The notes beneath the pieces were generated by a model that searched no databases, was not told the origin of the DNA, and saw only the letters and a program-made list of their open reading frames with translations. Both the position numbers and the translations under genes were made by a program. A stretch of 64,000 bases of DNA from positions 17,764,877 through 17,828,876 of the forward strand of contig NC_055992.1 in NCBI RefSeq assembly GCF_018446385.1. Reading direction: 5' to 3'. This DNA is from Zingiber officinale (Eukaryota > Streptophyta > Magnoliopsida > Zingiberales > Zingiberaceae). Positions 1 through 64,000 of the stretch are shown here, in pieces. Each line of letters starts with the position of its first letter. The first letter of the stretch is position 1.

Positions 1-529
1 ACTTGTTAGGATCCTTTGTACGGCTAGAGAGGGGGGGTGTGAATAGCCGCCCCAAATCGCTCGCGTTTCTTCCTACACTTCGTTAGCGCAGCGGAAAAAT
101 AAACTAGAAACGAAAGGAAGAATATCAAACCTTAGACGCAGCGATGTAACGAGGTTCGGAGATGATACTCCTACTCCTCGGCGTGTCCGTAAGGTGGACG
201 AGCCCTATCAATCCGTCGGTGGATGAGTCCCCGGAGAACCGGCTAATGTCAAACTCCTTGTGGGTGGAGAAACCTCGCCACAAACGTTTGCAAAAGCAAA
301 CAAAGAGTACAAGTACAAAGAATAAGCAAGAAATACAGTAAGAATACACAAGCACTCTACCAATCTTGCTTTCTCGTCGACTGGAGTCCGGATGAAGCAG
401 CAGCAGCTGTTCCAGTCGGGGAAGCTCACGCGAAGCTTGCGAGGAAGGAACTCAACAGAGCTCAAGCACCAGAACAGCAGCTCTGTAGCAGAAGAGAAGA
501 GGAAGAAGAGTCTATGCACAGACCTCGAT

Positions 530-540
530 CCTTTTATACC
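530..540 (-). promoter_or_regulatory. TATA box of LTR H
   Basis: The minus strand reads GGTATAAAAGG, a strong TATA box, directly downstream of the palindrome block. Transcription would run leftward through the rest of the LTR. Confidence 0.6.
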
Positions 541-596
541 TGCGAAGACAGAAGCCAGCGGAGAAGAAATCTAGCCGTTGCGTCGCAACGGCTAGT

Positions 597-906
597 GCCC
601 TGATCGGTCTGTGGACCGATCAGGGAACCTACTGATCGGTCCCCAGACCGATCAGCATGATTCACAGAAAGTTGCCCAACTTTCTGTTCGTTTCCTGATC
701 GGTCTGTGGACCGATCAGGCCACAGCTGGATCGGTCCACAGACCGATCCCACCTCTCCCGGCTGCGTCTCTGATCGGTCGTGGAGACCGATCAAGCTTCA
801 TGCTGATCGGTCCCCGCACCGTCGAAGCTTGTTGCCTTCGTTGTTATCGATCGGTCACCGGACCGATCGATACTAACGTATCACCGATCGATCGCAAACC
901 GATCCG
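597..906. repeat. Palindrome block GATCGGTC...GACCGATC
   Basis: About eight inverted repeats with arms GATCGGTC and GACCGATC around a 3-6 base centre, some imperfect. On the minus strand they lie directly upstream of the TATA box at 530-540. Confidence 0.9.
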
Positions 907-1099
907 AGCTTGGTTTTTGCCCAAACCAAACCAAGTCCCAAGTCTCCCAAACCAACATTGTCAACCTCGACTGTTGGTACTTAATTCCTAGCATCGGTCA
1001 CTCCTTGACTGCTAGAATTCCCGCCAAGTGTCCGGTCAATCCCTTTGACCTACTTGGACTTTCCAACACCAAGTCCGATCATCCCCGATCCATCTGGAT

Positions 1100-1620
1100 T
1101 TTCCCTTGCCTGGCTTCACTCACCAGGACTTTCACCTGGCTTCACTCACCAGGATTTCCACATTGCCTAACATCCCAGTTAGGACTTTCCCACTGCCTGG
1201 CTTCACTCACCAGGACTCTCCACACTGCCTGGCTTCACTCACCAGGACTTCCCACACTGCCTAACATCCCAGTTAGGACTTTCTCATTCACCTAGCTTCA
1301 CTCACTAGGATTTTCACCTGGCTTCACTCACCAGGATTTCCCCGAATGCCTGGCTTCACTCACCAGGACTTTCACCTTCACCTAGCTTCACTCACTAGGA
1401 TTTTTCCCCGTGCCAAACTCCCTGTTTGGACTTTCCCCGTGCCAAGTCTCCATACTTGGACTTTTCGCGTGCCAAGCTCCCTGCTTGGACTTTTCCAGTG
1501 CCAAGTCTCCATACTTGGACTTTTCCAGTGCCAAGTCTCCATACTTGGACTTTTCCAGTGCCAAGCTCCCTGCTTGGACTTCTCCGTTGCCAAGTCTCCA
1601 TACTTGGACTTTTTCCCGAA
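1100..1620 (-). repeat. Array of about 17 short hairpin modules
   Basis: About 17 units of 20-30 bases, each a 5-6 bp stem with a short loop followed by GGACTTT or a variant. Stem pairs seen on the plus strand are CCTGG/CCAGG, CCTAG/CTAGG, CCTAAC/GTTAGG, CCAAAC/GTTTGG, CCAAGT/ACTTGG and CCAAGC/GCTTGG. The arms change together between unit types, so pairing is kept. The array lies in U3 of LTR H, upstream of its TATA box. Confidence 0.85.
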
Positions 1621-1865
1621 TCAGGTCAACCAGGTCAACCTTGACCTACGGTTGCACCAATAATCTCCCAAACATCTATTCTTGTCCCATATCAAGAATA
1701 GAACTCTCTCACGAGTGTCAAACATCAACATGCAACTCAACTAGGTCAACCTTGACCTAAGGTTGCATCAACAATCTTCCCAAGTCAAACATCAAAATAC
1801 AACTCGAGTCAAGTCAACTCGAGTCGGGTCAACCAGGTCAACCTTGACCTAAGGTTGCACCAACA

Positions 1866-4432
1866 CAAGAGTCAAACTATGTTTTTCAATCTTGTCCTAA
1901 ATACCCAATTGAGTTGTTATATTTTGTAAGTGTCAACTAATTTGATGCCTACACCTAAATCATAGAATTTTTGTTTTGAGTTTAAGTTTTTGGTTTAATT
2001 AATATTAACTTAGATTTAATTTTAATAAAGTGTTTAAGTTTTAATTTAAGTTTCAAATTTTAAATTAATTAAGTTGGTTAAATTGTATTTATTTGAAATA
2101 TTACCTTTAATATTTTACTTTTTATTAATTTATATTTTTTGAATTTCTATGATTTAATCTCAATTGTATCCTAGTGTTTAAATTCAACCTTATATTTATA
2201 TTTTCTTTATCTTTTAATTTTATATTATTAGTTAATTTAGTTAAAGTTATTAGATTAATTTTATCTATAGAATTATCCTTAATATATAAATTATTAATTT
2301 TTAATTTTTAATTTATTAAATTATCTTCATTTAAGATCTTATCTTTATATTTAAATGTTTATTAATTTTTAATTTCAAATATATTAAATTATCTTTGTTT
2401 AACAAATTATCTTTAATATTTAAATTTTTATTATTTTTTAATTTTAATTTTGATAAATTATCTTTATTTGGATAAAAATCTCTAAATTAATATTATCTAG
2501 ATTATCAAATATATTATTAAGAAATTTATTAATTTTATCTATATTGACTTTCATTAATTAATTTATTTAAATTAAATTTTTTGAATTAATTAAATTTAAA
2601 AAATTTGAATTAATTACGTCTGATTTTTTATTAGGTTTGGAATTATCAAAATTATTTAAAATTTTCAACTCTAATTTATCATGCAAAGTATCATCTAATT
2701 TATTACCCAAATTATTCTCTAATGTATCATTAATAGGAGCATTTTCATAATAAAATGTACTAACCGGAATCATAACCCTTAATTTTGTAGGCTTCTCTGT
2801 TAGTTTGGACTCGAGTATGGATTCATTTTTGTCTTGTTCTGCCAGCTTCAATGGCATCTCGTAAAGCTTGGTCAAGTGGGTCCAAAACTATTAGGCATCT
2901 TTGACCTTTCTTATTTTGCATGTAACTTTGTTAGGTAATAAATTTAAAATTAACTATATTGCCTTTTGGTTTACTTTCAAGTTTTGAGAAGATTGTTTCA
3001 GCACTATGCTGCCATCAAAGTCGTTCATCAAGACGAATCTTCTATTTGCATCCTTCATAGATTGAATTCATTCATCTTGTATATCTCATATGGAGGTGGT
3101 TCGTTGACATTTCGCTTGAGCATCTTTTTATGCTCCATTTTTCTTATGTAATACAATTTCAAAGAGAGATTCTAAGATTAGGTCTTGGGATAAGTAGTGT
3201 GGGAGAGAATAATAGTAAAGAGAAAAGTCTCAAGTGGTATTACACCAATTTTGAAGAAAAAAATAATAAAATAAAAAAACTATGACAAATTTGTCAGAAT
3301 AGGTGATTGCACCAATTCAGAGTAATCTGACTCTGATACCACTTATTATGATCAAAAAGATACTAGAGGGAGGGGGTGAATAGCGTTCTTCGCTTTTTCT
3401 AAAATCACGAGAATATGTAGTGAAAAATAAGCGAAGAAAAGAAGAACGCAAAGAGGCAAGCGCTAACACAAGTTCAATTTACTTAGTTTGAAGCTTTTAA
3501 CGACTCCTAATCCAAGGCCTACACTCGTTGAGTGCTTTCGTTGAACAATCATTATAAGCTCAAAAAGATTACAAAAAGTTAAGTACAATGCAAGAATAAT
3601 AAAAGAATATCGACAACAAAAGTAAAGAAACTTGGTTGGTGGTTGTCGGAGTAGTCTTTCGGTGTCGTAGGAGCCTTCTTGGAGCAGCGCATAAGAATGA
3701 AAGTTGGAGCGAATGTTGTGTTGAAGGATATGAGTGATGGCCTTTTATAGGCTATTTTCGGGCACCCGGACCACCCCCGGGTGCTTGGGTTGCTGACGTG
3801 GTGGCTCCTTGGTGAAACTCTATCTATGAAATTTTATCCTTCTCTGAACGTCCAGATTGTGACGTAGGTTGGTCAATCGGTGTGTGCCACCTCATCCAGT
3901 CGCCTGCTACTTCGCCTCCTTGCCCGTGCGCCTGGACCACCTCCAGGCACCTAGACTGTGTCTGGGCACCTAAAGCCCCCTTTTTTAGCCACATGATTTT
4001 CCTACATTTTAATGTTAGCACAATAATCAATGATATGGAAAAAAGAGTAGTAATTAAATATTTAACACTCTCTGGGTTGTTCGGTCCTGATTTTGAGTTT
4101 CGCTAAAATCTAGGTCAGATCAATGCCTATTGTTTCCTCAACTAGGAATGCATCCTCACTGGATCTCTCCTCCAGTTACTTACCTTTACTTACCATATGT
4201 AGTCACTTGGCTCGGCTCTTGACTCACCAAGTCTTTCCGCCAGTTGTCAGATCCGTAGACCCAACTAGACTTTGGCCAGCTGTCAGGTCTCACAGATCCA
4301 ACTTAAGTTCCTGCCAGATATCAGGACACTCCTTAACCTATCTAGATTTCTCCTTAGCTATCAGCTCTAACAAATCTAGCTGGATTTCAACCTAGTGTCA
4401 GATCCTCCAGACCCGTCATGTAAGATATAACA
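1866..4432 (-). mobile_element. 5' part of A/C-like element G
   Basis: A minus-strand fossil. From right to left it has a probable 5' LTR (3344-4432), a primer site (3330-3341, TGGTATCAGAGT on the minus strand), a leader sharing the TTGGTGCAA..CACC wording with elements A and C, and a very AT-rich body (about 1920-2660) that ends at LTR H. No pol is seen. A 102-residue minus-strand frame at 2567-2875 is lysine- and asparagine-rich and I do not recognise it. The element is incomplete and looks older than C. Confidence 0.55.
3344..4432 (-). mobile_element. Probable 5' LTR of element G
   Basis: Bounded on the left by the primer site and on the right by a minus-strand TGTTATATC start. It repeats the LTR plan of H and C: GACTTT-type modules on the right (about 4190-4420), inverted repeats around GGCACCCGG and GCCTGG (about 3760-3970), then a TATA box (CTATAAAAGG on the minus strand, 3741-3750). 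The ends are eroded, so the borders are approximate. Confidence 0.5.
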
Positions 4433-5330
4433 AATAAATAATAAGTGTTATTGGAGAAATAAGCTTATAGAATTTTTTGAAAATTTTTAGAATTTTTTGA
4501 GATTTAAACGGAGTCTGTATAACACGTTTAAGGAGATGAATCGATTAGGCTAGGAGGAAGCCGATTTAGAATAACCATTAAGTGGGAGTTGATTGAGGAA
4601 TTAACTAAAGAGTTTAATTAATTTAAACCTAAGTATATAAGTGCAAATTCCTTATTCTTTTCCTTTTCTTCTCCCCTCACCGCCACACACCTCCTCACCC
4701 AATCCCTCTCCTCATCTTCCTCACTCGTGCCCTAACCTCAACTCACGCCGCCAATTCCCCCCTTCATTGCCGATCGTTGGTGTAGCATCCACAAGGTGTT
4801 GCCTGTCACTGGAGCAACCTCGACCATCGTCGCCACTGGCCTTTACGAGAGCTACGAATCTCATCATGACCTCTAGCTGAGCTTTCTCTCCCGATCCTCC
4901 ATGTCACATCATGCCTTCTCTTCGAAGCCACCTCCCGATCATCTCCAATAGAGTCTTTTGATCAGATCCCCTATTCAATCTTCTGATCCATATTGTCCTT
5001 CCTTATTTCACTCGACATCATCCTCCCCCCATCACCAGCCATTTCCAGCCTCTTTAAGTCTATGGACTGGGATGGGGTTGGTGGTTTCTAGAAATCGGAG
5101 ATTGAGTTGAAATGTTGATCTGCCGTTAGCCACTCCATGCAAATGGGTTTCAAGCAAAAGCTACTACTGCTATTAGTTGATCTCTTTCGCCTTCGCCCGA
5201 ACCAATTCCTAGCTACTTGGCCGACAGTCATGGGTCGTGACTGGAGAGGAAGGGGCTAAACAATAGGTAGTATGTCCTTTACTAGTTGGTACTTTGTCAA
5301 TCGATGTTGTCACTATGTTAATGATGATTG
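4433..5330 (+). mobile_element. Unassigned LTR-like fragment
   Basis: An AT-rich first part, a TATA-like TATATAAG at about 4634, then a long C- and CT-rich leader (4655-5040) resemble the promoter half of a plant LTR. No partner LTR, primer site or coding region is visible. Element A begins at 5331, so this is probably the older sequence that A entered. Confidence 0.35.
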
Positions 5331-6630
5331 TGTTGGTGTAATTTGCATTAACAGTTTAACTCAGATTTTGATTAATGACAAGTGAGTTAAGTTAGGTGTT
5401 ATCATGATCTAATTCATTTACCGAGTGTGCAGGGTTGACTAACCTGATAGGTCAAGAGGACCTGACACCAAGCAGAAAGTCCAGTTAAAATATGCGATTT
5501 CTGATTGGCAAACTCCAGATGTGGGATTCTGACAAGAGGAAGTCCGGATGTGTGATTTTGGCAGGAGATCGGGATGTTTGATTTCTGGTTAGCAAAGTTT
5601 GGATGTGTGATTCTAATAGGAAGCCCTGGTGGGTCAGATTGATGTCAAGGAGGTAACTTGACACATGGTAAGTGAAGGTAAGTCATTGGAGGAGAGTGAC
5701 TCTATAAGGACGTGTCCCGATTGAGGGGGCAGTAGGCATCATTCTAATTTAGGTCCATTTTGAAAACCTAAATTAAGACCCTTACTAGATCCTGGTCAGG
5801 AAGAAAGGGTCTAAGTTATAAATTAATTATATTATTATTATGTTAAACTTTGTTTTTATAGGTTATTATATTTATTTTGGGCTAACATAAACTTGCAGGA
5901 CAAAAAGAGAAAAATTTATCTCAGGTGAACAGTACCCGAAGGTGTCTTCCAGAAGACGAAAGGCATCTTGAGCACTGTTAATAGAAGGTGTCTTTGGTGC
6001 TATGGAAGGCGCATTCCATCGAACAAAATCTAACTTCGTTAGGCAATAAGGAGCAGCGAATTCGGGATAAAGTTTTGTCTATGGAAGGTGCCTTCAAGGC
6101 TATGGAAGTCGCATTCTACACTCTTTAAAAGGGTGTCTCGACCAAGCATTCTTCAACAACTCTCATACAAGCTTCTAAGCGTCCGATTGGCATTTCGATT
6201 GCTTCAGCTTTCTGCTGCTGCCCTACTACATCTCTATTATGCCTGACTGCCACTGAGAAGCCATCCAAACACTAAGCTCGAGTCAACTGTCTACAAAAAG
6301 TGTTTGGTAACAAAGCTTAAGTTCTATAATTAATTTATACAAATGGAAAGTGTAGCTTGTTACACTCTTCTGATTCTTTTTATACTCAATCCCCTCTTCT
6401 AGTAGTTCTGAAAGAGGTTATTAGTGGATTACCCGTCAATAAGTCCATGGGACCTGGGTCTTGGAGTAGGAGTCGTCGAAAACTCTGAACCAAGTAAAAC
6501 CGATTGTGTACTTGTATTCTACTTGCTTTGATGTTTCTTTCTTTTTTGCTACGCATACTTTATTTTTAAAAGTAAAAAAATTTTAAAACCATGTGATTCA
6601 CGCCCCTCTCACGTGTATCTCAATCCAACA
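5331..6630 (+). mobile_element. 5' LTR of element A
   Basis: It begins TGTTGGTGTAATTTG and ends CAATCCAACA, directly before the primer site, and is 1,300 bp long. It holds GGAAGTCC-type modules (5470-5640), palindromes around GAAGGTGCCTTC and variants (about 5930-6118) and a TATA-like TTTAAAAGG (6124-6132). Confidence 0.85.
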
Positions 6631-6885
6631 AGTGGTATCAGAGCTAAGTTAGTTCTGAATTGGTGCAACCACCAATCAAGCCAAGGGAACCATTAATTTT
6701 TTATTTCAGTTTTTCATATCTTATTTGAATTGGTGAAATTTACCTCTTTAGATAATTATTTCTAGTTTAATTTTTTTTCTCAAAGTTGGTGCAACACCAC
6801 TTGAGTCATCAACATTTTTTCTTAAGCACTACTAATTCAAGACCAAGTCTTGGTACATCTTTTTAATTTTCTATTTCAGTAACCA

Positions 6886-8320
6886 ATGGCCCAACTTGAG
6901 GGATTCAACACTACTCGTCTTTCTCTCTTCAATGGAAATGACTTTTCGTATTGGAAGAAGAGGATGGAGGTCTACTTAAAGATGGACATCGAGCAGTGGT
7001 TCACTATTCGACGAGGATACCACGCGTCTGTAGATGAAACAACCAAAGTACCACTCGATCTAGAAAGATGGAATCCAGAAGATAAGAAGAAAGCCCAGAT
7101 CGACTCAAAAGTGTTAAACACGATCCAGTGCGGACTCACGAAAGAAGAACTCCACTAAGTTGTTTCTCATGAGAATGCAAAGGAGCTATGGATAAGCTCA
7201 TCGAACTACATGAAGGAACTACCAACTCAAGGGTAACGAAGCATGATCTATTATTGAATTCCTTATTTAACATTAAAATACAGGATGGAGAAACCACAAG
7301 CTAACTACACGCGAGGATCAAGGGTATCCTCAACGGTCTGCACATGATTGGACATCAACTCGAGAATTGTAACATTATCAGGTACGCTCTAAACTCGTTC
7401 CCTTGGACCTCACTATGGGCATCGATCGTAGATGCCTACGAGGTTTCGAGGAACGTTTCAAAATTAAAATTAGATAAATTATTTTGTGAATTAGAGCTAC
7501 ACGAAGAAACTAACGACCCAAAGGTCGAGAAAGGAATTACATTTCTTGTAGGCACTTTGAAGGGAGCTAAACTCGAAATGGAAACTGAATTCGAATCGAA
7601 ATTAGACGAAGAAGAGCAACTAGTGAACATGGTAAGGAAGATGTTCATTAGATGCAAAAGAAACTTCACCAAACATGACATAAAGAAAATGTCTAAGTCT
7701 ACATCCAACCACTCAAAGCTGAACATCACATGCTATGGCTGCAACAAGAAGGGGCACTTCAAACATGAATGGTCGAATGAAAACAAGATCTAGAAGACAA
7801 AGAAAAAGAAAGCACTCAAGGCAACACGGGATGAGTCTTCATTCGATAGATAGGAAGCAGACAAATTAAAGCTAACTGGCTATCTCGGGCTGATGGCAAT
7901 TGGAGGGGAAACATATCAAGAAGAAGAATCCGAATACAAATTGAGTAATGGATATGCATCCTGTTCGGACGAACCAACTAGGGTAACATTTAACTATACC
8001 ATAAAATTCTTTAAAATTATTTCCTGCTTAAACAAAAAACTAACAAAAACTAAGGAACACACTAAACTCTTCCTTAAGGAAAATAACTTCCTTAAAGAAA
8101 ATAACATCCTTAAAGAACAACTGAGCTTGACCTCCTTAACTAACCAAGTTCAAAATAGAAATTTAACTCAAGCTACAATTCTTAAGGAAAAAAACTCTAT
8201 CTTAAAAAGTCAAGTTAAAGAGTTAAAAGAACAGTTGAAAAAGTTTACCTCGGGATCCAAGTATCTAAATATGATACTTGGATCCCAAAGGGTCGTGTAT
8301 AATAAATCCAAACTTGGATA
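6886..8320 (+). pseudogene. gag region of element A (fossil)
   Basis: A Copia-type gag relic. The N-terminal part contains FNGNDFSYWKKRME and ends near LTKEEL, as in the gag of element C. A middle part has a zinc knuckle written CYGCNKKGHFKHEW, and a lysine-rich coiled stretch ends in ILGSQRVVYNKSKLGY, again matching C. It is broken in a few places and is cut by the insertion of B after 8320. Confidence 0.75.
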
Positions 8321-10105
8321 TGTTGAGATGTATACTATAAGCCTAGCTTTCGTATACGAATACCTGTTTTAAAATATTTTGAAATGAGAATCACTTTGGT
8401 CAAATGTCTGTATTTTATATTTATATATATGTCAATGCAGTTGTCCATTTAATTAATATTATAGATAACATGGTGTGTGATGCCACACAGAAGATCATAT
8501 TATCGGTTCCTTATAAATTATAAATAGTAGCTCACAACCAAGATGGATAGGGGCAAACCATTGGAACGATTATAGTGTAATTTGGTATTATTTTATCTTG
8601 ACTATAAAATTACACTAGTACACTATGTGTGTATTGAGCAGAACCATTTGAGGTTTTTCGATTTATACTGACTATATAAAAGAACAGAACCTCTGTTATT
8701 ATGTATGTACGTCCTCTTAATCCCTATATAATAATAAGCACGTATACTTAGTATTTATTTATTTAACTTATCAATGGGTGAGATTTATTCATTAAATCAA
8801 TAGGCTCGATGAGTTGGGAAATAGTACTATTTATATGGTGTGTTGTTGATTATAGAAGGAATCTGTGTCCTAATTATTTAGGTTGATGATATCCCCTTGA
8901 GGAGCTCATAAGGATTATCATATAAATCTTGCAGGTGGACTTAGTCCGGCATGATAATAAAGTTGAGTGGTACTACTCTTGGAATTAGATGTTAATTAAT
9001 TGAGTTGTCAGTAACTCATTTAATTAACGGACATACGATATCTTAAACACTGGGAGATTAACACACTTATGATAAGAAGGAGCCCATATTGTAATATGGG
9101 ATTGGTGAGATAGTTTAATAATAACCCTATAGTGGTATGGGTTATTATTTATGGACTTGGGTTGAGTGTTCGGGCCGAATACAGGAAGCCCAAGCCCATC
9201 AAGAGGCCTAAACTAATTCCTCCTCTAGGTCCCTGTTGTAGCCTCTATATAAAGCCTCGCATCCACTCATCCATAACTTGGTTTGGTTTAACTTAACTAG
9301 GTTTGGTTTAACTTAACTTGGTTTGATTAAACTTGGTTTGTTTTAACATAGTTTGGTTTAGATTTTTTCTAAACAAAATTCTGTTATTTTTTTCTTTCTT
9401 TGTAACCGACAGCAAGACTATAAAAAGGAGTAGGTAGTGGCCCCTAAAACCTAACTTTCTAATTTTCCACAATTTCCCTTCCTCCTTGTGGTCGACGCCC
9501 CTCTTCCCTTGCTAGCGTCGGCCACATCTCCACCTAGGGCCGGTCACATCTCTTCCTTGTGGCTGGCGCCTCTCCTCCTCCACAACAAGGGTCGGCGCCC
9601 CCTTCCTCTTTGCTTAGGGTCGGCACCCCCCTCCTCCTTGCTTAGGGCCGACGCCCCTTCTCCCTTGGTGGGCAACGGCTTGAAGAAGAGGAAGAAAAAG
9701 ATTAGAAGGTGCCCCATCCTAGAGCCTCCTTTTATAGCCGGCGGTTTGGAAATCAAGAAGAGAAGGAGGGTGGTGTTATCTTGGTAGATCGTGCCCACAC
9801 GACGTCCAAGAAGAGGAGAGGAATACGACAGAAGATCAAGAGGTCTTTAGCTACAAAGAAAAGGTACGACTAGTTCTTTAATTCTGTTGCGAAACTAGTT
9901 TTATTTTCTTCATATCGATTTTGAATACCAACACAAGAGGCCAACGATCTTATACTTCGATCAAGGTGTGCTTTGATCCGTCAAGAATTTGCTTGATTGA
10001 TCAAACACATGTCTGATCGAACATGTGGGTTGCTAGGAAAAGTTCTGTACTTGTATAATTTTTTGTATAGGGAAATTTAAACAGAACGGAATTCCAGGGC
10101 ATTCA
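8321..10105 (+). mobile_element. 5' LTR of element B
   Basis: Begins TGTTGAGATGTATAC and ends GGGCATTCA just before the primer site. It shares blocks with its partner from 14040 and, more weakly, with solo LTR D, so D belongs to a related family. A C-rich leader (9480-9800) gives long but meaningless open frames. Confidence 0.88.
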
Positions 10106-10800
10106 AGTGGTATCAGAGCAAGTTTTCTAGTTCTGTGTGATTGGTTTTCGGTTAAATTATGCCCTACTTGTATACAAGTTTAGGCCGGATAATAGTAGGA
10201 TGTGCAAGAAAGATTAACTCTGTGGTTGCAGGCGTCCTAGATCCAACTATTATAGCTTTTATGTTTGTGTGTGATTTGAACCCTCGGGCATGTCGAGGTT
10301 GTTGTGTGTGCATGATTGTAATAATTAAATATGGTCGGTTGTCGTATTATTTTTTTACATTTTGTTCGATCTAGATTACATGTAAATTCCTTTGTAGAAT
10401 ATAGAATCGATAAATATAAATTTTATTTTTTGTTGTGGCTTGTATCCTTGCTACGCGTGGTAATATTTTGAGGACTAGAGGCACGACAGAGAAGGAAGCA
10501 AGATAGACACGACGACTTGATCCATTGGCGGTATATTGGAGGACAACGATCCATTGGCGACATATTGGAGGACAGCGTTGGATGAGGCCATAATAGTTGG
10601 AAATTTTATTTTCATATTTACTGCCTTTATATGTTGTTTTATGTGCTATGATGTGTGTGCCTGATAAGGATTCTAGTGAAGAGGAGATAGAGAGACATAG
10701 GAAATGGGTCAAGGCAGATGAGATGGCGCGGTGTTACATTTTGACTTCTATGTCAAATGTGTTGCAACATCAGCATTAGACCCTACCCACTACCTATGAC

Positions 10801-13800
10801 ATGATGCTCAATCTCAAGGAACTCTTCGGACACCAGAATCGGGCTGCCAGGCAGGAGAACAATAAAGGTGTATCTTATTCATTAGTTGTTGAAACATGTT
10901 TAGCGGTGTTATCTACCGGTACCTGGTGTGTAGATACGAGAGCCACTGATCATGTTTGCAATTCATTGCAGGGGTTCCAGGAAACCCAACGACTACATGA
11001 AGGGGAAATCACCATCTACATGGGCAATGCTACGAGAGTGGCGGCTGTTGCTGTGGGAGATATTTATTTATCTTTTGATAGGAATAAAACATTGATTTTG
11101 AGAAATTATCTTTACATACCATGTTTTAGAAAGAACTTGGTTTCAGTTTCTAAATTATTTATGGATGGACATTCTGTTTCTTTTGATGACAAAGTAGTTG
11201 CTAAGAAAAATAGGGTGGTTATCTGTTCTGGTGCGTTGGTTGGCAATTTGTATACTCTTAATCCAATAACTCCCACGATGCAACAAATAGAAATTAATAA
11301 CACATCTTCTAATTCTAATAAGAGAAAGCAACATTCGGAAATAAACCAAACATATCTTTGGCATCTAAGGTTTGGTCACATTAACTTGAGTAGGATTTAA
11401 AGGTTAATAACCGATGGACCTTTGGGTTCATTGGTAGTGGAAAACTTTCTGATCTGCGAGTCTTGCTTGGAAGGAAAATGACCAAGAGGTCTTTTAAGGC
11501 AAAGGAGTATAGAGCCAAAGAAGTGTCGGAATTGGTTCATTCTGATTTGTGTGAGCCTATAACTATCCAGGCAAGAGGTGATTTCGAATATTTTATCTCT
11601 TTTATAGACGACTATTCGAGATATGGGTACATTTACTTGATACACCGCAAGTCTGAGTGCTTTGATAAGTTCAAAGAGTACAAGGCTGATGTAGAGAAAC
11701 GTCATGGTAAAAGCATCAAGACACTACGGTCTGATCGTGGTGGAGAGTACCTCTTAGGAGAGTTTAGGAGTTTTTTATCAGAGATTAGGATTCAATCCCA
11801 ATTATCTACACCTGGTGCACCCCAACAGAATGGTGTGGCGGAACGAAGGAATAGGACTCTTATGGAAATGGTTAAATCAATGATGAGTTATTCAGAATTA
11901 CCAAATTCATTTTGGGGATATGCTTTGGAAACAGTGGCGTACATTCTGAACTTGGTATCTTCTAAGTCAGTATCCTCTACTCCCTCGGAATTGTGGAACG
12001 GGCGTAATCATAGTTTGAAACATATTCGAATTTGGGGTAGTCCTGCACATGTGCTGAAGGAGATGCTGATAAGTTGGAATCACGTATATAAGTTCGCTTG
12101 TTCATGGGATATCCTAGAGTATTGAAAGTTGGTTTGTTTTATAGTCCTAAAGATCAGAAGGTTATTGTTAGCACCAATGCTCGATTTTTAGAAGAGAACT
12201 ATGTGATGAACCACAAGTCCATGAGTAAAATTGTTCTTGAGGATATAAGAGAAGACACATCTATTTTAGTACCAACTGTGCAAGATGAGATACCACAAGT
12301 AACTACAACATTTGCCACAAATGATGCATAATTACAGGTAGTGCCTCGTCGTAGTGGGAGGGTTGTTAGGCAACTTGATAGATTCATGTTTTTGGGAGAG
12401 TCTTCGGATTTGATCCCTGGTGAACATGAAGTTGATCCATGGACATATGATGAAGCACTCAAAGATAAAGATGCAACATCTTAACAAAGTGCAATGAACT
12501 CTGAAATAGAATCTATGCATTCTAATCAGGTCTGGGAGCTTGTAGAACCACCAAATGGTGTAAAAGTCATTGGATGTAAATGGGTCTACAAAAGGAAAAG
12601 AGGAACAAATGGGAAGGTGGAAACCTTTAAAGTGAGGCTTGTTGTGAAGAGGTATACTCAGAAAGAGGGAATCGATTATGAGGAAACTTTTTCACCGGTA
12701 GCTATGCTTAAGTCTATCCAGATTATTTTATCTATTGATGCTCATATGGATTATGAGGTTTGACAAATTGATGTCAAGACAACTTTCCTTAACGGAAGTC
12801 TTGAAAAATATATCTATATGAAGCAACCAGAGGGATTCATTGCGAAGGGCAAAGAGCATCTTGTATGTAAGCTCAATCAGTCCATTTATGGACTGAAGCA
12901 AGCTTCGAGATCTTGGAACATCCGGTTTAATGAAGTGATCCAGTCTTATGGATTCATTCAGTGTCCGGATGAGTCTTGTGTATACAAAAAAAGTGACGGG
13001 AACATGGTGGTATTTCTTGTACTATACATAGATGACATTTTGCTCATTGGGAACAATGTCAAAGTGTTGTCAGGCATAAGGGTATGGTTGTCCAAGCAGT
13101 TTGATATGAAGGACTTGGGAGAATGTGGACATATTCTTGGGATCAAAGTAATAAGGGATTGCAAGAAAAGGATGTTGTGCTTATCCCAAGCTTCATACAT
13201 CGATACTATCTTATCTCATTTTAGCATGCAAAACTCCAAAAAAGGTTTTCTACCTTTTAGGCATGGAGTACTTTTATCTAAAGAGTTGTGTCCTAAGATA
13301 CCAAAGGAGATAGAGGAAATGAAAGTAGTTCCTTATGCTTCGGCTGTAGGAAGCCTAATGTATGCAATGCTATATACGAGATCGGATATCTGTTTTGCCG
13401 TGGGCATGGTTAACATATATCAAAGTAATCAAGGACCAGGACATTAGACTGCGATAAAGCATATATTAAAGTACCTGAAAATGACTAGAGATTATATGCT
13501 GCTTTACCAGGCAGATGATTTACTTCCTGTGGGTTACATGAATGTGGATTTCCAATCAGATAGGGACAGTAGTAAATCAACCTCGGCGTATGTGTTTACT
13601 TTGGGAGGTGGAGCCATAGTATGGAGGAGTGTTAAGCAGAAATGTGTTTCAGACTCTACCATGGAAGCAGAGTATGTGGCAGCCTCTGAGGCTGCTAAAG
13701 AAGCTGTATGGCTCAGAAACTTCTTGATGGACTTAGATGTGATTCCTGGTTTGCCCAAAATTAGCACAATTTATTGTGACAACAGTGGTGCAGTAGCAAA

Positions 13801-14017
13801 CTCGAAGGAACCACGAGCCCATAAGGAAAGTAAACACATTGAGCGCAACTACCACCTAATACGAGATATCGTAAAACGAGGAGAGGTTGTTGTCGCCAAT
13901 ATTACATCAACAGATAACCTGACAGATCCTTTCACTAAAGCACTTCCGGCGAGAGCTTTTGATAGGCATGTTGAGGGAATGAGAATCAGAAGTATGGCAG
14001 TATTTATGGCAGCATAG
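10801..14017 (+). pseudogene. Copia pol of element B (fossil)
   Basis: Domains run in the Copia order. First come a protease region (around 10,930) and the GAG-pre-integrase motif with WHLRFGHIN (around 11,360). The integrase core follows with [18 protein letters not shown] and LRSDRGGEY (11,530-11,760), then reverse transcriptase with CKWVYKRKRG (12,570) and YIDDILLIG (13,025-13,050), and RNase H with STMEAEYVAASEAAKEA (13,650-13,710). This order, integrase before reverse transcriptase, is diagnostic of Ty1/Copia. The coding region is a fossil with about five or six breaks. A full gag is not recognisable upstream. Confidence 0.92.
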
Positions 14018-14970
14018 TCTTTTAGTATAAGTGGGAGATTGTTGGGATGTATACTATAAGCCTAGCTTTTGTATGAACATCTGTTTTAAAATATTTTGAA
14101 ATGAGAATCACTTTGGTCAAATGTCTACATTTTATATTTATATATATGTCGATGCAGTTGTCCATTTAATTTATATTGTAGATAACATGGTGTGTGGTAC
14201 CACACGGAAGATCATGTTATCAGTTCCTTATAAATTATAAATAGTAGCTCACAACCAAGATGGATAGGGAAAAATCATTGGAACGGTTGTAGTGTAATTT
14301 GATATTAGTTTGTCTTGACAATAAAATTACACTAGTACACTATGTGTGTATTGAGCAGGACCATTTGAGGTTGTTCGATTTATACTGACTATATAAAAGA
14401 ACAGAACCTCTGTTATTATGGATGTGCGTCCTCTTAATCCCTATATAATAATAAGCACATATACTTAGTATTTATTTTCTTTAACTTATCAATGGATGAG
14501 ATTTATTCGTTAAATCAATACGCTCAATGAGATGGGAAATAGTGCTATTTATATGATGTGTTGTTGATTCTAGAAGGAATCTGTGTCCTAATTATTTAGG
14601 CTGATGATGTCCCATTTAGGAGTTCATAAGGATTATCATGTAAATCCTGCAGGTGGACTTAGTCCGACATGATAATAAAGTTGAGTGGTACTATTCTTGG
14701 AATTAGATGTTAATTAATTGAGTTGTCAGTAACTCATTTAATTAACGAACATACGATATCTTAAACATAGGGAGATTAACACACTCATGATAAGAAGGAG
14801 CCCATATTATAATATGGGATTGGTGCGGTAGTTCAATAATAACCCTTTAGTGGTATGAGTTATTATTGATGGACTTGGGTTGGGTGTTCGGGCCAAATAC
14901 AGGAAGCCCAAGCCTATCAGGAGGCCTAAACCAATTCCTCCTCTAGGTCTCTGTTGTAGTCTCTATATAA

Positions 14971-16235
14971 TGTTGGATCAAAAGCGCTAGGGGGGGGTGA
15001 ATAGCACTCATGACTTTCACTCTTTTCGAATTCATAAATCATACGTGTTTAAGCAGCGGAATAAAGAAAAGGGAACAAAAACAATACACAAGGACACGAG
15101 GAGTTACTTGGTTCTGAGCCTGTGAAGACTCCTACTCCAAGGCCCGCGATCATTGATCGCTTCCAGTGGGCAAAAACTATAAGATCAAAAAATATTACAA
15201 CTGAAGTGCAATAAGGATTATGACAAAAATAAACTGAAATATAATACCGACAACAACAGATTGAAGAATCGCAGCTTCGGGTCGTCGATAGCTTGTCGTA
15301 GCACTTCTGGGTCGTCTTGTTAGCAGCACACAGGAGAAAGGTCGCTTGAGAATTGTTGTCCTAAGTCGTTGCTCGAACCCTCCTTATAAACAGTGTTGGA
15401 GGAGCATCCAAGCCTGTCCGAGGCGCCTCCAGGCTGCCAAGTAGCACGCGTGGATCAGCTCTGATCTGGTCGCACCTTATCCCACTGAAGGCGCCTCCAA
15501 GCTACTCCAAGGCGCCTCCAACGCCTGGTCCAAGGCGCCTCTAGTGACCTCCGAGGTGCCTCCAGCGTCTCTGGATAGATGGCTTCGGCTAGCACCCGAG
15601 GCGCCTCCAAGCCCCATGGAGGCGCCTCGAACACTGTTCATCCGAGGTCTAAGTTGTTTCTTTGTTCCTGAAAAATGTGTTAGTCTCAAACACAAACCCT
15701 GCAAAACAAAGTTAGCACAGAAACAATATGATAGATATAATTGACAGTCGTCGGACTGTCCGGGTTTGACTTCGGATTTCCAACCGGAAACCCTAGGTCG
15801 ACCCGACGCCTACTATTCCCTCTACGGGGAACGCGTCTTCACCTACTCCACTCAGGAGATTTACCTGTTGCCAGTGCGATCCTCCAGATCGACTGGACTT
15901 TTGCTCAGTGTTCGAAGCTTTCGGACTTTCTGTTGGACTCCCGCTTCCCGGCTCGTCTAGTCTTTCACCTGGTTCGCGACACCAGGACTTTCCACCTAGG
16001 GTTACCCCCTAGGACTTTTGCCTGATGCTCTCGACCCACCAAGACTTTCCGCATAGGGTTACCACCCCCTATGACCTAGGGTTATCACCCCCTAGGGTTT
16101 TCTGCCTGCCTAACCGCGGCTAGGACTTTCTTGAAACATTCAATTAAGTACCTTAGATCACAAAACAGCTTAACTTTGAATTCCTTTGCTATTATCAAAA
16201 CAACGGTCGATCGTCGGATGCTTCCCGCACCAACA
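14971..16235 (-). mobile_element. 3' LTR of element C
   Basis: 1,265 bp, TG...CA on the minus strand. It contains hairpin modules (about 15,955-16,115) with stems such as CCTGGT/ACCAGG and CATAGGG/CCCTATG. GAGGCGCCTC-type palindromes follow (about 15,405-15,630), and then a TATA-like TTTATAAGGA (minus strand, 15381-15390). Confidence 0.92.
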
Positions 16236-18152
16236 ATCTCCCCCTTTTTGATTATGACAACTGAAATTCAAGGCTAAGTAAAATAGATGCATAAAGTTTA
16301 AGTAAGTACGCTTAATAAATTTTGAATGCACGCATGGTCAAGCTAAAACTTTAAACTTTGTCAGGCTCCCCCTTAATAAAGACATTCTTTATAAATTTTT
16401 GCTTTTGAATTTTGAATTTCTCTACTCTCCCCCTTTGCCATTTATCAAAAAGAATGAACATGTTTGAAAAAATCTTAACTTTTCACAAAGATTTTAGGAC
16501 GAAGGAAAAAGACTAAGTAAGGAATCTTTAAGACACTTTGTAAAACAAATCACTAAGTAAAATAGTTTGAGCTCGAAGTTAGTTTTCTAAAAGTTTATCA
16601 AATAATTTTGCTAGAGAAAGATTTTTCTTTTGTAGCATAGCAAAAGCAACTTTAGTTTTAAACAACTTAGCAAAAGCAAATTTTGAAACCTTAGGCTTTT
16701 AAAGAGAAAAAATTATTTTGGTAACACTTAGCTTTTTATAATGAATATTCTTAGCTAAGTGAAATATAGCTAATAAAAAGAGCAATAATAACCTTAGGTC
16801 TAAAGAGCAATTTTTCTTTCAACTGAGTTTAAAAGGCTAATAAAAAGTTGACTTTGAAATATAGCTTTAGCCAATTCTGAAACCTAGTTAAATTCTTTGA
16901 AAAACATGTTTTTAGCTAAATTTTGTGAATCTGTTAGAAAATATTTAGCTAAATTTTCAAAATACTTAGTTAAGGGAAAGTGTGTTTTGAAGAGATTTTA
17001 AAGACTTAGATAAAATTGAAAAGCTTTGTTAATAAAAAAGACTTTTAAGAATGGCTAAGGCTAAAAAAGAACAAAATAATTTTTGAAAAGATTTTGCAGT
17101 TCCTTTTTTTTTCACTTGGCCAGAATTTTGAAAGCTTAGTACAAAAATGACTTTTGAAAGTTAGAGTTTTGAAAACTTAGCTAAATTTGAAAGGATTTTT
17201 CTTTTAGACGAATAATCAAGTTAAAACTTTTAAGGGCAAGGGAGGAGCTTAAATCCTTAATGTCCAAGCATGAGTTGAGTTAGATTGATTGTAAATTAGC
17301 TAATTTCTCTTTAAGTAAGGTATCAGAGCCCTAATGTTCATGCCTGAGTGAACTCAAAAATTTAAAAGTCAATCACTTAGGTTTTTGGCCACATGTCTAA
17401 CCATCTAGCTACTAGCTGATTACCTAGAGAGCAACAACTTTCACTTGGTTAGTCAAGTTAAGTCAATAGATCCAGTTAGATTTGACTATGGCTGGATGAC
17501 TTGACTTGATTACTGTTAATTAGGTGTTTAACGTCCAGACTCATATTGATGCACAGATATAAGCATTCTTGAGTCCAGGCTGTACCCTATGCATCTCACG
17601 CCATTCTATGTTCTTCAAACACAAGCGAGGTAAGCCTAGGTGTTTGTGAGATGCTCTGACTGAATTCTAGGGGAACATGATTTTTAAGGTAGAGTCTAGG
17701 CTAAGTCCAAATTTGAAAATCTAACAAAGTTGGGATTTTGAAAACAACAATTTTTCCTACAATTTTAAAAGATGATTTTGAAAACAAGTAAAAAGGTAGG
17801 AAACTAATATGAAAATCAGGACCTATTCTACCCAACATGTTACCATTTGTGCAGATTGTAAACAACTAAAACTAGTAGACATAAATAAGTAGAGGTCAAC
17901 CAAATACTTATACAATCAAAGAAGACAAATAGATGCCTGTCCAAGATACATCAAGTGATAGTGTCAAAAGGCAGGATCATCGAAAGCAGGATCATCAGCT
18001 GGAGGGTCGTCAGCTGGAGGTGGTGCAAGAGGCTGCTCGGGTGCAGGCTGAGGTTGTCCCTGGCGCCGTATCTCGCCTTGGAGAGATGTGAACCCTGCAG
18101 CTATCTCGGATCAGAGAGATCGGAGGAAGCGATGGCTATCTAGCACAGCCCA
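16236..18152 (-). mobile_element. Non-coding tail of element C
   Basis: About 1.9 kb between ORF2 and the 3' LTR. It is rich in short degenerate wording such as TTAGCTAAA and CTTTTGAAA, and ends in the polypurine tract CAAAAAGGGGGAGATT (minus strand, 16234-16249). No coding region or structured RNA was recognised. Confidence 0.7.
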
Positions 18153-19246
18153 TCACGTCTGAATGGACTGGATCTCGAGCCAAGCGAGTTTGTCCTCGAC
18201 GGAAGGAGGTGCCAAAGTCGAAGGCCCGGCTGATGTGGAGGGCCCGGCAGAGGTGGAAGGATCTGTGAAAAACTCCTCGGCTAAGAAGTCTGGCCACTTC
18301 TCACCCTCGCCTGGTACGTCCTCAGCCTCTGGAGCACTAGGAGCAGCGATTGGCGGTGGCCGGCCCTTCCAGGCCAGAATCCCCTCGGCAGTGACCTCTA
18401 CACCCACTAATCTAAGACTACGCTGACCTAACTCATCATATATGGTAAGTGGGATGAGTGTCCCTCTGGTAGTGTCTGTCCTAGAGGTGGAGAAATCTGG
18501 GTCAGGATATGGCAGTAGGGCATATGGATCACTCCAGACGTGACTGTACTAGATGCCTGAATGATGTTATGAAACATATGCAGTGCAATGTCTATATCTA
18601 GGCGCTAGCTAAGAGTGTACAAAAAGAATAAGTGGGATGGTCATATCTTCGAGACGTCTCGAGATGTGATGAGCAGAATGCAAGCTGTCAGGACTGTGTA
18701 CATAACATAGTCCTGAACTCTAAGAAGGGTCAACCTGAACTCAGTCAGTCCAAGAGGTCTCTCCTCCCCAAAAAAGTGCATATAGATGTCATCTAAGGTA
18801 ATATGGGAATAGGGATCACCGAATGGTAGATCCCTACTCGAGTAACATAAGAATGTACACGGAGACTCCCTAAGCTCTAAGCTAGTGCGAAGTAGGGAGG
18901 GAGTAAACTGAATATCAGTTCCACCAACTCTGGTGGAATAGGTGCTATCATCAACCTTTTCAAGGTTGTGATAGAACTGGGCACACAAGTCTTGATTTAC
19001 TGTGGTGTTGCAGTCAACCAGTTTTTTTAGGTGATAGTAATCTATCATCTGGACTGCGGGGAGACAAAATTGGGCAAAAAATGCCCTACATATATACCTA
19101 GGTTTAATGGACTCAAAGGTAAACCTAGCAAAATCTATCCTATGCTGTTCCGAGGGGAATCTAGGGTCCGTAGAAGGGGCCCTAGCCGGTGTAGGATCAA
19201 CAATGCGACGTTTCCTATTTTTGACAATATACAAGCAAAATAGCAA
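18153..19246 (-). pseudogene. ORF2 region of element C, PF20167-like (fossil)
   Basis: The first part (to about 18,641) reads like the plant Transposase_32/putative plant transposon protein domain: RFPSEQHRIDFARFTFESI, then DYYHLKKLV, DLCAQFYHNLEKV, STRVGGTDIQFTPSLL and FGEERPLGLTEFRL. The second part (18407-18153) is proline- and serine-rich with a repeated PSTSAG and ends in a short charged segment, KLAWLEIQS. Element A has the same two parts in the same order. A short upstream exon is possible, so the start is uncertain. The function of this domain is not known to me. The copy is broken in a few places. Confidence 0.65.
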
Positions 19247-19429
19247 AACTAGTACGAAATTTATGTAATAGATGATTAATGGAGGTTTAGAGTATACCTA
19301 GGAGACATTGCTAGGAGTAGAGGAGGAAGAGGTGGGTTGAAGGCGCCTTGGTTGGGGAGAAATCGCACGAGAATCTCGTGCTCGGCTTCGGTAGAAAACG
19401 AATAGAAAGCCTTCTGTTCGTGGCGATAT

Positions 19430-19570
19430 TCAGGGTTGAAGGCGCCTTAAAGGCTTCTTAAGGCGCCTTTGGAGGCGCCTCGGAGATGATCCGAGGCGCC
19501 TTAGGTAAGTCAGCGGGAGTTTCCCACCGCTGTTGAGGGCGCCTCCCTTGTGTGGGAGGCGCCTCTGACC
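19430..19570. repeat. GGCGCC palindrome block before ORF2 of C
   Basis: Several short palindromes built on AAGGCGCCTT and GGAGGCGCCTC, the same type as in the LTRs of C. They lie just upstream of ORF2 in the element's own direction. Confidence 0.8.
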
Positions 19571-19699
19571 GGCACCACGTGTCCCTTTCCTTTTTTTTTT
19601 AATTGATTAAGAAAAATTATTAATTGGTTATGCTTTTTAACTTTGAAGAGGTTTATAAAAATTTGAAGAAGATTAAAAAAGTTATTAAGTTCTTAAGGA

Positions 19700-20122
19700 A
19701 TATCAACTTAATTGAATTAATTTAATTAATTTTGAAAGAATATTTAAGTTTATTAATTTTGAAAAAATATTTTAAGTTAATTTAATTTTGAAAAATATTT
19801 TAAGTTAAATTAATTTTGAAAAATATTTTAGTTAATTTAATTTTGAAAAATATTTTAAGTAATTTAATTTTGAAAAATATTTTAAGTTAATTTAATTTTG
19901 AAAAATATTTTAAGTTAATTTAATTTTGAAAAATATTTTAGTTAATTTAATTTTAAAAAATATTTTAAGTTAATTTAATTTTGAAAAATATTTTAAGTTA
20001 ATTTAATTTTGAAAAATATTTTAAGTTAATTTAATTTTTAAAAATACTTTAAGTTAATTTAATTTTAAAAAATATTTTAAGTTAATTTAATTTTGAAAAA
20101 TATTTTAAGTTAATTTAATTTT
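19700..20122. repeat. AT-rich tandem repeats, unit about 27-28 bp
   Basis: About 15 near-identical copies of a unit like TTAATTTTGAAAAATATTTT plus AAGTTAATT, between gag and ORF2 of element C. Element A has a looser AT-rich stretch at the same place (30,416-30,600). Confidence 0.92.
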
Positions 20123-20769
20123 CTGTTCCTTAGTCATCTCACCCGATCTAAATTTTTAATCAGAGAATCCTATAATTTTTGTGAGATGAATTAGGTTCAA
20201 TTTTAGGGTTTGGTTTAACTTTGGTTAGATTCAGGTTTAGCTTTGGATTCAACAAGTAGACATTGTTTGGATAAACTTCTAGGCTATGATGAGTCACAAG
20301 GACATCATTAAAGTAACCATGCCTTCGAGGTTTTCCAAATAGTCCTACCAATTGAACTTAGTACAAAACCTTGGTCTAACTGGATAGGATCCATAAATGG
20401 TAGATTCGGTCAGTTTCACTAAGCCAAATGCACCAGGTCGAAGCCATATCTTTCTAGACATGCGATGACTAAGCTTCCCCAACGTACTATCATCCAATAT
20501 TTCACCAGTACCATGATTCAAGTTAACCCTAACCCATTTTTTATTCTAACCTTAATCACCCTGCCGGGTATTCTACTCTTGGTTATCCTTGTCGGGTGAA
20601 TTAAGTTTGGAGGTGTTAGCTATTCTGGAGCCTTCCCTTGGTTTTTTAAGATTTTGTTTGAATTTAATTTCTGAATTTAATTTTAATTTTATTTAATTTG
20701 AGTCTTAATTTAATTTAATTTGAATTTGAATTTAATTTAATTTGAATTTTAATTTAATTTTATTTAAAT

Positions 20770-22331
20770 TTAATTTAAGTTTATTTTTATTGTTTTTCTT
20801 CTAGCTCCTCCTGGATCATAGCCTCGATATGGTCTATCGAGGTAATGTACTTGATCCTTAGGGACCCAATATTGACCATGTCCAACTTGATTAACCAGGT
20901 TGGACTTGGGTACCCATGCTTGGACTGATTTATTATTTTGTCTATTTACTAAGGATAGGTAAGATCTATATTTTCTTTTAGTTTTATAACCTAGCCCAGT
21001 TTTGTTGTAAACGGCTCTTTGTGTCCCAAGAATTAGGTCAAGCTTCTTGGAGCCCAAAGAGAACCGTTCTAATGTGTTTTTCAAATCCTCGACCTGAGTT
21101 TTCAGACTAGAATTTTCTTTCTCAAGTTTTTGAACTCGAGTTGAACTTCCAGTCTGAACTGGGTCAGGTAAGGTCTTGGGGTTAGTCACTTCTTTAAGGA
21201 CTGCTACTTCCTTTAGAATGACTTGACCTTTAGGTTTGACTTAGCTAATTTGCGTAGTAAGTAATTAACTAAATTATTAAGTCGAGGAACACTTACATCG
21301 GGGTCAGGCCCTTCAAAAATAGATACGGATCCGTGGCTTTGCTCGGACTCGGCTTCTGACTCTCTCTCGCTCTCGGACAGTTCAATTTGGTCCCGAGCCA
21401 TCAGCGCAAGTAGACTCGTCTGATTGAGTTCATCGTCGGTGTCTTCTTCTGAGGATTCTTCCCAAGTCGCTTTCAGCACCTTCCTTTTCCTCTGCTTCTT
21501 TGCATCCTTCTGATTTGGGCAGTTGGCCTTGATGTGCCCTTTCTGGTTGCATCCGTAGCAGATCACCTCGAATTTGACTCTTGAGCTGGGTTGACCCTCC
21601 TTGGATTGTACTGCTTTCCTTAGGTCTCTCTTGTTGAAGCTCTTCTTCTTCTTGTAGAGTTTCTTTACAAGATTTACTAGTTCGGTTGTCAATTCATTGT
21701 CTTCATCGTCTGAGTTAGGTTTGACTTCCGATTCCGGTTCAGTTCTTCGCCGTGATTTTGGTTCTCGTGTTCGACTGGTACCTGCAACCAAAGCAACCCC
21801 CTTCTCGATTGGCTGTGTATTAGTCTGTTCATGTAATTCAAACTCACAAAATAACTCATCTAATTTTATAGAAGATAGATCCTTGGAGACTTTGTAGGCA
21901 TCTACCATTGATGCCCACAATGTACTCCTTGGAAACGAGTTTAGTGCGTACCTTATGATGTCTCGATTCTCGACTTTCTGCCCGATTGCATGGAGGGCGT
22001 TGAGAACGTCTTGTATACACGCGTGGAGTTGACTTGTCGCCTCTCCTTCCTATATTTTTAGATTATATAGTTTATTGAATAGAAGATCTCTTTTACTAAC
22101 CTTGGTGTTGGAGGTGCCCTCGTGGAGTTCGATCAGCTTCTCCCAAAGCTCTTTTGCGCTGGAGAACGGTCCAACTCCATTGAGCTCCTCCTTGGTCAGT
22201 CTGCACTGGAGGGTGCAGGTCGCTCTGGCATCAGCTTCCACCTTCTTGATTAGGGTCGGTTCCCATTTTACGCAGGGTGTCGGCTTGTCGTCTTCGTCGG
22301 TTGGCAGTTGTATTCCAGTTTTGATAATCAT
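20770..22331 (-). pseudogene. gag region of element C (fossil)
   Basis: A Copia-type gag. On the minus strand the N-terminal part has LQCRLTKEELNGVGPF and KELWEKLIELHEGTSNTKV. Next comes a basic and acidic middle part with the CCHC zinc knuckle CYGCNQKGHIKANCP, and then a coiled stretch ending in LDLILGTQRAVYNKTGLGY. It would package element RNA. It matches the gag of A in order and motifs. It is broken in about two places. Confidence 0.8.
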
Positions 22332-22699
22332 CCAGGTATCAAACTAGATCTTCAGGTAAGTTTCCATTCGTCTCTTCCAGTACCCGAAGTCTTCTCCAGA
22401 GAAGAGCGGGGGACGAACGGTGCTGAAACCCTCTTGTTGGGCCATTTGTTAAATATGCAAAACAAAAATAGCAGAAATATCCCAAGACTATGTCTTGTAT
22501 TAGCAGTGCGGGAAATAAGGTTAAGAATTAACGAACTCGAGTGGTGTTGCACCAGCCTCGAGCAAACAACGATTCAAAAAAATAATTAGAATATAGCTAT
22601 TAAGCTAAATCTAATTGACTCCGTAAAATTGAAAATACCATGAAAAGTTGCGTGATTGGTGGTTGCACCAGATCAACGCGACCCCGCTCTGATACCAAT

Positions 22700-23965
22700 T
22701 GTTGGATCGAAAGCGCTAGAGGGGGGGTGAATAGCGCTCGTGGCTTTCACTCTTTTCGAATTTGTAAATCATACGAGTTTAAGCAGCGGAATAAAGAAAA
22801 GGGAACAAAAACAATACACAAGGACACGAGGAGTTACTTGGTTCGGAGCCTGTGGTGACTCTTACTCCAAGGCCCGCAATCGTTGATCGCTTCCGGTGGG
22901 CAACAACTATAAGCTCGAAAAATATTACAACTGAAGTACAATAAGGATTATGATAAAAATAAACTGAAATATAATACCGACAACAACAGATTGAAGAATC
23001 GCAGCTCCGGGTCGTCGGTAACTTGTCGTAGCACTTCTGGGTCGTCTTGTTAGCAGCACACAGGAGAAAGGTCGCTTGAGAATTGTTGTCCTAAGTTGCT
23101 GCTTGAACCCTCCTTATAAACAGTGCTGGAGGTGCCTCCAAGCTTGTCCGAGGCGCCTCCAGGCCGACGAGTCGCACGCGTGGATCAGCTCTGATCTGGT
23201 CGCACCTTATCCCACTGAAGGCGCCTCCAAGCTGCTCCAAGGCGCCTCCAACGCCTGGTCCAAGGCTCCTCTAGTGACCTCCGAGGTGCCTCCAGCATCT
23301 CTGGATAGCTGGCTTCGGCTAGCACCAGAGGCGCCTCCAAGCCCCATGGAGGCGCCTCGAACACTGTTCATCCGAGGTCTAAGTTGTTTCTTTGTTCCTG
23401 CAAAATGTGTTAGTCTCAAACACAAACTCTGCAAAACAAAGTTATCACAGAAACAATATGATAGATATAATTGACAGTCGTCGGACTGTCCGGGTTTAAC
23501 TTCGAATTTCCAATTGAAAACCCTAGGTCGACCTGACGCCTACTATTCCCTCTACGGGGAACGCGTCTTCACCTACTCCACTCAGGAGATTTACCTGTTG
23601 CCAGTGCAATCCTCCAGATCGACTGGACTTTTGCTCAGTGTTCGAAGCTTTCGGACTTTCTGTTGGACTCCCGCTTCCCAGCTCGTCTAGTCTTTCACCT
23701 GGTTCGTGACACCAGGACTTTCCACCTAGGGTTACCCCCTAGGACTTTTGCCTGAAGCTCTCGACCCACCAAGACTTTCCGCATAGGATTACCACCCCCT
23801 ATGACCTAGGGTTATCACCCCCTAGGGTTTTCTACCTGCCTAACCGCAGCTAGGACTTTCCTGAAACACTCAATTAAGTACCTTAGATCACAAAACAACT
23901 TAACTTTGAATTCCTTTGCCATTATCAGAACAACAGTCGATCGTAAGATGCTTCCCGCACCAACA
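22700..23965 (-). mobile_element. 5' LTR of element C
   Basis: 1,266 bp and the partner of 14971-16235, with the same hairpin modules, GGCGCC palindromes and TATA-like box. It is followed, on the minus strand, by the primer site TGGTATCAGAGC at 22686-22697. Confidence 0.92.
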
Positions 23966-24350
23966 TATAAAGCTTGGCATCCACCCATTCATAACTTGGT
24001 TTGGTTTAACTTAACTTGATTTGGTTTAACTTAACTTGGTTTGATTTAACTTGGTTTGGTTTAACTTAACTTGGTTTGGTTAAACTTGGTTTGGTTTAAC
24101 ATAGTTTGATTTAGATTTTTTCTAAACAAAATTCTGTTATTTTTTTCTTTCTTTGTAACCGACGACAAACCTATAAAAAGGAGTAGGTGGTGGTCCTTAA
24201 AACCTAACTTTCTAATTTTCCACAATTTCCCTTCCTCCTTGTGGCCGGCGCCCCTCTTCCCTTGCTAGGGTCGGCCACATCTCCACCTAGGGCTGATCAC
24301 ATCTCTTCCTTGTGGTCGACGCCCCTCCTCCTCCACAACAAGGGCTGACG

Positions 24351-26733
24351 TGTTAGAGTGTATACTGAAAGCCTAAGCTTTTGTAAACATTTATTTTGAA
24401 TAAAGAATCACATTTGGTCAAATTGTCTACATTTAGTTGTAGTTGTTCAATTAATTTATATTGTAGATAACATAGTATGTGGTGTCACATACAGAAGAGG
24501 ATGTTATCAGTACCTTATAAATTATAAACAGTAGCTCACGACCAAAATGGAAAGGAACAAACCATTGGAAGGTCGTAGTGTAATTAGGAATTAGTTTATC
24601 TTAACTATATAATTACACTAGTACACTTAGAGTGTATTGAGTAGGACCATTTGAAGTTGTTTCTTTTATACTGACTTTATAAAGGAATAAATACCTCAGT
24701 TATTATGGAAGTGTATGCTCTTAATCCTAATATAATAACAAGCACATATATTTAATATTTATTTCTTTAATTTATCAATGGGTGAGATTTAGTTCGATGA
24801 ATCAATAAGCCCGATAAGTTGGGAAATGATATCACTTATAGTGTGTGTTGTTGATTATAGAAGGAAACTGTGTCCTAGTAATCTAGGTTGATAATGTCCC
24901 CAAGATGAGCTCATAAAGATTGTCATGTTAAACCCTGCAGGTGGACTTAGTCCGACATGACGATAAGGTTGAGTGGTACTATTCTTGGATTAAGATATTA
25001 ATTAAATGAGTTGTCAGTAACTCACTTAATTAGTGGACATTCGACATCTTAAACACAGGGAGACTAACACACTCATAATAAGAAGGAGCCCAAAAATATA
25101 ATTTGGGATTGGTGTGGTAGTTCAATAATAGTTCTCTAGTGGAATGAATTATTATTGATAAAATTAAGTTGTGTGTTCGGGGAGAACACAGGATGCTTAA
25201 TTTTATCGGGAGACCAAAATCAATTCCTCCTCTCGGTCCCTATCGTAGCCTCTATTTATAGAGTACTATACCCACCTTCATACCCATGATAAGGGGGCCG
25301 GCCAAGCTAGCTTATGGTTCAAGCTAGGGTCGGCAAAGCCTTGGTTCATGGGTGGCCGGCCCTAGCTTGAACCCAAGCTTAGGTGGCCGGCCCCCATTAA
25401 ATTTAAAAGATTTTTAATTTTAAAATTTTCTTATGTGGAAAATATAATTTATTTAAGAGAATTAAAATTAAAATATCTCTTCTACAAAAGATTAAGAAAA
25501 GAGATTAGATCTCTTTCCTTATTTGTAGATAGGAAAGATATTTTATTTTTTCTCTTTGAAAATTATTCACATGTTGAAAAATTAAAATTATAGAAATTTT
25601 TTTTTATCAACCATGAAGGGATTTTAAAGGGAAATTTTATTTTTTAAAATTTCCAAAGACAAATAAGGAATTTTTAATTGTTGATTGAAAATTGTCTTGT
25701 TTGCTCTCCATGAGGTGGCCGGCCATTACAAGTTTAATTGGGGAATTTTATTTTATTTTTCTCAATTAATTCATGTCAAGGAAAGTTAAGGAAATTTTAT
25801 TATAATTAAATTTCCTTATTTACCAAAGCTAAGGAATATAAAAGAGGGGGTTGGGGTGCCTTCATGAGACACAACCTCTATTATTCTCTCCCTCTTTTCC
25901 TTGGTGTTGTGGCCGGCCATCCTCTCTCCATCTCTTCCTCTTTGTGGTGGTCGAAACCCTCTCTTGCTTGGAGCTCTTTGTGGTGGTCGGATACTATTTG
26001 GAGAAGAAGAAGAAGAAGGAGAGAAAGCTTTCATCCCTTGGAGTTTGGTTGGTGTTTTTCTTCATCCTTGGTGAAGCTTTTGATTTGGCCGAACCTAGCA
26101 AGGAGGAGGAGAAGGTGTTTTGGTGGTTCTCATCTTGGAAGATCGTTGCCCACACAACGTCCGAGGTTAGAAGAGGAATACGGTAGAAGATCAAGAGGTT
26201 TTTCTAGAAGGTATAACTAGTATTTTTCCTTTCCACATCATACTAGTTATTTTTGGAAATAATACCAAATACAAGAGGCATACGATTTTAGTGTTTCGAA
26301 TTTGTTTTCGATGTAATGTTCTTTTGTTTTTCTTTTCCTTGTGATTTGATTGGTCTTTTTGGTTGACCTAAAGTTATTTTAGGAAATTAAATATTAGTTT
26401 TCCTTAAAAGGTTTTGTCTAGTCGGTGGTGGTTGCTCCCATATCCAAGAAGGCCATGTGCCTCGCCACGTCAGCACTGGAAACCAATTTTGGAAATTAAT
26501 ATTTAATGGAATTAATAACCTAGGTGATTTGGATCGAACGTGTTAAGTTCCGCAGGAGATCCAAGTCAAAACCTAAAAGAACAAATAGATTAAATTTGGA
26601 TCAAACGTGTTAAGTTCCGCAGGCGATCCAAGTTTAATTTAAAAGAACACATGGTAGCTAGGAAAAAAGTTCAGACCTTTGTACAAAATTTTTGTACAGT
26701 GGAACCATTAGGTTTTTTGAGTAGCAACCAACA
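24351..26733 (+). mobile_element. Solo LTR D, Copia-type, inserted in B
   Basis: 2,383 bp, TGTTAGAGTGTATAC to AGCAACCAACA, with near-identical 5-bp flanks (TGACG at 24346-24350, CGACG at 26734-26738). Its first kilobase parallels the LTR of B block by block, so it is a related family. There is no internal region, so it is a solo LTR left by LTR-LTR recombination. A roughly 65-bp direct repeat around CGTGTTAAGTTCCGCAGG lies at about 26,530-26,640. Confidence 0.8.
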
Positions 26734-27248
26734 CGACGCCCCCTTCATCTTTGCTTAGGGCCGGCACCCCCCTCCTCCTTACTTAGGGTCGGCGCCCCTT
26801 CTCCCTTGGTGGGCGGCGGCTTGAAGAAAAGGAAGAAGAAGATTAGAAGGTGCCCCCATCCTAGAGCCTCCTTTTGTAGCCAGCGGTTTGGAAACCAAGA
26901 AGAGAAGGAGGGTGGTGTTATCTTGGTAAATCGTCGCCCACACGATGTCCAAGAAGAGGAGAGGAATACGACAGAAGATCAAGAGGTCTTTAGCTACAAA
27001 GAAGAGGTACAACTAGTTATTTAATTCTGATGCGTAACTAGTTTTGTTTTCTTCGTATCGATTTTCAATACCAACACAAGAGGTCAGCGATCTTGTACTT
27101 CGATCAAGGTGTGCTTTGATCCGTCAAGAAATTGCTTGATTGATCAAACATATGTCTGATCGAACATGCGGGTTGCTAGGAAAAGTTCTGTACTTGTATA
27201 ATTTTTTGAACAAGAAAATTTAAACAGAACGGAATTCCAGCGCCTTCA
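26734..27248 (+). mobile_element. Last part of the B 3' LTR
   Basis: Continues the LTR of B after solo LTR D and matches 9590-10105 of the left LTR. It ends beside the GGATA duplication at 27249-27253. Confidence 0.85.
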
Positions 27249-27693
27249 GGATATAAGTCTAACTCAATATTTAAATTATTTTTAACTCTAACTCAAAATA
27301 AAAAAATTAACTAAAACTTGAGTTTCGAAAGTGTGCCTAACCATGCAAGTAGGACTCAATCAATACTATGCACCAAAAAAATAAAATTCACTACCTAAAT
27401 TAGAATAAACTAAATAACTCTCTCTAATTTCAAAAATTAAACATTCAAAACTAAATTCAAACCTAAAGAATAAAATCAAATCAAATAAATCAAAAACTAA
27501 ACCTAAATTAAATAAAAACAAAATTAATCTAAACCCAAATTATAACCAAGTCTATTATAACTATAAAGCAAATTGACATAAACCTAAACTCAAAGTTCAA
27601 TAATTTAGGAGGAGACTCCAACTTAGTTGGCACATCTAAAAATAATAAGTTACTCAACTGGATAATTAGGATTAAAATAAATAGGGATAAATT

Positions 27694-29983
27694 GTAACGC
27701 CCCGCCTTCTACTGGCTAAGCTGTAAGGCCGGGGGTTACATTCTGCTGTTGCTAAACTATTCTTAATGTACGGAAAACTGTACAAATTTAAGAATTTGTT
27801 AACTAATACAATTTCTTGGTTCTACCTGTGCTAAGGGGTGCATTCTAAGGTATACATGGCGTATCCTACATCCCCTAAGGTCAAGGAGCTGAGTTACCAG
27901 GTTTCCTGGACGAACCCCAGCTTCCCAATCGATTCAGATTGAACTCAATCGATTGACAGCTACTGGATCGATCCGTTGATCGACTCCATTTGCTACTGTA
28001 TACAGAAACTTCGTTTGGATCGATCGGATGATCGATCCAGACTGGTTGATCGATCCATTGATCGATTCAGCGTGCTACTGTGCACGTAAGAATTTATGGA
28101 TCGATCGGCTGATCGATTCAACTTAGTCAATCGATCCAGTGATCGATCCCAGAGCTCTCTGTTCTCTACAGAACGCTACCGGATCGATCGGCTGATCGAT
28201 CCAGGAGTTTACTGTTTGCGGAACTAGTTGCCCAATCGATCCGCTGATCGATTGAGGAGCCTCCAATCGATCGGCTGATCGATCGGGGTTTCTGATTTCG
28301 TATCAGGAGTATGATTTCAGCACTGTTTCGTGCTCAAATTACATACATCAGTTCTAAATGGCTGGGAAAACATCCTAATATCAAATAACTAGTATTCCAA
28401 GCATGGCATCGTACATAATTCACTAGTTCATGGCATTTAACATACTAAGGTGCGGAATAATAAAATGCTAAAGAGTTCTAATGCTCAAAACAAAACTTGC
28501 TGGATCCCTAAGATCTTTATTCCAAGTTCCTGCCCACACATATCTTTGTAGCATTGTCCTCCAGCCTCCGCTAATCCATCCTTCCTTTACCTTTTATCTG
28601 CAGTATAAGGAAAAGAAGTATCTGTAAGCTCGAGAACTTAGTAAGAAACCATCTACCTCACAAAACATGCATACGATGCAAGTTATGCTTTTAAAACATG
28701 TTATTTGAAATATGTGTTGAACATGCTAAAACATGGCATTCTGGCATACAAACATAGGAAACAAAAGTTGATCATAGCAATATCTTCTAGTATCAACAAG
28801 ATAGAACTAAACTGATACAATAGCTAACTAACCCAATGCTAAGCTGATATAAATCTTGAACTGTAATCACATACTAAATTGTGAAGCTTTGAAAAAAACT
28901 ATTTATCATAAATAGATGAAAATACTAATCATGTTGCTGATGGGCCCGGCAACTGCACTTGCTATGCGCGCATCCCTAATAGACCCGGGGTTGCAAGTCC
29001 CTAATCTAGTAGGGTTTACTAGGTTATCTAAACCTAGGGACGACTATGGGAGCCCAGCCCAAGGACAACTGAAGTCCAGTACAGTGCCACTGAAAAATAA
29101 AATACTGATTTGTAGCTAATATACCTTACCTTGCTCTTACTAGGTTATCTGAACCTAGAACTAGGTTATCTAAACCTAGAGGCGACTGTGGGAGCCCACC
29201 CATTGGACCGTAGTCCCATAAAAGCTGTAGCAAGGCTAACTGTGCTATAAAATGCTTCTACTGCATTTATCTAAACTATTGGAATGCCTATAGTGGCATT
29301 TTACTGAGCGAAGCATTAAAGCAAACACTTGGTGTGCGCAGATTCACACCCCATATACTGAAAATTCTGCATATGACTAAACTAATGCATAAAACGTACG
29401 AAAAACTACTTATACTGCAGGTGAGGGGTTTCTTACATCCTGCGCTAATTTTCCTTACGATCTGATCGCTAGGTTTTCTGGAAAAATGATCTTCTCGACG
29501 ATCCTCTTGCTTCTACGCGTTCTTCTCGTGGAGAGGAGCGTCCTCGTGCCGGAGTTGTCGCTGGAAGGTGTTCTTGGAGACTTTGGGATGAAACCCTAGC
29601 CCTTGGGGCTTGGTGCGCCGAGAGGAGAAGAGGAGGGAGAGGGGGCTGCGTGTAAGGGTTTGCGGAGAGAATTGTCGTTAAAACAATTCTCCACTTAATA
29701 ATTTTCCTATTTATATTAAGGAAATTAATTCGCCCCACTCAACATAAATATAATTGATTCCTTTTCCTTTTAGCACGGCCCTGCTGGGTTCACTTGGTTA
29801 CTAGAGTTATTTATAAGACTTAGAGTCCTATAGGTCTCGGGTTCAATCCCCGCTTAGGCTATTTTACGTTTCTATTTATTTTTGCTACTTCCACTACTCT
29901 AAAAATTCCATAAAAATATCCTAAAATCCTAGAAAATAATAGAATATTTCTAAAATAAATTTTGAGAATTTTCGGGCGTTACA
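27694..29983 (-). mobile_element. Solo LTR-like unit E1
   Basis: 2,290 bp, TGTAACGCCC to GGGCGTTACA, with perfect 5-bp flanks TAAAT (27689-27693 and 29984-29988). The inverted TGTAAC.CCC ends are like those of many plant Gypsy LTRs. On the minus strand it has a TATA box (TATAAATAGG, 29706-29715) and a CT-rich leader. Splice-like signals follow (donor near 29,436, acceptor near 28,598), then AATAAAG (near 28,517) and GATCGATC palindromes (27,930-28,290). No internal coding region is present. A small complete non-coding element is the alternative to a solo LTR. Confidence 0.82.
27930..28290. repeat. GATCGATC palindrome block in E1
   Basis: About eight to ten inverted repeats with GATCGAT(C) arms around short centres such as GGCT. 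They lie beyond the poly(A)-like signal in the minus-strand direction of E1. Confidence 0.88.
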
Positions 29984-31045
29984 TAAATATTTAACTTGAT
30001 AAATGATACTAGAGAAGTTTTGGATGATAGTAGGTTAGGGAAGCTCTGTCTATGCATGTCTAGGAAGATATAACTTCGACTTGATATAACTTCGACTTGA
30101 TATATTTGGCTTAGTGGAACTAACTGAAGCTACCCCTTACTAATCCTAACTGATTATACCAATATTTTGTATTAAGTTCAGTGGATAAGACTATTTGAAA
30201 ATTTTCAAAGGCATGGTTACTATAATGATGTCCAGGCGACTCACCACAGCTTAGAAATTTATTCAAAAAATATCTGTTTATTGAACCCATATCTAAACTT
30301 AAATCTAACACAAGTTAAACCTAACCCTGAAATTCAACTTAACTCATTTCAAAAAATTATAAGATTCCCTGATTGAAAATATAGATCAAGTGAGATGAAT
30401 AAAGATTTAACTAAAGATTAAATTCAAATTAATTAAATTCAAATTAATTAACTTAAAATTAAACTCAAAATTAAATTAACTTAAACTTAAATGAAATTAA
30501 CTCAAAATTTAAACTCAAAATTAAATAAACTTAAAATTAAAATTAAAGCTTAACAAATTAACCTTAAACTTAAATTTAACTTAATTAAAATTGAAAAAAA
30601 AAAAAGAAAGATCGCCATCGAAGGTGCCTTCGATATAATCGAAGGCGCCCTTAGAAGGGTGGGAAAAATTCCACCCCAATCTATTGAAAGTGCCTTCAGT
30701 CTATTGAAGACGCCCTCCATAATACATGGAAGGAGCCTTCCATCGGGCTGAAAGCGTCTTCAACCCTGCAAATAGAGGCTTTCTCTGTTTGCAAAATCTC
30801 TCCTTTCAAGGCACCTTCCAGCTAGATTTTTCCACCTTTTCTTCACTTTTTCTTCCAAGATTTCCGATAATGCCTCCTCGGTACACTCTAACTCGATATA
30901 TCTAGTTGTTTTTAGCTATTTGTATGTTTTTTTTATGAATGTTTACATGTATAAATTAAATTATGAAAAGACAGAATGTTATTCTGTACTAGCATAGTTC
31001 AAGCATATCCCCTCTACTAATGCTAGATTTCCCACTGAGCAACTT
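29984..31045 (+). mobile_element. gag-to-ORF2 spacer of element A
   Basis: An AT-rich spacer (30,416-30,600 is nearly pure A/T with AATTAA wording). A block of GAAGGTGCCTTC/GAAGGCGCC inverted repeats (30,610-30,760) and a short leader to ORF2 follow. It matches the order seen in element C. Confidence 0.7.
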
Positions 31046-32170
31046 ATGCTTGATTTCCTACAGCATTCATATATAGCAATAAAATCTAAGTTTCTGAGTA
31101 GGTCATTTTTCACCCAATACTGTGCATCTTTTATAGAGGTTATAGACTATTATCAATTAGATAGGCTAGTCTACTACAGTTACTCAGTAAACTTAGACTT
31201 TTGTGCCCAGTTTTATAATAATCTAGTTAAGATCGATGGCCTGACATACTCCACCAGAGTGGGTGGTAAGGACTTTAGGTTCTCACCCTTTCTATTGTAT
31301 CATAGTTTAGGTTTTAGGAGGTTTGCATGCCCATTTTTATTTTACCCTAGTAGGAATTTGCCATTTGACGAACTTTACTCCTATATTACATTGGATACTA
31401 TCCATATGTATTTTTTGGGGGAGGAGAGACTACCTATTGTGACTGACTTCAGATCTCTCTCTCTTAGGATTCAGGACTATGTCCTGTATCAAGTTTTGAC
31501 CATTTGTATTTTGCCCATTACATCTCGTGATGTTGCGATGATGCATCCTTCCCACTTGTTCTTTCTTTATGCACTATGCTAGCGCCTAGACATCAACATT
31601 ACATTACACATGTTTCAGAATGTCATCCATGCATGCAGTTCCATCACTAGGCAACAGGTTCATATGTCTTACTATCATATTTTGACTTACATATATTTGA
31701 ACATAGGGTAGATGACCTAGAGTACATCCACTTCCCTTAACACATATGATGAGATTGGTTAGCATCAACTTACATTAGTACATATAGACGTCATTACTTA
31801 GGGGGGACTAGTTTAGAGAGTGGGACCACAGCCAGATGCTCCAGATGAGGCCGAGGAGGATTTTCCACCTATCATTCCTGTCGAGGGGATGGAGATGCCA
31901 GCATTTCCGGTTGAGGAGATCTTTGAACCTCTTCTAACCCAACCCTCAACCTTGACCCAACCTTCGACTTCGCTATTCGTCAAGGACCAACTTGCTCGAC
32001 TTGAGGAGTCTTCTATGTAGATCTGACAATCAGTCTCGAAGGGGTTCACCTCTCTCCGAGGGGAGATGATCACTAGATTTCGGCAGCTAGATATATAGAT
32101 GCAGTCGATCCTTCAATCTTTACGAGTGCCTGAGCAGCCACCAACTCCACTTGCTGATGATGACCAGACC
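31046..32170 (+). pseudogene. ORF2 region of element A, PF20167-like (fossil)
   Basis: Related to ORF2 of C throughout: IDYYQLDRLVYY, LDFCAQFYNNLVKIDGLTYS, TRVGGKDFRFSPFLLYHSLG and FLGEERLPIVTDF. A proline-rich tail (31,820-32,020) with LTQPSTLTQPSTS and KDQLARLEESSM follows. It is probably the same plant transposon protein domain; its function is unknown to me. The copy is broken in a few places. Confidence 0.65.
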
Positions 32171-32449
32171 TGATTATATTTAGTACACTATTATACATTG
32201 TGTATCTGTTTGACTTCATCTATGAATTTAGCTACTATTGGCCACTTTATTTGGATAATCTAGAAAAATCTTTTTAGACTAGGACTGTTATTTTCAAAAT
32301 AATTTTCAAATGGTTTGAAAATTCTAGGAAAATTCTTTACTTATGTTTTTTTAAAAATTTCTATTTTTCTAGTATTTCAAAATATGTTTTGGTCTTAGAC
32401 TAGATCAAATCAATATAAAATATATTCCTATACATCTAGGTATCAAGTA

Positions 32450-34830
32450 TGTAACGACCCGCCTTCTACTGACTAGGCTGTAAGGCCGATCGTTACGTAA
32501 TGCTGTGCTAAATTACTATTACGGAAATATGGATTGATTAAAATTTTACTAAACTGATCTCTGTAAAATCTGAACTTAATATTCTAGGTGTACCTAGGGG
32601 TTGTACACATGCTAGGGAGGATAATCTATGCTTCTCGGATGTCCTGCTAGCTGTAATCAGGCATTTCAATCGATCCATGGATCGATTGGGCTGTCGGATC
32701 GATCCAGTGATCGATCCAGCTTGATACTGGCACGGAGAAGGAATCTGGATCGGTCGACTGACCGATCCATTGGCCGTATTGCTTCTGTATGCGGCTGGAT
32801 CGGTCTACCGACCGATCCAGGAGCACACTGATCGGTCGGTAGACCGATCCAGTGGCTCACTGATCGGTCGGCTGACCGATCAGTGAGCGTCTGTGCTCTC
32901 TGTTCGCACATGGATCGGTCGGCTGACCGATCCATAAACTCTCTGTTTGCGCATGGATCGGTCAGCTGACCGATCCAATGGCACAACTCGACTCTGATCG
33001 GTCTGATCTCACCCTGAAACTCTGATTTCAGCACTCCAGCGTGCCAAAACCTCACACAACAATTCTAAAATCAATTGGAATATATTCTAGCAACTATTAA
33101 CCAGCATTCTAACATAATTACTAACAAACTAAATAAATCTCCCATGGTTTAAACATTCTAAGGTCTAAAAATGCATGAAAGAAGAAATACTAAGAATTCA
33201 ACTATTTAAGCTTGCTAAAACCCCTGAGGATCTTTTATTCCAGTTCCTGCCACACACACCATCTTTGCATTGAACTCCAACTTCCTCTGCTAGTCCATTT
33301 TCCCTTTACCTTTATCTACAGTATAAGGAAAGTAGAATCTGTAAGCTTAAAGCTTAGTAAGAAACCAACTACCTCACTAAAACATGCAACGATGCAAACA
33401 TGCTTTTAAAGAATGTTGTTTGAAATCATGTACTGGCATGGCATACTCTGGTTGCAAGCATAAACTGAAATAACTGAACATGTAAGCTGAGGCATGGCAT
33501 AACAGGCTAATCACATAGAACAATAATAGAGAACTAAGCTAACTGAAGCTAACCTGAAGCTGAAATCAAACTCAACTAACATAACTGATTTTATGAGTTT
33601 TGAAAACTAATAGCATAGTAGATCAAAATAATAATCATGTGCTGTTGGGCCCGGCAACTGTACTTACTGTGCGCGCATCCCTAACTAAACCCGGGTTTGC
33701 AAGTCCCGAATTTGGTAGGGTTTACTAGGTTATCTGAACCTAGGGACGACTGTGGGAGTCCAACCCCATGGATATCTAATCTGGTACAGTGCCAACTGAA
33801 AGGTAAAATACTGAATATAGCTAAACTGTTCTAAATTGCTGTTTCTAGGTTATCTGGACCTAGAGCTAGGTTGTCTGAACCCAGAGGCGACTATGGGAGC
33901 CCACCCATTGGACCGTAGTCCCATATAAGCTAGAATAAACTGATTTACTGATTTAGATGCTTCTAATGCATTCAACTGAGCTGTTAAAATACCTAGTTTG
34001 CATTTTTACTTAACTAGCTATTTTATCGAACACTTGGTGTGCCCCAACTCTCCTCTCTATTAGGGAGACCACTTCTAGGCACCCGACAATGTCTAGAAAC
34101 CCCCACTGAAGAGGGATTACGTGTCCGGCCCATCTAGAAGTGCTCACTAAATCCCTAAACCTGAGAGGAGGGTCAATTTCACGCTATGCGTCGATAAAAA
34201 TCTGCATATAGCTAAACTAATGCGTAGAAAACTCAAACGGAGCTACTTATACTGCAGGTGAGGGGTTTCTTACCTCGTACGCTAATTTCCTTATAATTCT
34301 ATTCGCTAGAATTCCGGTGGAGATGACTTCTCGACGATCTTCTCGCGTCTAAGCGTTCCCCTCGCGAAGGAGAGTGTCCTCGTGCCGGAGTTATCGCCGG
34401 AAGATGTCCTTGGGGCCCTAGGGAGAGAACCCTAGGTCTTCCTTGTGGTTGGCGCCGAGAGAAGGAGAGAAGAAGGGTGTTCGGTGTGAGGGTTTGGAGG
34501 GGAGGAGTTTGCCGAACCAAATTCTAAAATAAACAAAACCCAACCTAACTCTTCTATTTATATTAAGTGGATAATTGAACCCAACTCTAATATAAATATA
34601 ATTGATTCTTCTTTCTTTCAGCACGGCCCTGCTGGGTTCACCGGTTACTAAGGCTAACTAAAAGTTATCGGATTCGAGGGGTTCCGGGTTCGATTCCCGC
34701 CTAAGCTATTTTGCGGTTCTAATTATTTTTGCTGCTTCCGCTACTCGGAAAATTCCGGAAAAATATCTAAAAATCCCAGAAAAATCATATAATATTTCTA
34801 AAATAGTTTTGAGAATTTTCGGGCGTTACA
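32450..34830 (-). mobile_element. Solo LTR-like unit E2
   Basis: 2,381 bp, TGTAACGACCC to GGGCGTTACA, with perfect 5-bp flanks AAGTA (32445-32449 and 34831-34835). Same family and direction as E1: TATA (34,554-34,562), splice-like donor (34,269-34,273) and acceptor (33,316-33,321), and AATAAA (near 33,236). Its palindromes are of the GATCGGTC/GACCGATC type (32,690-33,010). Long frames in the palindrome part are by-products of the repeats. Confidence 0.82.
32690..33010. repeat. GATCGGTC...GACCGATC palindrome block in E2
   Basis: About eight inverted repeats, many written GATCGGTCGGCTGACCGATC. The arms equal those of the block in LTR H, although E2 is a different kind of LTR. Confidence 0.9.
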
Positions 34831-35116
34831 AAGTATCTCATAAATACATTAGGTCTACCTTGATTGGGTATTCAAAAACTTAGAAGGACATGAGATGCAT
34901 AGGCCTATTGCTTGAACTTCAAATGTTTATATCAGTGCATCAACATAAATTTGAGCAAAAAATATCAAAATTATAGTGATGAGGTTAAGTGATCCATTTT
35001 AGTTAAACATTAACTAGATACACAGGCATATGGTCTCGTGAAAACCCGTAGGGTTGGTCGGTAATAGGGTCAACCGAGTGTATATAGAAGGATTTATAAG
35101 AATCAGGGAGATTGAT
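34831..35116 (+). mobile_element. Right remnant of A and unassigned sequence
   Basis: The first about 190 bases resemble the tail of element C, as in TTTATATCAGTGCATCAA. After about 35,020 the sequence (GGTTGGTCGGTAATAGGGTC and on) no longer matches A or C. I cannot assign it. Confidence 0.4.
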
Positions 35117-37259
35117 TGTAACACCCCACCCTCCTCGCTACTGGACTGTGAGGGCGGAGCGCTACTGGACTACTAACTTTACTTAATTAGAGTTGTTCAC
35201 ATGTAAAGATCAATACATAAACTCTAAAAAAACTCAAAACATACAATTAACTAGCAGCGGAAGACTAAATGACTCATCTAATACATTCTTAATAAATGGT
35301 AATCTTAATAAATTCTTATGCTAGGTCCCAAGGCTTCTATAGTCCGGGCATCACACATCCATCCGCACCTCCTTGTCGCCTTCCTTTGCTATAACTTTTC
35401 ATTTCCTTTATCCGCAGTAAGAGGAAAATGCATCTATAAGTAAATTGCTTAGTAAGCGCTATCTAACTCACAAAACTCGAATATGCATGTGAATATACTG
35501 AAATCTAAAAGCTGAATGCTCAAAAGGAAAACTACTCATGCTCATCTACAAGCAAAAGAAACATACTGAAATGTTAAACGTGTAAAACAAATCTATACAA
35601 TCATGCTAGCATAATCTTGCTGAATTTTAAACACTTTCTGAATCTTATTTCACTTGTTTAAAAACTTATACTTTAATACTTCAAAATAATAATCAACTTT
35701 CTTCTTGGGCCCAGGCGTAGTACCATCTTATGCGCGTTCCCTAATAGGTTGGGGTAGCGAGCCACCAATCCTAAAAGAGCAGACCTCGGTCTACCAGGGC
35801 CAAGACCTCGGAACGGAAGTCGGGTACTTGCCTCTTAAATAAAGTAAAATACTTGTTATCTTTTATTACTTCTAATATATAATGCATCGGCATTTTCTTT
35901 AAGCACCTTGTGTGCCAAAATCCCTAAAGTCTTGACTTTGGGATCAACTTAAGGCCTTGGCCTTTCTCTTTCTTTTCTTTATCTTTCTTACACTTTTTAA
36001 TACTTCTAATAAAAGAATGCTTCTTTAAAAACTGAAATGTTTCTAACTTTGAAATGCATAAACAAAAATCTGCATACTATGCTAATTAAAATTCTGTATA
36101 CTATACTAATCAAGATTCTGCATTCTATGCTACACTATTTCTGCATACTATGCAAACATAAATTCTGCACTATAATCTTTTTCTTTAAAAACTGCACTAT
36201 AAGTTCCACCAAAAATCTGCACTACAAGTTCTAAAGAAATCTGCATTTTAAGCTCTAAGAAATCTGCACTACAAGCTTAATTAAAATCTGCACTATAAGC
36301 CTACATAAAAATTTGCACTATAAGCTTAATTAAAATCTGCACTATAGGCTTAATTAAAAATCTGCACTATAAGCTTAATTAAAATCTGCACTATATGCTT
36401 AATTAAAATTTACACTATAAGCCTAATTAAAAATCTGCACTATAGGCTTAATTAAAAATCTGCACTATAAGCGCTTCTCATGCTTCGAATTCAAGAAGAA
36501 CAAAGGTCCGAAACTACTCCTACTGCAGGTGAGAAGCACTTACCTTGCTTCTTGGACTCACAACCAAACAAAAAGGGCTTCTAGGACCTTGGCCGGCCAT
36601 CGGAGATGATGCCCTAACTCCCTTTCGTTTTCTGCCCGAGCTCCGCCATCGTATGCAGAAGAGAAGGAGAGAATGGTTTAAGTCACGGGAAAACAGAGCA
36701 TCAACTTATTCCTTTTTATAACTTAATATTTCTGTTAACTCCTTAAATAAATTCGCTATCTTTTCTAAACAAACAAATCCAACATCAACTTATCCCTTTT
36801 ATAATCTAATATTCTGTTAATTATCTTAAATAAATTCGCTACTTTTTCTCAACAAACAAATCCAACATCAACTTATCCCTTTTATAATATTCTGTTAACT
36901 TTCTTAAATAAATTCGCTACCTTTTCTAAACAAACAAATCCAAGATCAACTTATCCCTTTTATAATCCAATATTATGTTAACTATCTTAAATAAATTTGC
37001 TACCTTTTCTAAACAGAAAAATCCGTTTGCACACCTGGTCAGTCGAGTTTTGACCGAGTCAAAGGTCATGGGTTCAATTCTCGGCTTGGACATTTTTTTG
37101 TCGAAACTTCCTTCGTTTTGTAAAAATACCAAACGACCTCCAAAAATTACATAAAAATACTCTAAAAATTTCTAAAAATCCCTAGAATATTTCTATAGCA
37201 TTTTTAAATATTTTTAAATTACTTTTAGGACTCTAATTGAGGAAATTTGAGGCGTTACA
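35117..37259 (-). mobile_element. Solo LTR-like unit E3
   Basis: 2,143 bp, TGTAACACCCC to GAGGCGTTACA, with perfect 5-bp flanks TTGAT (35112-35116 and 37260-37264). It is a more distant copy of the E1/E2 family. The TATA box (TATAAAAAGG on the minus strand, 36,711-36,720) and the CTTACC donor-like site (36,539-36,544) are at matching places. In place of the palindromes it has 24-bp tandem repeats (36,160-36,475). Confidence 0.8.
36160..36475. repeat. 24-bp tandem repeats in E3
   Basis: About eleven units like AATCTGCACTATAAGCTTAA with small changes. They are peculiar to E3 among the three E units. Confidence 0.88.
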
Positions 37260-39073
37260 TTGATCCTTATGCTGACCAGACTTATGGTCGGTCGATTGTG
37301 AGGTGGGTCGGTGATAGTGTGTTCATGTGACATTCTATTTTTGTTAGAATGGTTTAGTTATAGAGATTATTTTGTTTAGAAAGTTTATTGGAGAGTTGGT
37401 TTTCGCTAAGCAAGGAATATTTGAGCTAATCTAATTCATTACTATTAATTCATGATTTGTGCTTAGTGTGTTTTAATTTGGTTTTATAGGTAAAGAGTTG
37501 GGCATGTGACGTTCTATTTTTGTTGGAATGATTTGGTTATGGAGATTATTTTGGTTAGGAAATTGATTGGAGAGTTGGTTTTTGCTAAGCAAGGAATATT
37601 TTGAGATAATCTAATTCATTACTATTAATTCATGATTTGTGCTTAATGTGTTTTAATTTGGTTTTGAAGGTAAAGAGTTGGACACATTGTCACACTCGGG
37701 TTCACTCAAGTTCAGCCAGCCTGGAAGTTGAATTCAGACCTAGCCACTGTTAAAACCCAACTAAAGAGTCACTATTGAACCGGGTTCAAATAGAGATTTA
37801 AAAGCCAACTTCGGCATAATGAACAGTAGCTTCACTACTATTCATCGTGTCAGCGTCTTCTCGGAAGCACGAGGCAGAGTCCCTTTTCCATCTAGATCCC
37901 AGATTTAGTTCTCTTCATCGACGGTGAACTTGAGCTACCAGTGATCAACATCCAAAGGGATAAAAGGGCGACGGCGAGGAGTTTCCCACATCGTGATGTT
38001 ACCATCTGTGTTCATGTGCTGCATCATAGATTGAGGGTGTTTTCCTGATCTGTGACTTCTATCAACATTTAGAGGGTTTTGACAGAGTTTTCTAGAAGCT
38101 TATATACTCATTTCATATTGCAACACATCCGCGAGTCCTGAATCGATCCGATCAATCGATTAGAGCTCACGATTCTAGAATTTGATCCTCTGAATCTTTG
38201 AGCGTTGAGATTGTCGGATGATCGCTAGCTTGAAGGGTGTTCTCCAGGAGCTATAGGCATAGTCTGTACTAACAGGGAGCTTGGATTTTCTTGTTAATTA
38301 CTTGAAGGGTGTTCTCTAGGAGCATTTATATTTAACAACAGGAAGAAGGAGCTCGATCATGATTTGAGTTGAGGAACATTTTCTTTATCTTTTATTTCTC
38401 CATTTATTTGCTCAGATTTGATGATCTGATTACTTGCATCTACAATTACATTTCAGTTTTGAATTTCAGCAAATTGATTGAAGCTTTTTATCCATTACTT
38501 TACTAAATCATAAACTCTTGATCTTTGTATTTAGTTCCTGCAATTCAATTGCCACACGTTTTAATTTTGTATCAGACATCTTGATCTAGTTTAGTTATTT
38601 AGTTTTTTTCAATTTAGTATGACAATTTGTCAAAGCAAATTTTGTTTAGTTTGTTTTCAGTTTGATTGTAGGGGTTTAATTTCATCTTCTTCTTGAAGAG
38701 TTGATGTTTAGATTAGTTGTTTTTCAAGTCTAGTTCTTCTTCAATGTGCTAACGAATAAATTTTCTTATGGACACAGTTTAGTTTACAGCTAGGACATGA
38801 TTTCTATTTTTGGTTAGATTCGGTTAAGGGCATTTACTTTTCTCAATTACATTTCAACATTTATTTAGATAGAAAACTTAAAAACAAACACTCATTTCTA
38901 AATAGAAATCCCAAAAAGAATTTAGATCTAAGTCAAGCACACATTTATTGGCTAGCCTTGGAAAAATATGACTTGGGACCTATATTACATATCTCCTCTT
39001 GAATTAAGAAGGGTTTTTAACAATTAGTAATTTGAAGTGCAATGTGACATGCAATAGGATTGACATCAAATTT
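37260..39073 (+). mobile_element. Probable LTR and leader of an Athila/Tat-like Gypsy
   Basis: Sequence between E3 and a tRNA-Asp primer site. The right end (GATTGACATCA) could be the LTR end. The left end is unclear; TGTCACACTCGGG at about 37,688 is one possible start. A 179-bp tandem duplication occupies 37,324-37,683. No coding region was recognised. Confidence 0.45.
37324..37683. repeat. 179-bp tandem duplication
   Basis: Two adjacent copies, each starting CATGTGAC(A/G)TTCTATTTTTG and ending near GGTAAAGAGTTGG. By eye about nine tenths of the positions match. Confidence 0.9.
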
Positions 39074-40543
39074 TGGTGTCGTTGCCGGGGATTAAGTCAA
39101 GATCACATTTCAGAATTATGTCCAAATCTTTATCAAGATGGATCATTGGCAGCATTTTCAAGAGCTCAATTCCAACAAAAATATGACCCTTCTTCTTCTA
39201 CATTCAACCAAGGTTGGAGAGATCATCTAAATTTAAAGTATGACAACTCATTTTATCAATAATCATCTTCAAATCAGAATTTCTAGCAAAATCAGAGTTT
39301 CCAGTCACCTCAACAAGGATTCCAACAACAATCACAACCTTTTTGGCATCATTATCAACCTATGAATCAATTTCAGCAATCATTTCAGCCTTATCAACAG
39401 AATTTTCAGCAAAACCAGCCATAACATCACCAATCTCAGAATTTCCCGAATTTACAAAACCAGCATGCACTTCCAACACCCTTAAGACTAAGTTTGACTC
39501 AAGGAAGTTCCAATACAACCTCTAGTTCAGATGCATAGCAAGGTAGGTTGGAGAAGTTGATGCAGCAAATGTTACAGTAGCAACAAAATAAGCAAAGAAC
39601 TGATTCTGCTTTATAGAACATAGAAAGGCAGATTGGACAATTAACTTCTAGTAGAAACCAAATGCAAGGTTAAGAATCAAGTCAATTGCCTTCACAAACA
39701 ACTCCTTTAGGATTGCCTTCACAAACAACTCCTAATCCTAAAGGGAATGTTAGTGCATTAACTCTAAGAAGTGGAAGGAAAATTTCATATGTGAATTCAA
39801 GAAAAGTAGGTTTTGATGGGAAATTTCCAGCATCTCAATTTTCAAATTCCAATAGCCATCAAATTCCAGCTTCAAAGGACACTATTCTAGAGTTTCCAGC
39901 AATCCAATTTTCTCTAAATTCAAGTTTTAATCCAATTCATATTGATCCAATGATTTTAGTTCAAGAACAAGTGAAGAGTTGCATGAATCCAGAAAATTCC
40001 AGCAGCTACATTCCAACTGAATCGGTTCCAATTCCGACAAAAATTCCAAATTCTAGAAATTCTAGAAGTCTAACACAGCAGCATTCAGATCATGAAGGAG
40101 TCGAGCCCAGTATTCCCTTACCCTTTCCTCAACGTAAAGTACAATCAAGAAAAAATATAGAGGAGGAAAAGGCTAAAGAGTATCAAGAGCTTGTGAATCT
40201 ACTTAACAAAGTGGAAGTCAATGTTCCTTTATTGACAATGATTAAGCAAATTTCCAAGTATGTAAAATTTCTCAAGGATCTTTGTGTGCATAAAAAGAAG
40301 TTGAAGGGGAATGAGTTGATTAGCATGAGCAAGAATGTATCAACACTTATTCAACTAGTTCCTCAGAAGTATGAAGATCCTGGAGTGTTCACTGTACTTT
40401 GTGAGATTATGAGCAATCTTTTTAAGGATACTATGTTAGATTTGGGAGCTTCCATAAATGTAATGCTAAGATCAGTTTTTCAAACTTTAGGGGTTGGACC
40501 ATTGCAACCTATATGGGTTGTTATTATTGGTACCCCAAGGTAG
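39074..40543 (+). mobile_element. Athila/Tat-like Gypsy: primer site, gag and protease piece (fossil)
   Basis: The primer site TGGTGTCGTTGCCGGGGA (39074-39091) fits the 3' end of plant tRNA-Asp, as in Athila/Tat Gypsy elements. Downstream are glutamine- and asparagine-rich gag parts (39,160-39,660) and a gag C-terminal part with ISKYVKFLKDLCVHKKKL. A protease-type motif, MLDLGASINVM (around 40,440), matches the DLGASINVMP wording of the family. The piece stops at about 40,543, with no reverse transcriptase. It is broken in several places. Confidence 0.75.
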
Positions 40544-41100
40544 TTTTGATGTGATCAAATAAGTTAAGTTATGTTCTGTGTGTTTAACCCTATGTCTAAG
40601 TGTGCAGAAACTTAGGAGCACAGGAAGTTGAGCGAAAGACACAGCTAACGAGAAGGACGACACAAGAGAGAGCTGGCAGACTCGGTGCGTTTGAGAGACG
40701 AGGTGTTGCGGAAGAGTACACAGGCGGATGAGAAGGAGGCGCGCGGCATTTCCGAAGGACGATAAGCCGGAGCGGAAACTTGCTTGAGAAGGTCTGAAGT
40801 TGGGTTCGGGTGAGTCCTATTCCGGATGGCCAAAATCACTCAAGCGAGCGGAGCCGGAGCGGAAGACCCGGACCGATGCGCCCAGAACAAGTCGGGGTAC
40901 TCGGACCAGTTCGAGGCACTCGGAATCCTTCCGAGCGCTCGGAACTCGATTTTTATTCAGATCGACGTGACCTTTGACCATTGCGTCGGGAATAGATTTC
41001 TATCCTATTCCAGACGTCTAGAACGCTTCCAGACACCCTTAATAGGACTATATAAATAGCCCTGCTCTCAGAAGCTAATAATAATAAGAAATACTCAATC
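40544..41100 (+). mobile_element. LTR fragment with TATA box
   Basis: It opens with wording seen near the start of the A LTR (AAGTTAAGTTA.., GTGTGCAG). It then has inverted repeats around CTCGGAA/TTCCGAG (about 40,905-40,950) and the TATA box CTATATAAATAG (41,048-41,059). No partner or primer site is visible and its right end is unclear. Confidence 0.5.
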
Positions 41101-41289
41101 AACACTTAGACTCTTTCATTTCTATTTAACTTCATCTTTTCTATGTTTTCATTTATATTTAGCTTCATTTTTCCTTAATTTGACTGTCCTATTATCTTAA
41201 CTTTAAGATTAACTGCTGCATCATCCCTAAGATCTGTCCATTATACCCCGTATCATCCGATTATCGCATGCATTTATCTGTGCTTGCAG

Positions 41290-41377
41290 ACCGGCTGATT
41301 TTGCAGGCATTGGTGTTGGTGCTGCTTACTATGGCCTTCGGCCTGTGGAGTTCATGACATTTAACTTCTTTTTGCAG
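41290..41377 (+). pseudogene. Lone exon relic of pyruvate dehydrogenase E1 beta
   Basis: The frame starting at 41291 reads [20 protein letters not shown], then FMTFNFFLQ. Plant mitochondrial PDH E1 beta has EAGF(A/T)[25 protein letters not shown] at this point, from memory. The relic keeps both splice-like borders (TGCTTGCAG before, CAG|GTTAGAG after), so one genomic exon with intron edges was copied. One of the paired valines before EFMTF is absent, and a few residues differ. No other exon of the gene is visible within the window. It is a dead duplicate and not functional alone. Confidence 0.75.
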
Positions 41378-42750
41378 GTTAGAGTTGTCATTCATCTTTT
41401 TCTCAGTAGACTATTTCTTTGTACATATAATGGAGTCTTCTTTAGGAGTAGATTGGCTGGTTGGACCTGAAAAACATTAACCAAACCTTTACTTACCTAT
41501 TTTTACATACCAGCCAGTGAACTAAAAAAAAAACACTATACAAAAAATGAGAGTGTTTAATCTTGCTGCCATAAATAAAATAGAATTTGTCTATCAAATA
41601 ATCGATCATGGTGTATTAAGTTATTCTATTTTAAAGATGGAGTATAGTACTAGCAAAGTTGATGAATTGGGATGGTTGTGTTTGATACAACCCAACAAAA
41701 AATGAGATCAGCACAGTAACCAAGCATGACGCTCAGATCACTTAAGATAGTATTTACAGTACTAATTGTCATTTAAAAACTCCAAGCCAATAAGATTTGG
41801 AATAAATTAAATCTCTTCTATCAGCAAACTATTTATTAAGATCAGATTCATGCGTAACTCTATTGTACAAAGAACATTCATTATTTATCCTCTCTTCTTT
41901 CCTTTATTTCTCCAAGGGAATTCTCACGCCTGGTTGGGTCTTCCAGTACTCTTTGGTCAAATTATCACAAACCTACCGCAGCCATGATTGACGTTGCATG
42001 AGTTGAAGACCAAGCTCCATGGGAATTTTCGTCGTATTAGCAAGTGGAGCTAGAACGGCACGATCGAACAATTCACATGTCTCCTTACTTCAAATATTCC
42101 ATCGTGGGGCCGTCGATCATTATCAGAAAGAGGAGACGAGAATTAATAGACAGTCGTCAACGTGTGGGATTCTCCAACCTGAAGAATCCACAAATCGCTC
42201 CGAAGATGATCGAATTAACGTACACGTGTTGCCAACCTCCACTTGTTTTTCATCCTCTTCACTGAACCCAACGTGCCGGTAAGCGTCAGAAAGTGGTGGA
42301 TTCAATTCTAAGTGGGATGGTGGATGGTAATTGGTGCATTGAATCTGACTAACTTTATCTAAAAAAGTTTTGGAGTTTTTTTTTACCCTGGCCAATGGTA
42401 TAATAATTAAATCCTCTAGGTTTAATCTAATCACAGACCCCAATAAATTTACAAAATCTGAAATCGAGTGCGACTTTGCCTTTTGATACGAAAAACCCAA
42501 ATCAGAATCAGTGGGCTCATGGCCAATCCCTCATGAAATGAAATGTTGCTTAAATCGAATTGCGTCCGGAGCCAAACCAACATAGTGTCATCTTTCTCTT
42601 TAATCATGCCTTAATTTTACATGCATGCATTATCATGATATTGTATAATTCAAATTAAACTAACTTATATAAAGATATATGCTTTACGTAAGTTTTATCA
42701 GCTTAACAGCAGCTGTGATATACTGAAGAATGTAAAGCATAGGCATCTCT
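41378..42750. other. Intergenic sequence upstream of the hydroxylase gene
   Basis: The first part may be intron left beside the exon relic. The rest is ordinary AT-rich plant intergenic DNA and likely carries the promoter of the next gene. Short open frames at 42,019-42,500 show no recognisable motif. Confidence 0.5.
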
Positions 42751-42760
42751 GTATTTAAAG
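42751..42760 (+). promoter_or_regulatory. TATA-like box of beta-carotene hydroxylase
   Basis: GTATTTAAAG lies 127 bp before the start codon, a suitable distance for a short 5' leader. Confidence 0.4.
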
Positions 42761-42886
42761 GTTAGGGTGGCAATTTGATCTCCATGCCGTTGATGCATCT
42801 TCTCCTGGCTTCATTTCTCGCTTGACGACGACGGAACCGACCAAAATTTGAAAGAATCGGAGTGAGAGGCCCGACTGAGGGGCAAC

Positions 42887-44113
42887 ATGGCGGTCACCAC
42901 TACAATTCCCTGCCACTTGCCTCCCGGAGCCCCCGGCTACGGCTACCTCCGCTTCCGGCCGCTCCCGGCTCGCGTTTCCTGCGGCAGAGATTTTACGCGC
43001 CACCCGTGCCTGCGTCGGCGACACAGCTCGATCTTCTTTGCGCCCAAGGCGGTGGCTGATGATCAGGCCAACGGCGGGGAAAGTGAGTCAAAAGAAACAG
43101 AGGAGCTGCGTATCTCGTCGTCGGCGGAGAGGAAGGCGCGGAAAGAGGCCGAGCGGCGGACGTACCTGATCGCGGCGGTGATGTCGAGTCTCGGCATCAC
43201 TTCCATGGCGGTCGCGTCCGTCTACTACCGCTTCACCTGGCAAATGGAGGTCGACTATTGTGTCCCCAACTTGGATTCCATTTTTAATGAATTCTATCAA
43301 TACCAGTGGATTGATTTTGCAGGGAGGAGAGGTTCCGGCGACGGAGATGTTGGGGACGTTCGCTCTTTCCGTGGGCGCAGCGGTGGGAATGGAGTTGTGG
43401 GCGCGGTGGGCGCACCGGGCGCTGTGGCACGCCTCGCTGTGGCCCATGCACGAGTCGCACCACCGCCCTCGCGACGGCCCCTTCGAGCTCAACGACGTCT
43501 TCGCCGTCATCAACGCCGTCCCCGCCATCTCCCTCATGGCCTACGGCTTACTCCACCGCGGCCTTTTCCCCGGCCTCTGCTTCGGCGCCGTAAGAAACTA
43601 AACCGACCACCAAATTTACTAAATTAACCTCCCCCAATCAGAATCATCAATCCGTGCAGGGCCTGGGGTTCACGCTGTTCGGAATCGCCTACATGTTCGT
43701 CCACGACGGGCTGGTACACCGCCGGTTTCCAGTGGGCCCAATCGCCAACGTGCCCTACTTCCGCCGCGTCGCCGCCGCCCACCAGGTACTTCGCCGGTAC
43801 CATTCACTCCGTCGATCGCCATTAATTCGATATTGCAGCTTAATTTTAACATACTGCTCGGGGACTGTGACAGATCCACCACACGCACAAGTTTGGAGGG
43901 GTGCCCTACGGCCTGTTCCTGGGCCCGAAGGTGAGTGAGTCCACGTCCCCTGCATGCACCGCGAGAAAGAATTAAGATCGATGGAGGACAATGCACTATT
44001 ACTGCTCTTGGCACATCTCTAACAAGATCTAACTGCAGGAGCTGGAAGAGGTGGGTGGATTGGAGGAGCTGGAAGAGGTGATCAGCAGGAGGAATAAACT
44101 CTCCGGCTTCTAA
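42887..44113 (+). CDS. BCH: Beta-carotene 3-hydroxylase, plastid, 5 exons
   Basis: Non-heme di-iron hydroxylase that adds 3-hydroxyl groups to the beta rings of beta-carotene, giving zeaxanthin through beta-cryptoxanthin in plastid membranes. Exons are 42887-43249, 43323-43589, 43660-43785, 43874-43930 and 44039-44113; all joins are in phase 0 with GT-AG borders and give 295 residues, a usual family length. Residues 1 to about 60 look like a transit peptide. The four histidine clusters that bind iron are present: H152-x4-H157, H164-x2-HH168, H225-x4-H230 and H251-x2-HH255. The stretch WAHRALWHASLW and the ending PKELEEVGGLEELEE are typical. One oddity is HHTHKFGGVPYG where most plant copies, from memory, read HHTDKF. 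Membrane segments near 93-112 and 131-146 fit the fold. Confidence 0.95.
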
Positions 44114-44819
44114 AACTGAAGTTGTTTGTAATGTCGCTCGGTGGAGATCAAGAATCAACCCTTGTGTATTGGTCGTATTGCTGTGTTTCGCAGTGATACA
44201 ATTATGACGTCCCACAATTGATCTTATCCCTACGCCTTGTCATTGCTAGCATAAAGTTCCTCCTATATCCTCTGTAGGTGGCTTATGACTATACACTATG
44301 ACAACAGATGCTAAATTTGTCATAAAATTATGACTACAATATGGCCGGAGGAAATTACTAAATTAGAAAACCTTTTTTAGTTTATACTGTAGCATTGCCA
44401 TTTGCCACGGATTGTCAAAGCGTTTTCATTTTGTCCTTGTGGATTCCTAAGTACATATCGACTAGTCAAAGCCACTCAAAGGGGAAAAAAATCATTCTCA
44501 TTGTCAAAATTAAACAACCTGCTCGTTTGAATCGTTTGATAGTGATAAAACTACATCATGAAATACATATAATTCAACCCGAATATATCTAGAAGGCAAA
44601 CAAAAGAAAGGAAAATGAGTTTGCCATCTCTTTTGTCACTCAATGTTTTTTTTTCTTTCAATTGAATCAGTCAAAAAATCTAACTACGGCCATCTCTCCT
44701 CATTGTCCTTTCAATTAAATTAACCCCTTCGATTCTACAGACATTTCATTTTCCATCCTCAGATCCCTCTGTCATTCTACTTGTCCTGCTGGCTCGATCT
44801 GTTGCTCCTGCAAGAGAAG
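44114..44819. other. Intergenic sequence
   Basis: 3' end of the hydroxylase gene and promoter of the HMA gene. It is AT-rich; no further gene or repeat was recognised. Confidence 0.5.
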
Positions 44820-45403
44820 ATGAGCAAGGTGAGATATCGATCATTTTGTTTATCTTGATTTTCTCGCTGGTTCATCATATTTAATTAAGCTTTGTGTGCA
44901 GAAAATAGCGGTGAAACTGGATCTACACGATGACAAGGAAAAACAGAAGGTCTTGAAGGCCGTCTCTACTCTTCGTGGTACACATACAGCATCCTTGTTT
45001 TGCTCTAAGCTAATGATTCCTAATTCAGACGAGAACAATACAAATTAAAAGCCATTATCTAACAGGGATCGATTCCGTTGGACTGGACATGAAAGAGCAA
45101 AAACTGACCGTAGTCGGATCGGTCGACCCTATCGACGTCGTGAAGAAGTTGAGAAGGTCATGGAAGGCCATCATAGTCTCCGTTGGGCCTGCAGAGGAGA
45201 AGAAGGCAGAGCCGAAGAAAGAGGAAGGGAAGAAGGAAGTGAAGAAGAAAGAGGAGCCCAAAAAGGAAGAGAAGAAACCCGATCCCCACGAGCAACTGTT
45301 AGCTGAGCTTGTCAACGCATATAGAGGCTATAATACTCATATGAACAACCATTACTATGTGCAGTGGGTCGAGGAGGATCCAAATGCTTGCACCATCCTC
45401 TGA
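44820..45403 (+). CDS. HMA-domain protein with CaaX end (HIPP-like), 3 exons
   Basis: A small heavy-metal-associated-domain protein. Exons are 44820-44828, 44902-44977 and 45066-45403 with GT-AG borders, giving 140 residues. A three-codon first exon before the HMA fold is common in this family. The fold (about 4-70) reads [20 protein letters not shown], then [17 protein letters not shown]. The metal-binding MxCxxC is replaced by LHDDKEK, so copper or zinc binding by that loop is unlikely. A lysine/glutamate-rich stretch (about 72-100) follows, and the protein ends CTIL, a CaaX box for prenylation and membrane attachment. Members lacking CxxC exist and are thought to act through protein contacts. 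A possible poly(A) signal AATAAA lies near 45,474. Confidence 0.85.
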
Positions 45404-45611
45404 TCGATACGTTTATTATACAGGATATTGTAAGAATAAGAATAGGAAGAGAGTAAAAAATTATATGAAAGTAATAAAATATATTGTTCATTGATATATG
45501 TTAAATATGTACTTGGTCAATTGATCAATTAATAAATAATAAAATAATTCTAAAAATAATTTTGAGACTTATTCTAATAATTATAATAGAATTATTAGAA
45601 TAATCTAAATA

Positions 45612-48130
45612 TTAATTTGATTTGATTTGGTGATTTGATTCGATCAATTCTTGTACTTCTCTTTTATCTCTTTTATCTTCTGACAAATTTAATGGGAGCT
45701 TTTTGATGTTGAGTTTGCTTACTAACTTGTTGAAACGTTCTCCGGATAATGACTTAGCAAAGATATCAGCGATTTGATCTTCAACAAAAATATAAGAGAC
45801 GGATAACTGTTGAGTTGTTACACGTTCACGGACAAAATGAAAATCAATTTCCACATATTTTGTACGAGCATGAAAGATTGGATTTGCTGTGAGATATGTT
45901 GCTCCAATATTGTCGTACCAAATTTTTGGTGCAATATTTGATGCAAGATGAAGTTCAGAGAGAAGTGATTGAAGCCAAATAATTTCTGACGTTATATTTG
46001 CTATACCTTTATATTCTGCCTCAGTGCTTGAACGAGATACTATAGGTTGCTTTTTCGAATTCCATGAGATAAGATTTCGTTCAAGAAATATTAAATATCC
46101 ACTAGTAGAGCGTCTATCTTCAGGAGAACTTGTCCAATCTGTATCACTATATGCATGTAAAATCTCGAGACAATTGACGATATAAAAGAAAACCACGTAG
46201 AATAGTACCTATGAGATAGTGAAGTATTCTTTTTACATTATCCCAATTTTGTTCAGTTGGAGCATGCATGAATTGACAAGCACGATTTACTGCAAAAGTA
46301 ATATCAGGGCGTGTGATAGTGACATATTGTAAGACTCCAACAATACTTCGATAAATTTACGGATCAGACAGAGCAGGAGAGGATGAAGTTGGAGAGTTGT
46401 TTATAGCAATTGGTGTAGAGACCAGACGTGCTTCATTCATTTTGACTCTTTGAATAAGTTTAGTAATATATTTGCTCTGAGAGGGAAGATAGTCATCCTC
46501 ATATGGAATAAGCTCAATACCAAGAAAAAAATGAGCAATACCAAAATCTTGAGTAGGAAATTCTTGATTGAGAAAATTTAATAAAGTTGTGATACCCTTG
46601 TGATCATCGGTAATCAGAATGTCGTCAACATAAATAAGAAAAAAATATCATGGATCCATCATTATATTTGTGAAATAGAGACGAGTCAGTCTTTGATCCA
46701 GAAAATCCTTGAGCTTGTAACCAATTAGATAGTCGATGAAACCATGCACGAGGAGTTTGTCGAAGACCATATAAGGATTTCTTAAGTTAGCAAATATGAG
46801 ATGGAAATTGTGGATGAATGAACCCAAGTGATTGCTCCATAAATATAATTTCCTCAAGATGACCATGGAAAAACACATTTGAAATATCCAATTATCGTAC
46901 AGGGCAATTAGTACTAACAGCTATTGATAATAATAGTTTGACAAATGTAATTTTGATGACTGGGCTAAAAGTGTCATTAAAGTTAATACCTGGTTGTTGA
47001 CTAAATCCTTTAGCTACAAGTCAAGCTTTGTACCATTCAAGAGAACCATCAGCTCGATGCTTAAGACGGAATACCCATTTAGAGTACACAACATTCATTG
47101 AGGGAGTGCGCGGAACTAGACTCCATGTTCCATTTCGAAGAAGTGCATCAAATTCAGTAGCCATTGCACTACGTCAGTTTAGATCCTTGTTTGTTTGTGT
47201 AAAACAAGTTAGTTCAATAGATTTTGAAGAGACCACTAGAGCTCGTGAAAGGGGATATCGAGTTGCATTTGGTGGGCAACGTTCATAAATGTTACTAACG
47301 GGAAGCATGATACGAGGAGTATTATCATTTGAATCACTTGTTGATGGCGACAAGGAAGTAGGCTGACATGGTGATGTAGATGACATACTTACATTATCCG
47401 AGGATCCAGAACTAGAGAGCATATTTTCTTCGACCGACGAGGCATCCAAGATTGGAGCAGCAACTTGAGGTTATTCTGATGGTATAGGGGAGTTATTAGA
47501 GAATTCCGGAGCAGGACCTAGGATGTCATCACTTCTGATAATATTAGGTGGCATTAAGAAGGTGTCACTTATATCTGGAGGAGAGATAGAAGAATCTACC
47601 GAAAAAGGGAATAGAGACTCATCAAAAGTAACATGTCGTAAAATATAAATTCGTCCTGTTGGTATATACAAGCAACGATAACCATGATGTAAATTGCTAT
47701 AACCAAGAAAAATATATTGTAGTCAATAAGAGTCAAGTTTGTGTTTAGAATAGGGGCGTAACCATGGATAATATACGCAACTAAAAATTCGAAGGAAAGT
47801 ATAATCAGGGGTTTGATTATAAAGTTTTTCAAAAGGACACTTATGATTGAGCAATGAAATAGGAAGTTGATTTATGAGATATACTACAATGCTAACCGTT
47901 TCATCCTAAAATTTACGTGGAACCGATGCATGATGAAGAAGAGCTAAGACAGTTTCAACTATATGTCTATGTTTTCTTTCAACAGAATTATTTTGTTCTA
48001 GAGTGTGAGGACAAGAAATACGATGAACAATTTCATAAGAGATAAAATGATGATGAAGAATTTGATATTCGTCTCCCCAATCAAAATAAAAAGAGAATAT
48101 TTTATCATCACCCTTTAATTTTAGATCAGT
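45612..48130 (-). mobile_element. Copia pol relic on the reverse strand (fossil)
   Basis: Read leftward it gives an integrase piece (around 48,100-47,900, with HRISCPHT), reverse transcriptase (about 47,050-46,200), and RNase H (46,196-45,612) with AYSDTDWTSSPEDRRSTSGY and SRSSTEAEY. This is Ty1/Copia order. No LTR pair or target duplication could be found, so the ends are approximate. It is heavily broken, perhaps a dozen breaks, and old. It fills most of the space between the HMA gene and the TatD gene. Confidence 0.85.
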
Positions 48131-48254
48131 GTGGAAAATTCTGGGAGGCTAATTAAAAGAATTGGCTGAGTAAAATTCCCGATGCGAATTCCGCAGGCCG
48201 CGCGAGTGGAGTCAACGTGGGGGTGTCGTCAGTGTGGAAGGCTAGACTCGGGCG

Positions 48255-51200
48255 ATGAGGCTTTTCGACGCTCACTGCCACCTCCAAGACCGGAGGATCG
48301 CCGCTGTCGCACCGCAGCTGATCCGCGTAGCCCTCGACTCCGGCGTCCAACGCTTTGTCGTCAATGGAGTCTCGGAGGTTGGTAAACGAGCGTCGATCAT
48401 ATTGATATGAGCCCGATCCGTACTTATCCTTTCCCCCTCCCTTTTAGGAGGACTGGCATATTGTCAAGCAGATGGGGGACGACTACCCTAGCATAGTTCC
48501 ATGCTTTGGTCTTCATCCTTGGTGCGAAACTATTGTTTACTTCTTTCTGTTCTTCTTAAACGACTTGTTAACGGATGGTTTCCTCTACTGTCAATCAGGT
48601 TCATTGTGGAGAGATCTCCAAATTGGTTTAATTCGCTGAAGGAATTCCTGGTTGATACACCGGCTGCTGCCGTCGGAGAGGTTAGAAGAAAACTCTCTCT
48701 TATTGGTCGCTCAAAAACAAAACTACTTCATTCTTCTAAATTGTTCTTTTGGTTTTTGATAAGTACATCTTTCTGGACGAATTGTATTGATCTTCGAAGT
48801 GAATTTTATAATTTTTTCAATCATACTAGAGATCTATTCTTGCTTTAGGCTATGTTTATCCTCGTAGGAGGGAGAGGAAAGTAGAGTATTGGAGTGCGCA
48901 CAGTAAAGTTCTGGGATTCTGTAGAGCATTTTCGAGGTTTTCGCATTGGCCAAAAATTGGGTGTGTAAATGTGCTCCCTCAGGCAGAATTGATGTGAAAT
49001 CATTGTTTCCCTCCATGGTCCTGGTGTGAAGGTGCAATGGTGCTTAAAGGTAACTTAGAAGGGTGGTTGTGGTCGAGGTCAACCAGGGTTGATAGGCATG
49101 GGTTGTGGGATCAGACGAGGTCAACAAGTGTGAGGTTGTCACTTCAGGCGAAAGATACAATGGTGCTGATGGGGTAGCTCAAACGAGGGTGGTTGAGGTC
49201 AACAAAGGGTTGTGGGCCTGGATGAAGGACATAGACGAGGGAAGGCGGTGCAGGAGGAGGATGAGGACAGTCTCATCATATACCCTCTTTTCCTTTTCTG
49301 TTTTTTTCCCTCTTTATCCAAGTAAACAAAGAGGAGGATTAGATTTCCCTTTCCTCTCCTCTCCCTTCCATGAGGGTAAGCATAGCCTTAAAAATGAGAA
49401 TAATCTATTATATTACATTACAAGCAATGTGGCTATGTTGCATACAACTTAAAATATGACATTAATTTGTTACACATTAATTTACTGCATTTACTTAATA
49501 TTTTCAATTGACTTGAGCATTTTATTAAGACAATGTGTATGCTATGTTAATAATTAGTGCATAGTTTTGTACAATAATTCAATGGATAATAAAAATGTAA
49601 GCCAGCCTCAAATAATAGGTAGAAATATTGCTTGATGATGATCACAATGATTGATAACGATTATGATGAATTATATGATTAAATGGCCTTTAATAAAACA
49701 TGTAACATAAGCCCAAAATCCATATCAATCATTTAAGATATAAAAGTTAAACCTTATATATGATTCTTAACCACTAGATTTCACTGGCTTCTAGGGAATC
49801 TAATAATCTTGATCAACAGGAGCCTGACTAAAAACTTGACTGTGGGCCCAAGATTATATGGACCTCAGTCTTACGTTTGTATACTGCAGCCAGTCATTGT
49901 AAGAGTGGCTTCAGTTCCTGAAAAACATGACTGATGCTAACTTATGTTGTGCAGATTGGGCTTCATAAAGGTGCACATGGTAAACTGACTGATTTCTCAG
50001 ATCAGGTATTGCCCACTTTATAAACTATTCAATCAATTAACCTGTATTGTATACTGACATTTGGCTCTCATTCTTCATTTACTTATCCTGTTTCTATTGA
50101 TCGTTGTCTTTCTTTTAGGTTGATGTGTTCAAGCAACAACTTGAACTTGCAAAAGTGTTAGAGAAACCTGTTTCTGTCCATTGTGTTGGTGCCTTTGCAG
50201 AACTTCTAGATATCATGTCGTAAGGCTTAATTTAATTATTGGCAATTAAAAGTTTCTAAATAATATTTGTTTACAAGAAGTTCCTTTCCAAGAAAATAAA
50301 CTCAATAAGTTGGTTGATTGGAACAATAATGTATGCATAAGCTCACTGAAAGTTAAGGTTTGAAATCTCATTTTAAATTAGGGTTTTGGCTCTCTGGTCA
50401 AATGAGAAGAATCAAGCATGTCAGGTGTTAGTGCTAGTAGTGTGTCAAACTATAGAATATAAGCGGAACAAGAGAAGAAGGGGGGAAGAGGTTGGACATG
50501 TGTTGTGCCAAGGGGGTGCAGGGGATGATGTACATCAACGCGTGGAAGAGAATACGGAGGAAGACCATAATTGATGATGGAAGATGAACATAGAGATAGA
50601 TGAAATCACATTCAAAGACGACATAGAGTCAAGTGTAGTGTCAACATTGTAAAACAATGTAGAGGAAGACTAGAATGGATGCTGGAAGATGATATGGAGA
50701 CGAACAATAGTTCGCCTTTTGTTTAATTTGATGTTGGAAGGTTGCCTCACCTTCACCAAATTTCACCTCGTGTTTGATTCAATGTTGGAAGCCCTCTTCG
50801 TATTCAATTTAACTTCGGAAGCTTACCTCATGTTTGATTTGATGTCTAAGAAGGAAAACACATACGATTTCTTAGAGGAAATCGATTCGACGCTGAAGAA
50901 AGCTTCGTTGTATTCGGGTGTTTCATGTGTTGGTTAGAAGGTGGAATTAGAAGTTTTGCTTATGTCGATCGACAACGAACAAGATTTAAATACATGACAC
51001 AAAGGGAAAAAAAAAGTAATTGTAAGGTTCTTTGCTTCTTTTAGATTATTTTAAGGAAAATGAGATTAAAATACCGTGTCGACCCGTTGAAACAAGCAAA
51101 ACATTTCGTTATGCCGGCCGACCGACACTGGCATGACCCGGCACTAGGCCCAGTAGCCATGGAGGACATAACAGATTAAGTCTAGGGTTTAGATGACATA

Positions 51201-54200
51201 ATCCTCTTTTTATGAAATTTAATAAATAAAAAGTAGAAAAGGTAAATATATAATTAATATAAGAAAATAGAAAAGATTAATATATGCTATTTTCTAATAT
51301 TGTAAGATTTAGCTTTAATAGCGTTCTGTCCTGTTAAGAACAAGGTGAGCTAGCATGACAAGCTTGTAATAGACTTTGAGGGACTACTGGATATCCATAC
51401 TGTTTACTTTGTCCAGTCTATGTGCCATGATGGCATAATTGAGTGTAAACTATCGGTTTAAGATGGACTTGGAACTACAGGCAGAATTTCCACCAAAGCT
51501 GGATATCTTTGAAAGTTGATCTGCATACTGGGTGGAAACTAGCCTTCAAATTCAGTAATCTAAGATTTTCTTTGCATTCTTCGTGATAGTCCTCTATAAT
51601 TAGTATTTGTTAATGTACTGAAAATGAAATGTACATCATCATTGCTTTTAAATTGTTTAAGAACTTGTTTTTCTGATAATGGCAACAGCGAACCTGAGGT
51701 AGATTCTTAGTGCATTTATATCTTTCGATATCTTTACCTATGCTGTAACATCTCAACATTGATTTTATATGAATGACCAGCTGTACTGGGCCTTTCGAAG
51801 CAGGCGTTATTCTGCATTCCTATATAGGGTCGGCTGAGTTGGTCCCTTGTTTAGCAAAGTTGGGCTCATATTTTTCATTTTCTGGGCACCTCACATCCAT
51901 GAAGCCAGAGAAAGCAAAGAAAGTTGTCCAGTCAGTTAGTATTGCATTTTGATGTTTAATGCTAGTACTAGGCAACTCCTTCAGAAGCAGTTTCTGTGAT
52001 CACTGATTTTAAACCAATTACTTGTTATGTAGGTACCTAAAGACAGAATTTTGATTGAGACAGATGCGCCTGATGGATTGCTAAGATTGAAAACAGATCA
52101 TTTATTTTCAATCCCTGATGTTCCCATAACAGAGTTGGAAGAACAATCTGGAGGTTCTGTTCCGCAGCCAGCAAGTCTGTCAAGGGAAGGACTAAATCAT
52201 CCTGCTAACATTCATAGTGTAAGTTTATTCTTTAGCTCTTGTTAGTGAACCAAATGCAGTTTGTTCTAGCAAATGACCCAACAGTTTGGCGTGACTGTGC
52301 CACTGTAAAGAATATTACAATTTAATCTTGGAGTTGCGATAAGGGGAAATAAAAGAAAAATTCAAAAGAACGAATATTTTGGTATTTGGTAACTAACTAT
52401 ACTAATTCATCCTTCATCGTCATTTATGTATAAAATATTTTATCTATTCATCATTTCGTTCTGCACATTCAAATATCAGTGTCCGTCATGCTCCTATGAC
52501 TTCCTAGGCTCATAGGAACATGATTTTACCCTAGCAATATATCTTGGTTCCCTTACTTAATGTTCAGTAAAGTTGCATTGGATAATACTGAGTTTAAATA
52601 TCATAAAAATTGTCTTGACAATTTACTAAGCATTTGATATTCCTAACATATGGGCATTTGAATTATCTTAGTAAACGTTATCAATGAAGCATAAGGTAGC
52701 ATATCAATTCCTAACATTAACCAATGAAGCATAATTCTCTTCGCATATAATACTGGGTTTAATAGTTCAATGAAGCATAAATTCTCGTAGTCATTTCAAT
52801 TCCTAACATTGAAGAGTTCCTTGCAGGATCATAAATTAACATAGGATATTGATGGGGTGCAAGCTGCTAGTTCTGTGATGTAAAAGTAGAAAAAACAAAT
52901 AATTTTGTTCTAAGTTCAATAAATAATATCATACAAAAATATAAAGGAAAAAAAGAACAATTAAAATTGACCCAAGAGGAGTCTGTTTTAAGGCAAGATG
53001 TTGGCATTTCACATAGGGTTACCTAGATCCATGTCCTACAAGTGGAATAACGCCTATGCCAACTACAAATGGTTATCTAGTCATAGATTCTAGAAACCTA
53101 AGTGGCATATTGTTTTCGAGAGAGTGAACTGTGAAAGATATTTTACACATATCCAATAGGTGGTTGACTTGAATCTATCCAAACCTAGTCAAATTCAAAT
53201 ATGATAAGGTTCAAGTTGGTTTAGTAGGTAACAATGAATCATGAGAACTAGGCTTACATAATAGAAGAAGTATGCCTGGTTTATTTTGAGAGTAAATCTC
53301 GACCAGAGATCATATTATTTGGATAAATATAAATAAGCTGTGAACTTAGACTAAATTTATTTGTTAATATAAAGGATAACAGAAATAAACATATTGAAAT
53401 TAAAAATAATAATTAATTTGAAATTAAGCTCAAGATACCTAACTGCCTACATGTTCTCATGCCCCCTTCTCCAGAAAATTAAATAAAATTATAATTCTAT
53501 AAGCCCATTAATGGGCCCATCTTACAAAATAATTATAATCCTATAAGCCCATTAATGAGCCCATCTTACAAAAGTCCACATGACTGGTAGGAAGCTTTTC
53601 AAAAAAGTAAAGAAACAAAAAAAAAATGTGGAACTGCCACATCAGTAGGCCTCCTAGAGCCGGTCCCACATATATGGAGGGAGGTAAATACAGGTACACA
53701 GCTGAAAACATAATAACACCTCGAGGATCGAACCCTCTAGACCTCTCGGCCACGAAACCATGTGCCCACATTTGTGTTAAAAAGAGTAAAGAAACAAGGG
53801 ATAATGTATGAGAGAGTTTGAAATACAAATTCATGATGTGGGATAAAAAAGATTAAGGTTAGGGTTGTAAACGAGCCGAGCTTAGCTGAACAGTAAGAGG
53901 CTTGAGCTCGGGCTTGGTTCATTATCCCTAAGCTCGAGCTCGGCTCGAGTTCGATTCGAGCTTTAGTTCTTAAGCTTGAGTTCGGCTCGCAATAAAATTA
54001 AATAGCTCGAGTTCAGCTCGAAAAAAACTCGTTTAAAAATTAAACAAGCTTAGTTCGAGCTCGTTTAAGATAATTAGCTATAATAATTAATAATATATTA
54101 TTATATTTATTATTTGTGATATATACGAGCCTCTTAACGAACATGTTCGTGAGCCTCTTAATGAGCACATTCGCGAGTCTCTAAACAAATATGTTCACGA

Positions 54201-55321
54201 GCTCGCGAGCCAAATACTGTTAAGCTTGAGCTCGGGTCGATAATGTTTTCGAGCTCGAAATCAGGCTCGAGCTCGGCTTGTTAACTTAATCAAACGAAAT
54301 TTTTTCGAGCCAAGACCCAAATAGTTTGCGAGCGGCTTGGCTCGTTTACACTCCTAGGGAGTTGCTTTTGGATGTTTCTCTTTTATAATAATCCACACAA
54401 AATACCATAGTTTCTTAAATGAAAAGAAAGACGTAAAATTAGATTTGTTATTTAGATGTAATATAGTGGCCAATTAATGATGTGCGCGTTAAAGCTTGAT
54501 ACTCCATTTAGTACAATAGTTTATATTGGAAAGTTCAAAATGAATTGAGTCTTAGAGTACACCTCCTTAAATTTCAACATCTAAAACATACACAATATTA
54601 GGAAATGCAACATCATTGTGCCCATCGATGGTGGTGTGTTGGTACTTCAATTCTGTATAAGGATTTTCTATAAGGGTATAGCTTCTAGCTGCAACTTTAT
54701 ATAAATATCCTCCTATAAGAGATTTGAGCTTTTGATAAAGATGTATATAGAGTCCCATCTCATGCTAACAATCACTTTAGGTCTCATTTAGAGTTTTAGA
54801 AAACTCTTCATATATTCTTCACAAGAGTACAGAACATCATCGTAGGAATGAGGAAGGCATAGATGGAGCATTGCTTTTTCATTTCTCAGGCATTTCTAAG
54901 AAACGCTTGAAGTGTTAGACTACAGAAGCTCATTTTTCTTTTAGCTGGGGGTTTCTGGTTTATGTTCAGATTAAACTTTTATTTAGGAATATGGTCAATT
55001 TGGATTGTGTGTGCTTTTCAATAAAATTATAGAAAAAAAAAGAGTAAATATTAATAAAAACCAAAACTTTCTTTTATTCATATCGACTCAATTTTTCACT
55101 TTTTCATCTTTCGCCTTTTTATACTTAGGAGGAGCAGACACTAAGTTCCCACCCTACTCTCCAATTATGTGATATTAATAAATGACAACCGTACCTTTCA
55201 GGTTTTGAATTATGTTGCGACGTTGCTGGAAATGCCTGAGGAACTACTAGCTGAGCTAAGTTTCCAAAATGCCTCTCGCTTATTCTCCTATCCCGGTTCA
55301 AAGGTTGGTTGTGATGGATGA
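48255..55321 (+). CDS. TatD-type metal-dependent hydrolase, 8 exons
   Basis: Plant member of the TatD family of metal-dependent deoxyribonuclease-like hydrolases (TIM barrel). Exons are 48255-48377, 48448-48521, 48599-48680, 49955-50005, 50119-50219, 51781-51934, 52033-52218 and 55202-55321, all GT-AG, giving 296 residues. The expected metal ligands are present: H7 and H9 in DAHCHL, E93 in VGE, H131 in SVHC, H156 in LHSY and D206 in ETDAP. Other family wording is FGLHPW, KQQLELAKVLEKPVSVHC, SFSGHLTSMKPEKAKKV, LNHPANIH and ASRLFSYPGSK. After VGE the text is IGLHKG, where I would expect IGLDKG. The gene is long because introns 3, 5 and 7 are 1.3, 1.6 and 3.0 kb; introns 3 and 7 hold small DNA elements. 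The exact substrate is unknown; DNA is the usual assumption. Confidence 0.93.
48848..49387. mobile_element. Tourist-like (PIF/Harbinger) MITE in TatD intron 3
   Basis: 540 bp with imperfect terminal inverted repeats of about 35 bp. The left end begins GGCTATGTTTATCCTCGTAG; the right end, reverse-complemented, begins GGCTATGCTTACCCTCATGG. It is flanked by TTA on both sides (48845-48847 and 49388-49390), the target duplication expected for PIF/Harbinger. It has no transposase. Inside are repeated GAGGTCAAC words. Confidence 0.8.
50220..51780 (+). other. Intron 5 of the TatD gene
   Basis: 1.56 kb without recognisable coding sequence. Around 50,700-50,850 a loose direct repeat of the words GATGTTGGAAG and GTTTGAT occurs. 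No clear element ends were found. Confidence 0.6.
53486..53577. repeat. Short tandem duplication
   Basis: Two adjacent copies of about 45 bp around CTATAAGCCCATTAATG(G/A)G, ending CCCATCTTACAAAA. Confidence 0.85.
53866..54350. mobile_element. Inverted-repeat element rich in GAGCTCG, in TatD intron 7
   Basis: 485 bp starting TGTAAACGAGCC and ending GGCTCGTTTACA, a perfect 12-bp terminal inverted repeat. The interior is full of GAGCTCGGCTCGA-type words that can pair with one another. No target duplication could be made out, so the superfamily is open. There is no transposase. Confidence 0.65.
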
Positions 55322-56329
55322 AGCTTGTTCAACTTCTAGTGGGTAGCTGCTAAGCCAGTACTGGAACCATCCGCTTCTACTCATGGTTATTTGCAGGTCT
55401 TAATATTAACGACTCCCTCTTGTAAAAATATTTTGTAAAACTGACTGCAGTTCTTTTTAAATAAAATCTATTTACTTGTCCACGAAAATGAGTTTTTGCC
55501 TTTAATAACTAGGCTTTGTGCACGTACGAAGTTAAGTTCATTGGAAAGTAATGAAATGGTGAAAACGGATAAAGAAATAGAAATAAGTAATGCCTTTTTC
55601 TGGGGTTCTATTTAATCTAAGATTTGTTATTTTTATTGCCTGTTGTTGAAATAATTTTATACTGTGATTAAATTTTAGGATAAATAATTAAATTTTTAGA
55701 CATTTTTGTTTTGTATGCTTTCTTACATTTTAAAATGATTTATCTGATAAACTTAATTAAGACATCTTCATAGATTTAGTGCTGCACTATTTTATTATTA
55801 TTTTTAAATTTAATATAGCCTTTACAATTCGTATCAAAAATTAAATACCTATTAAATATTGATGTGATGTCCACGTGACGTATACCAACTCACTAAAGAT
55901 ACTGATTTGAATTTTAACACAAATCAATAATTCAATCGATCGCGAATTATTATTTTGCTTAGTAGGAGCATAATACTATGTGCTAAATTGTAACTTAAAT
56001 TGAAAATATTTTATTAGATTATTTTTTAAAAAAAAATAAAAACATATATTAGATTTTAATTTAACAATTTGCTGTATCAATCATGTGACCTCTAACTTGT
56101 TCTTATCTACTATTTGCTTCGTGTGAATACGAACCGGAGTCAGCATCTGTGAGTGATCGAGGAAGATTCCGCTCAATTAAAGACTCCGGCAAAACACACC
56201 ATCGTCTAATAAATGCCTGCAGAAAAATTGTGACGCGCTTGAATTTCAGCAATAGGAATTAAGAACGTACTCGGAAACTTCAATTGGTTCAGACCAGCTA
56301 GCTAGCCAATTCTCTTGCAATTGGGATGT

Positions 56330-56585
56330 CGATGACAAATAACATCAGCGTCGAGGACCAGAAAAGATCGCCATCATCGCCCACGACGATCGAGATGAAA
56401 TGAAGGGGCACAGAATGGACACATATTTAATACGTAGCAAATATTTTCTTTGTCTTATCGATGGATTGAGGTGACAAACGTCAGCGTCCAGGAGCAGGAA
56501 AGATCACGCCCGGCCAGCGTCCGCAACGAGCGAGATGAAACGGAAGGGCACGAAATGAACACATAGTCAATAGGGTAGAAAATGT
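56330..56585. repeat. Diverged tandem duplication of about 125 bp
   Basis: Two copies share GTCAGCGTC(G/C)AGGA, CAGGAAAGATC-like and GAGCGAGATGAAA(C)GGAAGGGCAC-like words and both end near ACACATA. Some dozens of differences make it an old duplication. Confidence 0.7.
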
Positions 56586-58052
56586 AATTGTCTCCGTCTC
56601 TCTCGTCGCAGTCGCAGTTTGGTCCCGTGCGTACGCAGGCTGCCCTCCCAACTCGGAGCAGTCCACCGGAATGGGCAAAATCTGAAAGCAACGAAAGCAG
56701 AGCAAGCATCCAGTGGTGTTTGTTCTAGGGACGCATTGAGGGAATATAATGTCCTGTGTTTTTCTCCTGTTTTCTCTGGATTCTGTTTGTTTGTTTTCAT
56801 GGTGCTGGCAAATCGTGGAGAAGAGAGCCTGCGAGTCTTCGTAATCGTAACCAAGGGGGGAGGAGGAGGAAGTGATGGGACTGGAAAGTGAGAGATAAAT
56901 GTGGCCTAGACACGCCATGTTACATGCACCTGGAATTGCCAATTGTCTGCGTGCCCACACAACATTATTGTCACGGCGGCGATTGAAATTTAAGGATATG
57001 ATTTTGCAGCTAGCTACGGGGACCAACACAACAATTTGCCACCTTCATTGCTCCATAATTTTTTGGACGAATTTAAATTTATATCGTAACGTTTGAAAGT
57101 GATAAATCTATCATAAGATTTAGATTTTGCATAACAAATCATTGATCTAGTGAAACCATCAATTAATTAACCACTGCTCATTATTGGCAGTAGCAGCGAC
57201 GATCGACCACAACTTCTACTATTCCGAATCTCGCTCCATGCATGCATGTTTGTTGGAACAGCCAATTGAGGTTGTAGCAGCAAGCCATGACTACGCGCGC
57301 TGGAATCGGCGCAGGAGGCTACAAGAAAGGGAGGAGGTTGAATTACTATCGAGTGGCACTTCTTTTTGTAGAAATTGAAAAAGGAATTACGTCTTAAGTC
57401 TTTTAATTATTTGTGACAACTTGTTGCTCTAAATTTATCACATATGTTAGATGAAATTTAATTTTTATCACCTTGTCAATTCACTTCCATCCGTGGTTAA
57501 ATGATGATACTTCGAAAATATTAACTCATTAATTTAAGCTTACTTATCTATGCCAATTTATCCACTCAAATTAATATTTAGAAAAATAACATAGTTTATT
57601 TCTACTCCTTTTATAGTAAATCATACCATGCTTACTAGAGTGCCTTGTAGTGCCCTTGGATTCAAATTATGGATGTTTGAGAAACTACTAGAGTGCCTTG
57701 TTGTTGTATCATGGCATGGGAGCAAATCCTAGACCCCTATACATTAGAACATTTAGAATCATAGAAGATTGGTCACGACTAAGTCTCTCCTACCATCCTC
57801 ACCATTACAATATATCAAATCTTTCACATCTCTACTTTCTTTTTATGGTAATGAATCCACGGGAGTAAAAAAATAAAAGAATAAGAGAAAGATTGTATTT
57901 CTTATAAGATACAATGAATGATGAGTTGCTGAGGATAAAATCAATTATTCTGTGGGGGGCTTAAAGAGACAAATAAATGCTCGTCTTTTTTTTGCACATC
58001 CACATAATCAAGTCACAATACAATCCACCGCCCCTTGCTTCTTCTACAATTC

Positions 58053-58056
<4 letters not shown>

Positions 58057-58098
<42 letters not shown>
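58057..58098. repeat. TA dinucleotide microsatellite
   Basis: About 20 uninterrupted AT units, likely length-variable between individuals. Confidence 0.97.
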
Positions 58099-58104
<6 letters not shown>

Positions 58105-58472
58105 TAAAATAATTAAACCATTTTGTAACTTACATCGATTTATGAGGTTGACATATATATCTTTGCAATACATCCCCTACAACATTCCAACTCATAAAAA
58201 TGACACTTGCTAGCTAGACAAAATGACTTGAAACAGTCTTAATTTTTCATTCATATATGTACATTATATCGCGCTTTGTAGTCGCTGATCAATTATGATG
58301 ATAGATCGTCACCAATTATATTACGAGATAAATTATTTGACAACCCAATCATTTTTCTTCTTAATCTTCGTAGTTCAATCACCTTTAACTCTGTCCCTGA
58401 AGAAATTAAAGGAACAAAATTAGCCAGGGAGAATTAAGAGAGCACTGAGCTACGTACAGAGTACAAAATCAG

Positions 58473-58907
58473 CTAGCCAGGGAGAATTACGATCGATTTC
58501 TTGCAGTGAACAATCGCGTCGTAGATGGAGATATCGGCGTTGCTACGACACAACTGCATGTTGGAGGAAGAGGCCGCAGCTGCAGTGGCGTTGGAAGCGC
58601 CGCTGCTTCTGGCGGAGTCCTTGCAGCCGCCCCGGGTCGACGTCGACTTGGAAAAGGAAACCGATCTCGAGCACCTGAGCGTCGGGTGCGCCGAGGGGAC
58701 GAGGAAGCTCAGGCACTTCTGCAACGTCTTCTTCGCAGCCCTCATGCAGCCCCCGAACAAGTACTCCAGCTTCCAAATCTTCGACGAAGGAATCAGATCT
58801 ATGGGCGACGACGAGCTGATTATTGGGCTGCGCGAGTAATCCAGCTTCGCCCTGCAGGGAAGCGTCGCCCTCGCGGTCAGTGATGATTGGGAGGAGGATT
58901 TCATCAT
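58473..58907 (-). CDS. Small BKI1/MAKR-like candidate protein
   Basis: 144 residues on the minus strand. The start ATGATGAAATCC follows a CT-rich stretch that looks like a plant 5' leader (58,908-59,060). The protein is serine-rich and basic. Residues 25-45 read SRSPIISSSSPIDLIPS, 49-66 YLFGGCMRAAKKTLQKC, and the C-terminus has SIYDAIVHCKKS (127-138). This resembles the C-terminal AIAHCK(N/Q)S motif of the BKI1 and MAKR kinase-regulator proteins, as I recall it, where it contacts the receptor kinase. There is no signal peptide or membrane segment. The opposite strand also has a 104-residue frame (58525-58839), which I judge the weaker reading. The last residues may be intron read-through. Confidence 0.5.
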   Translation of the reverse strand: MMKSSSQSSLTARATLPCRAKLDYSRSPIISSSSPIDLIPSSKIWKLEYLFGGCMRAAKKTLQKCLSFLVPSAHPTLRCSRSVSFSKSTSTRGGCKDSARSSGASNATAAAASSSNMQLCRSNADISIYDAIVHCKKSIVILPG

Positions 58908-60900
58908 GTTCGTCGGAGGAGAGGCCGAAGATCTCTTGTTAGACGGCTAGCTAGCGTGATGGAGAATGGTAGTCGCATGGCGCGGTGAGAAGTGAGAGGG
59001 GAAGAAAGAAATAGGCAACCGGAGCCACCATATTGGCGAGGAAGAAATTAAAGTAGTAGTCTGGGAGGAGAGGGGGCACGTGATGCCTGCCCCCCTCCCT
59101 CTCATGGTTTGGATCCGCTTGGTCCGATCCGGGGATTAAAAAGTGAGATGATTTCTTGTGAAATTCTGCCTTCACATTAATCACACTCGAAGACAGAAAA
59201 AAATTAAGATGATAATCCTCTTCATTCCACGTTTAGATCGGGTGGAGATCTTTGTCACGAATAAATACTTGAAGCGGATGTGCGGCTCTCTCTCGCCCGC
59301 ATGGTTTGGTACCGGTAGAGTCTTCCCCTTAAATCGCGCTCCGGAGCCTGCACGTTCAACATGCATTACTAGGTCAGTCGGCGTGATTCTTCCGATGATG
59401 AAACCAACTTTAGACTTGATAGAAAAAATATAAAAAAAATAAAATTAAAAGATGGAAAAAAAAGTAAAAGTCAGGACGGAATAATCGATTTAAAATCGGA
59501 ATCAAAACCAAATAGATCGAAACTGTATAAAATTTTTATGTTTTAAACTAATCAAATTGATTAAATTTTTTAATAAAAATTAAGTTGATAAAATATGAGT
59601 TAATTTGATTTTCAGAATCTGTTGTGTAGTATCGATGTTTATTATGGTGTTAATTTTTAAAAATAAATATTAAAATTTTAATTTATTATGTTTGACCGAG
59701 TTAAGAGTTTTAAAATTAAAATCAAATCAAATTATCGAAAAAATTAAAATAGAATTAAAATTTTAAATTAGTTTCAATCGGTTAATCTGATTTAATTAAA
59801 TTTTTATTCATCATAAAATTACTCTCTTCTATTGGATGTACTAGGGGAAGTCTTGGTATTAATATTCCAGTTTTTTTATTAAAATATTTTAATTTAATAT
59901 GAAAAATATAATCACCAAATAAAACTAAACTTATAATTTAAGATCTAAATTGTATAAAAATAAAATAAACATCTGCTTAAATTAGTTAAATTGAATAGTT
60001 AACTATTTGACTTAGTGTATTTAATTATGTTGGTAAATTTGAACACAAATCTTCTGCTCTAGACATGCTATAATCCAACGCCTAACGTCTAATATCTTTT
60101 TATATATGTATTTATCTCCTTTCATATGGCGGGTCAGTATTAGAAGACCTGTAAGATAATGGATCAATTTTTTGTTTTTTTACTAGAGTCCAAAATAAAA
60201 AAGTTTAATTCAAATTAAGAATAAAACTTAACTCTCCACGATTTGGTTACACAATTAATAAATGCACAGGTCAAGTGTTTGATTATCTCTAATTCCGCCG
60301 GAAAGCCCTAAGTTGAAGAATGATTGCTTGAGAATCAAGTTGATCGTATTACATTTGAGAATAAGTGTGTTGTTTTTAAAAAAAGTATTTGTGTTAAGAT
60401 ACTCAAGGATAACAACTTGCATATGCTAAATAAGAGAAGCATTGAACCATAGCTTGAATCTGGACCTGCTTAATTGGGCCTGCCGCCGGCCTGGTCCATC
60501 ATCAAAATGAAGGGCATCAAATCAACTCTTGGAAAATTGAAACGAGTTGGATCCTGGTTATATTTAATTCTTTTAAAAAATAATATATACATGCTAGGAA
60601 GGAAGAAAATGGGCATATTATTTGATCAAAATTGTGGTCAAGTCGGATATGGAGATCAATGGTTGGATAGGTAGATGCAGCCGAGCCGATTGAGTTAATT
60701 TTATGCGAGTAAACGAAGAATGTAAATATTAATCAACCTTTTATTTTGGCTCTAAGAGCATCCAAAGTATTCCAGGACTACAATGCAGGGTATCAAGTTC
60801 TTACTCAGATATTAACTGTTTGATCTCCAGTTATGCATGTTTGTAGAGATTTTTCAGAATAGCTCCATGGGAGATGCTCTAATCCGACCGATCATGATAT
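58908..60900. other. Intergenic, AT-rich
   Basis: Promoter side of the MAKR-like gene on the left, then about 1.5 kb of AT-rich sequence without recognised genes or element ends, and the 3' side of the receptor kinase gene on the right. Frames at 59,158-59,433 and 60,474-60,674 have no recognised motif. Confidence 0.5.
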
Positions 60901-63453
60901 TCATCTTCCCTCGCTGGAGACCAATTGGGAGAACACGTTGCTGCCCGACGCATCCAACGGCATAATAATGCTCCTCGTACGCCAGTTATTTTCCTCGTCC
61001 ACGTTGGCAACGGTCGTCAAATCCACCTGCCGCGTCGCCGGCACGGAGATCTGCAGATCCACTGCGCCGCTGTCCTCGTGCGGTTCCCTCTTCAGTTCCG
61101 TCACATGGAGCTGCAGCGCGTACTCCAAATTCCACAGTACGTCGGCAAACGACGGCCTGTCGTCGCCGTAGTTCTCCAAGCACTTCTCCGCCGTCTCCCC
61201 GAACTTCCTCAACGAGTTCGCGTTGATGTTTCCCGCCAGTCTTTGGTCGATGATCTTCTCCAGCTGGCCCCTCCTCTGCCAATGCAACGCCCACTCCGCC
61301 ACGTTCATCTGCTCCTGCGACAGGCTCCGGTCGATTACCGGGCGCGCGCAGAGCACCTCGAACAGCATCACTCCGAATGAATAGACGTCGGACTTCTCGG
61401 TCAGTTGCTGCTTCTTGAAATACTCGGGGTCGAAGTAGCCGAAGGTGCCCTTCACCGCGGTGGTCACATGGGACTCTCCCGTGGAGGGCCCCAACCTCGA
61501 GATCCCGAAGTCGGAGACCTTGGCCAAGTAGGTTTTGCCGAGCAAGATGTTTGTCGATTTGACGTCGCGGTGGATGATGGTGTGGGAGTCGCCGGTGTGG
61601 AGGTAGTGGAACCCGCGGGCAGCCCCGATGCAGATCTCCAGTCTCTGCTTCCAGGAAAGGCACGGCTTGTCGTCGGATCCGTACAAATAGTTCTGGAGGG
61701 GGCCCTTCTCCATGTACTCGTAGACCAAGATCCGCTCCGATTGCTCCTCGCAGTAACCGATGAGAGAGACGAGGTGGCGGTGGCGGATCTTGGACAGGAC
61801 GAGGATCTCGGTCTGGAACTCCGGATACCCCTGCCTCGACCCTGGCATGGCCCGCTTCACTGCTACCTCGGTGCCGTCGCCGAGGATGCCCTTGTAGACC
61901 TTCCCGAATCCGCCGCTTCCCACCACGAGGCTCTCGTCGAAGTCGTTGGTGGCGGCCCTGATCACGAGCAGCGGGATGTTGAGGTCGAGATTCAGCCTTG
62001 GGGACGCCGTCAGCTCCGTTGTTTCTTCAGTCGGCTTGCTCGAGAGGTCCACTGAGTTTCCCCGCGGCATGGTTCTTCCCCGGCAGTACGGCGACCATGT
62101 CTCCTTCGGAAGCAGCGGCCGAGATTTGGATCTCCGACGACGCTGGCAAGCCAAAAGAACGAGAAAGAAGACAACTAGGCTCAGCAGGACGGCGCTGCCG
62201 GAAGTAGCGGAGGCGATGACCGCAACAGACACGCTTCTCCTGCTGCTGTCGCTGGAATTGACTAGCGCATCGTTGAATTTGAAGATTTCAAGGCCGTAAA
62301 GATTGCCAGCACCTGCTGACCCCGGCCTCCTTTCCGTGGCTTCGTCCGGCGCAAGAACGTCATTGTTAATCCACCAATAGCTCAACTTCTCCGTCCTTGT
62401 GCCCAAATAAAAGGTCACGCTAGGGGAAGCAGCATGATCTCTTGAATTGATGTCCTTAGACTGGTTGGCAACGGAGAGGTTGAAGATCATAGGGTCGTAT
62501 TCAACCGCCTGTGAAATGAAATCGCAGAAATTTGCACGGACCAAGTAATTGTAGCCCGAATCCACTGTAAAATTCCAGTTAACTTTGAAGTTGAAATTTG
62601 GATTGGCATTCCGCATGCCTTCTGAAATGTTCACGGCACTAGCCGTGGTGTAGACAATCTCTGGAGCGACAACGTTCGTCACATCTGCGTTTCCGTAGTA
62701 TATAGCTCCGGGATTGGTTGTTTCCACCGAACTGATGTTCTTGCTGAAAAAATAGGCGTCCTTAGGGATCCATGTCCACCACATGGTGTCGTTGGCTGGA
62801 GTAACCTTGTGACCACCGACGTTGATCCTGTAGACAGTCTCCACTACAGCCTGATTGGATAAGTTTGAAGGGAAAAAGCTGTTGAAGAGATCGGAGGGGG
62901 TGGTGAAGACCTCGACGGCGTTGACGAAGGCGATAGGAGAAGATGAAGCGGGGACGAAGGTGAGTTCGAGGTTTGTGGAGGCGGTAGAATTGAACCAGAG
63001 GAAGTACTCCTTGATGACGAGGGTGTCGGAGGAAACTGAGAAATTATCCAGGAGGACGAAGCGCTGGGCAATGACGCGGAAGCGGGCGTCGGAGAGGTCC
63101 CGATCGTCGGTTGAGAAGGGGAGGAAGTGGAGACGAATGCCATAGACGCCTGTGGAACTGAGGTTGAAGGTGTAGGAGGCGGTGCCGTTGAAGACTCGGG
63201 CGGTGGAGTAGAGGGAGGAGGAGCGGTTGGAGGCGGAGGGGTTGGAGAGTGGGAAGGAGTTGTTGGCTTCTCTCGAGAGGAAGGTGAAATCGGTAACAAA
63301 ATTTCGACTGGCGCTTTCGACTTCGTTGTCGGTGAAGTTGAATTGGCTGCCGCAATTTAGCAAGTAACTGGGGCTGAAGTCGGTGGAGGCGGCTGCAAGG
63401 AGGAGGGATGCCCTGAGGAGCAAGAGGAAGCAGAAGAAGTAGTAGTAATCCAT
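60901..63453 (-). CDS. CrRLK1L malectin receptor-like kinase, intronless
   Basis: A plasma-membrane receptor kinase of the Catharanthus RLK1-like family (FERONIA, THESEUS and HERK group). These bind RALF peptides or cell-wall pectin and steer growth and wall sensing. The gene is one exon of 850 codons, the usual form of the family. Signal peptide 1-22; extracellular malectin-like region about 23-395 (LLNCG at 31, INVGG at 210, LYGLEIFK at 385) with many N-x-S/T sites; membrane segment about 409-436; basic stop-transfer QRRRRSKSR. Kinase domain about 505-780 with glycine loop GSGGFG (512-517), K533, HRDVKSTN (628-635) and DFG (648-650), so it looks active and of RD type. The C-terminus ends FSQLVSSEGR, like At5g24010-type members, which is my best guess at the subgroup. 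The start at 63453 gives a clean signal peptide. Confidence 0.97.
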   Translation of the reverse strand: MDYYYFFCFLLLLRASLLLAAASTDFSPSYLLNCGSQFNFTDNEVESASRNFVTDFTFLSREANNSFPLSNPSASNRSSSLYSTARVFNGTASYTFNLSSTGVYGIRLHFLPFSTDDRDLSDARFRVIAQRFVLLDNFSVSSDTLVIKEYFLWFNSTASTNLELTFVPASSSPIAFVNAVEVFTTPSDLFNSFFPSNLSNQAVVETVYRINVGGHKVTPANDTMWWTWIPKDAYFFSKNISSVETTNPGAIYYGNADVTNVVAPEIVYTTASAVNISEGMRNANPNFNFKVNWNFTVDSGYNYLVRANFCDFISQAVEYDPMIFNLSVANQSKDINSRDHAASPSVTFYLGTRTEKLSYWWINNDVLAPDEATERRPGSAGAGNLYGLEIFKFNDALVNSSDSSRRSVSVAVIASATSGSAVLLSLVVFFLVLLACQRRRRSKSRPLLPKETWSPYCRGRTMPRGNSVDLSSKPTEETTELTASPRLNLDLNIPLLVIRAATNDFDESLVVGSGGFGKVYKGILGDGTEVAVKRAMPGSRQGYPEFQTEILVLSKIRHRHLVSLIGYCEEQSERILVYEYMEKGPLQNYLYGSDDKPCLSWKQRLEICIGAARGFHYLHTGDSHTIIHRDVKSTNILLGKTYLAKVSDFGISRLGPSTGESHVTTAVKGTFGYFDPEYFKKQQLTEKSDVYSFGVMLFEVLCARPVIDRSLSQEQMNVAEWALHWQRRGQLEKIIDQRLAGNINANSLRKFGETAEKCLENYGDDRPSFADVLWNLEYALQLHVTELKREPHEDSGAVDLQISVPATRQVDLTTVANVDEENNWRTRSIIMPLDASGSNVFSQLVSSEGR

Positions 63454-64000
63454 TGGTGCCGTTGTATCGCCGGGAAGAAGTGCGCGAAAATAAGAAGAGA
63501 ATGCGCTGCTAAATTTTCGACGCGTGGAAATTTTGACTTGACTCGAGTGGAAAATGCATGCCCGGCTCCAGACGATTCAGACATCATGGAAATATTATAA
63601 AAAAAATATATTTTTTTTAAAAATTATAAAATTTAAAATTATTAAAAATAGTCCTGCAATAGAACTTCTATATTGTTATTATTTTATTAGAAGTTGAGAG
63701 ATAAATCCATAAAAGCACTTTATAAAGACTGTCACAGTTTTACTTATAAAGGCCGTCAGAGTTTTACTTAAAATTCTACTGATAAATTAAATAATTTTAA
63801 ATTAATACGAAATTAAATTTTATATTTTCTTCTATGTTTTTGATTATATTTATACTATTAATAAAATTTAACATAATATATTGAGAGTAATAATTTTTTA
63901 AGTATAAATTAAAATTTTTAAATATATTCGTGTTAAAAAAATTAATGTTCTTAATATATTATGTTAAATTGATATTTGAGAACATATATATAATCAGGAG
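63454..64000 (-). promoter_or_regulatory. Upstream region of the receptor kinase gene
   Basis: About 550 bp to the window end, increasingly AT-rich beyond 63,590. It should hold the leader and core promoter of the kinase gene, but no single TATA box stands out among the A/T runs. A 22-bp direct repeat with GTCA(C/G)AGTTTTACTTA lies near 63,730-63,770. Confidence 0.4.

Follow-up and report, generated by a model that had tools for sequence, protein, structure and literature searches.

Landmarks of the LTR that carries the array

The window, i.e. the whole 64,000-nucleotide stretch of Zingiber officinale contig NC_055992.1 that we analyzed, begins with a Sirevirus-type LTR (hereafter LTR1; ~4-1865), which lies on the minus strand, opening with TGTTGGTGCAACC at 1865 and closing with CA at 4-5. 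Its class is assigned from LTR landmarks only, the gag-pol region of the element lying outside the window. LTR1 is probably the 5' LTR of its element, because the first three positions give AGT in the LTR sense, which fits an AGTGG junction, and no exact PPT adjoins 1865; the window starts inside this junction, of which it shows CA/AGT. A start of LTR1 near 1664 instead of 1865 is possible, given three mutually similar stretches that resemble an LTR start or PPT junction (1640-1675, 1742-1785 and 1838-1866; GGTCAACCTTGACCTA..GGTTGCA..CAA). These stretches look as if the LTR had been lengthened through plus-strand priming at upstream PPTs.

The excerpts of Bousios et al. (2010; PMC2829016) that we consulted describe a Sirevirus layout in which repeated-motif (RM) palindromes with a CGG-CCG core, in at least eight copies where present, lie upstream of a TATA box at about mid-LTR, with a poly-C signal ~21 bp from the LTR end and a CA/ATTGG or AGTGG junction. 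In LTR1, the TATA box (TATAAAAGG in sense; 530-538, minus strand), itself a Sirevirus landmark, comes shortly after the RM cluster, separated by 32 bp from a palindrome (571) and by 59 bp from an RM unit (598), and the poly-C integrase signal (25-45, minus strand) is 21 bp from the LTR end at 4. The TATA box stands ~71% along LTR1 (if LTR1 runs from 1865 to 4), compared to about the middle in these excerpts. The array that adjoins the promoter (571-904, minus strand) appears to be of the Sirevirus RM type: it comprises GATCGGTC-loop-GACCGATC units, six perfect and one imperfect, along with two unrelated palindromes (571-595 and 664-687). The units (602-904) agree with the published RM in their CGG-CCG core and their position and resemble the Osr10, Osr8 and Vitis motifs given there, albeit in seven copies against the published minimum of eight.

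Composition of the hairpin array

Farther upstream in U3, ~570-1070 bp from the TATA box, lies a second array, made of hairpins. As judged from the LTR landmarks, its interpretation as part of a palindrome-rich cis-region of Sirevirus type (Ty1/copia) in U3 is well supported, and the first-pass annotation was right to place it in an LTR promoter region. The array lies upstream of the TATA box, and the LTR reads on the minus strand. We found 17 perfect hairpins between 1109 and 1607, with stems of 5-6 bp, loops of 5-9 nt and starts spaced by 26-32 bp, which agrees with the roughly 17 modules with matching arms that had been noticed initially. On the plus strand each hairpin is followed by A[CT]T (in the LTR sense, A[AG]T precedes the hairpin), so that the array of modules, on the minus strand, spans 1109-1612.

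The 17 modules contain six distinct hairpin sequences, and copies within each type are identical: CCTGG-CTTCACTCA-CCAGG (six copies), CCAAGT-CTCCAT-ACTTGG (four), CCTAG-CTTCACTCA-CTAGG, CCTAAC-ATCCCA-GTTAGG and CCAAGC-TCCCT-GCTTGG (two each) and CCAAAC-TCCCT-GTTTGG (one). The modules are therefore not 17 independent observations, and the distinct hairpin (n = 6) is the appropriate unit for covariation. After the GG, the trailer is ACTTT in 10 modules, ATTT in four, ACTTC in two and ACTCT in one; the GGACTTT that the first-pass annotation saw after every hairpin is thus exact in 10/17, the other seven sharing GGA[CT]T, which all 17 have.

All 17 modules have Watson-Crick pairing at the five outer positions, without wobble, mismatch or single-arm change. 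The sixth pair is C-G in five modules, T-A in four and an unmatched C-A in the eight modules of the CCTGG and CCTAG types, where it corresponds to a U-G wobble in the sense strand of the element. Pair 3 is either T-A or A-T across the array, i.e. a transversion on both sides. Two couples of types differ by one paired change in the presence of an identical loop: CCTGG..CCAGG and CCTAG..CTAGG share a 9-nt loop, CCAAGC..GCTTGG and CCAAAC..GTTTGG a 5-nt loop, and both changes are G-C/A-T transitions. Inverted loops or trailers were not found inside the 1109-1607 array.

Three larger hairpins lie next to the array (952-1064, minus strand), at 952-977 (CCAACA/TGTTGG), 988-1015 (CTAGCA/TGCTAG) and 1024-1057 (CCAAGT/ACTTGG, which encloses GGTCAA/TTGACC); ACTTTCC directly follows one of them. 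They seem to continue the 17-module array, which would bring it to ~20 units in one LTR. The ratio of observed to expected CpG is 0.24 in the module part of LTR1, compared to 1.17 in the RM part.

Covariation and folding of the hairpins

A mechanical finder counted 16 non-overlapping hairpins in 1100-1620, against 4.3 +- 1.5 in dinucleotide-shuffled sequences, none of 200 of which reached 16. The R-U5 part of LTR1 (4-520) is near the shuffle level (7 hairpins against 5.1; 39/200 shuffles reach this number), and the excess of hairpins is therefore local to the array.

To compare the arms, we used the six types, which were chosen as tandem units and not for pairing. At the five outer positions 30/30 pairs match, a score equalled by 291 of 100,000 arm shuffles; with four positions, 24/24 pairs match (1684/100,000). 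The arms thus covary, in keeping with the compensating stem changes initially proposed. We selected the larger hairpins of LTR1 and the modules of the second element described below visually, on the basis of pairing or trailer, and shuffles that include them therefore overstate the result: this applies to the nine types of LTR1 (45/45 pairs; 2/100,000 shuffles), to the seven modules of the second element, one of them imperfect (31/35; 248/100,000), and to the sixteen types of both elements, partly picked by eye (76/80; 0/100,000). The three larger hairpins alone give 15/15 pairs, which is not significant (16,572/100,000).

Pairs 3, 4 and 5 vary among the modules yet stay paired in 17/17; pair 6 does not. 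We simulated independent evolution of the two arms on neighbor-joining trees of the 17 modules. A varying pair stayed paired in all 17 modules in 127 of 34,386 cases (0.37%) when the tree was based on the stems and in 103 of 36,257 (0.28%) when the stems were left out of the tree. A MAFFT alignment of the modules shifted the stems of three of them, and the pair counts do not rely on this alignment.

The 1100-1620 segment folds better than 100/100 shuffles on either strand, the z-score being -3.8 for the sense and -7.1 for the antisense strand. When all 521 nt are folded together, the module stems reach a mean pair probability of 0.36 in sense and 0.64 in antisense. When modules were folded singly, the sense hairpin was the more stable strand in 14/17, including eight with the U-G wobble at pair 6 in sense. 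A role of the array hairpins in sense RNA is possible on the basis of these predicted folds.

A second element with similar modules

Similar modules recur in a second, Sirevirus-type element (14971-23965, minus strand), which is flanked by the target duplication TTATA and whose LTRs (14971-16235 and 22700-23965) are identical at 1201 of 1265 aligned bases, the alignment having 3 gap columns. This element displays the CA/ATTGG TATCAGAGC junction (CAACAATTGGTATCAGAGC; PBS 22686-22694) and a PPT AGGGGGAG-AT/TG attachment site (16234-16245), with further PPTs at 16366 and 16427. Its gag region matches the copia-type Retrotran_gag_2 (PF14223; 28.1 bits, cut-off 27), while the zinc knuckle scores 19.8 bits, below the cut-off of 20.8. 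Five of the seven minus-strand open stretches of at least 70 aa were scanned in pieces and yielded no polymerase domain. An open frame at 18641-19246 has a weak, below-cut-off match to Transposase_32 (putative plant transposon protein) and sits between gag and the 3' LTR, which is the expected place of an env-like gene. The element also contains an AT-rich 28-bp tandem repeat of 14.6 copies (19717-20122).

In the 3' LTR (modules at 15884-16129, minus strand), the stems are CCAG/CTGG, CCTGGT/ACCAGG, CCTAGGG/CCCTAGG (twice), CATAGGG/CCCTATG, CCTA/TAGG and an imperfect CCTG/CAAG, and five of the seven are then followed by exactly ACTTT; a further GGACTTT (15923), accompanied only by a CGAA/TTCG hairpin, was not counted. 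The mechanical finder counted 5 hairpins at 15880-16130 compared to 2.3 in shuffled sequences (5/200 shuffles reach this number), and 64 stem bases compared to 24.6 (0/200). The homologous modules of the 5' LTR (23614-23859, minus strand) show four differences from those of the 3' LTR, three in loops or unpaired positions and one in a stem, unmatched. Although the sample is tiny, these differences are consistent with matched arms arising while the lineage is active and decaying once a copy is dead.

Two further LTRs of the window were considered as carriers of such modules and rejected. In the segment of LTR-C that we examined (4180-4420), CTTTCC or AGACTTT follows two hairpins, but the hairpin count is not above that of shuffles (27/200 reach it); the same is true of the count for LTR-D (5430-5700; 110/200).

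Symmetry and inverted loops in palindrome arrays

The first-pass annotation had singled out the hairpin array as the most unusual pattern of the window, but it does not stand alone there. Besides both LTRs of the second element, palindrome arrays are found at 602-904, described above, and at 28018-28284 (mostly GATCGATC cores) and 32668-32975 (mostly GATCGGTC cores), the last two outside delimited LTRs. A perfect GATCGGTC/GATCGATC core is present in 15 modules of the window. In 14 of these the pair that directly flanks the core is matched (G-C, T-A or C-G), a number reached by 2 of 20,000 shuffles. The second, third and fourth pairs outward from the core are matched in 10, 7 and 7 of the 15, which is not significant (1065, 4503 and 1337 of 20,000, respectively).

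Loops that are reverse complements of each other occur in 3/64 module pairs of the three palindrome arrays (TGTG/CACA twice and TACC/GGTA), compared to 0.24 expected (33/20,000 shuffles), self-reverse-complementary loops having been excluded as pairs. Two of these three pairs share the module at 729, which leaves about two independent cases. Identical loops occur in 5/64 module pairs.

Relation to known LTR palindromes

Like the Sirevirus RM in the excerpts of PMC2829016, the hairpin array is built from multiple palindromes that precede the TATA box and occupy the upper half of the LTR. Unlike it, the 17-module array is devoid of a CGG-CCG core, is CpG-poor and has a nearly constant trailer; moreover, its stems differ between units, whereas table 3 of that paper lists one consensus per element. 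These excerpts contain no description that we found of a second array type beside the RM.

The LTR region described by Bousios et al. (2016, Genome Research, as cited in PMC10760457 and PMC5311732) is likewise palindrome-rich and hairpin-forming. In maize it is reportedly a small-RNA hotspot with high sequence variability, and the maize motif, CACCGGACNNNGTCCGGTG, differs from the modules of the array. Stem covariation between units is not mentioned in the passages of PMC10760457 and PMC5311732 that cite the maize work. In the literature searched, which covered Bousios et al. 2016 through citing passages, we found no description of a module whose stems are free while its trailer is nearly constant, nor any occurrence of five module strings and one RM-array string. 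Exact module patterns gave 0 matches in viral_contigs (two patterns) and in genome_contigs (one pattern), as expected for a plant element. Our claim is accordingly a limited one: the palindrome-rich cis-region of Sireviruses is known, and a second module type, with kept symmetry and free stem letters, is apparently undescribed.

Origin of the matched arms

We lean towards template switching between arms as the main cause of their matching, on top of weaker selection, in the cis-region of a Sirevirus-type U3, and we hold this reading tentatively, at just short of an even chance. The cis-region would comprise two arrays, CGG-CCG palindromes beside the TATA box and the hairpin array farther upstream, the units of which would multiply through tandem duplication. 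What is preserved would mostly be symmetry and not the stem letters: during reverse transcription or replication of the element, template switching at the hairpin would occasionally let one arm serve as template for the other, and a weaker selection for a symmetric control region would act in addition.

We lean this way because of the inverted loops in the neighboring palindrome arrays. Indeed, matched arm changes along with inverted loops are footprints of template switching at inverted repeats in the parts of PMC8794818 and PMC8604942 consulted. The former (Monttinen and Loytynoja 2022) reports the same footprints, although from RNA genes and by ancestral reconstruction, not from LTR arrays, and itself terms the evidence for the maintenance of short stems circumstantial. 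The landmarks of LTR1, the covariation of the six types, the tree simulations, the relatives that differ by one paired change and the symmetry of the neighboring arrays also support this reading. Against it, the 17-module array itself lacks an inverted loop, its sixth pair is half-matched in eight modules, which is what RNA selection or incomplete change would leave, and the sense hairpin, when folded singly, is usually the stabler one. The constant outer CC/GG, the hairpin length of 17-19 and the trailer also speak against it, since they suggest a sequence constraint. The independent events behind the arm matching are few. For the 17-module array, we infer both template switching as a cause and a regulatory role.

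Selection alone for dyad symmetry or hairpins is nearly as likely, given the sense-strand wobble and the fold. The U3 array would then be a cis-regulatory DNA or RNA structure in which compensatory mutations were fixed successively; the RNA of the element contains U3 in its 3' end. The covariation of the stems, in the six types and in the tree simulations, the folding that beats all shuffles on both strands, and the wobble at pair 6 and greater stability of singly folded sense modules are all accounted for in this way, and 13 of 21 Sireviruses were reported to carry palindromic repeats before the TATA box (PMC2829016, excerpts). However, compensatory evolution sits less well with five outer pairs that show neither wobble nor single-arm change in 17 modules, and the stems are less paired in sense than in antisense when the whole array is folded. 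A sequence-specific dimer site would forbid the free change of stem letters, and the inverted loops of the neighboring arrays are left unexplained. The first-pass annotation had named selection and a copying process that rewrites arms as the two options; both are still live.

A bolder version of arm rewriting, which we consider doubtful, is that LTR palindrome arrays are self-maintaining, their arms being re-templated from each other at each reverse transcription. If true, stems would drift yet match, and palindromes would persist without a function for each unit. Excerpts of PMC10760457 raise the persistence of Sirevirus LTR palindromes as an open question, a regulatory role and a role as silencing target being suspected. 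Self-maintenance, if true, would account for the retention of hairpins in Sirevirus LTRs despite the exposure to small-RNA silencing that they bring. An array of ~20 units in one LTR, with symmetry kept and letters free, is a natural experiment on selection versus arm-to-arm copying.

An account in which a few ancestral hairpins were simply duplicated in tandem, with the covariation merely inherited from six modules in the absence of rewriting and selection, appears very improbable. It fits the reduction of 17 modules to six sequences that are identical within types, and the first-pass annotation had itself named unchanged copying of one module per stem type as a case against its reading; this holds within the six types and not between them. 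Same-loop types differ by exactly one paired change, and similar modules in the second element bear different stems; new matched stems exist, so some process had to make them.

Parallel deamination seems equally hard to credit. The paired positions of a palindrome share their context on opposite strands, and the CTG/CAG of CCTGG/CCAGG would be a CHG methylation site, so that G-C could become A-T on both arms without selection, consistent with the two same-loop transitions and the half-changed pair 6; yet many half-changed pairs are predicted and none is seen at the five outer positions in any of the 17 modules, pair 3 requires a transversion on both sides, and the single stem difference between the LTRs of the second element is unmatched.

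Other features of the window

The sequence GGACTTTCC resembles an NF-kB site; this likeness was dropped because plants are not known to have Rel proteins. Another element lies on the plus strand (11463-13447), with an integrase core at 11463-12125 and a copia-type RVT_2 reverse transcriptase at 12818-13447. Further tandem arrays are present at 36054-36472, with periods of 24 and 49 bp, and at 36699-37024, with a period of 83 bp.
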